This document shows, one piece after another, positions 1-64,000 of a stretch of 64,000 bases of DNA; the stretch's first letter is position 1; each line of letters opens with the position of its first letter. The stretch is from Phlyctochytrium arcticum (Eukaryota; Chytridiomycota; Chytridiomycetes; Chytridiales; Chytridiaceae). Made by a program: the position numbers and the translations under genes. The notes under the pieces were generated by a model. The model worked only from the letters and a program-made list of their open reading frames with translations. It did not search any database and was not told the DNA's origin. The stretch covers positions 868,001-932,000 of the forward strand of contig JAHLKI010000004.1 in NCBI GenBank assembly GCA_025602905.1. The letters run 5' to 3'.

Positions 1-65
1 CGATCGCTAAAATGCGGGGTTCTCCCACTGGGGGACGCGCTATATCCTTTTTAGGACAACTTTTT
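1..65 (+). repeat. left terminal inverted repeat of the MULE
   Basis: This is a perfect 65-bp inverted match to 3148-3212. The first mismatch is at base 66 (c, against g on the other side). Confidence 0.9.
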
Positions 66-600
66 CGTTGGTGTTCGCATTGCGACCTATTGTGCTCCCA
101 TGTGCGGATGAACCACGGCTTCGGCACTGTCCTTGGCCATCGCAACTTTTTCGTTTAACAACTTTTGTTTATACTCCATTAGCAATCGCTCTCAAATGTG
201 TGCTATGCATCCGGATCACACTTTCCCATATAAACCACATGTGAACAGAGTACTGACTGAACCAAATGTGAACACTCGCATTGTAAAACGAAAAGAAATC
301 ATTGTAGTAACTGAATTGCAGTGTATTGAAAAAAGGCGAACTAGATAGTGACGCAAAACCGTTGAAATGTAAACAAAGAACTAGCCTAGTGGTACATGTC
401 GACGCTTGCTGTTCTGAAAATGAAAGGTTAATAGTAAAGGCATCTGCCAAATCATACCACGTCCGAATCCTTGTCCGAGATGTGGCTCAGCGCTGTTTGG
501 CAACCAAAACTCCGCTCCGGCCGTCCGATTGCCACTCAGGTTCGCCCCATTCTTCTGAATCGAAGAACCTGTCCAACACCAACACAACACAACACCCGAA

Positions 601-2913
601 ATGGAAGCCGCCAATTCTGCAGACACAGCTATCGCACGCCCCAGCGCAAGACCGCCAACAGAGGTTGCCACTGTGGTCGGGTTGACCCCCGAACAGGCAA
701 TCGTTCTTCCCAGTAGCCTGGCCGCCCCTCAAGCTGCTTTGGCAAATGCTATCATCGCGCAAGCCGCATCCCGCCACGCTCCATGGTTTCCTCAAGCTGC
801 GCCGGATGTTGAATTTGCCACGATGGAAAAGGGGATTGACGGTGTTCATCAGTACGCGCTTTCCGAGGGATTTGCTGTTTCTGAGAAGAAAAAGGAACAC
901 TGGGGCAATCCGAAAATTGTTCGTATGGTGATCTTTCATTGTTGTCAGGGTGGGTCGCCTCCAGCAAACATTCCAAACTCGAAGAGAAAGCGGGAGAGTA
1001 AGAAGGTCGGTTGCACCTACAGAGTCCGTTTAAGCTTGGTTGGAGAAGTTTGGAGGATTGTGAAATTTGGCGACGGGCACGACCAGCACATCAACCATCC
1101 AAAGAGGAACACCGCAGAGCTTGCCAGTCTGCCTGCAGCAAGAAGGGCCACCCAAAAACTTGCAGATGGTGTCATTCTCGCCAAGATTATTGATATGTAC
1201 GCTGATGCCCGTAGTCCCGGTGAAATAGTTCAGTCGCTTGCTGATGACAATCCGGACAGACCGATCCTGATCGTTGCTCGGGATGTCTCCAACATTGTCG
1301 CCCGAATGCAGAGAAAAGAGCTTGGAACTATGACGATGATGGAGGCGCTGTTGACGAGAATGAAACAAAATCATTTGGTGGCGGACTTCACACTGAACGC
1401 CGACCGTACCGTACGTCGTTTGTTTTGGTCAGCCGATGGTAATCCAAACGTTAGGAAGTACGCGGATGTGGTAATTATTGATGCCACTTACCAAACCAAC
1501 AAGTACAAGATGCCAATGATGCATGCTGTTGGATTCACGGCTACCAACAACACATTCTCCATTGCATTTGGAATTGTTGAGCAGGAAGAATGCGGCGACT
1601 ATGTTTGGTTCCTACAGTTGTTGACGCAAGTTTTGGGCAGGGCACCTGACATTGTAGTAACCGACCACGAAAAAGCGTTGATAGGAGCCTTGAAAGGAGT
1701 TTGGCCCCAGACGAAGAGACTCCTTTGCCGGTGGCATATCCTTCTCAACATCAAATCCAACTGCCACAAATACTTTGTGACAGCGTCTGATGATAACTTG
1801 GAAGCATATACATGGGCCAAATTCGAAAAGGACTGGAAGTATATGTTGGAGCAGCCGACAGAAGCCCTCTTCAAACAAGCCTGGAGCGAGATTGCGAAAC
1901 TTGTTAGCCCAGAAACAATTAACTACATCACATCCAACAAGTTACCTTTCAAGGAACATTTCGCCGGCTTCTCTACCAACCAACTCAAACACTGCAGACA
2001 TACGGAGACATCCATTGTCGAGAGCCAACATCGGCGGATCAAACAAAACCTGAAGTCTTCCGTCGGAACTCTTGCCCACACGTACAAGAAGATATCCTTG
2101 ACGGTAGCAAGCATGCAGAAGAAATCCGAGATTCGGTACAATAACGAGATCAACGGCATTGTCACCACCTTCAACGTCATGTTCTTGCCGCTTCAGCAAA
2201 TTGTTTCCAGATTTGCGATCAACCTGACATCGAAATCTTGGAAGAGCGTGACGGCAGCAATCGACGATGGTGATGTGGAGTGCCGGTGCACAATTCGCAA
2301 AGTTTATGGTGTGCCGTGCGGCCATGAAGTCATGAGTATCCTCGAGAAGAAGGAGCAGCTCAGCTACCGGCAGTTTGACGCGCGATGGTACTTAGTCGAT
2401 GAACCCCAAGACAACACAATTGCTCCAGACATTGCCGGCGCTAGAGAACCGCAGCAAAAGCAAGGCATTGGAAGACCACGAAACCAGTGGCAAGAACCCC
2501 GCATTCACAGTAGTGGCGAGGATCTTGGTCTTGCTGGAGATGCTGAAGATGGCGAAGACGACCTGAGCGCGCCAGGAGACCAGCCAATTCCGGAGTCCGA
2601 CCCGGAAGACGAGGACGAGATGATTGACTTGAGTGGGGAGGACGATCTTATGGCTGATTTGCGTGCACTGTGCGCCAGTGTTGAGAATATGGAGATGGGG
2701 GCGGGTGAGGACGCGTCTAGTCTTGGTTTGGACTTGACAAAGCCTCCCACGAAGCGTCGGTGCACAGGGTGCGGATCGACCGAGCACCAGTACGACCATG
2801 TTCTGAAGCAGTGTGGGAAGGTTCGGAAGGCAGCTCCCAAGCCCAAGACTACTGGACGAGGTCGAGGAGGACGCAGAGGACGAGGTCGCGATGGTGGTTC
2901 TACGCGTGCGTGA
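601..2913 (+). CDS. MULE transposase with FAR1-like N-terminus and SWIM zinc finger (770 aa)
   Basis: This is the transposase of the flanking terminal-repeat element. An N-terminal zinc-finger-like region (about residues 85-165, HCC...CTYR...HDQHINH) resembles FAR1/WRKY-GCM1 DNA-binding domains. The MULE catalytic core follows: IDATYQTN near residue 293 (first Asp), VVTDHEKAL near 353 (second Asp), CRWH near 376 and IVESQHRR near 473 (probable Glu). A SWIM finger (CRC...PCGHEV) lies at about 559-578. An acidic linker leads to a CxxC-type knuckle and an RG-rich tail (RGRGGRRGRGRDGG) that probably binds nucleic acid. The frame is open with no intron. The ATG at 601 is the first in frame and gives a complete N-terminus. 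The family assignment is firm; activity is inferred only from intactness. Confidence 0.88.
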   Translation: MEAANSADTAIARPSARPPTEVATVVGLTPEQAIVLPSSLAAPQAALANAIIAQAASRHAPWFPQAAPDVEFATMEKGIDGVHQYALSEGFAVSEKKKEHWGNPKIVRMVIFHCCQGGSPPANIPNSKRKRESKKVGCTYRVRLSLVGEVWRIVKFGDGHDQHINHPKRNTAELASLPAARRATQKLADGVILAKIIDMYADARSPGEIVQSLADDNPDRPILIVARDVSNIVARMQRKELGTMTMMEALLTRMKQNHLVADFTLNADRTVRRLFWSADGNPNVRKYADVVIIDATYQTNKYKMPMMHAVGFTATNNTFSIAFGIVEQEECGDYVWFLQLLTQVLGRAPDIVVTDHEKALIGALKGVWPQTKRLLCRWHILLNIKSNCHKYFVTASDDNLEAYTWAKFEKDWKYMLEQPTEALFKQAWSEIAKLVSPETINYITSNKLPFKEHFAGFSTNQLKHCRHTETSIVESQHRRIKQNLKSSVGTLAHTYKKISLTVASMQKKSEIRYNNEINGIVTTFNVMFLPLQQIVSRFAINLTSKSWKSVTAAIDDGDVECRCTIRKVYGVPCGHEVMSILEKKEQLSYRQFDARWYLVDEPQDNTIAPDIAGAREPQQKQGIGRPRNQWQEPRIHSSGEDLGLAGDAEDGEDDLSAPGDQPIPESDPEDEDEMIDLSGEDDLMADLRALCASVENMEMGAGEDASSLGLDLTKPPTKRRCTGCGSTEHQYDHVLKQCGKVRKAAPKPKTTGRGRGGRRGRGRDGGSTRA

Positions 2914-3147
2914 AGTGTTGACGTCCGTAATAAACATTCGTTGCTATGGCAATCTGTCTTTTTTTGTTGCTGTCTTGTTTCTCTTTGACCACCTGTTCTA
3001 TTTATTGTCATAATTTTTCATTCTCAATGTTATCATAATCGTAGTTGGGTGTGTCTGGCAAAAATCTGTCGAATTGTGGACATTGTGAAAAGTAGGTCCG
3101 AAACCGTGGTTTAGAGGCTCTGGGAGCACATCTGGCAGCACAAAGAC

Positions 3148-3212
3148 AAAAAGTTGTCCTAAAAAGGATATAGCGCGTCCCCCAGTGGGAGAACCCCGCA
3201 TTTTAGCGATCG
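3148..3212 (-). repeat. right terminal inverted repeat of the MULE
   Basis: This is the perfect inverted partner of 1-65, ending in CGATCG. The flanking bases GCACCGTGC would hold one copy of the target duplication; the other copy lies outside the window. Confidence 0.9.
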
Positions 3213-3349
3213 GCACCGTGCATTCGAGGCGCTCTCGTCTAGCTGATGATGCGAAAGTGTCGGCAGGTTTTCAAAAAAAACAAGACGAGATCACCGGAGA
3301 TCAGTTCTGGAGTCAAAATCTGATCTCTACTTCTACTACGTCGAAACAA

Positions 3350-6300
3350 CATGGTCCACATGTTTCCTCAACCGCCAGAGAGTGCGGTGTCAAGCACTGC
3401 CATGCCGTAATCCCCGAAGATTCAAACTATAAGAGACCGTGAGCTAAATAGCATCAACCAACAAAAGTCACGGCAACGCAAGAAGGGCAACACTGATGCG
3501 CCTCTGAACCATCCTGAGAAGCGTCCAAGGCTGGAGCCGGATGGAGTGACTGGTAATTCTGCTGGTGATGTTGGTGCCGCACCTGTTGCCGAGATGGTGA
3601 GTAGAAGCCTGGATTGTTAAGGCTCTCTTATTTATCTCAATTTATGTAAAGGGCCGGAAAATGTATCCATCTACTCAACACCTGCTAGCAGCTCTGAGGG
3701 AGGCGGCTCAATCGTCAGAGTCGATTCATTTTAATGCTATGTGTCCAATGCTTGTAGATGACAGAATTTCCCATAAAGACCGCATCCAAATGATGGCCAA
3801 GGAGGTTTGGGACATGACGGGTTTTCGCTTCACGTGAGTTCCATTCACTTGAGTTCAAGATCTTATAAATTGAGTGGAGGCTCAGAGTACGTGACAATGA
3901 CAAGCTGGCGTCCGGGCATCGGAGGCGGTACTTTTGCTGTCAGGATGTAACAAGCTGACTGCGCATTCCCTTGTTAGTTTCAAGACGCGTCGCGCGTCGC
4001 GTGCTGCGCAGTGTCTGCCATGTCTTTTCTTTCCTTCATTTTACAAAGTATATAGCCTACGGTAGTTTTCCCCTCCCCCGTAGCTTAACCGACAACCCCC
4101 ACAGAATAGTACTAGTCAACTGTACTTTACACTGAACAAAGTTATACTTCACCAATGGAACATTGTCCCTGCTAATCCTGTTATACAGGACGTGGCTAAA
4201 AAGAAGAAGGCCAAACCCTCTCGGAAGCCAGACGTACAGCGTAGAGAGCACGCTGGAATGAAGCGATATGAATGTCAAAGCTCCCTAACGATCACATCTC
4301 GATATATGAAGGACGGTCCCCATATTTGTGTCAAACTTCACCACCATCAAAAACATCCCCATTATATCGATGTCTCCATACCTGAAGGGGCCTTGGATAT
4401 CATCCAGAAGCATGCTGGATGGCTGAAGCCAACCGCGCTTGTCGCAAGGGTCCTGCAAAGCTTCCCAACAGTCACTGCCACCCAGGTTCACAGTGCATGG
4501 CCCAAACTCACTGGAAAAGGCATGATCTTCAGATCGTGTCTGCAAAAATGCTTCTCGCTGAGTATGGTAGTGCTGCTGACGTGTTCCAAGTTGATGGATC
4601 CTGACGGCGTGGAGATGTTGGCGTGGGGAATGAAGGAGGTGGCCGGGCGGCTGGCAGGGCAGAGCACGGAAATCGCGATCGACGCGACATGTAAGCTGCC
4701 TTCGTATTCTTCGAATGCACTTCTTACAACTAGACCATTCCAGATAATACCAACTCGAGGCATCTTGAATTATACACAATTATGTCGGAATGCGATGGGG
4801 CGGGATTCCCCCTGAGCTATTGTCTGCTGACGACGGCGACTGCTGTTGACCAAGGTAAGCCAACGAAGGCGCTCGCGATTTGGTGCAGTCGAGTACGAGA
4901 TGCGTATAACATCCGTCCGACATTCATACATATCGACAAAGATATGGCCGAGATCGTCAGTTGCTAAGAGGTCTGGCCACAGGCCAAGATAAGCCTTTGC
5001 CTCTGGCATCTGAAGCGCGCCGTGCGCGCTCGACTGGGAAAAGCGAAATTGGCAACAACAGCTTACAAAGTTCTCCGCGCCCATGCCGAATTTCCTTTTA
5101 TCAAAAAGACATTCACACCACCAGCATCAGCGACGACGGACGTGGACAACTATGAAGGCGGAATGCCTGAAGATTACACGTTGGAGTCAGAATCAGTGGC
5201 GCAGGCAGATATTCCAATTTTGAGTCTAAGGTTGCCAGCGTCAAAATGCTCGATCAATCTACAAACCGCAACGGAGCCGGAGATACTTCCACTTACGAAC
5301 CCGCAAATTTCCAAACAGTCAGCGGCACAGGAGCAGAGAGAAAGCGAGAATGACGGAGGACCTGACGTTCGAGACAGACACACATTCTGCCCAGCTGATC
5401 TTAGAGAAGGAATCATCACAATGATGGAGCAGCACTTTTGTGCACATCCTATGATCCCCGGCTCTGCTGCACCAACACCACCAGCCATCCGCAAGTGGGC
5501 GGTCTTTCAAATGTACAATTATTGTGAAAAAATGACCTGCCGGAAGTTTGGGCATATATGTGGGAGAATTAGTACAGAAGAAATCGATGGGAACTCTGGG
5601 CGCGCTGGGTCCATGCGGAGATACCTGTATTGAGGACGACAATGTTAGTCGAATCACAGTGAGTATTGATATACATATACAACCGCAGCACGATGAACTC
5701 ACATATCGCTACAGCTGGAGTCGCCTCAAGCATGGCTTTCTTCACCAATTTCACATGCCTCGGTGTGATTTGCTGATTTGGATCTTAGTTGCCAAACTTG
5801 GACCCACTTACCAACGGAAGTTGAACAGGTTGTTGGCCCGAGAGCAAGAACGAAGCCGATATCGCGAGCTCTCGGTATGGAGAAAAGCTTTCAAAAAGAT
5901 GTGGCGGAAGATGGAGAGAACAGCTGTCCCACAGCCCATCAATGAACACTACCGGCCGGATGCAAAAGCTTGGAAATGCACTTGTCCATCCTTTGCCATC
6001 AACAGATTTCTAATCTGCAAACACCTCGTCCAACTAGTGCATCCTGTACCCGTCACGTTCTTTTGGGAGGTCAGTCGTCGGCGCACAGCTCCCTATTGGC
6101 AGCATCCAACACTTCGCGTCATTCACGATGAAGATGACGACGACAGTGACAACGAGGGTGGTTCAGGTGAGACAGAAGAAGCGGCGGAAGTAGGGGGCTG
6201 TGTACCGGACGAGGAGAACCACACTGAAGATGCAGAAGAGGATGAGGACTCGGATTCGGAGGTCGAGAATGAGGGTGATGTCAGTGATGGTGACGACCGC

Positions 6301-6567
6301 CGTCAGACATTGGAGGAAGAAATGGGCGAGATCCGTGATGAAATAGCGGACTTCCTTCGCGGGCTTGAGTTTCAAACCCAATTTTGCGACCACAGATTTC
6401 TGCAAGCATTGAAGAACGAGGGAGCCTCATTCTTGAAATTGGTAAGAGGGGCATTGCAGAAAGAGAAGAGACTGCAGGGCACACGCGGCCAAAATGCCAC
6501 AACTTGGAATCCGTCTTCGACAAACAGGATTATGTTCTACCGCCCACAGACCGACCAAGACACTTAA
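3350..6567 (+). pseudogene. second, different Mutator-like transposase gene with introns; inactivated
   Basis: Joined exons give a transposase with motifs DATYNTN (across 4690/4744), DGAGFPLSYCLL (about 4793), DKDMAEI (about 4938), LCLWHLKRAV and a SWIM finger (CTCPS...LICKHLV, about 5980-6045), then a long acidic tail ending at 6567. Introns I can place by reading frame are 3597-3651, 3834-3885, 4691-4743 and 5659-5714, all GT..AG and 53-56 nt (52 for the second). Lesions: an in-frame TAA at 4965-4967, one missing A in the run near 5525 and a TAG inside the conserved ENWYRR block near 5572. A MITE sits in the exon at 3946-4185. The start near 3350 is uncertain because the first exon seems shifted around 3410. 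A fragment of the same family lies at 60571-61018. Confidence 0.75.
3946..4185 (+). mobile_element. MITE copy 1 (240 bp), inside a transposase exon
   Basis: The ends are TGTAACAAG and CCTGTTATA, an imperfect inverted pair, flanked by a perfect 5-bp duplication CAGGA (3941-3945 and 4186-4190). Removing the insert plus one duplication restores the reading frame of the transposase exon (CCQD|VAKKKK). A second copy, about 242 bp and clearly homologous along its length, lies at 58715-58956. It has no coding capacity, so it is a non-autonomous element of unknown superfamily. It also carries intron-like signals in this position (see findings). Confidence 0.82.
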
Positions 6568-7378
6568 CTTGTCAATTTCATGTCATTTGGCATATTGCGG
6601 GGAGTACCTTCCGTAAGATCACTGTATAGGTGGCGCGTCATAGGGCCTAACCGTTCTCTGATGGCGACAACCTACCCTACGTGGACAATGAAGAGGAAGA
6701 TGCGACCTATGAGCTATGTTTTTCTTTAGTATTCACCTCATATAGTTTGCTAGTACCCATCACTGTTTTCGGCTCTGTACTTATATGACCTTTCAGTACC
6801 TCATCTAGTTTCTTAGTACCCAGTGTATTTTCCTTTGTATTTGTTTCATCTTTTAGCACCCACCTCGTTTGTTATCATTCCTTAGAGTTAACTTGTTGTT
6901 CAGTCAATATAAAACATTCTCCACTACCCTTCCCTATGTACTGTATGTGTCAGAAAGTCCTCATTTAAAGATTGACAGGTAGGTTGACAACTTGACAGGT
7001 GAAAGAAACCAGGAGATTTGTCATTAGAGCCTAAAAAGGGATGGGCTACATCACGTGGCATGTCATGGTTGTTGAAATCTCAGCTGGTTGATTGTAGTTT
7101 CGAATGTGTAAAGTACAAAAGTAATGTAGCAGCATAGCACAAAGTTATGGGATATCTCCGAAGCTGACATAAACAGTCAGGGTCATGCACTCTAGCCACG
7201 ATGGTTGCAGTGCATTCCAGTGAATACTTAACACACCCCCTCACTGCGATCATCGGGATCATCAGTGAAGTTTCTGTCTTGATAAGTAAACTTAGCCGTG
7301 CTCTTCGAAAGTCAGTCAAGGACGTTTGGCGCTTTATTGCGTTGACGTTTGCTGCAGTCGGATATCTTGTAGCTTGTG
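6568..7378. other. non-coding stretch with putative copia LTR start and repeat flank
   Basis: No convincing gene is seen. On the minus strand a purine run (about 7236-7245) is followed by TGTTAAGTATTCAC starting at 7233. That arrangement is typical of a retrotransposon polypurine tract and LTR start, and it would fit the 3' LTR of the copia element split by the two viral insertions. The other LTR is not available for comparison, so its length is unknown. Bases 7299-7378 are one unit of the roughly 75-80 bp tandem repeat that continues at 32162 on the far side of element A. Confidence 0.45.
7374..7378. repeat. target-site duplication of element A (left)
   Basis: TTGTG immediately precedes the terminal palindrome and matches TTGTG at 32157-32161. 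Confidence 0.75.
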
Positions 7379-7438
7379 TGTGATAGTGCACTTAAAATCC
7401 CATAGTATATACTATGGGATTTTAAGTGCACTATCACA
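7379..7438. repeat. perfect 60-bp terminal palindrome
   Basis: The sequence equals its own reverse complement, with centre CCCATAGTATATACTATGGG. It is identical at 32097-32156. This is the shape expected from an opened covalently closed hairpin telomere. Confidence 0.9.
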
Positions 7439-7445
7439 GGGGGGT

Positions 7446-7515
7446 TCCAACTATGGGTCAACTATGGGTCAACTATGGGCCAACTATGGGCCAACTATGG
7501 GCCAACTATGCGGCA
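7446..7515. repeat. subterminal 11-bp direct repeats
   Basis: About six units of the type CAACTATGGGT/C with exact 11-bp spacing, degrading inward. Each unit contains ACTATGGG, which is also part of the palindrome core next to it. They could be binding sites for a replication or telomere protein. Confidence 0.85.
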
Positions 7516-8626
7516 ACTGTGAAGCCCGCTATGTGACCTTACTATAAGGCCACTTCTCCACTATGTGACCTTATGATAAGGCCGCCTCCATCAAACATCG
7601 AGCCATCTTGCACAATATGAATCATCCCTCTCCATATTTCATCGAGTCGTGCCGCTTGTTACGGTTACGGGACTTCCAGGCTGCTTACGTAAGCATCGTG
7701 TCTCATCTCCTCACATTCTATCCAAAAAAGCAACGACCCCCCGGTTGATCGTTGCTCTCCTTTCAGAGATACCAAATTTATCTTTTAGTGACCTTGGTGA
7801 AGACACTGTATCAAGCCATCGACATCTGAATCGTTGTGAATCGCTTATGGAGCGGGCCCTTTACGGGACTTTCAAACCTTATAACATTCTACGTTATCGA
7901 TATCGATATCAACCAGAAATGTTGCATTACAAGTCCCGGGACTTTTTCCGATAATAGTCCCCAGACCAATCCTACATTCTGGATGGTATCGATATAACGC
8001 AATATCGATAATCTAGGTTCATCTGGATGAATCTCCCCCGATTCAACTTTGCTCTCCATTCGTCGAGCAAACTACACTGGAACTTATCTGACTCACTCCA
8101 TTTTACTGGAACGACAAAAAGTGGGTAAGTGAACACTTTGAACGTCGTACTCTTAAAGGGTTACCCCGTATAAGTGTTCACTTACCCACTTTTTACACTT
8201 TTGCTTTTCGCGCCTTTAACATCGCAGTCTGGCACTTTTCATATGTTAAATCTCTTCGATTCGCCTTTCTGTGTCATTTTTTGTATCCACCCCGATTCTG
8301 CAACTTCTCAGTAATTGAAATGTTCGATTCATACCTAACATTTCTAGCCCGTTTTCAGCCTTTTTTGTGCCTCTCTCATTCTCAATTTCATTTTACTTTT
8401 TTCAAAAACGTTTTTTATTCTCCTTGTAAAATTATCTCCAAAATACCGGCTAGAATGGCTAGGATTTCTCTCTTCATGTTTTTTACTACAAAATAAATTA
8501 AAAAACGAATCTCTTATCTCCATGTTTCGAAACAAAATTAACCTAGATCAAAAAGGCTATGTCTAGTCTATGATCCTCTCCGAACGCGTTGTATCGTTGT
8601 TATAAAAATTGATCTAACAATTGAAA

Positions 8627-9019
8627 ATGGATCTCCTTGGCAATTTACCTCTCGATATCGGGTTAATGATTTTAGATTATTTGGATACTGACGACTATGT
8701 TACAGTTGCAAAAGTGTATAATATTAATCCGATACGTGGAGTTTGCAGGAGGTTAAAAAATGAGAAATGGGCAACGATTTCTCATCCGGTTAAAGGTAAT
8801 AAAGGGGATTCAGCAACGATAAAATTAAGTTATGCAGATAAGGAGTCCGCTTTTCGTATAAAGTATCGTGGCAGACATGAATATCCATTTTACAGATGGA
8901 TGAGGGATACGGAGTGGATGAAGGGGGTTTATAAAACAATGTTTATTAAATGGAGGTATGACGGACGATTAAAAGATTATCAGCCTGTTAAATGGGGTCT
9001 TGTAAACCGTACCTCCTGA
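8627..9019 (+). CDS. F-box-like protein (130 aa)
   Basis: The N-terminus reads NLPLDIGLMILDYLDTDDY then NPIRGVCRRL, which follows the F-box pattern (LP..I...IL.YLD..D.......VC..). Such a domain would bind SKP1 and bring a target to an SCF ubiquitin ligase. The remaining 85 residues are basic and aromatic with no repeat I recognise. Element B has a homologue at 55514-55921 with the N-terminal part best conserved. I chose the ATG at 8627; upstream the frame has only TTG. It is the first gene inside the left terminal repeat. The fold is inferred from the motif only. Confidence 0.55.
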   Translation: MDLLGNLPLDIGLMILDYLDTDDYVTVAKVYNINPIRGVCRRLKNEKWATISHPVKGNKGDSATIKLSYADKESAFRIKYRGRHEYPFYRWMRDTEWMKGVYKTMFIKWRYDGRLKDYQPVKWGLVNRTS

Positions 9020-9060
9020 ATCGCAAATATCGTTTCTTTTGTTGCGATACATTAAAGTTA

Positions 9061-9495
9061 ATGCGTTTTGTGATCATAGTAGATGATAACAGTCTCGGAG
9101 CAAAAATCGTTAAAAGAATGATTACAAACATCTACAAACAACTGTCAATTGTAATATGTCTTAATATCGATACTGCGATGGATCTTATTTATGCAAACTT
9201 TGAAGATATTGAGACGATTTTCACAGATCTAAATTTCATAAACCAACATGAGGGGGGAAAGAAAGATAGCGCTCCAGATGGGCTTAGACTAATATCCTTT
9301 ATTCGAAAATTTGAAACGGATATAAACGAAACTCCGATAAAAATCATCGCTTTTTCTTCTAGTCCTCATCTCGGAAACGCAGCGATAGACGCTGGTGCAA
9401 CTGAATTTTATGCGAAACCTCTGTCAATGGCTAACATTAAAAGCATTTTCGGATTTCTAGACGGGCAATTGCAAGAACAAGAGAATTTTCTCTAA
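9061..9495 (+). CDS. CheY-like response regulator receiver protein (144 aa)
   Basis: This is a stand-alone receiver domain. The residues needed for phosphotransfer are all present: acidic pair D8-D9 in FVIIVDDN, phospho-acceptor D56 in FTDLNF, the Ser/Thr switch position S99 in IAFSSS and the conserved Lys K119 followed by Pro (YAKPLS), with the typical AIDAGAT loop before it. There is no output domain. Element B has a full-length homologue (55037-55471) with the same residues, so it has been kept under selection. The expected role is accepting or diverting phosphate from a host histidine-kinase phosphorelay; that role is inference. Downstream comes a conserved 45-bp promoter-like motif. Confidence 0.8.
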   Translation: MRFVIIVDDNSLGAKIVKRMITNIYKQLSIVICLNIDTAMDLIYANFEDIETIFTDLNFINQHEGGKKDSAPDGLRLISFIRKFETDINETPIKIIAFSSSPHLGNAAIDAGATEFYAKPLSMANIKSIFGFLDGQLQEQENFL

Positions 9496-9504
9496 TTGTA
9501 ATTC

Positions 9505-9549
9505 AAACGCATTTTCAAGAAAACTCTTTATACTTGAGAATAAGTAAAG
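9505..9549 (+). promoter_or_regulatory. conserved upstream motif, copy 1
   Basis: The motif begins AAACGCATTTTCAAGAAAAC and ends at the base before an ATG. It contains TCAAG and CTTGA half-sites around CTCTTTATA. A near-identical copy sits at 9905-9949, and an inverted-strand homologue at 54982-55029 in element B. It is probably a viral promoter. Confidence 0.65.
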
Positions 9550-9903
9550 ATGGGGTTAGATATTGAAATTTGTGACGGATGTGGCGAGACGTTCCTAGAA
9601 GGTGATTCTGAATGCTGTTTTGGATGTGACAGATCCTTCTGTATGAAAAAATGTGTAAAAGAGTATCAACCAAGCGAATTTGAATTACCGCATCGCTTCC
9701 CAAGAGATTATGTGCATGACTTGGAATACTTGGAAAGTGTTAAACCGATAGAGCGTGAACTTCCTGGTTGTAAAGTTTGCAGAAAAGAACTGCCATGTAT
9801 CGACTTGCAGAATAAATATTTTGATACCAGGGATTATCCATGGCATGCAAACTGGAAGGAAAGAGTGCAAAATGAAATGGATCGTCTGAGGAAAGAGACG
9901 TGA
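9550..9903 (+). CDS. Cys-rich zinc-finger-like protein (117 aa)
   Basis: Cysteines are arranged CDGCG..., ECCFGCDRSFCMKKC and later GCKVCRKELPC, suggesting a RING-, MYND- or treble-clef-like zinc-binding fold. The C-terminus is charged. Element B has no counterpart between its receiver gene and the 85-aa gene, so this is either a gain in A or a loss in B. The ATG at 9550 follows the conserved 45-bp upstream motif directly. The function is not recognised; next to an F-box protein a ubiquitin-related role is possible but unsupported. Confidence 0.6.
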   Translation: MGLDIEICDGCGETFLEGDSECCFGCDRSFCMKKCVKEYQPSEFELPHRFPRDYVHDLEYLESVKPIERELPGCKVCRKELPCIDLQNKYFDTRDYPWHANWKERVQNEMDRLRKET

Positions 9904-9904
9904 T

Positions 9905-9949
9905 AAACGCATTGTCAAGAAAACTCTTTATTCTTGAGAATAAGTAAAG
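9905..9949 (+). promoter_or_regulatory. conserved upstream motif, copy 2
   Basis: It differs from 9505-9549 at only a few positions and again ends directly before an ATG (9950). The duplication suggests the 117-aa gene was inserted together with its promoter. Confidence 0.65.
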
Positions 9950-10207
9950 ATGGTACTATTTGATCGATACAGCAGCGATAATCCATCAGATGAAATTCAT
10001 CAACGAATCGTTGAGATTTTCGAAAGAATTATCGCATTAGATAAAAAAAGAGAATTTCTGAACGATTTAAAAAAAAAGATCCCCAATCTAGATGAGGAAA
10101 CGATAAAATATCTCGAAAACTCGATTATCGTATCAGAAATCGAAGAGAAATTCAAAGGCTTTTTTAAAAAAAAGTACAAACGGGTCATGGTTGACGAGGA
10201 AGATTAG
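9950..10207 (+). CDS. conserved small charged protein (85 aa)
   Basis: It is mostly predicted helix and highly charged, ending KKYKRVMVDEED. The element B homologue (54724-54981) keeps the same length and the same last ten residues. The stop codon overlaps by 4 bp the end of the convergent gene at 10204-10632, an arrangement kept in element B. The function is unknown; the helical, acid-tailed character would suit a protein-interaction factor. Confidence 0.7.
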   Translation: MVLFDRYSSDNPSDEIHQRIVEIFERIIALDKKREFLNDLKKKIPNLDEETIKYLENSIIVSEIEEKFKGFFKKKYKRVMVDEED

Positions 10208-10632
10208 AAAACACGCAACTGTTTATCACATATTGAGATTTCGAGTGGCTGTCCTGAATTATGGAGTTTAGTAATCGAGAGCGTTTCATGAGCGTTTAGA
10301 ATAATGAGATCAATATATAATTCTTTCGGGTGAATAATTTCATCGCCCTTTCTGAAAGAAATAAACAGTAAATTGAAATGATTGGCAAATAGTGGTACTA
10401 GATCCGTTTTTAATGAACTCTCTTCTGCTAGAAGATCTTTGAGTGGAACAATAACCGTATGTATCTTTTTATTTGGAAGTCCCATCGACAATACCACATC
10501 CAAACCGTCAGTTTTATAATCAGGTAATGATAGTGATTTGAGATTAGCGACGCGGCTACATGACTCAATTAGAAAAACTCCGTTTTTATCAGGTGTGAAA
10601 CGGCAATGCTGAATTGCAAGGAGTGCCTTCAT
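10204..10632 (-). CDS. conserved protein of unknown function (142 aa)
   Basis: Its element B homologue is 54308-54727 (139 aa). Blocks such as NGVFLIES, SRVANLK, VPLKDLLAE, SSLKTDLVP and KGDEIIHPKELYI are strongly conserved, while the first dozen residues are not. Alternating hydrophobic residues suggest a beta-rich fold, perhaps a minor virion protein; I do not recognise a family. It is transcribed away from the duplicated intergenic region at 10633-11239. Confidence 0.7.
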   Translation of the reverse strand: MKALLAIQHCRFTPDKNGVFLIESCSRVANLKSLSLPDYKTDGLDVVLSMGLPNKKIHTVIVPLKDLLAEESSLKTDLVPLFANHFNLLFISFRKGDEIIHPKELYIDLIILNAHETLSITKLHNSGQPLEISICDKQLRVF

Positions 10633-11239
10633 CTTTTATCTACTTTGAGGATTTTTATAAGTTAGTGATAAACGCATTTCAAAAACAACAAGGAATATAT
10701 TGTTCTTTTTGGTTTGATCCATCGCATTATTTTTAGGAAGAGGACCGTTTCCTTTTGACACAATTTCTGTTTTGTAAGTCGCCTGTCAAATGGCTCCTTG
10801 AAATAAATATGAATTTTTACTTATATCCAGAATTCCATATACCTCTGTACCAACTAGAGAAGAAAGGCAAAATCTATCTAGAGATAAGTTGAAAAAGTTT
10901 GAAACAGTTTAAAGTCAGTATTTCAGGACTTGTTCAATAACACACACATAATTAAAATAGGTCATTCTAACGCATTTCAAAAACAGCATGTACTTAATGC
11001 TCTTTTTTGGTTTGATCCATCACATTCTTAGTAGGAAGAGGACCGTTTCCCTCCTTGAAATATTTCTTTATGGTTAGCGCGTTTCAAGACGCTCTATATG
11101 TGTCACAATCTTTATAAAATAGCACGTCCAGGTGACCAGTCGCAGAAAACAGTTTAAAGTCAATGTTTAGGACAGCACCCCCTGCGGGTGCGCTGAGTCG
11201 CCTTTTTGCGGCTCACAGTATATAGCAACGAAATAAAAT
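10633..11239. promoter_or_regulatory. divergent intergenic region with an internal tandem duplication
   Basis: No gene fits here. The block at about 10672-10760 (ACGCATTTCAAAAAC ... GGTTTGATCCAT ... AGGAAGAGGACCGTTTCC) recurs at about 10969-11055, and an AACAGTTTAAAGTCA box recurs at about 10900 and 11150. Element B has the same region once only (about 54037-54307). The region separates two divergently transcribed genes and so probably holds both promoters. Two GC-rich hairpins lie at about 11176-11218. Confidence 0.6.
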
Positions 11240-11566
11240 ATGCCGATGAAACGAATCATTGAGGGACATACGGTTCTCAATCTGACAAAATCGTGTACCA
11301 ACTGGAAACGATTCACGCAAATGTGCGAACAAATGCAATCTGGCGATAAAGAGAAAGTTCTTATCTACGTGAAAGCCAATGATGAGAATCGATTTATTTT
11401 CCGAGAAATAGCAAAAATTTGTTCCAATCTGTCGTTACCAAAAAATAGAAAGAATTACAGAGAATTTCTATATTCAAGTGGCTATATAGCGGTTTGCAAA
11501 AACATTTTGATTATCGGAACAGATAATGATAACAGATTAGAAGTTCTTCAAATCGAAACAGAATGA
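11240..11566 (+). CDS. conserved protein of unknown function (108 aa)
   Basis: The homologue in element B (53710-54036) has the same length, with blocks KRIIEGHTVLNLTKSC, ENRFIF and YREFLY conserved. It is a small mixed alpha/beta protein without signal peptide or membrane segment. Its stop lies 3 bp from the convergent fibre gene end in both elements. I do not recognise the family. Confidence 0.7.
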   Translation: MPMKRIIEGHTVLNLTKSCTNWKRFTQMCEQMQSGDKEKVLIYVKANDENRFIFREIAKICSNLSLPKNRKNYREFLYSSGYIAVCKNILIIGTDNDNRLEVLQIETE

Positions 11567-11569
11567 ATC

Positions 11570-14500
11570 CTAGAACTCAATGAAGGATATATCGAGTCTA
11601 CAGTTATTATCAAATCCAATATTCGAGCCCGTCCAGGTTAGAGTAAAAGTATGATTTCCTAAAGAAAGCCCAGTTGTTATAAAGGAGATAGGGAACCTCA
11701 AAATTTGACCTGCATAACGCCAAAACAAATACATAGTTTTCACGACAATTCCATTAATTCGAATCGAAATATCCGCCCCGAAATTGTCCGAATTTGCATA
11801 TAAACTGATGCTGCCATTATACATTTGGACCGCTCGTGTCGTTGTGAAAACCTTTGAAAAAGCAGACGGAATATTGGTCTGTCCCGGCCCCGCGTTGTCC
11901 CATATGTAGGTACACACTGGTCGCGTTAATTGACCGCCTTGTGGAGAGTCTAGGTACAATCCCGAGTCGGCTTTGATATACATCATGTTTTGGTATGGAG
12001 AAGCAGTTCCGCTATTTCCAACCCCGATATAACCCGAGACAGTCGAGTTGTTATTCTCGAATTGAATCGCGGAGAAACCGTCCACTTTTCTATTTTTTAT
12101 TTTAAGGACATTGCCGACAAAATTCGCTTGTATTACATGCGTGCTAATACTATTAATTCCGAAGTCGAAAGGACCGTCTGTTTTTATAGTAGAAGCACCA
12201 CCGATACCACCTAATTTTAAGATTAAGGAGGAATTGTACCAACTGAGAATGCTATTGTTTGCGATAGTATCGAAAAAATGTAAATCACCGTTGGTGTGAT
12301 TTGGTGTACATCTAAGATACATATTTCCCAAGGTGATCTGAGCATAAGCGGTTGATGGCATGTTGAGGAATGTCCCATTTATTGTTAAGTCTCCAGTTGT
12401 TGAAAGACTCGGTAGAGTTGGCGTAACACTCGACAGACTTGTGAGATTTGCATGAAGAGGTTGCTTTCCAGTCAAAGATGAAAGTACGGAAGCCCCGGCT
12501 AGATAAATATCTGTCCCGACATAGAGTTTCTTAGAAATCGAAGCACCTCCGGATACTTGGAGAGAACCTGTATTGAGACCTGTCGCTTCTGTTGTTGGAA
12601 GAACAAAAACACCTGTTGCATCGATAGTGAATGCATTAATGTTTCCCACTCCAGGACTAGATGAACCGTTAACAGTATTACTTGTATTGATATAGAAGTC
12701 GAGGGCATTGGTAAACAGTTGGCCTCCATGGTGTCTCGACCTTATAAAATGTTTATAACCACCTGTACGATATTCGAAACACAAACCACCAGACCCTACC
12801 AAGCCTGTTGCCTCAGCCCCACCTCCAATTGTCAAAAATTTTCCCACACCGACACCTCCAGCAACTGTAAGTGCACCACTTGTCGAACTTGCAGAATCGG
12901 TTGGTGTGGTGATAGCAACTTGACCGTCTCCTTTTAGTTGAAGTATATGGCTCGATAGACTGAAACTGTAAAAGCCGAGACTCCCGTTCCCAAGTCCACC
13001 AGTTCCAGCCGAACCAGCGTGATATAAGCCCCATTGCGTACTAGACGAGGCGTTGTTCATGGAAAGTATAGCATTTCCTGAAGTTGCGGAACTCGGAGCA
13101 TTGATGGTAATACCGAGAGGTTGATTTCCCGTCCCAAGATTCAATGTTAATAATTTTGTCGTTATCGAAGTGTCGTAACCAGTCAACTTTGTCTCGATTG
13201 GTGTAATACGCGTATCGTAAATGCTATTTAAAACATAACTTGGAGTATTTGATATTCTCGCAAAGTCGAGATTACCACTTACATCTGATGTTGACAAATT
13301 GACATTGTTCATTAGTGCCAATCCACCCAAAGTAGGCCGACCTACTAGCGTCTCCCACTCGATGCCTAGAGTCTGTCTTAACTCGTCTTTATTGTAATCT
13401 CCTATCCGTTCTTGCAGTGTAGAAGTATCAATTTTACTAACAGGCAAAACACCAGTAACATCACCACTCGATAAGTCAATTATATCTTTGTTTGATAACC
13501 CCTTCAGTTGGCCTTGTCTAGTTTCAATAGGAGTGAATCGATTATCTATCGCAGTTTGTCGAGTATTATATGTAGAGAGTAACGTGTAGTTACTTAATGG
13601 AATTGCTGCAATTTGAGTATTGACATATTCCTGACTAGCAATCAATTTATTACCAGCGAGGAAAACACCACTTGAACCGATTCTCAACTGTTCAGTTAAC
13701 GCTCCATTCGATCCTGTGGAAGCAGAAAATATCATAGACGAGCCATAATTGTTGTCATCTTGAATGGTAATCTGGGAAGAAATTTTATTAGAAAAGGGTG
13801 CAAACTTGATAAATTCGGTTCCGTTTGAATCCTTTGTAAGCAAAATACTATCGACGTATTTATTGTTACTAAACCCACCAGAAATGCCCTTAAAGGATAA
13901 CGTACCTGATACTGTTCCCGTCAAAGGGGAACTCTGATGACTTGTTATCAAAGTTCCATTCACATAAACCGATAGTGTATCGTAAACAAGTTTGATAACA
14001 ACATTTGCCCAAGTGACTCTAGGTAAAGATAACGGAGGAATAGTTGTCGGATTTGTTCCTTCTGGAGAAGTTATCAGTGTAAAGTTTGACCAACTTGAGA
14101 AATATACAGTCCATCCTCCACACATAATCTGAATACCATCATCGTTTTGACTTCCATAATTCAAACTGGAGTTTAAAGTCCAATAACGCCCAAGATTATT
14201 TATGGTATAAGTCAAAGTACCTGAAGAATTTGTTTGTCCCCACGCTTGTAATAGAACCCATTTATTATTAGTATCGTACACTGCATTTCCACTCAATGAT
14301 CCCGTTGGCGCGCTTGTGAAATTATCTGTTAAAAGAGTTGTCGAATTACTGTCAACACCTAAAAGCAATAACGAATTAGAAATTGTCGACTGTTTGTTCG
14401 ATAACGATATGTCAATTACCGATTGGCGAGTATCAAAAACGCTTTGTGAAACTTTTGTTGCAATCGAAGTGTCAAGAGCGATTTGCCTGATATCATATAA

Positions 14501-17407
14501 ACTTTGCGAAACTTTTGTGGCAATGGAAGCATTAAGACTCGATAAGTCAGTTGTTCTGGTGAGATATGGAGCGAGATCGGGGGTTCCTGAAATGTTTGCA
14601 TACGGAAGTTTGTTAATTGTAGAAATGAAATCTTGCTTACTGCTTTGAAGTCCCGTAATCAACGCGCGAACAGCCGTATCATTATATGCTTCGGTTTTCA
14701 ACGCATATATCGACAGATTCGGAATATTTGCTAACAGGGAATAATCGAGTCGATTACCAGAGGTGATCGAATTCTGCTTACTCGACATTCCTGTAGCGAA
14801 CGATGCATTGTTAACATATCCCGTTAACGTTGTAGAAAGCGACGAATTGGAAACATACGTCGCGGCAATGTTGGAAGTTGTCGCATAAACGCTCAAATTT
14901 GGAGTATCTTGAAGTAAACTATATGATAATTTGTTCCCATTCGTTATTTTCGACTGATAATTGTTGAAAATATCCTCTTCCAGCCCCGTTATCAACGCGG
15001 TATTGAGATCTGCTTGATCTTGTAAAGGTTGCACTAATTCAGAAGTAGTGGTAACAATTCTCGGAAGAATAATTTCTGTATCATACTCTCGTAAAATTTG
15101 AAGATTGACCGCTTGCTGACCATATTCATTTTCGATTCCAAGCCAAGAACAAGAAGGGGGTATATCGAACAAAAGACGCGTTGTATCGCATCCTAGAGCA
15201 TCAGGGAATGTTGCAATGATAACATTACTTCCTTCTTCTAATAAAGGTGTCCCATTAACTGGATCGAACAGAAGGTCATCATTCACGTCTTTCTTTTGCT
15301 TCCTTTCGTGTCCCCATAATCCGATAAACCCTCCGACTAGAGATCCACCGGTTAACGCACCTGCTAATTGAGAAATTCCACCGATTGCTGAAGAAGCAAT
15401 ACCAGGAACAAACGCTCCACCGCCTCCTACACCTCCTAAACTAGCAATACCTGCTCCAAGACCTCCAATTAATCCACCACTACTTACGATTGTTGAGCCA
15501 GAACCTGATTTAAACGTCTCTTCTGGAGTGTTTGATGTTTTCTCCTCTGATGGATCAGTTGCTTCTTTTTTCTGCGTAAACGTGTCAATTGTTGAGATCG
15601 TATACCCGATACCTGGAGAGCCGACCAATATGATCCCACTCCCTGGGGTCAAGGTCATATTGGATGAAATTGTTTTTCCAGCGACCGTAATTCCGTTTCC
15701 ACCAACGTACGGTTGTTCCGGTTCCGGCTCGGGTATATCGAGTGTGCAATTAATTGTGTTTCCCGATATTGATATATTATTCCCCCCTATATAGGCTCCT
15801 TGAATTGAATTACCCACGCGTTTTACTCCGTTTGATGCAGTTAGATTTTCTGTTATATGCGTTTTTGTCGAATTCATGGAGAGAGCACCATCTACCGTTA
15901 AATCTAACTCGACCTGATGGCTGGAGTTTTCATGTAATCCGCCACCGAATGTTCGAGTATCGGTAAGCACAGATCCATCAAACTCCAAGTTTCCCTGTGT
16001 ATTTGTATGTAAATCAAGAAACACTTCATTGTTGTTTCTTATTCCGAGATTATTCATAGATTGAAAAATTAACCCACTTGAAAGTTTTCCATTAGAATCA
16101 ACTCGAATAGACTGATTATTACACAAAGCGCTAGGATTTACCGATAAGTTTTGATTCACATCTATCGATAAAGAAGCATCTGTTCGAATCGATATCTCGC
16201 GACGAGAATTTACCTTTGCTGATATATCCACTCCAGATCCCGCTTGATACAATTGGTCGACGTATGAACTCGTGACCGCTTCATTATTATTTGGTGATAG
16301 ATTCTGAGATAAGACAACGTGTGGGACATGGAGTTCATTCAATGTTTCACTAAAGGTAAATTCAGATGTACGATTTAAACCAGCAATACCATTGTCAAAA
16401 GGTATTTGCCCTAGCCCTGTTGATCGGAATGCCAATTTTCCCCCTGTTTGCTGCCAATTTTCGTGATCAACATCAAGTTTAACAATCGCACCATCAAGAC
16501 TTTCAAGAGGATCCTTGTAAACACTGATCGCTCCAGCACCTTTTAAAAGTTTTGTCGCATCTTGTGCTTTAGCAGAAAGTTTATCATCTTTGACTTCAAG
16601 TGTGTCTTCATCAAGGTTCAGTTTTAGCGCACCTTCGTCATTAGTAGTGAAAGGTGCTATTGCATTAAGTGATATTCCATTCTCCGAAACATACAAAGGA
16701 TGATGGATCTCAATACCTACAGTTTCATCATCTCGATAAAGTGGAAACTCAAAAGTTTTTTGTTTGACCTTCAGTTCACCATCGTCTATTTCTAAACTGC
16801 TATCTGTCGATAAAGATAACTTGTGACTATGGAATCCATCGAAAAAAAACGGTTCAGAAATTTTGAGACTCAAACCTTTTTTAAAAACGGATCCATCGAG
16901 GTCAAACAGGCCTTCATCGTCGTTAAAATGTGAAGCATATCGCAACTCGATTTTGTCGTCATCATTTATAAATAGGGGACTATCAACGGTTGGCGTTTTC
17001 TCAATAACCGATAATTTTTCTTCTTCATTTACATATAAACATGAATTATCAAATTTCAGAGACATCCGATTTTGATCGGATGAATAATCAAGCGGCGAAT
17101 CGACACCGAGGTCGACTGTGGTTAATTCATTCTGATCATTCACTCGAAGACGATTATCATCCATCGATAGTGAAACGGTTGCTGTACCGGATTCGACAGT
17201 GGTTTCGAGCGGCGCGATCGAGGTAACTTTATTAACTTCAAGTTCCCCATTTTCGGTATAAATCGTATCAATTTGCGCTTTACGAAAACCAGTTATTTCT
17301 GAATCTTTAGAAAACCCTGTTATGTTGCCCGTTACAAACGGATTCTCTAAATTCGTATCTGATAAAAGCCTTAATCCAGAAGCCGATCTTGTGTTGATAC
17401 CGCTCAT
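11570..17407 (-). CDS. giant fibre-like protein, adenovirus-fibre-type shaft plus lectin-like module (1945 aa)
   Basis: Residues about 50-310 are a run of 15-20 residue repeats with the adenovirus fibre-shaft rhythm, for example PLYVSENGISLNAIAPF then GALKLNLDEDTLEVKDD. A glycine-rich stretch (STIVSSGGLIGGLGAG onward) lies near 640-700. Then come coiled repeats containing TYVSNSSLSTTL and IATKVSQS. A module of about 180 residues starting at TLLTDNF resembles concanavalin/LamG-type lectin folds. Last are tail-fibre-like repeats (SGALTVAGGVGVGKFLTIGG) and a beta-rich C-terminus. The predicted role is a trimeric spike that binds host cells. Element B has a broken homologue with two lectin-like modules. 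The shaft resemblance is seen directly; the lectin assignment is inference. Confidence 0.75.
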   Translation of the reverse strand: MSGINTRSASGLRLLSDTNLENPFVTGNITGFSKDSEITGFRKAQIDTIYTENGELEVNKVTSIAPLETTVESGTATVSLSMDDNRLRVNDQNELTTVDLGVDSPLDYSSDQNRMSLKFDNSCLYVNEEEKLSVIEKTPTVDSPLFINDDDKIELRYASHFNDDEGLFDLDGSVFKKGLSLKISEPFFFDGFHSHKLSLSTDSSLEIDDGELKVKQKTFEFPLYRDDETVGIEIHHPLYVSENGISLNAIAPFTTNDEGALKLNLDEDTLEVKDDKLSAKAQDATKLLKGAGAISVYKDPLESLDGAIVKLDVDHENWQQTGGKLAFRSTGLGQIPFDNGIAGLNRTSEFTFSETLNELHVPHVVLSQNLSPNNNEAVTSSYVDQLYQAGSGVDISAKVNSRREISIRTDASLSIDVNQNLSVNPSALCNNQSIRVDSNGKLSSGLIFQSMNNLGIRNNNEVFLDLHTNTQGNLEFDGSVLTDTRTFGGGLHENSSHQVELDLTVDGALSMNSTKTHITENLTASNGVKRVGNSIQGAYIGGNNISISGNTINCTLDIPEPEPEQPYVGGNGITVAGKTISSNMTLTPGSGIILVGSPGIGYTISTIDTFTQKKEATDPSEEKTSNTPEETFKSGSGSTIVSSGGLIGGLGAGIASLGGVGGGGAFVPGIASSAIGGISQLAGALTGGSLVGGFIGLWGHERKQKKDVNDDLLFDPVNGTPLLEEGSNVIIATFPDALGCDTTRLLFDIPPSCSWLGIENEYGQQAVNLQILREYDTEIILPRIVTTTSELVQPLQDQADLNTALITGLEEDIFNNYQSKITNGNKLSYSLLQDTPNLSVYATTSNIAATYVSNSSLSTTLTGYVNNASFATGMSSKQNSITSGNRLDYSLLANIPNLSIYALKTEAYNDTAVRALITGLQSSKQDFISTINKLPYANISGTPDLAPYLTRTTDLSSLNASIATKVSQSLYDIRQIALDTSIATKVSQSVFDTRQSVIDISLSNKQSTISNSLLLLGVDSNSTTLLTDNFTSAPTGSLSGNAVYDTNNKWVLLQAWGQTNSSGTLTYTINNLGRYWTLNSSLNYGSQNDDGIQIMCGGWTVYFSSWSNFTLITSPEGTNPTTIPPLSLPRVTWANVVIKLVYDTLSVYVNGTLITSHQSSPLTGTVSGTLSFKGISGGFSNNKYVDSILLTKDSNGTEFIKFAPFSNKISSQITIQDDNNYGSSMIFSASTGSNGALTEQLRIGSSGVFLAGNKLIASQEYVNTQIAAIPLSNYTLLSTYNTRQTAIDNRFTPIETRQGQLKGLSNKDIIDLSSGDVTGVLPVSKIDTSTLQERIGDYNKDELRQTLGIEWETLVGRPTLGGLALMNNVNLSTSDVSGNLDFARISNTPSYVLNSIYDTRITPIETKLTGYDTSITTKLLTLNLGTGNQPLGITINAPSSATSGNAILSMNNASSSTQWGLYHAGSAGTGGLGNGSLGFYSFSLSSHILQLKGDGQVAITTPTDSASSTSGALTVAGGVGVGKFLTIGGGAEATGLVGSGGLCFEYRTGGYKHFIRSRHHGGQLFTNALDFYINTSNTVNGSSSPGVGNINAFTIDATGVFVLPTTEATGLNTGSLQVSGGASISKKLYVGTDIYLAGASVLSSLTGKQPLHANLTSLSSVTPTLPSLSTTGDLTINGTFLNMPSTAYAQITLGNMYLRCTPNHTNGDLHFFDTIANNSILSWYNSSLILKLGGIGGASTIKTDGPFDFGINSISTHVIQANFVGNVLKIKNRKVDGFSAIQFENNNSTVSGYIGVGNSGTASPYQNMMYIKADSGLYLDSPQGGQLTRPVCTYIWDNAGPGQTNIPSAFSKVFTTTRAVQMYNGSISLYANSDNFGADISIRINGIVVKTMYLFWRYAGQILRFPISFITTGLSLGNHTFTLTWTGSNIGFDNNCRLDISFIEF

Positions 17408-17457
17408 TATGATATCTTCTTTATCATAATACCAGGTAAATTTTTGACAGTTTGCAA

Positions 17458-19068
17458 TTACGCGAGTCTTGCTCGTTTTCTCGGTCTTCCGACAGGCTCT
17501 TCAACCCTTTGTCTTCTTAGTGAAATCGTTGGTTCCGGATCTCCAAAAGGAAATGGATCTTCTCTAGGAAGCGTATAATCTGCTACCCTTCTGCCCCTCA
17601 AGGCTGCGAGTGGTCTTAACTCTAGTCCACTCGAATTTGCAAAATCTGCACGTGTTAAATCAACTGGTTGAGGGGGTACCTGAGACCGATCATAACCGAT
17701 ATCGCGAGTTACACGTTGAGCCCGTCTTTGAATAATATCTCGTTCGACATTTCTTACCGAGCGTCCAGATTGCAAATATTGAATACCTTCGTCGGTTCGT
17801 TGTCTCTGCAAAGGACGTGTATTTTCACCTTCATCGTCAAGATCTCGTCCTCTTCGTAGATTTCGAGGCTGGGCTAGTTGGGGGGGTATCTCAACCTTTG
17901 GACGTTGCGAGGTCAAGGTTTTAGTATATGGTTGATACCTAGAGGAACGCCCATGTGAATCTGTACGGTGAACACCTGGCTCACTCGGGTAAAATTGCGG
18001 GTCTGTTGGAACAACTTCATCGCTTAAAAGTGGATTTTCTAGTATCACACCTTCACGACTCTTTTTAACACTTTTGACAGGAGGTTGACGTTTGTTGATA
18101 ATCGGCGCTCTTCGTATTCCTCTATCTCTAAATGGAGTTTTGGCTGGCATTGAAGAATGAGAAGTATTAAAAGAATTTCCTTCAAGAATATCGGCAACTC
18201 TACCTGGATCTTCTCTGTCATTGGCTACAACTTGTGGAGGAGGTGTTGGTAAATATTCAAATGGAACGCGTACTTCTTCCTGTACATTTTCTCGTTCGAT
18301 AATATCATCTCTTCTACTTGTCGGAAAAAGCCCGGGCATGGGGATATCGGTTTCCAGTTTTATAGCAGGATCGAGTGCGGTCGTAGAGCCACTTCCATAA
18401 TGAAGACTCGATAAACCCGTTTCGGGATCTTGTCGAATTTCAGTTTCCTTTGTAACAATTATCCTATCCCCACTCCGAGAATTTCCATTACTCGGTTCAC
18501 TTGATGCCTCCGTCCCTCCAGATGGGGCTTGAAAAGTTAGACCTGTCATTGCGGTGGTTTCAGCACTATAATTATATACATTTCCTGTTGAATCTGGAAT
18601 GGGTAAGCCAGATGTTGATGCTGTAGTTCCTGAAAAATTAGGAGTTATTCCATTTAGATAATCTCGCGCTCCTGATGTTTGATAAAAACCATTTCCCAAT
18701 GTAACATTTGCGCTTCTCCCCGGAGTTATCGAGTCAATATATTTTTGTTTCTTCCGATGATCCTCTTCGGCCCGGATATAATCCATCCCATCGCGATATG
18801 CCTTTGTCATATGTTGCGCTGCAGATATCCGTAAGGAATCGGTACTTGATACACTTTCTTGATATACTGGAGCGACTGTATTTTTTTTTGTTCCAAAATC
18901 CTCAGCATGTATATTTCGATTCCATGAATAAACAATTCGTGGTTTTCCAAATTCATCCAGATGATCATAGTCTAATGCAACACCTCTTTGTCGAGTTTGT
19001 AAATTTGCAATCGGGGCTTGATTATTAACCCCCGCAAATTCGAGATTATTCGCACGATATAATGCCAT
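17458..19068 (-). CDS. conserved virion-associated-like basic protein (536 aa)
   Basis: It is conserved with 45217-46833 of element B. The N-terminal 130 residues are most conserved (RANNLEFAGVNNQAP, VYSWNRNIHAEDFG, SVSSTDSLRISAAQHM). The middle is low-complexity, rich in Ser, Pro and Thr. The C-terminus is Arg-rich and ends in a nuclear-localisation-like GRPRKRARLA. It starts head to head with the 19062 gene, their start regions overlapping by a few bases, inside the capsid cluster. A minor capsid or core role is likely from position; I cannot name a family. Confidence 0.65.
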   Translation of the reverse strand: MALYRANNLEFAGVNNQAPIANLQTRQRGVALDYDHLDEFGKPRIVYSWNRNIHAEDFGTKKNTVAPVYQESVSSTDSLRISAAQHMTKAYRDGMDYIRAEEDHRKKQKYIDSITPGRSANVTLGNGFYQTSGARDYLNGITPNFSGTTASTSGLPIPDSTGNVYNYSAETTAMTGLTFQAPSGGTEASSEPSNGNSRSGDRIIVTKETEIRQDPETGLSSLHYGSGSTTALDPAIKLETDIPMPGLFPTSRRDDIIERENVQEEVRVPFEYLPTPPPQVVANDREDPGRVADILEGNSFNTSHSSMPAKTPFRDRGIRRAPIINKRQPPVKSVKKSREGVILENPLLSDEVVPTDPQFYPSEPGVHRTDSHGRSSRYQPYTKTLTSQRPKVEIPPQLAQPRNLRRGRDLDDEGENTRPLQRQRTDEGIQYLQSGRSVRNVERDIIQRRAQRVTRDIGYDRSQVPPQPVDLTRADFANSSGLELRPLAALRGRRVADYTLPREDPFPFGDPEPTISLRRQRVEEPVGRPRKRARLA

Positions 19069-19430
19069 TTGTATATATGACCAGAAAAATATTATCTCTT
19101 CTTACTAGAAAAGAAGAGATGGCCAACAAGTTCGGAAATTTTTTTAATAAAACAAAAGTCCATGCAAAGACTTTATGGACAAATGCTCCCAGTTATCTAG
19201 CAAAAGGGCGTTCATTTGCCACTTCAGCGATAGGAGCAATCCAAAGGGGACAACGTGTTATCGAAGGTGTTAACAAAAGTGTACAGGACTCACCCAAATT
19301 ATTCAATGAAAATGTTCGAGGACGTGCGGAGAAACTAGTTGAAAAATCTGGTTCTGCTGTGAAAAGATTGAATGAACTGCACAAAGAAGGCGATGAGTTT
19401 ATCGATAGGGTCGGTCGGAACGTTTCCTAG
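19062..19430 (+). CDS. small basic capsid-cluster protein (122 aa, or 103 aa from 19119)
   Basis: The conserved part starts at MANKFGNFFNK (ATG 19119). It continues through Ala/Gly-rich and amphipathic segments (LAKGRSFATSAIGAI), a basic stretch and a charged C-terminus. Homologue: 44855-45208. The sequence upstream of MANK is shared less well, so the true start may be 19119. An amphipathic helix plus basic residues would suit a pVI-like or core protein of the adenovirus type, but that is only analogy. Confidence 0.6.
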   Translation: MPFVYMTRKILSLLTRKEEMANKFGNFFNKTKVHAKTLWTNAPSYLAKGRSFATSAIGAIQRGQRVIEGVNKSVQDSPKLFNENVRGRAEKLVEKSGSAVKRLNELHKEGDEFIDRVGRNVS

Positions 19431-20137
19431 AATGTATAATCATGAAAACCCGTTGAATCACAATATTTATATATCTCGTCAGCACTTGCTCCCATCAAAT
19501 TCACATAACAAAATGCGTATTTTTCTTTTGTGCATTCTGTTAAATATTGAAGAACTTGCTTTTCTTCAGCGAAAGCGGTCGTAAGTACCTTTGCCAATAT
19601 CTTTAAATCCTCAGCGTTGTTTTTGAAAACGATCCATTCTGTGGAGCAATTTTTCTGTTTGCTCGATAACTGCGATCTAATAGCCTGACAACAGACGATT
19701 ATGCTGAGGTTAAATTGTCGTCCCTTTGTAAATAGTTTATCGAGTTCCCGAGATAGATCTTTTGATCTAGCCCCATCCGCCGAGTCATCTATGAAGAGAA
19801 GAATTTTTTCTTTTCCCATTTCCGACTTTTGTCTCTCGACAATATTTCCGATACTTGAGTTATTCACTTCGTCTGTAAAATAAATGTTTTTATGTTTGGT
19901 GATCTTCGATAACTCCTGTATGCTCTTATCAAATTGGACGGTGTCCGACATGATGATAACTTTGTCGAATATCGGAGCATAAATTTCATTAATTAGTCCA
20001 CAAATCAAAGCAGATTTGCCGCTACGTCTCGGAGCCACCAGAATCGTCGATAGAGGATGAGAGGCTAAAGGTGGTGGCACTCGGGAATCAGGTTTCCCCG
20101 ACATTTTGGGAAAAATTGGGGTCGGTTTGAATTTCAT
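19427..20137 (-). CDS. A32/FtsK-HerA-type genome packaging ATPase (236 aa)
   Basis: Walker A is APRRSGKS (residues 35-42), Walker B is ILLFIDD (112-118) and a sensor Gln is in IIVCCQAIRSQ. Size and motif spacing fit the packaging ATPases of polintons, virophages and polinton-like viruses. The enzyme pumps genomic DNA into the preformed capsid. It is highly conserved in element B (44084-44794). It is divergent from the penton gene, from which it is separated by 42 bp. Its last bases overlap the end of the convergent 19062 gene by 4 bp. Confidence 0.88.
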   Translation of the reverse strand: MKFKPTPIFPKMSGKPDSRVPPPLASHPLSTILVAPRRSGKSALICGLINEIYAPIFDKVIIMSDTVQFDKSIQELSKITKHKNIYFTDEVNNSSIGNIVERQKSEMGKEKILLFIDDSADGARSKDLSRELDKLFTKGRQFNLSIIVCCQAIRSQLSSKQKNCSTEWIVFKNNAEDLKILAKVLTTAFAEEKQVLQYLTECTKEKYAFCYVNLMGASADEIYKYCDSTGFHDYTF

Positions 20138-20179
20138 GGATTTTTATATTTTTCCTTTGGTATAAGACAAGAAGATAAG

Positions 20180-20905
20180 ATGCTTAATGAATTTACTTAT
20201 TGTTCCCTCAAGAAACGAACATTTTCGATCCAGCCACGAAGAGTCGAGTATATGAAAATCTTGTCGGTATCGTTTATTCAAGACTATGATCTCGTTCAAG
20301 AATCAAATAACTCTATCGCATTTGTTGAAGATGGTGATGTTCTGCCAAGAACCGCAAAGATCCCTATCGGAAATTATACAATTGGAAATATTGGAACTGC
20401 AATTGGAACTGCTTTATCGAGCGCTGGTACCCAAAATTACTTTACGAGTTATGATGGAGTGACACGTAAACTCACAATATCGACAAATGGCGCCAAAGAT
20501 TTCAAAATACTCGAAGGTAATCGTGGAACAACAGCGTATATTCTTACTGGAATGTCGCGATGGAGTGAAACGGGTTATGGTAAATCCTTTACTCTCAAAA
20601 ATCCAGTGAATTTAAGCGGGAGTTATCCTATTCTTCTCACAAGTAACATCTCTGTTAAAGGTGTACGTTTCTTATCGGACTTTAACGAAAATGAACAAAT
20701 GGTTGTATGTACTGTTCAGCCGGATAGTTTCGGAGATGTAGTAACGTTTTCAAACGATTCTGGTGAATGGCTGCCCGTGGACGACACCATCTCCAAAATT
20801 GAATTTCATTTAATTGATTCGATGACTGGAAATGAGATTTCTTTAAATAGCCCGTTAACTGTTCGTTTCCTTCTGTCAGACGATATTAGCGATATCCACA
20901 TGTGA
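20180..20905 (+). CDS. probable penton (single jelly-roll minor capsid) protein (241 aa)
   Basis: The 241-aa beta-rich sequence lies between the packaging ATPase and the major capsid gene, the position and size of penton proteins in polinton-like viruses. It is strongly conserved with 43317-44042 (SLKKRTFSIQPR, LSVSFIQDYDLVQESNNS, NYFTSYDGVTRKL, SYPILLTSNISVKG). It has no signal peptide or membrane segment. The jelly-roll call rests on context and beta-strand pattern, not on a diagnostic motif. Confidence 0.6.
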   Translation: MLNEFTYCSLKKRTFSIQPRRVEYMKILSVSFIQDYDLVQESNNSIAFVEDGDVLPRTAKIPIGNYTIGNIGTAIGTALSSAGTQNYFTSYDGVTRKLTISTNGAKDFKILEGNRGTTAYILTGMSRWSETGYGKSFTLKNPVNLSGSYPILLTSNISVKGVRFLSDFNENEQMVVCTVQPDSFGDVVTFSNDSGEWLPVDDTISKIEFHLIDSMTGNEISLNSPLTVRFLLSDDISDIHM

Positions 20906-20946
20906 TTTTTTTTTGTAAACTTACAAGTAAAACATACGAATTATTC

Positions 20947-21486
20947 ATGTCTTCTGAAACTGAAAACTCTGAAAATTTCGAAGAATCGAGTGCCGATAGA
21001 CAAGTATCTGAAGAAATTGCTCCTGATGTAGATCCGGTACAGGAAGTTGTGCAAGAGAAGAAAACCGTTGTTCTGGCACCAGAAGAAGCAAAACCGAAAC
21101 GAGTCATGTCTCAGAAACAAAAAGCCGCTCTTGAAAAGGCACGGAACGCTCGATCGCGAGAGTTGCGCTCGATGCAAGCCAAGAGAGACAAAGAACGGAA
21201 AGAAAATGAAGAACGGGATCGAATAGAACAAGCGAAAAAAATATTAGAATCGGAAAAGGAACGAAAACGAAAGGAACGAGAGCGGAAAAAAGCGGAAAAA
21301 ACAGAAAAAACCAAGAAAGTCGTACCAAAAAAAGCCCAGCGCAGCGAGCAACCAGTTGCAAAAACGAGTAAACAAAGTTTTGTGACCTTCGGTGCAGAGG
21401 AATCGGATTATGACGATTTCATAGAAGAACGATATGGAAATGTCGGACAAGATGATGATGATGATTTTGGTGGCATTTTCGGGTAG
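20947..21486 (+). CDS. highly charged coiled-coil protein (179 aa)
   Basis: It has an acidic N-terminus, a long Lys/Glu/Arg-rich helix (about residues 55-130, KDKERKENEERDRIEQ type) and an acidic aromatic tail (SDYDDFIEERYGNVG, then DDDDDFGGIFG). Element B homologue: 42737-43270. I chose the ATG at 20947, which aligns with the element B start. It lies between penton and major capsid genes, so a scaffold or internal capsid role is plausible; no family is recognised. Confidence 0.65.
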   Translation: MSSETENSENFEESSADRQVSEEIAPDVDPVQEVVQEKKTVVLAPEEAKPKRVMSQKQKAALEKARNARSRELRSMQAKRDKERKENEERDRIEQAKKILESEKERKRKERERKKAEKTEKTKKVVPKKAQRSEQPVAKTSKQSFVTFGAEESDYDDFIEERYGNVGQDDDDDFGGIFG

Positions 21487-21527
21487 TTTTTTTTTTCTAG
21501 ACACATATCAAATCATAGAATACATAT

Positions 21528-22778
21528 ATGACTGATACGCAAATACCCAAAAATTGGCTCGTTAATACAAACACATTTGCACGTCCATATACGGACCCGA
21601 GAGGTGAAGGAGTCAGTATTTACAGTCCAGTTGGGCAGAGCGATTATTCAACCAAAAGTCGAAATTTGACTCCTATCAAAATTACACTCGATTCAAACTC
21701 TGTTAGTTTCATACTCCAAAAACTCATTCTATCGATGGATATTTCATGTCATACCGCAGGCGGTTCTCTTATTACCCCTGGAGCAGGAGTGACAAACACG
21801 TACCTTGGGCAGGAATCAATTATCCAAAGTATGACGATCAAGGCCGGAGGGGAGGTTGTTCAGAAGATCGATAACTATCCCGCTTACTTGAATACCGTTT
21901 ATAAAAACATGCCTGTTGGTCAAAAGAAACTTTTAAATCAACTTTCTGGTTATGGAAACACGAATGTCTTTAAAGATTCTGCCACTGTGACAATGAACAC
22001 TCACCCCTATTTAGGATTTTTCCATCCAAATAATGATGGATTTTTTCATTCATGGGCACTTCCAAATCAGGCCATCGAAATCACAATCACTCTGGCTGAC
22101 CCGAGTACGGTTTTCACATCTAATCAAGTTGCGGAAATTCGAGTCAGTAATGTTCGCTGTCTCGTTCCTTATATTACACCAAATCCTAAGACAATTGTTG
22201 ATGTCACTAGAGCAATCTCGAGCGGCCGCCAGATATTTTACGATTTTACTCGAACAACGCAAACAGAAAATGCTTGTTCCGGAGGTTTGAGAAACACTTT
22301 CATTCTTCACATGTCTGGAGTACGAAGTTTAGTAGGATTCGATGCTACTTTCGTTGACGACGATGTGCTCAGTGACCAGACCAAAGACAAAGCACTAATG
22401 TACAATTCTCAAAATCTGCGAGAATGGAAGATTCAACTTGGTTCTCTCCACATCCCATCAGGAGTTATGGGATTTACACACGGTCCAAATGATAATCAAA
22501 CGCTATTAGTTTCACAATTGAGTAACAACAACTTTGATGCACTTGGTGATATGGATATTTCGTTTAAGGACTATGACGAGAAGCAATTCTCTTTGGGTTG
22601 GTCATTTATGGATAAATCAGAAGGTAGTAATGCTGCTTTGAGTTTTGTCGGAACGGACGCGCTGATGAAACTTCACACCGTCCATGCATCACCCGCTCCG
22701 TCTCAAAGAGTTAGATTACTTGTTTCTTACGCCGAAAATGTTTCCCTATCGATTGGGGGTTTGGTTAGTGTGGTGTGA
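21528..22778 (+). CDS. probable major capsid protein, double jelly-roll type (416 aa)
   Basis: This is the most conserved large protein after the ATPase in the capsid cluster (homologue 41448-42698). The N-terminus is NWLVNTNTFARPYTDPRGEG, followed by many beta segments and a C-terminus ending SIGGLVSVV. Neighbours are the charged protein and integrase on one side and the penton and ATPase on the other. Length is at the short end for double jelly-roll capsid proteins of polinton-like viruses. The assignment rests on context and composition; structure prediction would decide. Confidence 0.65.
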   Translation: MTDTQIPKNWLVNTNTFARPYTDPRGEGVSIYSPVGQSDYSTKSRNLTPIKITLDSNSVSFILQKLILSMDISCHTAGGSLITPGAGVTNTYLGQESIIQSMTIKAGGEVVQKIDNYPAYLNTVYKNMPVGQKKLLNQLSGYGNTNVFKDSATVTMNTHPYLGFFHPNNDGFFHSWALPNQAIEITITLADPSTVFTSNQVAEIRVSNVRCLVPYITPNPKTIVDVTRAISSGRQIFYDFTRTTQTENACSGGLRNTFILHMSGVRSLVGFDATFVDDDVLSDQTKDKALMYNSQNLREWKIQLGSLHIPSGVMGFTHGPNDNQTLLVSQLSNNNFDALGDMDISFKDYDEKQFSLGWSFMDKSEGSNAALSFVGTDALMKLHTVHASPAPSQRVRLLVSYAENVSLSIGGLVSVV

Positions 22779-22860
22779 TGTTATGTAGACAAAGTTTGCA
22801 GGACATTTAAAAAAAAAGAATTCTTTTTATCGATAGAATAATCTGTAAAAAGTATACTGA

Positions 22861-24222
22861 ATGTATAATAAAGAGATGTCGTGGCGAGAACTTACCGATA
22901 TCGAGAAACAACAACTGGAGAGTGTTTACAAAACGATGAAGACGGGTCGCGACCAATTGTGGGAAAAGACTCGACAAGTTTACCCCGATTTTAAAGGATC
23001 GCAACGGTCGGTTCTTAATGAATTTCTCAAGTACAAAACGGAATGGCAAACACAACGCCGACCGGATAAAGCCTCTTCTATCGCACCGTTGAAGATTTCC
23101 AAAATTGGATACCTACAAGGAGATCTCGTTATTATGCGAACGTATGCAGATAGGGGGTTCACAGCGTTTTTTCATTGTATAGATGGTCTTTCTAAAAAAG
23201 GGTATGCCCAACCTATACGAGGCGAATCGGAAGCGGAAGTCGTCGCCGCATTAAAGAAGTGTCTTGACACTTCTCGAAGAGAAGGGAAAAAAATATCAAT
23301 CATGCAAACAGATAACGGTGGACATTTTCAAAAACTTTTTACGAAAACACTCGAAGACAATGGAATCAAACATTTTTATTCACAAGCATATCGCCCACAA
23401 TCGAATGCCTTCATAGAACGGAGAGGAGGCCAGATAAAGCAGCAACTGTATCAGATTATGGAGGCCAATGGAGACAAAAAATGGGTCAATAATCTTCAAA
23501 CCGTTATTGATAATATCAATTCTGTAAAGTCAACAGCGACTGGTTTCTCTCCGAATGAAATGGAAAAAGGTGATGTGGAAACACTTGAATCTGCAAAGGC
23601 GCGTATTGAAAAAACAATTGCATCTAGATATAAAGTTCATCAAATTGGAAAACCGTTATTTTTAGGGCAAAAAGTCCGGAAAAAGCGTATTATTAAGGGA
23701 GATTTGAAGAAACCAGGGTTAAAAGGCTATTGGGACCAGGAGATATACACTATCGTTCAAAGAATCCAAACGGCAAATCCCAACTTTTTACCATCTTACA
23801 GAATAGCAAAACAGAATGGAGACATTCTGTATGGCAGATTTCCAAAAACGTCTCTTTTACCGATTCCCCCGATTCAAATTAGTGATAATATAACTAATCT
23901 TTCTGTACAAAAGGCGAAACGAATCGTTGATCAACTCGACGACGTTGAGGAAATACCGAATGATATTATACAGCAGAATATAGAACCTGAAGAACGTGAG
24001 GAAGTTGAAGAAGAACCTGAACAGACTCGTCAATCATTGAGACGAAATCGACCTGGGTTTTACGAGGTTGATTTCATTCATGGAAAAAGAAGACGAAATC
24101 GGAAAGTCGAGTATCTCGTCCGATGGCAAGGATATGATTCTTCTGCTGATACCTTTGAACCCTTGTCGAATTTAAGAGAAGTAATGGATCTAGTTCAAGA
24201 TTATGAAGACGGAGCAAGATAA
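22861..24222 (+). CDS. retroviral-type DDE integrase with C-terminal chromodomain (453 aa)
   Basis: The rve core has catalytic D88 (GDLVIM), D151 (MQTDNGGHF) and E186 (SNAFIERRGG). D151 to E186 gives the DX34E spacing. A C-terminal chromodomain spans about 398-450 (YEVDFIHGKRR, EYLVRWQGYDSSADTFEP). An N-terminal HHCC zinc site is not evident. This protein would join the viral ends to host DNA and leave the 5-bp duplication. The chromodomain could steer integration to methylated histone marks. Element B homologue: 39316-40656. Confidence 0.92.
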   Translation: MYNKEMSWRELTDIEKQQLESVYKTMKTGRDQLWEKTRQVYPDFKGSQRSVLNEFLKYKTEWQTQRRPDKASSIAPLKISKIGYLQGDLVIMRTYADRGFTAFFHCIDGLSKKGYAQPIRGESEAEVVAALKKCLDTSRREGKKISIMQTDNGGHFQKLFTKTLEDNGIKHFYSQAYRPQSNAFIERRGGQIKQQLYQIMEANGDKKWVNNLQTVIDNINSVKSTATGFSPNEMEKGDVETLESAKARIEKTIASRYKVHQIGKPLFLGQKVRKKRIIKGDLKKPGLKGYWDQEIYTIVQRIQTANPNFLPSYRIAKQNGDILYGRFPKTSLLPIPPIQISDNITNLSVQKAKRIVDQLDDVEEIPNDIIQQNIEPEEREEVEEEPEQTRQSLRRNRPGFYEVDFIHGKRRRNRKVEYLVRWQGYDSSADTFEPLSNLREVMDLVQDYEDGAR

Positions 24223-24236
24223 GATATATTTTTCTA

Positions 24237-25295
24237 TTACAAAGTGGGTCTATTATATAGTTCGTTCTCTTCTTTTGAATGATGATTTTGTAATGAAAGG
24301 TATTCACGCGTTTCATTATTCAACGGTTCCTTGTGAATATAGGTGATTTGTCCTCTTCTCAATTCTGCGATTCCATGTCCCGTTGCAGAAATTATTCTTT
24401 TACGAAACGAATCTTCCTTAAACGGATTGCCCTCTTTATCAACAAAAATATATTCAGAATTCTTTCGAAATCGCCAAAAGAATTTTGACAAGATCCTCGC
24501 CATTTTAACAGGGTTTACTCCTTTGATTGAATCATACGGGACTTTGCCCATCGCTTGAGAGAATGATTTTGTGTCAATAACTGGCTCGCTGTGCGAGCCT
24601 CTTGGCAGAGCCAAGTCTTCTGCTACCGATTCGTCTCGTTTTCTTTTAGTAGAATTAATCCGGTCCTGTTTCCGTTCATTCCAAAGAAGAGTAACATTTC
24701 CGCAGTTGTCCGCTGTTAATACATTATCCTTTAAATGAGAAACATTCTTATGACAGAAATTTTTCCAAGTCATATAATTCGCTCGCGTATTGAAAAATAA
24801 AACTGGCACCAAACCAATTATCACAGTTTGTAATTCGTCGATTTGTTCTAGGCTTGGTTCGTGCTTGTCATAAACATACTCGACAGATTCGTACTTTTCC
24901 AACATCTGCTTTACAACCTCTTCATAGTTTATGGTGTCGCTGGGTTGCGGAAGACCATTATATCGAGGGGTCGAGTTGCGAAGTTCGTGAATGGAAACGT
25001 CGTATCGTTTGACAAGTTTTTTGAATTCTTCCTCCTGTATGTCCCAGTGTTGACAACCGGCTTTATTCAATATACGCCGAACTAGACCGAGATAATCAGC
25101 GAGAGATTTCTTGGCTAAATTTCCACCATGCAATTCTTGGATTCGACTTTTGACTTCATCAATCTCAAAAAATATATTTTTGTTGAAGATTCCTTTTTCT
25201 TCGTATTGTGAGACTCGCTTTGAGTCAGATTTGAACGACTTTGCTTCTTTGTTAAGAAATTGTGTGAGAGACATGTTGCCAACTAAGATAACCAT
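24237..25295 (-). CDS. tyrosine-recombinase-like protein (352 aa)
   Basis: The N-terminal half is helical, like a core-binding domain (SLADYLGLVRRILNKAG). The C-terminal end has the pattern GHGIAELRRGQITYI ... HHSKEENELYNR, which matches the Arg, His and Tyr boxes of tyrosine recombinases. An upstream first Arg box is not obvious to me. The element B homologue (38272-39300) keeps AELRR, HHSK and LYNR. It faces the DDE integrase tail to tail with 14 bp between. Relative to B it holds an 8-residue insertion made of two GC-rich hairpins (24583-24615). It could resolve or integrate viral DNA. Confidence 0.55.
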   Translation of the reverse strand: MVILVGNMSLTQFLNKEAKSFKSDSKRVSQYEEKGIFNKNIFFEIDEVKSRIQELHGGNLAKKSLADYLGLVRRILNKAGCQHWDIQEEEFKKLVKRYDVSIHELRNSTPRYNGLPQPSDTINYEEVVKQMLEKYESVEYVYDKHEPSLEQIDELQTVIIGLVPVLFFNTRANYMTWKNFCHKNVSHLKDNVLTADNCGNVTLLWNERKQDRINSTKRKRDESVAEDLALPRGSHSEPVIDTKSFSQAMGKVPYDSIKGVNPVKMARILSKFFWRFRKNSEYIFVDKEGNPFKEDSFRKRIISATGHGIAELRRGQITYIHKEPLNNETREYLSLQNHHSKEENELYNRPTL

Positions 25296-25461
25296 TATAG
25301 TATACTATCGTTTATATAACAATTTAATATTTCATCGATAAAAATGTTGTCGATGTAATATGATGTAAGATGATGAAGAAAAGAAACCGATGAAGAAAAT
25401 GATGCTGTATTGAAAAAAAACACAATTATTTCATTGCTGGTTGCCGCTCTTGGGGGGGGGT

Positions 25462-26073
25462 CTATCTACCGTCACCAAGATCGAATATATCGGTGCGCGT
25501 GCGTTTGTCCTTCGGATCTTCGGTGCGCGTGCGTTTGTCCTTCGGATCTTCAGTGCGCGTGCGTTTGTCCTTCGGATCTTCAGTGTTCGCATTGTTCGTG
25601 ATTGTGTTCAACAAACGGGTGATTTCGGCCTTCAGCCTGTCAATCTCCATTTGATCGGCTGTCAAGTATTCCAATTTGCGGGATCTCAGCCCCGTGTCAA
25701 ATCTCTCCTTGATTTCCGGGAAGTCGGAAAATATCTTAAAAATATCGCTATTTCTGAACTCTTTCATGACTGAAGTGCTTAAGGAGTCGGTGCTGCATTT
25801 GCTGAAATCAAGTTTCGCAATTTTGCGGACGAACTCCAGTTTTAGGGCCTTCAATTCCACCGAGATTTTTCTTTCGATATCGTAAAGTTTCATTGCCTGA
25901 TATAATGTTTCGTCCGGCGATAGGTGAACGGACTTGAATCTGATAGGAGATATGGTAAGCAAAATGTCGCACGCACAAATGGAAGATACTAACTTATCGA
26001 TAGCGGGGGTTCGATTCAGAGTAAGAATCGGCTTGTCCAGTAGGTGCGAGAGATTAAACTTTTGCGAGTTCAT
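25462..26073 (-). CDS. unknown helical protein with C-terminal decapeptide repeats (203 aa)
   Basis: I use the ATG at 26073 (MNSQKFNLSHLL); farther upstream the frame has only GTG. The middle is helical and charged. The C-terminus has three copies of a 10-residue unit of the type TEDPKDKRTR encoded by a perfect or near-perfect 30-bp tandem repeat (about 25492-25585). It is found only in element A. The upstream DNA (26085-26205) is rich in GGTGGGAGAGG-like repeats. No family is recognised. Confidence 0.55.
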   Translation of the reverse strand: MNSQKFNLSHLLDKPILTLNRTPAIDKLVSSICACDILLTISPIRFKSVHLSPDETLYQAMKLYDIERKISVELKALKLEFVRKIAKLDFSKCSTDSLSTSVMKEFRNSDIFKIFSDFPEIKERFDTGLRSRKLEYLTADQMEIDRLKAEITRLLNTITNNANTEDPKDKRTRTEDPKDKRTRTEDPKDKRTRTDIFDLGDGR

Positions 26074-26349
26074 TGCTGCTGTGGCTGTTGTTGATGGAAG
26101 GTGAGACTGGTAGGGAGGCAAGCGTTGGAGAGGGTGGGAGAGGCTCTCCGTAGAGGGTGGGAGAGGGTGGGAGAGGCTCCCTCGAATGAGGGTTTTTCCC
26201 ACTTGTTTCTATTTTAAGTAACCGGAACCTTGCAAGATTCGCGCTCCGATCACTGCTTACGAGATATCCGTCGGCAATGGTATATAAAAATCAGATCGAA
26301 AGATTTCACCGCTTATCCCCATCGCCCCTCCCATTACAACTTGGAAAAA

Positions 26350-26589
26350 ATGGACGTCTCCTCTGAAAAAATGGACGTCAACTCTGAAATCTCGGATTTT
26401 GTTACAAACATCAAATCCTGCGTCGAGAAGTTCAACACGATCGTGAATGATCTCGACAACATTGTTGAATATGTTCCAAGCGGAAATCTCCGTGAACGTC
26501 TCACCAGTCTTCAACATCATATGGAACGGATTCAAGTCGAGATGGATTGTTTAAAAGGGAGTAGCGAAAAAGTTCGTAACTTTCTCTGA
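26350..26589 (+). CDS. small coiled-coil protein (79 aa)
   Basis: The chosen ATG (26350) lies about 65 bp downstream of a TATATAAA box (26280-26287). The sequence is helical with heptad-like spacing (FVTNIKSCVEKFNTIVNDL, LTSLQHHMERIQVEMDCL). Element B lacks it. The function is unknown. Confidence 0.5.
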   Translation: MDVSSEKMDVNSEISDFVTNIKSCVEKFNTIVNDLDNIVEYVPSGNLRERLTSLQHHMERIQVEMDCLKGSSEKVRNFL

Positions 26590-26673
26590 AAGGATCGAAA
26601 ACGGTATGTATCATTTTGCGTATTAAAGGAAACGATAATTTAATCTATTATTATTATACAGACCCAAACGTTC

Positions 26674-26889
26674 ATGCCTATCTATTCAACACCATATGAA
26701 GTCAAGTTTGCTGAAAATTGCGCTCCTATTGTCCCGGAAGGATGTCGTGTTTGTAAAGATTATTCGAGGGAGAATGTAACGTGTCAAATCATAATTCCAT
26801 ACATGAGAACTCGTGTCCGTTGTTATACATGTTACGATACTTTTAAAGATTCCAAACTTGGAACATTCAAACTCGAATTAGATGATTGA
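26674..26889 (+). CDS. conserved small Cys-containing protein (71 aa)
   Basis: Two CxxC-like pairs (GCRVCKDY and RCYTCYDTF) suggest one zinc ion bound. Element B encodes a homologue of identical length (37895-38110) differing at only a few residues. The last 12 bp overlap the 3' end of the convergent SET gene. In element B the same 12-bp overlap is made with a different gene. It resembles small zinc-ribbon transcription or replication factors, without a specific match. Confidence 0.65.
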   Translation: MPIYSTPYEVKFAENCAPIVPEGCRVCKDYSRENVTCQIIIPYMRTRVRCYTCYDTFKDSKLGTFKLELDD

Positions 26890-27489
26890 TTCATAGAGTA
26901 GTTTCAGTATTTTCTGCTGATTTTCTAACGCTAAAATCCGTCCTTTTTCTAATAATCGTTTGGCTTTTTCACCTCGAATCTTCATATTTGTTAATGAACA
27001 TTTACAAGAAAACTTATGAAAAGATCCCGCCATCAAATTCTCATCGTGTCCAAATCGCTCTCCATAAAATAGACATATTTCTTCATTCGCAGGAATATCT
27101 CGCAAAGAAAACACGATTCCCAATGTGAGGCTATCGGCCTCACCTGTGAGATGCAATAGACCGTATACTGCATTTGAATTACACGAATGATTATAAAAAG
27201 ATAAGTGATGACCTAGAATTAATTCGCCGTTTCCGAACGAATTCGAAAGAACTTTTTCAAAAAGTTTGCCCTTTTTGTTTGCACTTTCCACAATACGTTC
27301 TCTGGGACAAAGTTCTGTATATAATTGTTCATCTGTAGCCAATTGTTCCATACATTTGTAAAGATCTCCTACAATCAAGACGTCAACATTTAGAATGGTG
27401 TTTTTTGCGATATTCTCCGTGGCAACTATTCCAAGCCCATGTTTGACTTCTGTCTTCATTATACCGTCGTGTTTGTAGATTGTAGTCAT
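26878..27489 (-). CDS. SET-domain lysine methyltransferase-like protein (203 aa)
   Basis: All main SET motifs are visible: GLGIVATENIAKNTIL at the start, SFYNHSCNSNAVY (the NHSC..N cofactor-binding box) in the middle, RDIPANEEICLFYGERFG (the GEE..Y box) and a short post-SET Cys pair CKC. The enzyme would use S-adenosylmethionine to methylate lysine, most likely on histones or viral core proteins. A TATATAAA box lies 42 bp upstream (27531-27540). It is absent from element B. Capture from a host is likely but the donor is unknown. Confidence 0.8.
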   Translation of the reverse strand: MTTIYKHDGIMKTEVKHGLGIVATENIAKNTILNVDVLIVGDLYKCMEQLATDEQLYTELCPRERIVESANKKGKLFEKVLSNSFGNGELILGHHLSFYNHSCNSNAVYGLLHLTGEADSLTLGIVFSLRDIPANEEICLFYGERFGHDENLMAGSFHKFSCKCSLTNMKIRGEKAKRLLEKGRILALENQQKILKLLYESII

Positions 27490-27530
27490 TCTGAAACACT
27501 TGCGCTCTGTACAATATGATAATTTTCAAA

Positions 27531-27540
27531 CCTTTATATA
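27531..27540 (-). promoter_or_regulatory. TATA-like box upstream of the SET gene
   Basis: TATATAAAGG on the minus strand, 42 bp before the SET start codon. Similar boxes precede other replication-side genes in both elements (26280, 30466, 38251, 56222). Confidence 0.5.
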
Positions 27541-27604
27541 GCAAAAATGGTGACACATTTTGCAACGATTTTTTGCAAAATGTGATGTATTATTTAACTA
27601 TTGA

Positions 27605-27845
27605 TTCCTCACACTTCTAGCCTTTTTTTGCCCTCTTTTTTGCCTCTTTCATTCTCAATTTCATTTTACTTTTTTAAAAAACGTTTTTCTTCTCTCTTGT
27701 AAAATTATCTCTCAAATACCGGCTAGAATGGCTAGGATTTCTCTCTTCATGTTTTTTACTACATATTAAAAAAAAAAAACAATCTCATCTCTTCATGTTT
27801 CGAAACAAAAAAAACCTAGATCGAAAAGGCTATGTCTAGTCTATG
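27605..27845 (+). repeat. internal copy of the inner part of the terminal repeat
   Basis: It is homologous to 8341-8574 and, inverted, to about 30961-31195, with small indels (shared TACCGGCTAGAATGGCTAGG). With the right terminal repeat it encloses the primase-helicase, HTH and Cys-rich genes as an inverted-repeat cassette. Confidence 0.85.
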
Positions 27846-30372
27846 TTCTGGTGCTTCTTCCGCGTACCATTGCTGGGTTGCTCGCTACCCGAGCGTCCCA
27901 TTTTTCCCGGAGGTCTTTTTTGTTGACATTCTCATACACCTCATTATCATCATCTGCGGCAAGTTCCCAATCGTTCAACAGCCGGCCACCAACCCATGCG
28001 CGTACATTTTTCCCATCGCTCCACACTTGACGACGTTCATTTTTAGGGGGAAACAACTTATCCAACATTTCATATAGATGTTTAACAATCTGCGAGTTCT
28101 TTGTGATTCCTTTCGCTCGGCAAAAGTTGCTAAATGCTTCATCAATGCTCGCTGTACTAATAATCATGTTTTTGTCGTTCGTTTTAGATATGGATCCATT
28201 CACAAACTGGAGAGGGATATTTTGTGATTCTTCATATTTGGAAACCAAATCAGTAACAATCTTTGGATGGTCAACACGACGAATCCCGTCTTTTTTGTAA
28301 CTCGTAATATAAGTTTTGATCAAAAGTGCCAGAAAAGTATCAGCACATTGTAGAAGGGTTTCCTCGTATCTTTCAATGATTTTTTTTTCATGGGGTAGTT
28401 TAGGATCATCAGTAAATGAACAATCGAAAGGGATTATAACAACTTTTCGCCAGAAACCGCGTGTTTTATCCTCAATATTTGGTAAATCATTCACAGCAAT
28501 AAACACCTTTGTCATAAGATCAACAACAACTTGTTCTTTGTAAAGTGCTCTGCCGCTTGTTTGATCTCCTCCAGCCACCATTTTCAAGAACTCCGTAAAG
28601 AGAACTTTGTCCTCTAGTTCCGTTAAAAATGACCCGCGCTTGTGTGTTAGAGCCACCAAAGCGGGAGATGCAGCCTGGGCATTCACATTTGCTTTAGTAA
28701 CAAGTGCTGAAGGAATGGTTGCACCATAATCACCTAAACATATCTTCAATAGTTTAATCAAAAGTGACTTTGCATTTGCACCCACCCCATGAAAGAAAAA
28801 GAAGAATTGATCTCGCACATATCCGTCTAATGTTGATGACATGATTTTCAGCAAAAATTCGATTAATTCAGTACGTCCCAGCATTACATCATCAAGAAAT
28901 TTCTCGATGATATCTCGCTTCTCCTTTGGATGCTCATCGTAGTTCAAGTATTTTATATTAGTCGACATGGTAGAATAATCATCAGGTCGTGCTTCTCTGA
29001 ATTCTTCTTTTTCCAAGTCATAAACACCATTGGCACAATGAAGAAGTCCCCGTTTCGTGTTGAACAGTGCGTCTTTACGACTATCGCGTATCAATTCAAA
29101 AAGTGCTGCCAAGTGATCATTTTTCTTACTAGTCATGGATAGCGAGTGGTCTAAATCGTTCGCCGCTGTCATTCGTGTATCCCATGTATGACTTTGGGAA
29201 GAATCCACTACTCGCAACTTTGAGCAAATTTGGGAAAGTTCCTTTACTAATTTCACGAAATAGTCCGTAACCGGACGTAAAATAACATTCCGAAATTCTT
29301 CTCTCCATACTCCGGTTTTCTCATCAAAGACCAACCATTTATTCATGTTAGCCGTAGGTAAGACGGTATTATTGAGGTGTTGAAAAAGTAATTCAGAAAC
29401 AGCCCGATTAGAAACATCCATGTTTTCAATAAGTGTTTTAGTAGGTGGATGAAAATCTTCCCACAACTTTAAATAGTCGATATCGAGAATTCGATTGAAT
29501 CCTTTACCAGGACGACAAACAAATTTTAAAATTCCGTTATTTCTTACCAGAAATGGATGATTAGAGTTTGTTATATGTTGTCTTTCACAAATGTCACAAT
29601 CATAAGGTGCGGTGGCGGTGATGATATACAAATTGTTAACAGTAGACGAACTTGCAATTTTGAAGCATTTCTGCCAATATTTGCTCGACATGAGAGTCTC
29701 GACATCATCATCGTTCAACTCTGTATTTTCTACTGGATTGCTTGTGTAGATTTGCATCTCAAAATGTTTTTGATGCTTGGTCATTGTAGTCGTGATGTTT
29801 TTCAGAATCCAATTCGGAAAAGGCGCCATGGGAACATTGAATTCATCGTTAGTGTCCCATCTGTAGCGTTTAGTCCCTTTTAAAGAGGGCGGGCACATAA
29901 CATAACCACCCTTTTTTCTAATGTCAACAGCGATCAAGCGATTATTGACATTCATGCAGGATGTCCAGTTCTTAAGTCTTTCTTCTCCTTCTTTACCGGT
30001 TAATGAAAAATAGTAATGTTTCCCTCCGCTAGGAGTAGTAACAGTTAAAGTTACAGGGAGTGGTTCGTTTTGCTCGATAAGAGTTTGGAAATCGACAGTT
30101 CCGTGATTGTTCGAGTAAACGTTCTTTTTTCCATTAACAGCCGGAGGTTTTGCGTCAACATCAACAACGATATATTCGTCGGATACCAATAAACCGATAT
30201 TACAGTTAGATTCCCATCCTTCACGCTTGGGAAAATCACGCTCAAATAGATAATTGTTTAGTGACCATTTCCCAAGCGGTCTTTTCGTCACTGTAGACGC
30301 CGGAATGGGAACAAATGCGGGATTGGCGCGCTTCATTTTCTTCGCGTATTTGAAAAGTTCTGTTTGTGGCAT
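27841..30372 (-). CDS. archaeo-eukaryotic primase (Prim-Pol) fused to D5-type SF3 helicase (843 aa)
   Basis: The N-terminal primase-polymerase has the DxD motif VVDVDAK, TPSGGKHYYFS and the third motif VDIRKKGGYVMCPPS. A Cys cluster (CDICERQH ... FVCRPG) follows. A D5_N region with LLHCANGVYDLEKEEF precedes the SF3 helicase: Walker A HGVGANAKSLL near residue 530, acidic FLTELED and sensor-1 IAVNDLPNIED. Walker A has Ala in place of the usual Gly before Lys. The protein would prime and unwind the viral genome and is the main replication protein of element A. Element B has an unrelated N-terminus at this position (34141-36639). Confidence 0.88.
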   Translation of the reverse strand: MPQTELFKYAKKMKRANPAFVPIPASTVTKRPLGKWSLNNYLFERDFPKREGWESNCNIGLLVSDEYIVVDVDAKPPAVNGKKNVYSNNHGTVDFQTLIEQNEPLPVTLTVTTPSGGKHYYFSLTGKEGEERLKNWTSCMNVNNRLIAVDIRKKGGYVMCPPSLKGTKRYRWDTNDEFNVPMAPFPNWILKNITTTMTKHQKHFEMQIYTSNPVENTELNDDDVETLMSSKYWQKCFKIASSSTVNNLYIITATAPYDCDICERQHITNSNHPFLVRNNGILKFVCRPGKGFNRILDIDYLKLWEDFHPPTKTLIENMDVSNRAVSELLFQHLNNTVLPTANMNKWLVFDEKTGVWREEFRNVILRPVTDYFVKLVKELSQICSKLRVVDSSQSHTWDTRMTAANDLDHSLSMTSKKNDHLAALFELIRDSRKDALFNTKRGLLHCANGVYDLEKEEFREARPDDYSTMSTNIKYLNYDEHPKEKRDIIEKFLDDVMLGRTELIEFLLKIMSSTLDGYVRDQFFFFFHGVGANAKSLLIKLLKICLGDYGATIPSALVTKANVNAQAASPALVALTHKRGSFLTELEDKVLFTEFLKMVAGGDQTSGRALYKEQVVVDLMTKVFIAVNDLPNIEDKTRGFWRKVVIIPFDCSFTDDPKLPHEKKIIERYEETLLQCADTFLALLIKTYITSYKKDGIRRVDHPKIVTDLVSKYEESQNIPLQFVNGSISKTNDKNMIISTASIDEAFSNFCRAKGITKNSQIVKHLYEMLDKLFPPKNERRQVWSDGKNVRAWVGGRLLNDWELAADDDNEVYENVNKKDLREKWDARVASNPAMVRGRSTRT

Positions 30373-30465
30373 TCTGTGATAAAATGTTGTCCTATCCTAA
30401 TAATCACCATACAGAACTTTAAATACTAGTAAACGCACAGCGGATTTCAAAAATATCAGTGTAAT

Positions 30466-30476
30466 ATTATATAAAG
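30466..30476 (+). promoter_or_regulatory. TATA-like box upstream of the HTH gene
   Basis: ATTATATAAAG lies about 30-40 bp before the ATG at 30506. Confidence 0.45.
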
Positions 30477-30505
30477 ATAGGCTAATAGTTGTAAACTATT
30501 GAACA

Positions 30506-30715
30506 ATGCCTGCATCGGATTCAGATTATATTGCTATTGTCCGATTTCTCGATGAACAAAAGATTGTCATGGCAGCCAGTATTCGAGAACTTGCACAAAA
30601 ACTCGGCATTTCGCATGTAACAGCACATAAAATACTGAAACATCCAGAGAAGCATACATATCTCGATGCAAAAATCCACCGGATACCAAGAGTTGCAACC
30701 AGCAAAGTCATTTAA
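30506..30715 (+). CDS. small helix-turn-helix protein (69 aa)
   Basis: The segment SIRELAQKLGISHVTAHKIL is a clear helix-turn-helix of the type found in small repressors. The basic C-terminal half (KHPEKHTYLDAKIHRIPR) would follow the recognition helix. The element B protein at 37688-37906 has a comparable layout (LKDMLGVCYHTAKRI, then RIYKLP). A transcription regulator role is inferred. It is part of the cassette bounded by inverted copies of the terminal-repeat block. Confidence 0.6.
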   Translation: MPASDSDYIAIVRFLDEQKIVMAASIRELAQKLGISHVTAHKILKHPEKHTYLDAKIHRIPRVATSKVI

Positions 30716-30753
30716 ACGTTCAGTAGAAGTATATAGTTAAACATTGTCGCACA

Positions 30754-30957
30754 ATGCCGAAACCTTGTAAAACTACCAGTTGTAACACAACAATTCGAAA
30801 TGCAAAGACCTATTGTGACCCGTGTTGGACTTCCTTTAAGCCTTGTGTCAACAGAGCGACTGGTTGTATCGGGAGAGTGCCAAGAGACAGACAAAGTTGG
30901 ACCGATAAATGCGCTTACTGCGGATTGAAGATGTATGAGAAAAAGGGAGAATGTTAG
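30754..30957 (+). CDS. Cys-rich small protein (67 aa)
   Basis: Ten cysteines in 67 residues (CKTTSC, YCDPC, KPC, GC, KCAYCG, GEC) and a basic charge suggest two zinc-binding knots. The stop codon overlaps the first bases of the right terminal repeat. There is no homologue in element B. It is possibly DNA-binding. Confidence 0.5.
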   Translation: MPKPCKTTSCNTTIRNAKTYCDPCWTSFKPCVNRATGCIGRVPRDRQSWTDKCAYCGLKMYEKKGEC

Positions 30958-32156
30958 AGGATCATAGACTAGACATAGCCTTTTTGATCTAGGTTAATTT
31001 TGTTTCGAAACATGGAGATAAGAGATTCGTTTTTTAATTTATTTTGTAGTAAAAAACATGAAGAGAGAAATCCTAGCCATTCTAGCCGGTATTTTGGAGA
31101 TAATTTTACAAGGAGAATAAAAAACGTTTTTGAAAAAAGTAAAATGAAATTGAGAATGAGAGAGGCACAAAAAAGGCTGAAAACGGGCTAGAAATGTTAG
31201 GTATGAATCGAACATTTCAATTACTGAGAAGTTGCAGAATCGGGGTGGATACAAAAAATGACACAGAAAGGCGAATCGAAGAGATTTAACATATGAAAAG
31301 TGCCAGACTGCGATGTTAAAGGCGCGAAAAGCAAAAGTGTAAAAAGTGGGTAAGTGAACACTTATACGGGGTAACCCTTTAAGAGTACGACGTTCAAAGT
31401 GTTCACTTACCCACTTTTTGTCGTTCCAGTAAAATGGAGTGAGTCAGATAAGTTCCAGTGTAGTTTGCTCGACGAATGGAGAGCAAAGTTGAATCGGGGG
31501 AGATTCATCCAGATGAACCTAGATTATCGATATTGCGTTATATCGATACCATCCAGAATGTAGGATTGGTCTGGGGACTATTATCGGAAAAAGTCCCGGG
31601 ACTTGTAATGCAACATTTCTGGTTGATATCGATATCGATAACGTAGAATGTTATAAGGTTTGAAAGTCCCGTAAAGGGCCCGCTCCATAAGCGATTCACA
31701 ACGATTCAGATGTCGATGGCTTGATACAGTGTCTTCACCAAGGTCACTAAAAGATAAATTTGGTATCTCTGAAAGGAGAGCAACGATCAACCGGGGGGTC
31801 GTTGCTTTTTTGGATAGAATGTGAGGAGATGAGACACGATGCTTACGTAAGCAGCCTGGAAGTCCCGTAACCGTAACAAGCGGCACGACTCGATGAAATA
31901 TGGAGAGGGATGATTCATATTGTGCAAGATGGCTCGATGTTTGATGGAGGCGGCCTTATCATAAGGTCACATAGTGGAGAAGTGGCCTTATAGTAAGGTC
32001 ACATAGCGGGCTTCACAGTTGCCGCATAGTTGGCCCATAGTTGGCCCATAGTTGGCCCATAGTTGACCCATAGTTGACCCATAGTTGGAACCCCCCTGTG
32101 ATAGTGCACTTAAAATCCCATAGTATATACTATGGGATTTTAAGTGCACTATCACA
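30956..32156 (-). repeat. element A right inverted terminal repeat (1201 bp)
   Basis: It is the inverted partner of 7379-8579, ending with the same 60-bp palindrome (32097-32156) and an 11-bp tandem array (about 32020-32089). No gene is called here. Confidence 0.92.
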
Positions 32157-32161
32157 TTGTG
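32157..32161. repeat. target-site duplication of element A (right)
   Basis: TTGTG, identical to 7374-7378. Confidence 0.75.
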
Positions 32162-32544
32162 CTCTTCGACAATCAGTCAGGGACGTTTGGCGCTTGTAGC
32201 GTTGACGTTTGCTGAAGGCGGATATGTAGCGGATGCTCTTCAACTATCAGTCAGGGACGTTCTATTGCCTTAGCTCAACGTTTGCTGTAGCCGGGTATGC
32301 TCCGTTGATCAGTCAGGAACGTTCTATTGCCTTAGCTCAACGTTTGCTGTCGCAGGATGTGTTCAAGTCATACTGTCAGGGACGGGAGAATATCTTCGCC
32401 GTTTGCAGTTGACAGGTTTGAAGAATGCAGGGACGTTTAGCCTATGGCCATGGACGTTTACTCTTTGATATGGTTGTAGAATCTTGTTCAATAAAAGTGA
32501 TATTGGTGAAAACAGATTGAAACATGAATTGGAAAAAAAAAAAA
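32162..32544. repeat. degenerate tandem repeat of about 65-80 bp units
   Basis: About four to five units contain TCAGTCAGGGACGTT and AACGTTTGCTG. One more unit lies at 7299-7378 across element A, so the virus integrated inside this array. On the minus strand it follows the stop of the copia gene, so it may be part of that element's 3' tail. There is no gene. Confidence 0.65.
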
Positions 32545-32740
32545 CTAAACTAAAGAGTTAACATTTGCTTCTCTCAAATATAAACCAAGTAAGCTTCTTA
32601 GCTTTTGAAATTGAGGCCTAGGAAGTGCTGTGGTCATAATGTCAGCAATGTTATCCTCAGTTCCGACATGTTCAATCGAAATCAATTTCATATCCAGCTT
32701 CTCTCGGATAAAATGATGTCTAACATCGATATGTTTGGTG
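32545..32740 (-). pseudogene. copia retrotransposon, C-terminal end of RNase H (detached by element B)
   Basis: The minus-strand frame encodes TKHIDVRHHFIREKLDMKL and the usual copia ending, with a stop at 32545. The frame continues the RNase H segment ending at 57886; the two halves join at the conserved RTKHID motif once element B and one 5-bp duplication are removed. Confidence 0.85.
32736..32740. repeat. target-site duplication of element B (left)
   Basis: TGGTG, matching TTGTG at 57881-57885 with one mismatch. Confidence 0.6.
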
Positions 32741-32802
32741 TGTGATAGTGCATAACCAAATCCCATAGTATATACTATGGGATTTGGTTATGCACTATCA
32801 CA
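32741..32802. repeat. perfect 62-bp terminal palindrome
   Basis: It is self-complementary over its full length. The core is shared with element A (CCCATAGTATATACTATGGG) but the arms differ in the middle (ATAACCAAA versus CTTAAAA). Confidence 0.9.
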
Positions 32803-33085
32803 GGGGAGATTCCAACTATGGGCCAACTATGGGCCAACTATGGGCCACATTACACCGGACTTTACACCGGGCTTTACACCGTGTAATACGCTGTGTACGG
32901 GACTTCCAGAAAATTCACAAATTTCTTCTGTCAAAATTTCACACCTTACAAGTCGGCGAAGAATATTCTTCGCCCCATTTACAAGTCTTCACCGGTGTAA
33001 TACGCTCATTACACCGTGTAATACGCTCATTTACGGGACTTTCAATTTGTTACAACGATTTATTACAACGATTTATTACAAGCCT

Positions 33086-33427
33086 TTACTCCAATCTTGT
33101 CCTTTTTGGCAGTGATTCTTGGGCTTCCTCCAATTCCTCTACTGAAACATTTCTCATCCATACAACTGACGGCTTCATATGGGCGTCTCGTATATCCATT
33201 GGTAAAGACCGCACATCCACTCGGTTCATTTTTCGAATGTTGAAGAATAATGTCTTCATTTTATTCCCATCCTTTATTGACACCTTGGTTATTTCGAAAT
33301 TCTTCATCTCTTCCTTGATAAAATCCAGAGCCGCTGTATGCTTCTTCACGATTCTATCCGCTGCTTTGAATTCCTCCGATATGTCCAAATTGATAAAGTC
33401 CAGTACTCGTTGTTCCAATCTCTCCAT
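33086..33427 (-). CDS. terminal-repeat-encoded protein, left copy (113 aa)
   Basis: An uninterrupted helical charged frame (MERLEQRVLDFINLDISEEF onward) ends in a basic KRTRLE. The right terminal repeat carries the same gene (57229-57570) with one residue changed. The frame is long and protein-like in composition, unlike other frames in the repeats. It shows no known domain. Being in the repeat gives two gene copies, as in poxvirus termini. Confidence 0.6.
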   Translation of the reverse strand: MERLEQRVLDFINLDISEEFKAADRIVKKHTAALDFIKEEMKNFEITKVSIKDGNKMKTLFFNIRKMNRVDVRSLPMDIRDAHMKPSVVWMRNVSVEELEEAQESLPKRTRLE

Positions 33428-33534
33428 TCTTATCCAGCGATGGGTGATATTGTCGAATGACTTCTCCGTTATGGAGCGGCCCCTTTACGGGACATTCAAA
33501 CCTTTATAACATTCTCTCGTTATCGATATCGATA

Positions 33535-33620
33535 TCATCCAGAAATGTTGCATTGGAAGTCTGGGGACTTTTTCCGAAAATAGTCCCCAGACTTCCAATC
33601 CAACATTTCTGGATGTTATC
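33535..33620. repeat. large imperfect inverted repeat in the terminal repeat
   Basis: Arms of about 36-38 bp (from ATCATCCAGAAATGTTG inward) surround a short loop with TTTTCCGAAAAT. The same structure is at 57041-57132, and a degenerate version is in element A at 7900-7995. It may be a replication origin or resolution site. Confidence 0.75.
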
Positions 33621-34140
33621 GCAATCCTTTCAGGATCATCAGGATCATCAGGATTATCGATATCACCCCCCGATACTGCTATGCCCCTCTGTGTGTCATT
33701 TTTTAATCTCCCGATTCTGCAACTTCTACATATCGATATCATCCCAAAAAAAGGTGACACTTTTGGTGAAAGTTTTTTTTACTCCACGTCTCGAGTGAGA
33801 GACACTTTTCATTATATATTTCCCTCCATTTTACATGTAGGTGACAGAGATGACAGTTTTTTTGAGGTAAAGTCCCTGGGGATATAGTTTTTAGAGTAGT
33901 GAGAAGTTGTTCACACGTTCTGTCAACTTCTGCTCACTCATAAAAATTCTATACAAAAAATAAACATACAAAAAAACTGTCATTTCTGTCACCCTTTTTT
34001 TCCCTTCATAGAAACACACAACTTTATTAATAAATTTTTATTTTCCTATATGTATCGAGTGGTGACAGTTTTTTTTTTTACCTGTCACCAAACTGTCACC
34101 TTTTCCAAAAAACTGTCACCCCTCTTCATCCATCCCCGAT

Positions 34141-36639
34141 TCAAACATTCTTCCATTCTATCCCTACAAAGTATCGAGTCGTCTTTGTTCGCTTCTCCGA
34201 TACTACCGCTCTCAGTTCTTTGTAAAATGTGTTTCGCTCACAAAGAGTTGTGGATCCAACATTATCGGCCAGATACTTATCGTAGATTGCGGTTCTTTCA
34301 ATTTTGTCTTCGGGGTTGTTGGTCAATTTATAAGTCATTTTGAACCATTTCGCAACGGTTAGAGAATTTACCAGATTCTTTTTAGTATACTCATTGAGCT
34401 CCTCTGGAACCTTTATCGACAAATCCAAAGTTCCATCCTTCTTTACAAACTTTGCTTTAAAGTATTGCAGCAATATGAGAATAAATGTGTCTCGATATTC
34501 TGGAGAGGATAAAAGTCTTTTAAGGTTTGGATCAACTTGACGAACAATTTGTTCATCTTCACCATCATCCATTTGGACGGCCTCTTCTTCATCCTCTTCT
34601 TCATCATTACATTCTGCAAATGTAACGGTGTAAGGGATCATTTTCGCCGAAAGAGCAATAGCAGTATCGATACGGTCGAATTTTGGATCTTCGTTTGTTT
34701 GAATATGGAGAGCGCCAGTCATAGGGAACGTAAGAGGTTTGCCGTGAAGTGTCCGAACCGGATAAGGGTCATTTCCTCGAATGATTTTAATTTCATCAGA
34801 AGCAAAGGATTGACCAACTTGAGGCTCAGAAGTTGCGAGATATCTCTTACCGAAACAGTTGAACATTTGCGCATTTGGGGCATCACGTTGACCTTTGCTG
34901 CGAGTAGTAATATTTTCAGGTTTGATAAAGTAGAAATAAGTCCCAAAAGTAGATGTAATTAGCGCGGTTTCAGCACCCTTCCCGTTACGACCGCCTCCTT
35001 TTTGTACGTAAAAGGACTCTTCAACGACCTTTCCATATAGACATCGTGCAAGTTGAGCGATACGATAGTCACGTATATTATCGCATGGAAAGATGCTTTC
35101 AATGAATGAGGCGATTGCCTCTTTAATGTCCGCATCTTCTCCATCGCTAGGAAAAGGATACCCGCAAGTGTGCAAGATGTAATCTTTGGCTTGAAAAGGA
35201 CGAAACTCACCCGTGGTAAGGTCATAAACCCCATCGGTGAATGCGAAAAGATGAGGATTGGAAAGAAAGAGCCCGATACAATTGTCGTTTTTAACAGAGA
35301 GTCTATCGACATTTTTAGCCACGTTTCCAGAGAAATCATTCATTTCGATTATTCGTTGAAATTGTTTGAACACATCTCTAAGGTCGTTGACACTCTGCAT
35401 ATCGTCCTCTGCTTCCTGGATAAGAGATGTAAAGGAGGACACCAAAGTTTCGGCAACTTGGATATTCAAATCACTTGCTCCAATAGTGTCATACTCGCGC
35501 CAGATATTGTCGTTCCCGAGGATATAGAGAAAACCGCTCGTATGTTTCATGATGCTATCGGCACTTTGTTTTTCAATAAACCATTTTGCGGCGTTGAGAT
35601 GTGTTGGAGCATAAAGTCGCTTGAAATCGAAATATTTCCATCTGCCAGATGGTAAGCCCCGCAGCGCTTCGAAATCAAGGTCATCTTTTTGTTTTTTCTT
35701 GGGTGGCTCATCATCATAATCCTCCTCATCATCTTCTTCCTCCAAAGGTTCATACTTCAAACGGAATTTCCCCAAAAACGCATCAGAAACAACGAGTGGT
35801 TTTTCCGCCAGTTTAATATGAATACCACAGTTGTCAAAGACGAATTGTGAACATTCATCAAGTAACTCTTGAGTTATATCATGGCCGTCCTGTTTCCTAA
35901 TCATTCCACCATCAAAGATAAGAGCATCAACCGACCACCCCCGATCGGTAAAGAATTGATCCGTTAAAAGTGTCACTCTGTTTTCGAGGGTTTGGGTAAC
36001 TTGTGCGATAAAACTACCTTCGCGATTGCCCTTAATAGTAGCATCCCGGGATGTTCTGACTTTTTCCCAAATGTCGGGATACTCGATTTTTAGAATGGGG
36101 CAAAGTGTGGTGTAAACGGCCGAGTGTATTTCAGAAAAGAAAGGGTCACTGATTTTGCGCCCAGCGAATAGCATCATGGAAACGACCTCTTGTTTGTCAA
36201 TTTTTTTTTCTGTTAAGATAGTAGAGCGATTTTCGACATAGTGAGTTAGAGCATCACAAGTGATAGAATGTTGTTTAAAGAGATGAGCAATTAGAGTAAA
36301 TATAGAATTTACTTGGTCTATATCATGATACCGTCCCGCGGCTAGATACTGTCTAAAGTGATTTTCTCTAGCCTGGAGATTCTGAAGAGACAATCCTCTA
36401 GCCCACAATCGGCCAATATGTTCATGGGCGCTCTTCTCTGAATACGCATATTCGGTGCGATAAAGATTTTTTCCAACTTTGCGATACTTAAGAGCACGCA
36501 AACGGGTCTTCATTTTGTGTAAAACGAATGGACTCTGAAGACAATATTTGATATGAATGTCATTGAGATACTCGAATTTTTCGAGTGCGGTATTGCTTGA
36601 TAATTTTGGACAAAAGAAGTCAAAGTCAAAGTCAGACAT
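34141..36639 (-). CDS. TV-Pol-like polymerase fused to SF3 helicase (832 aa)
   Basis: The N-terminal half shows features I associate with TV-Pol, the family A-related polymerase of transposons and viruses: GRLWARGLSLQNL near residue 76, a motif-A-like DIDQVN at 106-111, an O-helix-like KKIDKQEVVSMMLFAGRK near 145-162 and a motif-C-like LIFDGGMI at 240-247. A D5_N block (FAFTDGVYDLTTGEF) leads to an SF3 helicase with Walker A GGGRNGKGA near 550, YLATSEP and sensor-1 HIQTNEDPKFD. It probably copies and unwinds the element B genome. The 3' end lies in the terminal repeat. The polymerase call is from memory of motif order. Confidence 0.72.
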   Translation of the reverse strand: MSDFDFDFFCPKLSSNTALEKFEYLNDIHIKYCLQSPFVLHKMKTRLRALKYRKVGKNLYRTEYAYSEKSAHEHIGRLWARGLSLQNLQARENHFRQYLAAGRYHDIDQVNSIFTLIAHLFKQHSITCDALTHYVENRSTILTEKKIDKQEVVSMMLFAGRKISDPFFSEIHSAVYTTLCPILKIEYPDIWEKVRTSRDATIKGNREGSFIAQVTQTLENRVTLLTDQFFTDRGWSVDALIFDGGMIRKQDGHDITQELLDECSQFVFDNCGIHIKLAEKPLVVSDAFLGKFRLKYEPLEEEDDEEDYDDEPPKKKQKDDLDFEALRGLPSGRWKYFDFKRLYAPTHLNAAKWFIEKQSADSIMKHTSGFLYILGNDNIWREYDTIGASDLNIQVAETLVSSFTSLIQEAEDDMQSVNDLRDVFKQFQRIIEMNDFSGNVAKNVDRLSVKNDNCIGLFLSNPHLFAFTDGVYDLTTGEFRPFQAKDYILHTCGYPFPSDGEDADIKEAIASFIESIFPCDNIRDYRIAQLARCLYGKVVEESFYVQKGGGRNGKGAETALITSTFGTYFYFIKPENITTRSKGQRDAPNAQMFNCFGKRYLATSEPQVGQSFASDEIKIIRGNDPYPVRTLHGKPLTFPMTGALHIQTNEDPKFDRIDTAIALSAKMIPYTVTFAECNDEEEDEEEAVQMDDGEDEQIVRQVDPNLKRLLSSPEYRDTFILILLQYFKAKFVKKDGTLDLSIKVPEELNEYTKKNLVNSLTVAKWFKMTYKLTNNPEDKIERTAIYDKYLADNVGSTTLCERNTFYKELRAVVSEKRTKTTRYFVGIEWKNV

Positions 36640-36741
36640 TTTTTATTGTGTTGAAATGTGTTGATATTAAAGTAAGAGTATTATTTCTTTATATATATGT
36701 TTAAACGCAAAACATCTGTATAAAGGAGAAAATCGGAAAAA

Positions 36742-37563
36742 TTACAAAATATCATCATAATAACATCGATCGAGACATCGCTCTTGACCTTTTTTAATAA
36801 GATTACAACACTGACTACATCGAACATAAGGAGATAATCGTTTTGGAACACTACAGGTGTAACATTTATGACGATTCTGTGTGCATTCAATGACTTTCAT
36901 ACTTTTGTAAGCATCAGTTCCTCGAATTTTGGTTTTTTTGCCAGGGAAAACCCGCTGTAATTCTTGATCCAGAAACAGACATTTACAAGTGTGGCAACTC
37001 GCAAATTTCTTTACTTTCAGGGCTTCTTGCAGGAGGTCAACATCTGCGAACTGCTCGATACATTCACTGCCAATTCGAGTAATGTTCTTAGTGATTTTAT
37101 TCCATACTATGAATACCTTGTGTATGATGTGGGTACAGGTGCAATGCCACCAATCATTGTAATGGGGAAATTTCAATTTGTCTGAAATGGACATATTTGA
37201 AAACTCAAAAAACTCGCTTTGCAGAGTTTTCAAATCAATGACTGTTGGTTTGGTTAGTTCTGGATACTTTTCACATGGCAAAAGTATAACTTCGTCATCT
37301 CCCTCGTCATCTTCCTCGTCATTTCCCCAATTGACAAATCCTATCAATACCCATTCTGATCTACATCCGAACCAATCTTGACACCGACTGGCATACGGCA
37401 TTTTCGCGATAAGAATCCGATGGTAATATGCTGGCCCAAATATACCATCGCAAGATTGTTGTTGTACAATTAAGTCCAGTTTTTCTTTGAGTTTCTCTGC
37501 TGCTTCAACTCGAATCTCTTGACGGGTTCGTTTGCTTTTTTTTCCACTGGTAGTATTTGACAT
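36742..37563 (-). CDS. Cys-rich protein of a giant-virus-like family (273 aa)
   Basis: It has a central motif WHCTCTHIIHKVFIVWNKIT ... IGSECIEQF, of a kind I recall from uncharacterised proteins of giant viruses and phages. C-terminal Cys pairs follow (CHTCKCLF, KCYTC, VRCSQCCNLI, CLDRC), probably binding several zinc ions. An acidic patch (DEEDDEGDD) is in the first third. There is no homologue in element A. It sits beside the polymerase-helicase, so a replication or transcription role is possible. Confidence 0.6.
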   Translation of the reverse strand: MSNTTSGKKSKRTRQEIRVEAAEKLKEKLDLIVQQQSCDGIFGPAYYHRILIAKMPYASRCQDWFGCRSEWVLIGFVNWGNDEEDDEGDDEVILLPCEKYPELTKPTVIDLKTLQSEFFEFSNMSISDKLKFPHYNDWWHCTCTHIIHKVFIVWNKITKNITRIGSECIEQFADVDLLQEALKVKKFASCHTCKCLFLDQELQRVFPGKKTKIRGTDAYKSMKVIECTQNRHKCYTCSVPKRLSPYVRCSQCCNLIKKGQERCLDRCYYDDIL

Positions 37564-37687
37564 CTTTACCGGTTAGGTTATATGTTGGAACTGTCGCTTT
37601 ATATAAGAAAATAATGACGAAACTTCGATGCGTCCTATTTAAAGATAAATACTCTTACTATATAGAACATATATTCGAACACTCAGA

Positions 37688-37906
37688 ATGCCAAATCCAA
37701 AACATCATTATTATGCAACTTATGACATATTCCCCGGTACACAAAAAGAGTTTCAAGCCAATTCTATCAATCAACTGAAAGACATGCTTGGTGTTTGTTA
37801 TCACACGGCAAAACGGATTGCTGATATGAATGGTGAACTGTACCCAGGATGTCGTAAAGCCAGTAGAATTTACAAGTTACCAAAAGACATTGAATCAATC
37901 ATCTAA
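37688..37906 (+). CDS. small helix-turn-helix-like protein (72 aa)
   Basis: The layout resembles the 69-aa HTH protein of element A: a helical NSINQLKDMLGVCYHTAKRI segment followed by a basic RIYKLPKDIESII. The last 12 bp overlap the convergent 37895-38110 gene. In element A the same overlap is made by the SET gene. A DNA-binding regulator is likely but not proven. Confidence 0.5.
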   Translation: MPNPKHHYYATYDIFPGTQKEFQANSINQLKDMLGVCYHTAKRIADMNGELYPGCRKASRIYKLPKDIESII

Positions 37907-38110
37907 TTCAAGTTTGAATGTTTCAAGTTTGGAATCTTTAAAAGTATCGTAACATGGATAACAACGCACACGATTTCTCATGTATGGAATTATAATTTGA
38001 CACGTTACATTATCCCTCGAATAATCTTTGCAAACACGACATCCGTCTGGGACGATAGGAGAGCCATTTTCAGCAAACTTGACTTGATACGGTGTTGAAT
38101 AGATAGGCAT
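37895..38110 (-). CDS. conserved small Cys-containing protein (71 aa)
   Basis: Near-identical homologue of 26674-26889, with the same two Cys pairs (GCRVCKDY, RCYPCYDTF) and the same C-terminus LELDD. The start is the ATG at 38110 (MPIYSTPY). Confidence 0.65.
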   Translation of the reverse strand: MPIYSTPYQVKFAENGSPIVPDGCRVCKDYSRDNVTCQIIIPYMRNRVRCYPCYDTFKDSKLETFKLELDD

Positions 38111-38271
38111 TTTGTACGGTATACTTTTAAAAAGTATAAAAATGTTTAAATATAGCATCAACCGCAAACTGACCGCCGAAACATTCCTTTGACATCTCTT
38201 GTATCATCTTACATCAATAAACATTATATCGATAAAGAATTAAATTGTTATATAAACGATAGTATACTATA

Positions 38272-39300
38272 ATGGTTATCTTAGTTGGCAACATGGCTCT
38301 CACACAATTTCTCAACAAAGAAGCAAAGTCATTCAAATCTGACTCCAAGAGAGTCTCACAGTACGAAGAAAAAGGAATCTTCAACAAAGATATATTTTTT
38401 GACATTGATGTTGTTAAAACAAACATTCAAGAAGTGCATGGCGGTAAACTAGGCCAGAAATCCGTAGCCGATTACGTCGGTCTAGTTCGGCGTATATTGA
38501 ATAAAGCCGGTTTTCAACACTGGAATATACCGGAAGCCGAATTTGATACTCTCATTAAACGATACGATGTTTCCATTCACGAACTTCGCAACTCGACTCC
38601 TCGATATAATGGTGTTCCGCAACCAACGGACACCATAAATTATGAAGAGGTTGTTAAGAAGATGTTGGAAAAGTATGAATCTGTCGAATACGTTTACGAT
38701 AAACATGAACCGAGCCTTGAACAAATCGACGAACTACAAAATGTGATAATTGGTTTAGTGCCAGTTCTATTTTTCAATGTTCGAGCCAATTATATGACTT
38801 GGAAAAACTTTTCTCATAAGAATGTTTCTCATTTAAAGGATAATGTCCTCATAGCGGACAATTGCGGTAATGTTTCTATTCTTTGGAATGAGCGGAAGCA
38901 AGATAGAATAAATGCTACTAAAAGAAAACGAGACGAATCGGCAGAAGATGACTTGGCTCTTGTTGATACAAAATCATTCATTCAAGCCATGGGCAAAGTC
39001 CCGTATGATTCAATTAAAGTAGTAAACCCTGTTAAAATGGCGAGAATCTTGTCAAAGTTCTTTTGGCGATTCAGGAAGGAATCTGAATATATTTTCGTTG
39101 ATAAAGAGGGTTTACCCTTCAATGAAAATACTTTCCGCAAAAAAATAGTGGAGGCAACAGGGTACGGGATCGCTGAGTTAAGACGGGCACAAGTTACATA
39201 CATTAGGAAAGAACACCTCAACAATGAAATGCGTGGATATCTTGCTGTTCAATGTCATCATTCAAAGAGCGAAAACGACCTTTACAATAGAGATGCCTAG
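38272..39300 (+). CDS. tyrosine-recombinase-like protein (342 aa)
   Basis: Homologue of 24237-25295. The C-terminal box is GYGIAELRRAQVTYI ... HHSKSENDLYNR. The 8-residue hairpin insertion of element A is missing, so this is the ancestral form of that segment. A TATA-like box (TATATAAACG, near 38251) precedes the ATG. The frame is intact despite decay elsewhere in element B. Confidence 0.55.
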   Translation: MVILVGNMALTQFLNKEAKSFKSDSKRVSQYEEKGIFNKDIFFDIDVVKTNIQEVHGGKLGQKSVADYVGLVRRILNKAGFQHWNIPEAEFDTLIKRYDVSIHELRNSTPRYNGVPQPTDTINYEEVVKKMLEKYESVEYVYDKHEPSLEQIDELQNVIIGLVPVLFFNVRANYMTWKNFSHKNVSHLKDNVLIADNCGNVSILWNERKQDRINATKRKRDESAEDDLALVDTKSFIQAMGKVPYDSIKVVNPVKMARILSKFFWRFRKESEYIFVDKEGLPFNENTFRKKIVEATGYGIAELRRAQVTYIRKEHLNNEMRGYLAVQCHHSKSENDLYNRDA

Positions 39301-39315
39301 ATAGAAAAAAATATA

Positions 39316-40656
39316 TTATCGTGCCCCTTCCTCATATTCCTGTACCAGATCCATAACCTCTCTTAAATTTGATTTCGGCTCCCATGTATCGGCGGATGCA
39401 TCATATCCTAGCCACCGGACGAGATACTCAACTCGACGGTTCTTTCTTCTTTTACCAAGAATATAATCAACCTCGTAGAAACCCTCTCGATTTTGTCGTA
39501 GAGACTGTCGAGTTGGTTGAGGTTGTTCTTCAGGTTCTTCCGCTTCTACAGTCTGCTGTATAATAACATTCGGAATTTCCTCTTCTTCATCGTCGAATTG
39601 ATCCACAATCCGTTTCGCCTTTTGAACAGCAAGATTAGATATATTATCGCTAATTTGGATAGGGGGAATCGGTAAGAGTGATGTTTTTGGATATCGGCCA
39701 TACAGAATGTCTCCATTCTGTTTTGCTATTCTGTAAGATGGTAAAAAGTTGGGATTTGCCGTTTGGATTCTTTGAACGATAGTGTATATCTCCTGATCCC
39801 AAAAGCCTTTTAACCCTGGTTTCTTCAAATCTCCCTTAATAATACGCTTTTTCCGGACTTTTTGCCCTAAAAACAACGGTTTTCCAATTTGATGAACTTT
39901 GTATCTAGATGCAATTGTTTTTTCAATACGGTTTTTTGCAGATTCAAGTGTTTCCTCATCCCCTCTTTCCATTTCATTAGGAGAGAAACCTGTCACTGTT
40001 GACTTTACGTTATTGATATTATCGACAACAATTTGAAGATTATTAACCCATCTTTTATCATTATTTGACTCCATAATCTGATATAATTGACGCTTTATAT
40101 CGCCTCCTCGTCTTTCAACAAAAGCATTCGATTGTGGGCGATATGCTTGTGAATAAAAATGTTTGATTCCATTGTCTTCGAGTTCTTTTGTAAAAAGTTT
40201 TTGAAAATGTCCACCGTTATCTGTTTGTATTATTGAAATTTTCTTTCCTTCTTTTCGAGCCTTGTAAAGGCACTTCTTTAATGCGGCGGTGACCTGCTCT
40301 TCCGATTCCCCTCTTAGTGGAGCAGCATATGATTTTTTTGTGAACCCGTCGATCATATGAAAAAATGCTGTGAACCCACGATCTGCATTGGTTCGCATTA
40401 TGACAAGATCTCCCTGACAGTATCCACTTTTGGAAATCTGTAGTGGAGCAATACTCGATGGCCGATCTGGCCTTCTTTGTGTCTGCCATTCAGGTTTGTA
40501 TTTGAGAAACTCATTAAGAACTGACCTCTGACTTCCCTTGAAGTTGGGGTAAACTTGTCTCGTCTTTTCCCAAACAGAATCTCGGCCTGCCTTGAACGTT
40601 TTATAAACAGTTTCTAATTGCTGTTTCTCTATATCTGTAAGTTCTCGCCACGACAT
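39316..40656 (-). CDS. DDE integrase with chromodomain (446 aa)
   Basis: Homologue of 22861-24222 with the same catalytic residues (GDLVIM, IQTDNGGHF, SNAFVERRGG) and chromodomain (EYLVRWLGYDASADTWEP). In element A translation starts five codons earlier. Here that ATG is GTG and the stop of the upstream HNH gene overlaps it, so I start at the ATG of MSWREL (40656). The frame is intact. Confidence 0.88.
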   Translation of the reverse strand: MSWRELTDIEKQQLETVYKTFKAGRDSVWEKTRQVYPNFKGSQRSVLNEFLKYKPEWQTQRRPDRPSSIAPLQISKSGYCQGDLVIMRTNADRGFTAFFHMIDGFTKKSYAAPLRGESEEQVTAALKKCLYKARKEGKKISIIQTDNGGHFQKLFTKELEDNGIKHFYSQAYRPQSNAFVERRGGDIKRQLYQIMESNNDKRWVNNLQIVVDNINNVKSTVTGFSPNEMERGDEETLESAKNRIEKTIASRYKVHQIGKPLFLGQKVRKKRIIKGDLKKPGLKGFWDQEIYTIVQRIQTANPNFLPSYRIAKQNGDILYGRYPKTSLLPIPPIQISDNISNLAVQKAKRIVDQFDDEEEEIPNVIIQQTVEAEEPEEQPQPTRQSLRQNREGFYEVDYILGKRRKNRRVEYLVRWLGYDASADTWEPKSNLREVMDLVQEYEEGAR

Positions 40657-40670
40657 TTCTTTATTATACA

Positions 40671-41210
40671 CTATACATCATAAAGTTTAAACATTGCTCC
40701 AGTTGTTCTGTTTAACTCTTCGGCTTTTTTCAGATATGCTCTGGCCGCATCTTCCTTGTTGTCGAAATATCCAATGTAAATCTGCTTTCCATCCATTGGT
40801 ATATATGCACTCCATTTCCTATATCTCTTGATCCAAGAAACGCCTTTATAGCCTGAAGTGTTATTCTTCGGTTTATCCCTCCACTGTTTGTTTTGCTGCT
40901 GTGTGACAATTTCAAGGTTGTCAATTCCATTATCGCCAGGAATATTGTTTATATGGTTGATTTCTTGGTCAGGTCGTAATTTGACTCCATGATATGTCTC
41001 ATATATATAGCGATGATTGCTGTAGTTCTTATTGTTGAGCCAAAACCTATAATATCCATCTAGATTGGGATTTCCAACAAATTCACCAGTTTTGTTACAA
41101 TATCCCGTCTTCAAATTCTTGATCAATCCACGCTCTGGAAAACCTTCGAATCCATCAACAGTCGTAATCGTTATTTCGGGAATTTCTGCCATTGTTTCTT
41201 GAATGCTCAT
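40671..41210 (-). CDS. HNH homing-type endonuclease with AP2 DNA-binding domain (179 aa)
   Basis: The HNH core is EINHINNIPGDNGIDNLEIV (about residues 82-101). It is followed by an AP2-type domain, SGYKGVSWIKRYRKWSAYI ... IGYFDNKEDAARAY. This pairing is typical of phage and organellar homing endonucleases. Element A has nothing between capsid and integrase genes. Here the gene is accompanied by a second, divergent copy of the capsid gene tail (41221-41396). It is intact and could still cut. Confidence 0.88.
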   Translation of the reverse strand: MSIQETMAEIPEITITTVDGFEGFPERGLIKNLKTGYCNKTGEFVGNPNLDGYYRFWLNNKNYSNHRYIYETYHGVKLRPDQEINHINNIPGDNGIDNLEIVTQQQNKQWRDKPKNNTSGYKGVSWIKRYRKWSAYIPMDGKQIYIGYFDNKEDAARAYLKKAEELNRTTGAMFKLYDV

Positions 41211-41220
41211 AATTCCGAAA

Positions 41221-41396
41221 CCATCGTTTAAATACTTTTTACAGATTATTCTATCGATAAAAAGAATTCTTATATTTTTTAAATGACCCTCTACATAACA
41301 TCACACCACACTAACCAAGCCGCCCACCGATAAAGACACATTCTCGGCGTACGAAACAGACATTCTTTATTATACAGTATACTTTTTACAGATTAT
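41221..41396 (-). repeat. duplicated capsid-gene tail and intergenic spacer
   Basis: This stretch repeats the last roughly 20 codons of the capsid gene and the following spacer (compare 41397-41515) with about 10-20 per cent divergence in the coding part. It begins with a remnant of the integrase start (ATAATAAAGA then ATGTC). It is a relic of the event that brought in the HNH gene. Confidence 0.75.
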
Positions 41397-41447
41397 TCTA
41401 TCGATAAAAAGAATTCTTATATTTTTTAAATGACCCTATACATAACA

Positions 41448-42698
41448 TCACACCACACTAACCAAGCCCCCTATCGCCAAACTAACGTTCTCGCCGTACG
41501 AAACAAGTAGTCTAACTTTTTGTGACGGAGCAGGTGATGCATGCAATGTGTGAATTTTCATAAGTGAGTCAGTTCCTGAAAAATTTAGTGCTGCTGAACT
41601 CCCTTCAGATTTATCCATAAAACTCCAGCCCAGCGAGAATTGCTTCTGGTCATAGTCCTTAAACGAAATATCCATATCGCCTAAAGCATCGAAGTTGTTG
41701 TTACTCAATTGTGAAACAAGTAGCGTTTGATTATCAGTCGGGCCGTGCGAAAAACCCTGTACGCCTTGGGGAATATGAAGAGAACCAAGTTGAATCTTCC
41801 ATTCGCGAAGATTTTGCGAGTTGTACATAAGGGCTTTGTCTTTGGTAGGGTCGCTGAGGACATCGTCATCAACGAAACATGCGTCAAAACCTACTAGAGA
41901 CCTTACTCCAGACATATGACGAATGAACGTGTTTCTCAAACCTCCGGAACAAGCATTTTCTGTTTGCGTTGTTCTAGTATAATTGTAAAATATTTGGCGA
42001 CCGCTCGAGATGGCTCGAGTGACATCGACGACCATTTTAGGAGGGGGAGTAATATATGGTAAAATGCATCTAACATTACTGACACGAATCTCCGCAACCT
42101 GATTGGATGTGAAAACGGTACTTGGGTCAGCCAGAGTTAGGGTGATCTCAATAGCCTGATTAGGCAATGCCCAAGCATGAAAGAATTGATCATCATTACT
42201 ATGAAAAAAACCTATTCAAGGGTGCGTATTCATCGTCACGGTCGCCGCATCCTTAAACACGCTGGTGTTTGAATACCCCGATAACTGGTTAATCAACTTC
42301 TTTTGTCCTACAGGAACGTTTTTATATACGGTATTGAGATAGGCTGGATAATTATCAATTTTTTGAACAACTTCTCCACCGGCTTTAATCGTCATACTCT
42401 GTATGATTGATTCAAGTCCTAGATAGGTATTGGTCACACCTGCTCCAGGCGTGATAAGAGAACCGCCTGCTCCGTAACAGGAAACGTCCATCGATAGAAC
42501 AAGTTTCTGGAGAATGAAACTTACTGAGTTTGAATCCAGTGTAATTTTGATTGGAGTCAAGTTTCGAGATTTGGTTGAATATTCGCTTTGACCAACTGGA
42601 GAGAAGATTTGAACGCCTTCACCACGAGGGTCACTATAGGGCCTTGCGAAAGTGGATGTATTGACCAACCAGTTTTTAGGGACATGTGTGTCAGTCAT
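41448..42698 (-). pseudogene. major capsid protein gene with an in-frame stop
   Basis: Homologue of 21528-22778 with exactly the same total codon count. The only lesion I see is TGA at 42216-42218, replacing a residue inside the conserved HPYLGFFH block. The two open parts are 160 and 239 residues. Unless the stop is read through, no full-length capsid protein is made. Confidence 0.8.
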
Positions 42699-42736
42699 AT
42701 GTATTCTATGATTTGATATGTGTCTAGAAAAAAAAA

Positions 42737-43270
42737 TTAGCCGAAAATTCCGCCAAAATCGTCATCATCTTGTCCTACATTTCCGTATCGTTCTTCTATG
42801 AAATCATCATAATCACTTTCTTCTTCACCAAAAGTAACAAAATTATTTTTTGTGCTCCGCGCTGTTGTTTTTGCAACGACCGGTTTTTTTGATACAACTT
42901 TCTTCGTTTTTTCTGCTTTTTCAGCCTTTTTCCGTTCCCGTTCCTTGCGTTTCTTCTCCTTTTCAACTTCCAAAATCCGTTTTGCTTGTTCTATTCGATC
43001 CTTTTCTTCATTTTCTTTCCGTTCTTTGTCTCTCTTGGCTTGCATCGAGCGCAACTCTCGCGATCGAGCGTTCCGTGCCTTTTCAAGAGCGGCTTTTTGT
43101 TTCTCAGACATGACTCGTTTAGGTTTTGCTTGCTCTGGTGCCAGAACAACGGTTTTTTCCTCTTGCACAACTTCCTGTACAGGCTCTTCATCAATAGCCT
43201 TTTCTTCAGACACTTGCCTATCGGCAATCGATTCTTCAAAATTGTCAGAGTTTTCAGAAACAGAAGACAT
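42737..43270 (-). CDS. highly charged coiled-coil protein (177 aa)
   Basis: Homologue of 20947-21486: acidic start, Lys/Glu helix (DKERKENEEKDRIEQAKRI) and acidic tail (DYDDFIEERYGNVGQDDDD). Same position between the capsid and penton genes. Confidence 0.65.
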   Translation of the reverse strand: MSSVSENSDNFEESIADRQVSEEKAIDEEPVQEVVQEEKTVVLAPEQAKPKRVMSEKQKAALEKARNARSRELRSMQAKRDKERKENEEKDRIEQAKRILEVEKEKKRKERERKKAEKAEKTKKVVSKKPVVAKTTARSTKNNFVTFGEEESDYDDFIEERYGNVGQDDDDFGGIFG

Positions 43271-43316
43271 GAATAATTTCGTATGTTTTACTTGTAAGTT
43301 TACAAAAAAAAAAGGC

Positions 43317-44042
43317 TCATGTATGAATATCGCTAATATCGTCTGATAAAATGAAACGAACAGTTAACGGGCTATTGAGCGATATCTCGTTTCCGGTCAT
43401 CGAGTCAATTAAATGAAATTCGATTTTGGAGATGGAGTCGTCCACGGGAAAGAACTCAGAAGAACTATTGTCAACGGTCACCACATCTCCAAAACTATCC
43501 GGCTGGACAGTACATACAACCATTTGTTCACTTTCGTTAAAGTCCGATAAGAAACGTACACCTTTAACAGAGATATTACTTGTGAGAAGAATTGGATAAC
43601 TCCCGCTTAAATTAACTGGGTTTTTGAGAGTAAAGGATTTACCATAACCCGTTTCATTCCATCGCGACATTCCAGTAAGTATATACGAACTCGTCCCACG
43701 ATTACCTTCAAGTATTTTGAAATCTGTGGCGCCATTTGTCGATATGGTGAGTTTTCTGGTGACTCCATCATAACTCGTAAAGTAATTCTGTGTACCAGCG
43801 CTCGATAAAGCCGTTCCAATCGCAGTTCCAATATTTCCAATTGTATAATTTCCGGTTGGAATCCTTGCTGTTCTCGGCAGAGAATCGCCGTCTTCCACGA
43901 ATGCGATAGAGTTATTACTTTCTTGTACAAGATCATAATCTTGAATGAATGAAACGGACAAGATTTTCATAAACTCGACGTGTCGAGGTTGGATAGAAAA
44001 TGTTCGTTTCTTGAGGGAACAATAAGTAAATTCGTTAAGCAT
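43317..44042 (-). CDS. probable penton protein (241 aa)
   Basis: Same length as the element A homologue (20180-20905), with differences mostly in the last third (SSSEFFPVDDS versus DSGEWLPVDDT). The frame is intact. It is divergent from the packaging ATPase gene, with 41 bp between the two start codons. Confidence 0.6.
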   Translation of the reverse strand: MLNEFTYCSLKKRTFSIQPRHVEFMKILSVSFIQDYDLVQESNNSIAFVEDGDSLPRTARIPTGNYTIGNIGTAIGTALSSAGTQNYFTSYDGVTRKLTISTNGATDFKILEGNRGTSSYILTGMSRWNETGYGKSFTLKNPVNLSGSYPILLTSNISVKGVRFLSDFNESEQMVVCTVQPDSFGDVVTVDNSSSEFFPVDDSISKIEFHLIDSMTGNEISLNSPLTVRFILSDDISDIHT

Positions 44043-44083
44043 TCTTATCTTCTTGTCTTATACCAAAGGAAAAAGAAAAATTC

Positions 44084-44794
44084 ATGAAATTCAAACCGAC
44101 CCCAATTTTTCCAAAGTCGGCAGGGAAACCTGATAATCGAGTGCCGCAACCGCTTAGTTCACATCCTTTAAGTACGATTCTTGTAGCACCTCGTAAAAGC
44201 GGAAAATCGGCTTTGATATGTGGTCTTATCGAAGATGTATATGCTCCAATTTTCGACAAAGTTATTATCATGAGTGATACTATTCAATTTGACAAAAGCA
44301 TTCAGGAGTTATCAAAGATCACAAAACATAAAAACATTTATTTTACAGATGAGGTAAACAACACTTCTATCGGAAATATTATCGAGAAACAAAAGTCGGA
44401 AAAGGGAAAGGAAACAATTCTCCTTTTTATTGACGATGCGGCAGATTCTGCTCGCTCGAGGGAACTATCGAGAGAACTCGATAAACTTTTTACAAAAGGG
44501 CGACATTTTAATCTGTCCATAATAGTATGTTGTCAAGCCATTCGATCGCAGTTATCTAGCAAACAGAAAAATTGCTCTACAGAATGGATCGTTCTTAAAA
44601 ATAACGCAGAAGACTTGAAGATATTAGCAAAAGTTCTTACGACAGCATTCGCCGAAGAAAAGCAAGTTCTTCAATTTTTAACAGAATGCACAAAAGAAAA
44701 ATACGCATTTTGTTATGTGAATCTGATGGGAGCAAGTGCTAACGAGATATATAAATATTGCAATTCAACGGGTTTTCATGATTATGTATTCTAG
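44084..44794 (+). CDS. genome packaging ATPase (236 aa)
   Basis: Homologue of 19427-20137, with Walker A APRKSGKS, Walker B ILLFIDD and the VCCQAIRSQ sensor segment. The frame is intact. Confidence 0.87.
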   Translation: MKFKPTPIFPKSAGKPDNRVPQPLSSHPLSTILVAPRKSGKSALICGLIEDVYAPIFDKVIIMSDTIQFDKSIQELSKITKHKNIYFTDEVNNTSIGNIIEKQKSEKGKETILLFIDDAADSARSRELSRELDKLFTKGRHFNLSIIVCCQAIRSQLSSKQKNCSTEWIVLKNNAEDLKILAKVLTTAFAEEKQVLQFLTECTKEKYAFCYVNLMGASANEIYKYCNSTGFHDYVF

Positions 44795-44854
44795 GATATC
44801 AAATTTACCCGTTCCGCGGATAAATTGTTGCCTCATGCACTTTTTTACCCGCTA

Positions 44855-45208
44855 CTATTTAACATTCCGACCGACTTTATCGATAAAATCATCCCCTTCT
44901 CTGTGAAGTTCGTTTAACCGTTTCACAGCAGATCCAGATTTTTCAACTAGTTTCTCCGCACGTCCTCGAACATTTTCATTGAATAATTTGGGTGATTCCT
45001 GCACTGCTCTGTTCACACCTTCTATCGCACGTTGTCCTTTTTGAACTGCTCCTATCGCTGAGGTTGCAAATGAACGACCCTTTGCTAGATAACTCGGAGC
45101 ATTCGTCCAAAGCGTCTTTGCATGGGTTTTTGCCTTATTAAAAAAATTTCCAAACTTGTTGGCCATCTCTTCTTTTCTAGTAAGAGGAGATAATATTTTT
45201 CTGGTCAT
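44855..45208 (-). CDS. small basic capsid-cluster protein (117 aa, or 103 aa from 45166)
   Basis: Homologue of 19062-19430; the conserved part begins at MANKFGNFFNK (ATG at 45166). The stop is 60 bp from the ATPase gene end, whereas in element A the two ends overlap by 4 bp. Confidence 0.6.
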   Translation of the reverse strand: MTRKILSPLTRKEEMANKFGNFFNKAKTHAKTLWTNAPSYLAKGRSFATSAIGAVQKGQRAIEGVNRAVQESPKLFNENVRGRAEKLVEKSGSAVKRLNELHREGDDFIDKVGRNVK

Positions 45209-45216
45209 ATATACAA

Positions 45217-46833
45217 ATGGCTTTGTATCGTGCGAATAATCTCGAATTTGCGGGAGTCAATAATCAAGCCCCGATTGCTAATCTACAGACTCGACAAAGA
45301 GGTGTTGCGTTAGACTATAATCACCTTGACGATTTTGGAAAGCCAAAAGTTGTTTATTCCTGGAATCGAAATATCCATGCTGAGGATTTCGGAACAAAAG
45401 GTAATACAGTCGCTCCGGTATATCAAGAAAGTGTTTCAAGTACCGATTCGCTGAGGATTTCTGCTGCTCAACATATGACAAAGGCGTATAAGGATGGTAT
45501 GGAGTATATTCGGGCCGAAGAGGATTATCGAAAGAAACAAAAATATATTGACTCGATAACTCCAGGCAGAAGCGCTAATGTAACACTTGGAAATAATAGT
45601 GGTGTTAATGAAACATCAGGAATGCGTGATTATCTAAATGGAATAACACCCAATTTCGCAGGAACACCCTCTTCAAAATCTGGAATGCCGATTCCTGATC
45701 AAAGAGGGTATACGTATAATTATTCCGCAGAAACTACTGCAATGACAGGTTTAATGTTTCAAGCCCCATCTGGGGGAACGGAGGCATCAAATGAACCGAG
45801 TAATGGATCTTCTCGAAGTGGGGATAGGATAATTGTTACAAAGGAAACTGAAATTCGACAAGACCCCGAAACGGGTTTATCGAGTCTTTATTATGGAAGT
45901 GGGTCTACTACCCCTCTAGATCCGGCGGTAAAACTGGAAACCGATATTCCAATACCAGGACTATTTCCGACTAGTCAAAGAGATGATGATGTTATCGAAC
46001 GAGACAATGTACAGGAAGAGATACGCGTTCCATTTTCACATCTACCAACGCCTCCTCCATTCGTCGTGGCAAATTCCCGAGATGATCCAGGTAAGGTTGC
46101 CGATATTCTTGAAGCAAATTCGTTTAATACTTCTCAAAGTTCCATGCCAGCAAAAACTCCTTTCCGAGCAGTTAGAGATAGAGGAATACGAAGAGCGCCT
46201 ATTATCAATAAACGTCAACCTCCTGCGAGAAGTGATAAAAGAGTTGCTGTATTAGAACAGCCGCTCCTATCTGATCCAGTAATTCCAACAGATCCACAAT
46301 TTTATCCGAGTGAACCTGGTGTTCAGCGAACAGATTTACATGGGCGTTCCTCAAGATTTCAACCATATAGTAAATCGGTTATCTCCCAACGTCCCAAGGT
46401 TGACATCCCACCTCAACTCCCGCCTTATGTAAATCTACGGAGGGGACGAGATCTCGAAGACGACGAAGATGAAAGTGCACGTCCTTTACGAAGACAACGT
46501 ATCGATGAAGGTATCCAATATTTGCAACCGGGACGCTCATTAAGAAATGTCGAGAGAGATATCAGTCAGAGAAGGGCACAGCGTGTAACTCGAGATATTA
46601 ACTATGATCCATCTCTTTTACCTCCTCCACAGGTTGAATTAACAAATGCCGATTTTGCAACAAGTAGTGGATTAGAGTTAAGACCACTTGCAGCCTTGAG
46701 GGGTCGACGGGTAGCAGATTACGTTCTTCCAACTTCGACCCCGATTTTCGGTGACGAACCCACTGTTAACTTGAGGAGACCACGAGATGAAGAGTTTTCC
46801 GGAAGACCAAGAAAACGAGCGAGACGTATTTAA
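45217..46833 (+). CDS. conserved basic capsid-cluster protein (538 aa)
   Basis: Homologue of 17458-19068. The N-terminal 130 residues are nearly identical, the middle is variable, and the basic tail ends GRPRKRARRI. The frame is intact. It starts 8 bp from the divergent 45208 start. Confidence 0.65.
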   Translation: MALYRANNLEFAGVNNQAPIANLQTRQRGVALDYNHLDDFGKPKVVYSWNRNIHAEDFGTKGNTVAPVYQESVSSTDSLRISAAQHMTKAYKDGMEYIRAEEDYRKKQKYIDSITPGRSANVTLGNNSGVNETSGMRDYLNGITPNFAGTPSSKSGMPIPDQRGYTYNYSAETTAMTGLMFQAPSGGTEASNEPSNGSSRSGDRIIVTKETEIRQDPETGLSSLYYGSGSTTPLDPAVKLETDIPIPGLFPTSQRDDDVIERDNVQEEIRVPFSHLPTPPPFVVANSRDDPGKVADILEANSFNTSQSSMPAKTPFRAVRDRGIRRAPIINKRQPPARSDKRVAVLEQPLLSDPVIPTDPQFYPSEPGVQRTDLHGRSSRFQPYSKSVISQRPKVDIPPQLPPYVNLRRGRDLEDDEDESARPLRRQRIDEGIQYLQPGRSLRNVERDISQRRAQRVTRDINYDPSLLPPPQVELTNADFATSSGLELRPLAALRGRRVADYVLPTSTPIFGDEPTVNLRRPRDEEFSGRPRKRARRI

Positions 46834-46879
46834 GCAAAAATTTAGTTCCGTATATGTTAAAGGATTGTTTTAACATATA

Positions 46880-49800
46880 ATGAGCGGTATTAACACCAGA
46901 TCGAGTTCTGGATTAAGACTCCTCTCTGATACAAATTTAGAGAATCCTTTCGTTACGGGGGACATAACAGGATTTTCTAATGATTCAGAAATCACTGGTT
47001 TTCGTAAAGCGCGAATCGACAAGATCTATAATGAGAATGGTGAGTTAGAAATTAATAACGTTACCTCAATCGCACCGCTCGAATCCACCGTCGAAGACGG
47101 TAAAGTAAACGTTTCATTAGCGATAGATGATAGTCGTCTTCATATTTCTCCAGAAGGGGAGTTGACCAGTCGTGATATTGCTGTGGAGTTTCCATTAAAT
47201 ATCTCCAATGACGAATATCGTCTTGCTCTGAATTATGATTCGTATTCATTATGTATTAATCAAGAAAATGAATTATCGGTTGTTCAACGACCGATAAACG
47301 TAGATTCTCCGTTATTCATAAATGATGACGATAAGATTGAAATTCGGTATACAAGTCATTTCAATGATGATGAAGGCCTGTTTGACCTCGATGGCTCGAT
47401 TTTCAAAAAAGGTTTATCGCTCAAGATAAGTGACCCTTTGTATTTCGACGGATTCAATTCACACAAGTTATCTTTATCGATAGATAGCAGTCTGGAAATA
47501 GATGATGGTGAGTTGAAAGTTAAAGAAAAAGATTATGAGTTCCCGTTATATCGAGACGATGAAATAGTAGGTGTTCATCTTCATCATCCGTTGTTTATTT
47601 CAGAAAATGGAATTTCTCTTAATGCAATACCACCTTTCACGACAAATGAAGAAGGTGCGCTAAAACTGAACATTGACGAAGATACACTCGAGATAAAGGA
47701 TAGTAAACTTACCGCAAAAAACCAAGACGCGACAAAATTGCTAAAAGGTGCTGGAGCGATAAGTGTTTATACTGTAAGGATCCTCTTGAAAGTCTTAAAG
47801 GGGCTATTGTTAAACTTGATGTTGATCCCGAAAATTTCCAAGAAACTGGTGGGAAACTCGCATTTCGCTCGACAGGTATTGGAGAGATTCCGTATGATTC
47901 CGGGTTGTCTTCATTGCGACGATCGGATACTTTCAAATATAACGAAACATTAAGTGAGTTGAATGTTGGGCATGTTGTCCTATCGCAGAATTTCTCACCA
48001 GATAGTAATGAAGCGGTAACTTCAGGATATGTTGAACAATTATACCAAAGCGGTTCTGCGATAGATATCAGCGGAGTTTTGAATGGTCGACGAGAGATAT
48101 CAGTTCGAACAGATGCTTCTTTATCGATAGATGTGAATCAAGATATGAGTGTGAATCCATCAGCATTTGTGAATAATCAAAGTATTCGTGTTGATGGATA
48201 TGGGAAAATTTCCTCTGGATTGCTTTTCCAGTCAATTAACAATCTCGGAATTAAGAATGGAAATGAACCCTTCTTAGATTTGCACTGTTCAGGGAATCTT
48301 GAATTTGATGGATCTGTGTGTTGACAGATACTAGAACATTTTCCAATGGGTTACATGAGAACAGTTCCAATCAGGTCGAGTTAGATTTAACTGTTGATAG
48401 TGCTCTCTCAATGAATTCGACAAAAACGCATATTACAGAAAATCTAACTGCATCAAACGGAGTAAAACGCGTGGGTAATTCAATTCAAGGAGCCTATGTA
48501 GGAGGAAATAATATATCAATATCGGGAAACACAATTTCATGCACACTCGAAATACCCGAACAAGAAGTTCAAGAACCGTATATATCTGGGAATGCAGGTA
48601 TCGCAGTCGCTGGAAAAAGTATAAGTAATACCATGACAATTTTGCCTGGGGCTGGAATAATCGTCGCTGGAAGTCCCGGTGGTCCCTACACTATATCGAG
48701 TATAGATACATTCACTCAAAAGAAAACGGCTGAAGATCCATCAGAGCAAAAAACCGCCGATACTCCAGAAGAGACATTTAAATCAGGGAGTGGCTCTACA
48801 ATAGTATTGAGCGGGGGACTTGTTGGTGGCTTAGGTGGAGCCATCGGTGGAGTAATATCTATTTTCGGTGGAGGCGCTGGAATCTCAGGAATTGCATCGA
48901 GTGCGATAGGAGCGATAGGTGGGTTATCGGGTGCTGTTACTGGTGGGTTTATTTCTATATTTGGGCACGAGAGGAAGCAAAAGAAAGATGAGAATGATAA
49001 CGGTTTATATAACGAAGATGGCACCGCTTCTCTCGACGAAGGAAGTAATGTAATTATCGCAACATTACCAGATGCTCTTGGATGCGATACAACGCGTCTA
49101 CTATTTGACACACCGTCATCATGTAGTTATCTCGGCATCACAAATGAATACAAAACACAGGCTATTAATTTGGACATGCTTCTTCAATATTCTGATGAGG
49201 TAATTCTTCCAAAAATCGTTTCTACCACATCAGAACTAATTCAACCCTTGCAGGATGGGATTGCCCTTAACACCAGTCTGATAACGGGTATTGAATCGGA
49301 CATTTTGAACAACTATCAAGGGAAAATAACGAATGGGAACAAACTCGATTATTCCCTGTTACAAAATGTTCCAAATTTGTCAGGGTTTGCCACAACATCA
49401 AATATCGCCACGACGTATGTTTCCAATTCGTCACTTTCTACAACGCTTACCGGCTATGTTTCAAATACAAGTTTCGCAACAGGGATGTTAAGCAAGCAAA
49501 ACACCATAACATCTGGTAATAAACTCGATTTTTCTTTGCTATATAATACACCGAATCTTGCACTCAAACAAGATCTAATTACATCAACCGCGAAATTACC
49601 GTATAGTCTGATAAGTGGGTCTCCAGACTTGTCTCCATATCTTACAAGAACTGCTGATCTATCGAGCATCAACGCCACGATCGCTACCAAAGTGGAGAAA
49701 AGTGTTTATGACTCTCGTCAGAATTCTTTGGACACATCCATTGCAACCAAACAGAATACGATCACCAATATTCTGTCACTATCCGGAGTTGATGCAACTT

Positions 49801-52800
49801 CGACAAATCTTCTCACCGATAATTTCACGATCGCACCAATAGGAAGTTTGGTAGGAAATGCTACATACGATTCTACTAATAAATGGGTTACTCTTCAAGT
49901 GGCTGGCCAGACGTATTCTTCAGGTACTCTGACTTATACCATACCTAATCTAGGGCGTTATTGGACGTTACAAGCGGATCTAAACTATCAAAGTGGAAAT
50001 GACGAAGGGTTCGAGATCTCTATCGCAGGATGGAAAGTCGGGTTCTCTTCGTATTACAACCATACGAAAATTTGGTCACCCTCTGGTGTGAATCAGACGA
50101 CCATTCCTCCTTTGTCACTTACAAGGAATGTCTGGCAAACAGTGAAATTGGTATTCACTTATGATAAACTTGAAGTATATGTTCAAAACTTGCTAATAAC
50201 AAGTCTACAGAATACTGCAAGTGGTACTTTGATAAGTGACGTGCCAGTTATAATCAGAGGTCAAAGCGGTGGTTTGACTGCAACCAAGTTGCTCGATAAC
50301 GTAAGTATTCTCCGAAACAGCAATGCGACAGAAACAATAAATTTTTCACCATCGTCTAATAAAATTTCAAGTCAGATCACCGTTCAAGATAATTTCGACT
50401 ATGGCTCGGCCATGCTATTCTCCTCTTCTACTGGATTGAATGGAACGTTATCTGAACAACTGCGTATTCAATCGAATGGTGTTTTCCTCGCTGGAGGAAA
50501 ATTAGTAGCAAGTCAAGAATACGTAACGACTCAAATTGCAGCAATCCCCTTGTCAAATTATACGCTACAGACAACAATCGATAATCTATTAGGTACAAAG
50601 GTGGAGAAAAGTGTTTATGATTCTCGTCAGAATGCAATCGATACATCCCTTGCAACAAAACAGCCGCTTATTTCAAGTTCTTCAAAATTGGATTTTTCAC
50701 TCATTAGCAATGGACCAGATCTTGCTCCATTCATGAATCGAACAACTGATTTGAACTCGATCAATGCCTCGATCGCTACTAAAGTTTCGCAATCGATATA
50801 CGATATTCGTCAGATTACAATCGATACATTAATTGCAACTAAACAATCGACTATTACTAATTCTTTACAGTTTGCAGGTGTTGATGCAACTTCGACTACT
50901 CTTCTTACGGATAATTTCACAACAACACCAACAGGAACTTTGTCTGGTAGTGCTGTACACGATTCTACTAATAAATGGGTTCAAACAAATTCGTCAGGTA
51001 CTCTGACATATACTATACCGAATCTAGGGCGCTATTGGACGGTGAACTCCAGTTTGAACTATGGAAGTCAAAATGATGATGGTATTCAGATTATGTGTGG
51101 TGGGTGGATGGTATATTTCTCATCATGGTCAAACTGGACACTCATCACTTCTCCAGAAGGAACAAGTCCGACAGTTATCCCTCCATTATCATTACCTCGA
51201 GTCACTTGGGCAAATGTAGTTATAAAACTTTTTTACGATACTTTGTCAGTATTTGTCAATGGGACACTAATCACGAGTCATCAAAGTTCCCCTTTGACGG
51301 GAACAGTATCAGGTGTGTTATCGGTTAAGGGCATTTCTGGAGGATTTTCAAATAACAAATATGTCGATAATATTCTTCTCACAAAGGATTCCAATTCTTT
51401 AGAAACATTCAAATTCGCTCCTTTTCCTACAAAAGTATCATCGCAGATTACCATTCAAGACGACAACAATTATGGCTCGTCCATGCTATTCTCTGCTTCA
51501 ACGGGATCGAGCGGAACTTTATCTGAACAGTTGAGAATCTCTTCAAGCCGTGTACAGTATATCTTCCAGGAAGTAAATTAGTTTCAAGTCAAGAATATGT
51601 CAATACTCAAATTGCTGCAATTCCATTAAGTAACTACACGTTGCTCTCTTCATATAATACGAGACAGACGTTTATCGATAATCGCTTTACACCGATTGAG
51701 ACACGCATAGGTCAGTTGAAAGCATTATCAAATCTTGACACAATTGACTTGTCGACTTCCCTAGTCACCGGTATTCTACCAATCAATAAGGTGAATACTT
51801 CCACATTACAACCTTTAATCGATTCCTCAAACGCCGCTTCAATTAAGACTATTTTAGGCTTGTCATCTACGGCATCAACTGGAACTATTGAATATGCTAA
51901 TATTCTCAACAAACCTGCATTTGGTTCATTGGCCTTGAAAAATTCAGTTGACCTAGCGACATCTGATGTAGTTGGAAATCTCGCCTGGGGCAGAATAACC
52001 GACGTACCGAATTATGTTCTTCAAACTGTTTATGATCTTCGAATGGGTCAATTGGGATCATTGGCAAACAAGTCAGTGATAAATTTGGCTGCAGATGTGA
52101 CAGGGCTTTTGCCTATTGCAAATGTGAATATCGGGTCTGCCTTGAACCTTGACAACTTTCCAAGTCCAACTGGGATTACGACCGAACTTGGAGGCACTGC
52201 TCCGATAATCAATCTAGAGATAAATTTTCACGCGTCTAACAAAAATACTGCGTATACAGGGTTGGCTTTTCGGCTAGACGCTAGAGGTTCGGGTTCGTTC
52301 GGGTTTTTTTCGCGACCTTCTAGTTCCAATATAGAGACACAATTGGTCAATATCTCCGACCTTGGTCTTCTCGATATTTACTCGACTTCCGATAATGCAC
52401 TTAAAGTCGCTGGTGGAATGTCTGTTTCTAAATGGATTACGATGGGTGGCGGGGCTTCTGCTGAAGGCTTGTTAAACAAGGAGGATTAATTTTTGAATAT
52501 CGAACAGGCGGCTATAAACATTTTATTCGGTCGAGGCATCATGGAAGTCAAATCTTCACAAACGCTATCGATTTTTACATCAATACAAGTAATACTGCAA
52601 CAGGATCTAGTTCAGTATCAGTGGGAAACATTAACGCATTTACGATAGACGCAACCTGTATATTTGTTTTACCCACAACTGAAGCGACCGGTATCGATAG
52701 CGGGGCTCTCCGAGTATCTGGAGGAGCAAGTATTGCTAAAAAATTATATGTAGGAGGGGATGTATTTGTGGCAGGAAATTCCGTTGTTTCATCACGGAAT

Positions 52801-53707
52801 GGAAAGCAATCTCTACACGCCAACCTTACAAGTCTGACGAGTGCGACACCAACCTTACCGAGTCTTACAACAACGGGCGATTTAACCATAGGTGGGTCAT
52901 TCCTCAATATGCCCACAGGATTTTCACAGATAAATCTAGGAAATATGTACATTCGAAATACCCCGAGTCATACCAGCGGGGATTTTCATATTTTTGATTC
53001 TATCGCCAATAATAGCATTTTGGGTTGGTATAATTCGTCTTTAACGCTTAAACTGGGAGGAATCGGTGGTGCTTCCACTATAAAGACGGACGGTCCTATC
53101 GATTTTGGGATTAGTAGTATTAGCACGCATGTACTGTAATACAAGCGAATTTTGTTGGCAATGTTCTTAAAATTAAAAATAGAAAAGTAGACGGTTACTC
53201 CACGATTCAATTCGAGAATAACAACTCGACCGTCTCGAGTTATATTGGTGTTGGTAATACTTCAACCGCTCCTCCATACCAAAATATGATGTATATTAAA
53301 GCAGATTCGGGTCTATTTCTTGATACCCCAAAAGGCGGGGAATTGACTCGTCCTGTCGCTTCGTATATATGGGATAACGCTGGCTGGCCGACGACGGGCG
53401 TTGTAGCCCAATTTTCAAAGGTTTTTGCAATTAGTCGAGCGGTACAGATGTATTCTGGTGTTATCTCTCTTCATTCTGATTCCAATGTTGGTGTTACATT
53501 TTCGATTCGAATTGATGGAAATGTTATTAAAACATTCTATTTTTACTGGAATCAAACGGCAGTTACAGTATTACCAAAATTCCTTTCGATTTTATCACAT
53601 CAGGATTATCGACTGGAAATCACACTTTTACTTTGACGTGGTCGCCTCCAAATAATCAAACATTTGATGGAAATTGCCGTATCGATTTGCAATTTATCGA
53701 ATGGTAA
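46880..53707 (+). pseudogene. giant fibre-like protein gene, frame broken six times
   Basis: Homologue of 11570-17407. The shaft-like N-terminus and C-terminal end (FIEW then stop) are both present. Frame is lost at 47770-47776 (TACTGTA), near 48318 (2-bp gain in a GT run), 51553-51559 (TACAGTA), near 52478 (1-bp loss), 53132-53138 (TACTGTA) and 53564-53570 (TACAGTA). In each of the four seven-base cases, removing 5 bp so that only TA remains restores the element A frame. The lectin-like module is present twice (about 49790-50350 and 50880-51430), against once in element A. Confidence 0.85.
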
Positions 53708-53709
53708 AT

Positions 53710-54036
53710 TCATTCTGTTCTAATCTCAAGAACTTCCAATTGATTATTGGAATCAGTTGCGATAATGAAAATGTTTTTACAAATCACTATGTACCCGCTT
53801 CCATATAGGAATTCCCTATAATTCCGTCGATCTTCGGGCAATTTCAATTTCGAACAAATTGTGGCAATCTTTTGAAAAATAAATCGATTATCATTATTGA
53901 TTCTGACGTAGATAAGAACCTTTTCTTTATCGGTAGATTGCATCTGTCCGCATAGTTGTGCGAATGTTTTCCAATTGCTACACGATTTTGTAAGATTGAG
54001 AACAGTATGTCCCTCAATAATTCGTTTGATTGGCAT
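53710..54036 (-). CDS. conserved protein of unknown function (108 aa)
   Basis: Homologue of 11240-11566 with the same length; it ends 2 bp from the fibre pseudogene. The frame is intact. Confidence 0.68.
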   Translation of the reverse strand: MPIKRIIEGHTVLNLTKSCSNWKTFAQLCGQMQSTDKEKVLIYVRINNDNRFIFQKIATICSKLKLPEDRRNYREFLYGSGYIVICKNIFIIATDSNNQLEVLEIRTE

Positions 54037-54307
54037 ATTTTATTTCGTTGATATATACTGTCCTGAACATTGACTTTAAACTGTTTTCTGCGACTGGCCA
54101 CCTGGACGAGCCATTTTAAAGATTGTGACATATAAGAGCGCCTTGAAACGCATCCTAACCATAAAGAAATATTTCAAGAGGAGACGGTCTACACTCCTAC
54201 TAAGAATGCGATAGACCACCAGAAAATCAAAAAGAACAATATCTTTTCCTTGCTGTTTTTGAATTGCGTTTATCACTAACTCATAAAAATCTTCCAAGTA
54301 GATAAAA

Positions 54308-54727
54308 ATGGATGTCTCTCAACTTGCGCGTATCTCCCCAGAGAGAAACGGAGTTTTTCTAATTGAGTCATATAGCCGGGTTGCAAATCTCAAAACACTT
54401 TCATTACCGGATTATGAAAGTGACGATTTGGATGTAACATTTTCGATGACTCTTCCGGAAAATAGGGTACAATCGGTGACTGTTCCATTCAAAGATCTTC
54501 TAGCAGAAGACAGTTCATTAAAAACTGATTTAGTACCAATTTTTGCTAATCCATGTTATACACTGCGAATATCTTTTAAAAAGGGCGATGAAATAATCCA
54601 CCCGAAAGAATTATATATTGAACTCATTATTTTACCCCCTAATGAAACGGCCTCGATTATTCTACTCCATAATTCAGGAGAGCCCCTCGAAATCTCAATA
54701 TGTGATAAAAAGTTCCGTATTTTCTAA
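54308..54727 (+). CDS. conserved protein of unknown function (139 aa)
   Basis: Homologue of 10204-10632, with conserved NGVFLIES, DLLAE, SSLKTDLVP and HPKELYI blocks. It ends with a 4-bp overlap with the convergent 85-aa gene, as in element A. Confidence 0.68.
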   Translation: MDVSQLARISPERNGVFLIESYSRVANLKTLSLPDYESDDLDVTFSMTLPENRVQSVTVPFKDLLAEDSSLKTDLVPIFANPCYTLRISFKKGDEIIHPKELYIELIILPPNETASIILLHNSGEPLEISICDKKFRIF

Positions 54728-54981
54728 TCTTCCTCGTCAACCATGACCCGCTTGTACTTCTTTTTAAAATATTGTTTGTACTTTTCTTCGATTTCTGATA
54801 TGATAATCGAGTTTTCCAGATATCTACTTGTCTCCTCTTCCATATCCGGAATCTGTTTTTTCATGTCGTTCAGATACTCTTTCTTCTTCTCGAGTGAAAT
54901 AATTCTATCGAATATTTCAACAATTCGCTGACGGATCTCATCCATTGGATTATCGCTATTGAATCTATCAAATAGTACCAT
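54724..54981 (-). CDS. conserved small charged protein (85 aa)
   Basis: Homologue of 9950-10207, same length, same C-terminus KKYKRVMVDEED. I use the ATG at 54981, directly after the conserved upstream motif. Confidence 0.68.
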   Translation of the reverse strand: MVLFDRFNSDNPMDEIRQRIVEIFDRIISLEKKKEYLNDMKKQIPDMEEETSRYLENSIIISEIEEKYKQYFKKKYKRVMVDEED

Positions 54982-55029
54982 CTTTAATGTATTCTCAAGA
55001 AATAAAGACTTTTCTTGAAAATGCATTTG
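54982..55029 (-). promoter_or_regulatory. conserved upstream motif, element B copy
   Basis: On the minus strand it reads ATGCATTTTCAAGAAAAGTC then TTTATTTCTTGAGAATA and ends at the ATG. It is the single-copy homologue of 9505-9549 and 9905-9949. Confidence 0.65.
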
Positions 55030-55036
55030 AATGCAA

Positions 55037-55471
55037 TTATAGGAAGTTCTCTTGTTCTTCTAGACGAACATCTAGAAATCCGAAAATACTTTTAATATTA
55101 TCGATCGACAGAGGTTTCAAATAAAAATTAGTTGCACCAGCATCTATCGCTGGTTTTTCGAGTTCGTGACTAGAAGAGAAAGCGATTATTTTTATTGGAT
55201 TTTCGTTTATATCCTTTTCAAAATTTCGAATAAATGAAATTAGTCTAAGTCCGTCAGGACTGCTATTTTTCCTTCCCCCCTCATCCTGGTTTATGAAATT
55301 TAGATCTGTGAAAATCACCTGAATATCTTCGAAGTTGGCATATACGAGATCCATTGCAGTATCGGTATTATGACATATTACAGTTGACAGTTGCTTATAG
55401 AGTTTTGTTATCATTCTTTTAACGATACGCGCCCCTAGGTTGTTATCGTCTACAATGACTACAAACCGCAT
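55037..55471 (-). CDS. CheY-like receiver protein (144 aa)
   Basis: Homologue of 9061-9495, same length. D8-D9, D56, S99 and K119 are all kept (VIVDDN, FTDLNF, IAFSSS, YLKPLS), and the frame is intact although other element B genes are broken. No output domain. Confidence 0.8.
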   Translation of the reverse strand: MRFVVIVDDNNLGARIVKRMITKLYKQLSTVICHNTDTAMDLVYANFEDIQVIFTDLNFINQDEGGRKNSSPDGLRLISFIRNFEKDINENPIKIIAFSSSHELEKPAIDAGATNFYLKPLSIDNIKSIFGFLDVRLEEQENFL

Positions 55472-55513
55472 TAACTTTAATATATTGCAACAAAAGAAAC
55501 GGTATTTCGCGAT

Positions 55514-55921
55514 TCAGGAATCTATTTTTTCGTCTTTGGGTTTTCCTAACTTATTACAACCACCACCACAGATACATAGTGAAAGTCGGGTTCTACGCGG
55601 TGAAGGATCAATCTCTTTATTGCCGTAGAAAGTCCGTGAACAAAACACAATTCCCTCTTTTCGAATCTTTCTTTGAAGGAAGTTTTCAGTATAATAATAC
55701 AGCATGTCTATATCGGGATCTGTATACTTTAACCGAATCCTAACCATATCGTTTTCGTATTTTCGGGTACAGACAGCCCACGTCTCATTTTCCAACCTCT
55801 TGCAAACTTCACGTACAGGATTAATATTATACATTCTTGCAATTGTATTATAGTCATCTGTATCCAAATAATCTAAAATCAGCAATATAACATCGAGAGG
55901 AAGATTGTCAAATAGATTCAT
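55514..55921 (-). CDS. F-box-like protein (135 aa)
   Basis: Homologue of 8627-9019, with NLPLDVILLILDYLDTDDY at the start and NPVREVCKRL after it. The C-terminal half diverges and gains a Cys-rich CICGGGCNK segment. It ends KPKDEKIDS, similar to the end of the neighbouring 71-aa protein. Confidence 0.55.
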   Translation of the reverse strand: MNLFDNLPLDVILLILDYLDTDDYNTIARMYNINPVREVCKRLENETWAVCTRKYENDMVRIRLKYTDPDIDMLYYYTENFLQRKIRKEGIVFCSRTFYGNKEIDPSPRRTRLSLCICGGGCNKLGKPKDEKIDS

Positions 55922-55937
55922 TTACAATTATTAGATA

Positions 55938-56153
55938 CTAATCTATTTTTTCGTCTTTTCGTTTTCGCGGTTGTTGGGCTTTCGCCCCAGCGCACCCCAC
56001 AGGGGGGTGCTGTCGCTTCTTCGGAGTTCCACTTACATATGCATTCATAGATTTGACAAGATCTTCGCCCGATTTAGTACCATCTACTTTGTCGAGAAAT
56101 TTCATCTGTTCTTCCGTCGACATTTTGTCTAACTGTTTTAGCAACTTATCCAT
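55938..56153 (-). CDS. small basic protein (71 aa)
   Basis: A helical N-terminus (LLKQLDKMSTEEQMKFLDKV) and a basic C-terminus ending RKRKDEKID. The segment encoding HPPVGCAGAKA is a GC-rich hairpin (about 55981-56012). No homologue in element A. It may be an element B invention or a truncated relative of its neighbour. Confidence 0.45.
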   Translation of the reverse strand: MDKLLKQLDKMSTEEQMKFLDKVDGTKSGEDLVKSMNAYVSGTPKKRQHPPVGCAGAKAQQPRKRKDEKID

Positions 56154-56220
56154 GTTTTGTTGTTATAAGATCAATTTTATTTATCTCAACGATACAACGA
56201 TATTGATACGTTTGATTTTT

Positions 56221-56232
56221 GTTATATAAAGG
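56221..56232 (+). promoter_or_regulatory. TATA-like box
   Basis: GTTATATAAAGG, about 45 bp before the ATG at 56277. Confidence 0.5.
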
Positions 56233-56276
56233 GCTATCACAAAGTAAAAGAATCATACCAAAATCCAAAATCAAAA

Positions 56277-56489
56277 ATGGACATGTTTGACAAAATGGCA
56301 ATTGTATTGGAAAATATTGTTTCTAAGAATGAGGACATTATTACTCGAGACGGGGAAAAACTAATTTTCCAATCAATCAATATGCTATTATATTTTTTAA
56401 TAACCGTTCTTCCGGAAAACCATGATGATTCATTGGACTCTCTGCGGAAAAAAATGGAAAACGAACAAAGACGACTCGATACTTTGTAG
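56277..56489 (+). CDS. small helical protein running into the terminal repeat (70 aa)
   Basis: Mixed hydrophobic and charged helices (MLLYFLITVLPENH in the middle, possibly membrane-associated). The last nine or so codons lie in the right terminal repeat, read in a different frame from the polymerase-helicase gene that ends in the other repeat copy. No homologue is seen in element A. Confidence 0.45.
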   Translation: MDMFDKMAIVLENIVSKNEDIITRDGEKLIFQSINMLLYFLITVLPENHDDSLDSLRKKMENEQRRLDTL

Positions 56490-57880
56490 GGATAGAATGG
56501 AAGAATGTTTGAATCGGGGATGGATGAAGAGGGGTGACAGTTTTTTGGAAAAGGTGACAGTTTGGTGACAGGTAAAAAAAAAAACTGTCACCACTCGATA
56601 CATGTAGGAAAATAAAAATTTATTAATAAAGTTGTGTAGTGTTTCTATGAAGGGAAAAAAAGGGTGACAGAAATGACAGTTTTTTTGTATGTTTATTATT
56701 TGTATAGAATTTTTATGAGTGAGCAGAAGTTGACAGAACGTGTGAACAACTTCTCACTACTCTAAAAACTATATCCCCAGGGACTTTACCTCAAAAAAAC
56801 TGTCATCTCTGTCACCTACATGTAAAATGGAGGGAAATATATAATGAAAACTGTCTCTCACTCGAGACGTGGAGTAAAAAAAACTGTCACCAAAAGTGTC
56901 ACCTTTTTTTGGGATGATATCGATATGTAGAAGTTGCAGTATCGGGAGATTAAAAAATGACACACAGAGGGGCATAGCAGTATCGGGGGGTGATATCGAT
57001 AATCCTGATGATCCTGATGATCCTGAAAGGATTGCGATAACATCCAGAAATGTTGGATTGGAAGTCTGGGGACTATTTTCGAAAAAAGTCCCCAGACTTC
57101 CAATGCAACATTTCTGGATGATATCGATATCGATAACGAGAGAATGTTATAAAGGTTTGAAAGTCCCGTAAAGGGGCCGCTCCATAACGGAGAAGTCATT
57201 CGACAATATCACCCATCGCTGGATAAGAATGGAGCGATTGGAACAACAAGTACTGGACTTTATCAATTTGGACATATCGGAGGAATTCAAAGCAGCGGAT
57301 AGAATCGTGAAGAAGCATACAGCGGCTCTGGATTTTATCAAGGAAGAGATGAAGAATTTCGAAATAACCAAGGTGTCAATAAAGGATGGGAATAAAATGA
57401 AGACATTATTCTTCAACATTCGAAAAATGAACCGAGTGGATGTGCGGTCTTTACCAATGGATATACGAGACGCCCATATGAAGCCGTCAGTTGTATGGAT
57501 GAGAAATGTTTCAGTAGAGGAATTGGAGGAAGCCCAAGAATCACTGCCAAAAAGGACAAGATTGGAGTAAAGGCTTGTAATAAATCGTTGTAACAAATTG
57601 AAAGTCCCGTAAATGAGCGTATTACACGGTGTAATGAGCGTATTACACCGGTGAAGACTTGTAAATGGGGCGAAGAATATTCTTCGCCGACTTGTAAGGT
57701 GTGAAATTTTGACAGAAGAAATTTGTGAATTTTCTGGAAGTCCCGTACACAGCGTATTACACGGTGTAAAGCCCGGTGTAAAGTCCGGTGTAATGTGGCC
57801 CATAGTTGGAATCTCCCCTGTGATAGTGCATAACCAAATCCCATAGTATATACTATGGGATTTGGTTATGCACTATCACA
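56462..57880 (-). repeat. element B right inverted terminal repeat (1419 bp)
   Basis: Inverted partner of 32741-34191, ending in the 62-bp palindrome at 57819-57880. It has only one full 11-bp unit instead of three. Confidence 0.9.
57229..57570 (+). CDS. terminal-repeat-encoded protein, right copy (113 aa)
   Basis: Same protein as 33086-33427 except Q for R at residue 7. The frame is conserved in both repeat copies. Confidence 0.6.
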   Translation: MERLEQQVLDFINLDISEEFKAADRIVKKHTAALDFIKEEMKNFEITKVSIKDGNKMKTLFFNIRKMNRVDVRSLPMDIRDAHMKPSVVWMRNVSVEELEEAQESLPKRTRLE

Positions 57881-57885
57881 TTGTG
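57881..57885. repeat. target-site duplication of element B (right)
   Basis: TTGTG, one mismatch to TGGTG at 32736-32740. Confidence 0.6.
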
Positions 57886-60570
57886 CGTTCGTGGTTTACT
57901 GGATTTCTTGCCAGTTTCTCTGCAGGTTCATTATCGATGAAAACTTTGAAGGCGTTTTCATCAGCATCTCCCACAAGTCCTAGTTCTTGTAGCAGACTGC
58001 GATACCATATTGATTCTTTGGCGGCTTGGGTCAATGCCATATATTCAGCTTCAGTAGTAGACAGAGCTACCGTTGGTTGTCGTTTACTTGACCAGGAGAG
58101 AAGATTTCCAGACGCTCGACCATCACCAAAGAAAAAGACTTATCCGGTTCGCGATCTTCTAGTATCCAAGTCAGCCGCCCAATCTGAATCTGAAAAACCG
58201 GTGATCATTCGTGTTGCGAAATCTGCTTTCTTGATGGTCATGACCATTTTGATTGTTCGATTCAAGTATCGAAATATACGTTTCACCGCGTCCCAATCAT
58301 TCTCAGTAGGATTTGACATTTTTTGAGCGACTCGAGAAACGGCAAATGCTATATCTGGTCGTGTGTTGGTCATTAGGTACATCAATGCACCAACAGCTTC
58401 TCTGTATGGTGTGCCCAGTGCCAATGATTGATCTCCATTCTTCTTGATTGATGGAGTTAGAGCGAATGGCGTATCATGAGCTTCTCGGTGGTTAAGATTT
58501 CCCATATACTTCTTGATGATGGATGCGGCATAACCTTCTTGATCAAGAATATAACAATCTTCATGTTTTGTCAAGCGGACACCAAGAAGGTAGCTAGCGG
58601 GTCCGTTGTCTGTCATTTTGAATTCTTTACGAAGCATATCTTTCACCCCCTCGAGGGCATCCTCAGAGGCACCAATGAGAATGTCATCGACATAAACTGC
58701 AATAAGAACCTTGGTATAACAAGGCTAGCAGGGACAGGTTTCCATAGGACAGTAGTAACGTTGTTCAGTGTAATGTACAAATGGTCAAGTACAGTTCTCG
58801 GTCTAGGTTACGGGGGGAAGACTGTCTATGCTGGCTATATGCTATGTACAAGGAAAGAAAAGAGCACGACGGGGATTGGCTGGGAGTGCGCGGACGCGTA
58901 GCGCGACGCGACGCGTTCTGAAACTAACAAGTGTGATGCGCAGTCGACTTGTTACACTTGGGCCGGCCATGCTCCACAAGATAGTATAGAGAAGCATCCG
59001 CATACGTAACAAGATATCCCAAGGAAATCAAGTACTTGTGAAGACGTTGATTCCATTCTCGGGGAGCTTGCTTAAGTCCATACAGACAGCGACGGAGTCG
59101 ACAGACCATACCATTCGGAGCAAGTACGCCAGGAGGAACACGCATATAAATGCGCTCTTTCAAGAGTCCGTTTAGAAAAGCCGTCACAACGTCCATTTGA
59201 TGAACAGTGAGACCGAAAGCCAGACAAAGCGATAAGAAAAGACAGAGAGTCTGACTTTTGATGACAGGGGAAAAGGTTTCGTTGTAAATCAATGCCCTCT
59301 TCTTGAGCAAAACCACGTACAACCAGACGGGCCTTCCAACGATAAACTGTACGATTGGCATCGCGCTTTCGCTTGAAAACCCAACGACATGAGATGAGTT
59401 TTTGCTGAATAGACGACGCATCAACGAGTTCCCACGTATTGTTCTCAGCCAGAGACGCCAACTCAGACTCAATAGCAGCACGCCACTGCGGGGCTTCGGG
59501 ATTCATTGGATCGATGGCTTCTGCATAAGTTTGAGGCTCTGGAACATCTTCGGGAATATCAATGAGGTGTTCCAGGACGGCATGGTTGACAACAGATTCC
59601 AAAAGTCGCGCGGAAGCAATTTCAGGATAAGGAAAATGAACATCGCGCGTACTAATAACCTTGCCAGATTCGCAGTCCAAGATCGAATAACCATCCATTG
59701 CATGAGGGAAGCCAAGGAAACGACCACGACGAGCACGAGCAGTAAACTTGTTCGTGCCAACTTTATCACCAGTCCAAAAATGAACAAAACATCCGAAAGT
59801 ATGGAATCGGGAAACATCCGGCTTGCGTCCAGTAAGAGCTTCGAAAGGAGTCATATGGTGAGGTTAAGCAGAATGAGGACGCGAGTTGTAGAGATCAGTA
59901 GCATAGATAACCGCATAATTCCAATACTTGTGAGAAAGATCATCTGCATGAAACAAAAGGCCGCGGGTAATGGTGAGGACCGTACGGTTAAAACGTTCGT
60001 TGGTACCATTTTGAGATGATTTATTTGTCTGAGTAGTTTCATGGCGAATATAGAGACTCAGAAGGGTAGCAGTGAGTTGTTTGTTCAAAAATTCTTGATC
60101 CGAATGAACTAGGTGAATGACACCCTTGTTAACAACGACAACATTAGCGAGATATCGAAGAAAAACATCGTTGATAATTTCTTTATGCCGACTTGTTTGG
60201 GGTTCGACAAAGGCAAATCTTGTATGTCGGTCAATGATACTAACACCGCAGGCATAGGGACCAGGAGTGTTTTTGGGAGGAAAGAAATGATCCATTTGAA
60301 CCACCTCAAACGGTTTCGTTGTCAAACGTTCAGCGACACCCAAGGGTAGTTGAGTCATTTTGGCTTGAGCACAAATAAAACAAGATGATGGGTCCACGGG
60401 GAAAGTAGTGGGATCGATTTTTGGCAAGTTGCAAACACGATCAAACATGTCGCGAAAAACACGTAAACTTGGATGACCAAGGCGTGCATGCCATTCAGGA
60501 TAAGCTCGGGTAATGGAAGCAAAAGCAATGGGGTCAAAAGAAGTAGATGACGACGGAAGACCAATAGACA
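57886..60570 (-). pseudogene. Ty1/copia retrotransposon pol, 5'-truncated and multiply broken
   Basis: Reading right to left: a GAG-pre-integrase finger (WHARLGHPSL ... CFICAQAK), integrase core (QMDHF, HSDQEF, NERFNRT), an in-frame TAA at 59864-59866 just before MTPFEALTGRKP, reverse transcriptase (HQMDVVTAFLNG, then YVDDILIG after the MITE) and RNase H to VNHE at 57886. Frameshifts are near 59270 and 58140. A MITE (58715-58956) interrupts the reverse transcriptase and element B cuts the RNase H; the end of the gene is at 32545-32740. The upstream end at about 60570 abuts a Mutator-like fragment and lacks gag and an LTR. Confidence 0.85.
58715..58956 (-). mobile_element. MITE copy 2 (242 bp), inside the copia reverse transcriptase
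   Basis: The ends are TATAACAAG and CTTGTTACA, flanked by CTTGG at 58710-58714 and 58957-58961. Removal with one duplication restores the frame into VLIAVYVDD. It is homologous to 3946-4185 in inverted orientation. Confidence 0.82.
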
Positions 60571-61018
60571 TGATGACAATGAAGACAACTACGACGATGA
60601 CAACGGCGAGGGTGTTGCAGATGATGTGAGCAAGGTGATTGAGGCAGCCTGGGTGCTGAAGACCATGAGGACGGCGGCGATTTTGATGATGAAGAGTCGG
60701 ACTTGCAGCAAGACCAATACCAAGAGGAGGTTGAGGAGGGCGATGGCGACAACCGATTGCAAATGTTCGAAGAAGAAATGGCAGAAATCTGTAGTGTGGT
60801 GTTGGAATCTGCCCGCGGATTGGAATACCAAGTTCAATTTCGAGATCACAGATTTCTGCAAGCTCCAAAGCAAGAGGGAGCGACCTTTTTCAGGATGGCA
60901 AGAGGGGCATTGAAGAAGGAGAGCCGTTTACAGGGGACGCGCGGTCAAACTGCCACAACATGGGAATCGTCCTCAACGAGCGGCGTTACTGTATGTTTTA
61001 TTGCGCTCGGCCCTCTGT
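60571..61018 (+). pseudogene. 3' fragment of a Mutator-like transposase gene
   Basis: The acidic tail and C-terminal block (GLEYQVQFRDHRFLQAP, then LQGTRGQTATTW) match the end of the 3350-6567 gene (GLEFQTQFCDHRFLQAL, LQGTRGQNATTW). The left part is missing where the copia sequence begins, so copia probably inserted here or a rearrangement joined them. Confidence 0.75.
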
Positions 61019-62862
61019 GATTGGTCAAAACACATAATTGTCTGGTTGTTAGCATTCATCTTCGATATAGCATCTTTGGTCAGGTTGCTGAATTGTGGGC
61101 AGCGTATGTTCCAGCGTACTACCCTCTCATAGCTCTCTGCGTCTAATAGCTCAGTCCAGTCTGTAGTTATTGCTCTATGTATTAGTTTACTCGTTTTGAA
61201 GAAAGCACTCTTGATTATAACCCTTCCCTGCCCCAAAGTTTAATCCCTGGCCCTGCTACCTTATGGTAGAATATGCTCTGAGCTGTCGTCAACAAAAGAA
61301 TTTTATCAATGACCATTGTGCGTGATGCAAGCCGCTCTGCACAACCCAACATTTTGGCGCCAAAAATTTACATAAGCAATGTCCGACAGTCTGAAAAGAA
61401 TGAAGGGATACCTGAAAGTGACCCAATTTCACCCAAACTTTATATAGAATAACGAGACCGAGTAAATGAAAATGAAGGAAACATATTTAAGAAGCTAGGG
61501 AAAACGTGTCCGCTACCTCAGACTATATAAAGGATATAGTTTGACCCAAAAAACCACCAATCTAAGCGCATCTAAGAATTTGATGGGGTACGTGAAATGT
61601 GTAAGCATGGTGAGATACACGAGCTACTGAGTTGATGTTGAAACTGATGATTCTAAATAGTGTTTGAAAGAAGCTTATTGATCGCTCTTAGCCAGGAAAA
61701 GGAGAAAACAACTATGATTTCCGTTCTTTGCTTCCATGATTTCTCGTCCTTTTTTGATGTTGCAGCAATATGTCTTTTCCATTTTGTTTGTCTCTGTTTG
61801 TACTGCCCTTTTATTATGCCTTAATTTTTAAAGATATGCTGATTTTTTCCTTCAATTCCGCTTTGTCCTTCCTTCCCATTCATTCATTTTTGTTCTGTCT
61901 GTGCTTCTTTTGAAATGCCTTGATTCTATTGTTCACTATGTCTTGATCTTTCATGCATGTCTTCGTTTGATGATGTGTGATCTTTCATTCCGTTGACTTG
62001 AGAGGAAGAGTGAATCAGATCCAACTATGTTTCTTTGTCTACTGAGATACCAACTTATTCCATCAATTGTCTCTATTCTATCTCATTTCTTCCATTCTTG
62101 CTTTGATTCTCCAGCTAAGTTTCTTGGTCTAATGAAGATACCTACTTATGCCATCAATTATCTCTATATTATCTCATTTCTTCCTTGCCTGCTTTGATCT
62201 TTCCGCTTGATTTTCTCTTTATTTTTCTCATTTCTTCCTTTCATTGTTTGATTTTTCAAGAAATGAGTCTTAGCAAGTCACATATATGACTCTTTTTTTG
62301 ATTAGTGGTGCCAACCCTCAGCACACTTCGGGTTAAAACCCTCAGCAAAATTATCCCGGGGCTCGTTGCGATGCGACAAACCAACAGTGCTGAGGGTTTA
62401 CGAGTAAAGGTCTAGGTATAGGTACAGTACTGTACTTTCAGTTTGCTGTAGGTATAGCTACTTTGAGCGATATGTATGTATTGAGGAAGATATTGAATTA
62501 CAAGCAAACAACTATCATTGTATTTCTTTACACCTCTGCTTATAACATTTGATCTCTCCCTTTTGCGAATGGCATGTATCCGCTAAATATTGTTTTAGTT
62601 CATTCGATCTTTGTTTGAATAAACAATTGAACTCCCTATTGTAATACTGTGTGTGAGCAGAGTATGTATTATTGTGATCATTATGAGGAAGACGAAGTAA
62701 TGCTAGCTTATATACCAATGGAGTGAGGAAGGACTACGAACACTATGTACATCTATATGAAACACTGAGTACAGTAGAGTTGCGGTCACCTTGTATGTGA
62801 CCGTCCAGCGGTGACGCCTCAGATGGCCGTTACTGATGAACCAGCGGCCATGGTTTCACAAC
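61019..62862. other. non-coding stretch; includes the likely LTR of the right-hand copia
   Basis: No gene is supported. A 12-bp inverted pair (AACCCTCAGCAC near 62315 and GTGCTGAGGGTT near 62387) bounds a stretch of roughly 85 bp. On the minus strand a purine-rich tract (about 62864-62875) is followed by TGTTGTGAAACC starting at 62863, the probable LTR start of the copia element to the right. Its end is not determined. The stretch 61660-62290 is pyrimidine-rich. Confidence 0.45.
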
Positions 62863-63086
62863 ACTCCCCTTTGTCAAAGCGGGACGACGAAACTGAATTG
62901 GGAAGTGAGAGTCGGTGAATAGGATATGTGTGGTAGTGGTAAACTCGATGACGATGATGATGATCCCTCATTAAAAAGAGCCCTCCTGTGAAAACCCAGT
63001 GGGATAAAAGTTCAGGAGGAAAAAGAGTAGATCGCGAGTGTCGATGTCGAGTATGATGATATATGAGTTGAAGAGACTCCCCTTGA

Positions 63087-64000
63087 TCAAGGAGCGGATG
63101 GAGTCAAGCGCTCGCGGAGTGATTGCAAGCTATGGAGGCCTAGTCCAGTCCGGAGATAGGTGTGTGCCGGAGCATGCAGCGTTTTGGTGAAAATGTCTGC
63201 GAGGTTATGAACACCGGGTATATTGACGATGTCGATTTCGGTCCCGTTCATGTCTGATGTGCTGAAGAACTTTGGAGCGATATGCTTGATCCGATCGCCC
63301 TTGATGTAGCCAGATCGAATTTGCGCAATAGCAGCTTGGTTGTCTTCGTATATCACGGTTGGAGTATCAGGAATAGGCCGATTTGATGCCGTAGATATAT
63401 GTTGTTGCATAAGACGTAACCAGACAGCTTCGCGGGCGGCTTCATGAAGAGAAATGATTTCGGCGTGATTCGTGCTCGACGGTGTCATGGTTGTGAGAGT
63501 AGAACGCCATGAGATAGCGGCGCCGTTTCGGATGAAGACATAGCCAGATTGAGATTTGCCTTTCGTCATGTGTGAGAGATATCCCGAATCAGCGTAGCCG
63601 AGGGTATCATGAATGGTTGGTATCCGTCCGTCAGATGCAGCGGGAGTAAAAGCGTAATCTCGTGGATATGATTGATTGGTGTAGAGTAGTCCAAAGTCCA
63701 ATGTACCTTTAAGATATCTGAGGATATGCTTAATGCCTTGCCAATGGCGCTTGGTAGGTGCTTTGGAACTGCGTGCCAGGAGTGAGACTGCAAATGATAT
63801 GTCAGGGCGAGTGCAGGTTGCCAAATAAGTGAGAGCGCCGATGGCTGATAGATATGGGTATTCTGGTCCCAACGGTGTCTCCCCTTCACGAATGGGGCCG
63901 TAGATATCTTGCTCAGGTTCGAGTTGTCGATGCAACAAAGGAGTCGGCAGAGGATGAGCGTTGGACATGCCGAATTTATTGAGGATCCTGGCAATGTAAG
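63087..64000 (-). CDS. second Ty1/copia element, C-terminal RNase H part of pol (partial)
   Basis: The frame is open from the window edge to a stop at 63087. Typical copia blocks: IGALTYLATCTRPDISFAV, HILRYLKGT, the RNase H segment GYADSGYLSH ... SQSGYVF, SSTNHAEIISLHEAAREAVW, YEDNQAAI and the final IKHIAPKFF, NLADIFTKTL. It differs clearly from the copia element to the left. The frame is undamaged in this window, so it may be a younger insertion. The rest lies beyond 64000. Bases 62863-63086 hold the tail and polypurine tract. Confidence 0.85.
   Translation of the reverse strand, partial: YIARILNKFGMSNAHPLPTPLLHRQLEPEQDIYGPIREGETPLGPEYPYLSAIGALTYLATCTRPDISFAVSLLARSSKAPTKRHWQGIKHILRYLKGTLDFGLLYTNQSYPRDYAFTPAASDGRIPTIHDTLGYADSGYLSHMTKGKSQSGYVFIRNGAAISWRSTLTTMTPSSTNHAEIISLHEAAREAVWLRLMQQHISTASNRPIPDTPTVIYEDNQAAIAQIRSGYIKGDRIKHIAPKFFSTSDMNGTEIDIVNIPGVHNLADIFTKTLHAPAHTYLRTGLGLHSLQSLRERLTPSAP

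Follow-up and report, generated by a model that had tools for sequence, protein, structure and literature searches.

Replacement of replication genes in virophages and Polinton-like viruses (PLVs) has already been described in the relevant sections of several reports (PMC3671162, PMC4642659, PMC8547959, PMC12220804). In cryptophyte PLVs the polymerase and capsid trees disagree, a result which, in the part of the report that presents it, concerns family-B polymerase phylogenies (PMC12220804). For chytrids, the relevant part of Bellas and Sommaruga 2021 (PMC7805220) presents the S. punctatus group of PLVs, comprising one integrated S. punctatus element and its metagenomic kin, while a survey of protists states in its search description that Fungi were excluded (PMC10120064). 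Deep trees have long hinted at replacement of replication genes in PLVs and virophages, and close-range cases are rare. Here we examined a window of 64,000 nucleotides that forms part of one contig (C4; other contigs and their elements are given similar handles) of the chytrid Phlyctochytrium arcticum, whose genome comprises 31.5 Mb in 91 contigs. The window contains two integrated PLVs, A and B, separated by 584 bp. Their features, with strand where one applies and the basis of each assignment, are listed below; TIR stands for terminal inverted repeat and MCP for major capsid protein.

7379..32156, element A, integrated PLV of 24.8 kb (TIRs and flank letters)
7379..7438, perfect palindrome of 60 bp at the tip of A, the same at 32097-32156 (read from the sequence)
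7379..8579, + strand, TIR of A, replicase-distal (self-comparison)
11570..17407, - strand, fibre-like protein, 1945 aa (weak avian adenovirus fibre match)
19427..20137, - strand, packaging ATPase of A (Pox_A32, E 1e-7, above cut-off)
20180..20905, + strand, probable minor capsid (penton) protein of A (place and size)
21528..22778, + strand, MCP of A (weak Capsid_N match; protein relative)
22861..24222, + strand, rve integrase with chromodomain, A (PF00665, E 8.9e-11)
24237..25295, - strand, tyrosine-recombinase-like protein, A (motif)
26674..26893, junction block of A, 220 bp, 93% identical to B 37891-38110 (genome searches)
26878..27489, - strand, SET-domain protein (Pfam), in a stretch also present in C17 and C23a
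27597..31271, Prim-Pol cassette common to A and C28, 94.7% (DNA comparison)
27600..27848, + strand, cassette repeat of A, inverted copy of 30960-31208 (87.6%), also flanking Prim-Pol in C17 and C28
27841..30372, - strand, A replicase, 843 aa, Prim-Pol, D5_N and SF3 helicase (Pfam, NCBIfam, fold match)
30956..32156, - strand, TIR of A adjoining the replicase (self-comparison)
32741..57880, element B, integrated PLV of 25.1 kb, orientation opposite to A, MCP and fibre genes interrupted
34141..36639, - strand, B replicase, 832 aa, TV-Pol, D5_N and SF3 helicase (Pfam, fold match)
36742..37563, - strand, gene adjoining the B replicase (weak likeness, E 0.003, to the gene beside the C23a replicase)
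37891..38110, junction block of B (DNA comparison with A)
38272..39300, + strand, recombinase-like gene of B (ORF, alignment)
39316..40671, - strand, rve integrase of B (homology to A)
40671..41210, - strand, HNH/AP2 homing-endonuclease-like gene, in B, absent from A
41448..42698, - strand, MCP gene of B with one interrupting TGA (ORFs, homology)
44084..44794, + strand, packaging ATPase of B, 89% to A (homology)

Both elements are TIR-bounded and, at 24.8 kb and 25.1 kb, lie within the 14-40 kb used as a criterion for PLV genomes. The TIRs of A are 1201 bp long and complementary at 100%; those of B are ∼1457 bp at 96.7%, and its tips are 62-bp perfect palindromes (32741-32802 and 57819-57880). 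The repeat bounding the Prim-Pol cassette recurs as the inner 249 bp of the far TIR of A (8327-8575). The 5-bp sequence TTGTG is found at both flanks of A; a perfect target duplication was considered for B and rejected since its 5-bp flanks, TGGTG and TTGTG, differ at one base. A and B are two separately integrated PLVs of one chytrid capsid lineage. As to the double jelly-roll MCP typical of PLVs, the A MCP has a weak Capsid_N match (E 0.002, below cut-off) and is 64% identical to a chytrid MELD virus protein that bears the name hexon. The product of 20180-20905 gave no profile match, and profile searches of Pfam, PHROGs, NCBIfam and PDB with the protein at 24237-25295 returned nothing relevant to a tyrosine recombinase. 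Its C-terminus has an R...HH...Y-like pattern, which resembles the tyrosine recombinase motif and is incomplete in two of six aligned sequences. We found no second DNA copy of the 36742-37563 gene in the genome.

An earlier note on this DNA had described A and B as collinear from the F-box gene to the recombinase-like gene, and DNA comparison bore this out: gapped homology at 72-84% identity runs over A 9014-25375 and B 55519-38193, interrupted mainly in the fibre gene, and a further 161-nt match (A 8612-8772, B 55936-55776) lies over the start of the B F-box gene. The capsids are 88% and the ATPases 89% identical, with no identical run of 150 nt or more between the elements over 18600-25375. 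The homology ends 80 nt past the recombinase-like gene. Beyond A 25375 the DNA matches consist of the 220-bp junction block at 93% (A 26674-26893, B 37891-38110) and pieces of the TIRs, and the two replicase genes have no DNA match at E 1e-3. In the searches made, the junction block occurred only in elements with the recombinase-like gene, whatever their replicase type.

We found both replicase reading frames of the earlier note (843 aa at 27841-30372 and 832 aa at 34141-36639, each on the - strand), and its domain assignments held up well. In the A protein, Pfam places Prim-Pol at residues 23-188 (PF09250, E 6.8e-20), D5_N scores E 4.4e-11, TIGR01613 is above cut-off, and the fold matches AsfvPrimPol (E 7e-26). 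The name TV-Pol that the earlier note gave to B is upheld by the fold. Residues 1-350 have no Pfam match up to E 0.1; residues 3-284 have the fold of a family-A DNA polymerase in a second structural comparison, VIA-align. The best viral model for B is the Zamilon virophage replication protein (E 1.2e-31). This polymerase fold surfaced in VIA-align, whereas the best 50 rows of the plain Foldseek list were AsfvPrimPol and poxvirus D5/E5 entries. In the sequence search of PDB, the helicase half of B matched primase-helicases, and one further match was at chance level (E 0.72). The C-terminus of B matches PF08706 (D5_N, E 1.1e-10) and poxvirus D5, and DID and FDG motifs, possible signs of polymerase or primase activity, are present in the alignment of its TV-Pol. 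The N-terminal 350 residues of A and B gave a best BLASTP E of 0.79 and fall into different families, Prim-Pol and the family-A polymerase fold. The helicases are as divergent as had been noted (21% identity over ∼220 aa). The C-terminal D5_N-SF3 halves nevertheless align by hhalign at 99.9% (E 1e-32, 467 columns), so that "unrelated", as the earlier note called the two replication proteins, is too strong: it applies to the non-homologous polymerase domains but not to the homologous D5_N-SF3 halves. These comparisons show that A and B carry polymerase domains of different families, an archaeo-eukaryotic Prim-Pol and a PolA-like TV-Pol, on homologous SF3 helicases. Of the two marks of Polintons in the strict sense, the rve integrase is present, but no match to a protein-primed PolB was found in the A ORFs of more than 500 aa or in the 832-aa B replicase, a scan that set aside the B fibre pieces and a B 538-aa ORF, both homologous to those of A. 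IMG/VR, when scanned, yielded no relative of the MCP, the TV-Pol or the Prim-Pol.

A search of the P. arcticum genome against itself returned at least 24 near-full-length MCP matches at 42-100% identity, together with remoter ones. To pair replicases with capsids we used the coordinates of the longer matches, leaving out short fragments. Elements with the capsid of A and B (MCP 71-88%) carry Prim-Pol I in A and C17, Prim-Pol II in C23a, and TV-Pol I in B, C4b, C3 and C2; one capsid lineage is therefore associated with at least three replicase types. The C23a Prim-Pol II is 35-38% identical to A in the N-terminus and far more distant in the helicase. The closest relatives of the A replicase are in C17 (99% aa) and C28 (89% aa), with DNA identity of 98.2% to C17 over A 26674-31191 and 94.7% to C28 over 27597-31271. 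Identity to the B TV-Pol is 96% in C43 and C67, but 88% in C4b, the capsid sibling of B. Contigs C28, C43 and C67 have no match to the MCP or ATPase of A. The recombinase-like gene lies with TV-Pol I in C25 and with a TV-Pol 39% identical to that of B in C13, neither with an MCP match nearby. In C6, whose TIR tips are 24 kb apart, the TV-Pol (82%, TV-Pol I) and recombinase-like gene (73%) are accompanied by an MCP of 27% and an ATPase of 31%; with an MCP this distant beside TV-Pol I, the capsid is what differs in this element. In C81 a single ORF of 830 aa joins a TV-Pol-like N-terminus to a helicase whose identity is 45% to that of A and 24% in its match to B. A 9.1-kb element between its own TIRs (C5:1119671-1128805) has a TV-Pol of 91% aa identity; the 4.5 kb read from it contain an rve integrase in decay and an ORF resembling Crinkler-N (E 0.0012, under the Pfam cut-off), and no capsid gene was seen in this part, three ORFs of the element having been scanned. 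Such elements without capsid matches look like a replicase reservoir.

A tree of the recombinase-like gene places the TV-Pol elements as a grade around those with Prim-Pol and contains two changes of replicase. This midpoint-rooted tree, in which all five inner branches are well supported, covers eight elements of 14 match lines, with C13, C6 and remote ones left out. Protein searches found relatives of both the B TV-Pol and the A MCP in Spizellomyces, on contigs of equal length. Because of this tree and the Spizellomyces TV-Pol and MCP, we consider TV-Pol to be probably the older replicase of the capsid lineage and the Prim-Pol of A a newcomer.

The swap is not confined to A and B: P. arcticum has a pool of PLVs among which the replicase arm is exchanged. 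C17 and C23a have MCP DNA of 99.0% identity and do not differ in their rve genes, yet C17 carries Prim-Pol I and C23a Prim-Pol II. Conversely, Prim-Pol DNA (2436 nt) is 100% identical across C15, C18 and C41, while the MCP DNA of C15 is 54.5-55.0% identical to that of C18 and C41, which share one capsid type (96%); the same pattern holds for C23b and C26 (Prim-Pol 100%, MCP 54.4%) and for C1 and C2 (99.8% and 54.3%). With their flanks, the arms are 99.91-99.95% identical over 5436 nt in C15, C18 and C41 (3-5 nt differences), 99.96% over 5433 nt in C23b and C26, and 97.6% over 4361 nt in C1 and C2. For the gene identities, 22 MCP loci and 11 Prim-Pol loci were used, out of 30 in each case, after removal of near-duplicates and fragments, and for the arm comparison 12 chosen locus pairs; C45, where two capsid genes flank one Prim-Pol, was paired with the capsid at 36465 by gene order. 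Neither outcome that the earlier note had named as refuting its reading came about: the N-termini of A and B match different families, and the MCP and Prim-Pol trees within the genome are discordant. In AU tests on few rows (13 MCP, 11 Prim-Pol), the MCP data reject each Prim-Pol grouping (p-AU 6.8e-175, 2.3e-60 and 1.4e-65) and the Prim-Pol data reject two capsid clades (p-AU 1.1e-10 and 7.9e-5). A and C23a form a mosaic in which four runs (835, 202, 377 and 309 nt) are identical and a stretch next to them, over the capsid and integrase genes, is at 71-88%. These data show that whole replicase arms are common to different capsid types at near identity.

We also examined the edges of the exchanged segments. 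Repeats of 210-264 bp on both sides were found at 10 of 22 Prim-Pol loci but at none of 30 MCP and none of 8 rve loci, a count that is confounded since Prim-Pol lies near a TIR and MCP does not, and in which the ten positive loci represent three or four sequence families. All 30 MCP and all 8 rve loci were counted, and 22 of 30 Prim-Pol loci, second gene pieces and one short fragment being left out. The repeats are inverted in A, C17, C28 (twice) and C45, and direct in C15, C18, C41, C23b and C26. Flanking repeats at every replicase were considered and rejected, as 12 of the 22 Prim-Pol loci are without them and the TV-Pol of B has no second repeat, lacking one on its capsid side. The repeats of C15 and C23b have 138 bp in common at 97-98%, and their Prim-Pols are 75% identical. 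Homology between A and C28 starts at 27597 and the repeat at 27600. In the C15 arm, the match to C45 ends at 1230 and that to C26 and C23b starts at 1480, around the repeat at 1238-1448; the match to C17 (462664-462911) starts at 5189, the second repeat ending at 5213. Two further matches stop at 1152 and 1165, that is 73-86 nt short of the first repeat, and the C26/C23b match continues to 5237, beyond the second. The crossover between C15 and C18 likely lies inside a 2.7-kb stretch (C15:226383-229065, C18:185429-188139). In C23a the likeness to A is interrupted within the repeat: the sequence passes from A 27764 to A 26546, and so into another copy of the junction block, with 2 nt of microhomology; with just 2 nt in common at this junction, the exchanges were not all homologous. 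By its coordinates, the far end of C23a keeps the TIR arrangement found beside Prim-Pol I in C17, likely a trace of a lost replicase. About 50 nt from the 3' end of the B TV-Pol recur in the far TIR of B, and the cassette repeat lies in that of A.

We consider the best explanation, at a probability of roughly 0.74, to be that A and B are separate PLVs with sister capsids whose replicase arm was traded by recombination between co-resident elements, with entry at repeats or the junction block, copying of ends, and TV-Pol as the older form. With the DNA of several elements in a common nucleus, the arm that reaches from the capsid block to the TIR would be traded by recombination, entering at the 210-264-bp repeats or the conserved junction block. 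As the genome is linear with the replicase near one end, a single crossover could swap the entire arm, and copying one end onto the other would make the TIRs alike again; the TV-Pol piece in the far TIR of B and the cassette repeat in that of A are what such end copying would leave. The replicases may be interchangeable because the palindromic, hairpin-capable tips are common to both types and a protein-primed polymerase would be unneeded. Recombination may have taken place during virus replication or in the chromosome, either being compatible with arm exchange. According to the earlier note, this one locus captures a non-homologous exchange of replication modules between the two closely related genomes. 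A replacement on sister capsid lineages is indeed what we find, but not an exchange between these two separate insertions, since their TIRs differ and their replicases are closest to those of other elements (C17 and C28 for A, C43 and C67 for B). A more far-reaching version, which we hold tentatively and at somewhat less than even odds, regards the replicase as a repeat-bounded exchangeable cassette: Prim-Pol I, Prim-Pol II, TV-Pol I, a second TV-Pol type and a chimera of TV-Pol with an A-type helicase would circulate among co-resident hairpin-capable PLVs and reservoir elements of the 9-kb class with no capsid gene detected, with capsid and replicase reassorting freely like genome segments.

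Ectopic gene conversion between integrated copies could instead have overwritten the replicase arms, with no virus replication or packaging. The near identity of arms between contigs and the tract-like alternation of 100% and 71-88% blocks in A and C23a suit this possibility, and it is partly compatible with arm exchange between co-resident elements. We nonetheless think it rather unlikely: DNA homology between A and B is absent from the replaced region, which is flanked by just 220 bp of it on one side and by TIR pieces on the other, several cassette edges coincide with repeats, and related replicases reside in elements with no A-type capsid gene detected (C28, 95% DNA; C5, TV-Pol 91% aa with its own TIRs). 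A narrower event, in which the SF3 helicase was retained and only the N-terminal polymerase domain was swapped, is improbable given A and B helicases of just 21% identity beside capsids of 88%, and sharing between A and C28 and between C15 and C18 that spans the whole gene and its flanks. The C81 ORF, joining a TV-Pol-like N-terminus to a helicase closer to that of A (45%) than its match to B (24%), would fit such an event, as would the helicase displacement in virophages put forward in the pertinent part of Yutin 2013 (PMC3671162).

Misjoining of identical replicase arms to different elements during assembly deserves mention because the C15, C18 and C41 arms differ by 3-5 nt in 5436. However, those few differences are themselves carried by the copies, the distance from replicase to capsid is 9.2-9.3 kb in all three, the identities among A, C17 and C28 are graded (95-98%), which is not expected from collapse, and discordance is also seen without near identity, in C6 (TV-Pol 82%, recombinase-like gene 73%, MCP 27%, ATPase 31%). 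We therefore judge an artefact more improbable still. Least credible, and as a single tandem duplication rejected, is a local duplication that produced A and B with a later change of replicase in place. Their spacing of 584 bp invites it, but they lie in opposite orientation, their TIRs are alike only in pieces, DNA divergence elsewhere is 16-28%, and A is nearer to C17 and C23a than to B in the ATPase, the recombinase-like gene and part of the penton region.

We searched the literature on chytrid and P. arcticum PLVs, fungal MELD viruses, PLV cassette exchange and palindromic PLV ends, judging largely by title and abstract and with subscription journals outside the scope, and found, among the papers listed, no report of these elements or of repeat-bounded replicase cassettes. 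Replicase replacement in principle is already known; what is new here is the recency, the resolution, the repeat-bounded cassette and the fungal host. The findings point to a large population of dsDNA viruses in P. arcticum, a true fungus, that, by their near-identical copies, were recently active, and several swaps at 98-100% identity in one fungal genome, with donor relatives and cassette edges, make breakpoints, polarity and rate directly measurable. The S. punctatus group (PMC7805220) is likewise a chytrid-integrated PLV, and the S. punctatus proteins to which the A MCP is 68% identical probably belong to the published element; the relevant part of that report has one element, compared here with at least 24 near-full-length MCP matches (42-100%) and a capsid lineage that carries three or more replicase types. 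TV-Pol-S3H of PgVV, Sputnik and OLV, as presented in the parts concerned (PMC3671162, PMC4642659), combines a PolA-like N-terminus with an SF3 helicase as in B, whereas the sequence relatives of the B TV-Pol among the matches listed are seven chytrid proteins and two from metagenome-type sources. AEP-S3H of Guillardia and cryptophyte PLVs pairs a primase-polymerase with SF3 as in A, according to the corresponding sections (PMC4642659, PMC12220804). The cryptophyte discordance given there is one of family-B polymerase trees, and that of P. arcticum is of 99.9% identical replicase arms on 55% identical capsids. EMALE01 and EMALE02 of Cafeteria, in the relevant portion of Hackl 2021 (PMC8547959), are also a co-resident pair with one half in common and the other replaced, for which non-homologous gene replacement was proposed; there it is the capsid half that changes, whereas here it is mainly the replicase arm, in repeat-bounded cassettes.

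One open reading frame elsewhere in the genome (C81:8527-11019; positions 532-3024 of stretch L054) joins a TV-Pol-like N-terminus to an SF3 helicase of the type found in the Prim-Pol-encoding Polinton-like virus (PLV) A, with 45% identity to the helicase of A, and is a natural domain chimera. Another element, C6:103482-127750, is bounded by TIR tips at a distance of 24 kb. It has genes of the A/B kind for TV-Pol I, the replicase type of sister virus B (82% identity), for the tyrosine-recombinase-like protein (73%) and for the rve integrase (66%), but its major capsid protein and ATPase reach only 27% and 31%, and replacement seems in this case to have affected the capsid block.

Further genes of A and B, and a feature adjoining one of them, were as follows.

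A 8992-9495 (+), B 55037-55471 (-): protein with a CheY-like response-regulator receiver domain (Pfam E-value 4.4e-8 in A, 1.6e-8 in B)
A 11240-11566 (+), B 53710-54036 (-): small protein, the A copy of which resembles the benyvirus 14-kDa family below the threshold
A 11570-17407 (-): repetitive protein of 1945 aa, weak avian adenovirus fibre match
A 26878-27489 (-): SET-domain gene (lysine methyltransferase-like), adjoining the replicase
B 40671-41210: HNH/AP2 homing-endonuclease-like gene, between the capsid and integrase genes
B 41232-41505: 127-bp tandem duplication, adjoining the HNH/AP2 gene

The receiver domain, encoded by both viruses, is unusual for a PLV. The Pfam match of the A copy of the small protein (E 8.7e-6) scores 26.3 bits, short of the 28.1 required, and kinship with the benyvirus family is doubtful. 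The repetitive protein is perhaps a receptor-binding fibre. The SET-domain stretch recurs in C17 and C23a of the same genome. The HNH/AP2 gene of B is absent from A. A Crinkler-N-like domain (L069:2722-3108; E 0.0012, sub-threshold) lies in a 9.1-kb TIR-bounded element that also holds TV-Pol and a decayed integrase.

A MULE transposase gene (601-2913) and a gag-pre-integrase/rve fragment (59864-60868) in the host flanks mark the insertion region of A and B as repeat-rich. On the same contig, TIR-like ends 50 kb apart around C4b, a capsid sibling of B, possibly delimit a nested or larger element (C4:1108641-1158974).

Both viruses end in perfect palindromes of 60-62 bp (A, 7379-7438 and 32097-32156; B, 32741-32802 and 57819-57880), predicted to be able to form hairpins. 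Searching the genome with the tip sequence gave matches on both strands at further elements, adjoining TV-Pol on C43 and C67 and Prim-Pol on C28. These tips suggest that the ends are hairpin-type rather than protein-primed.
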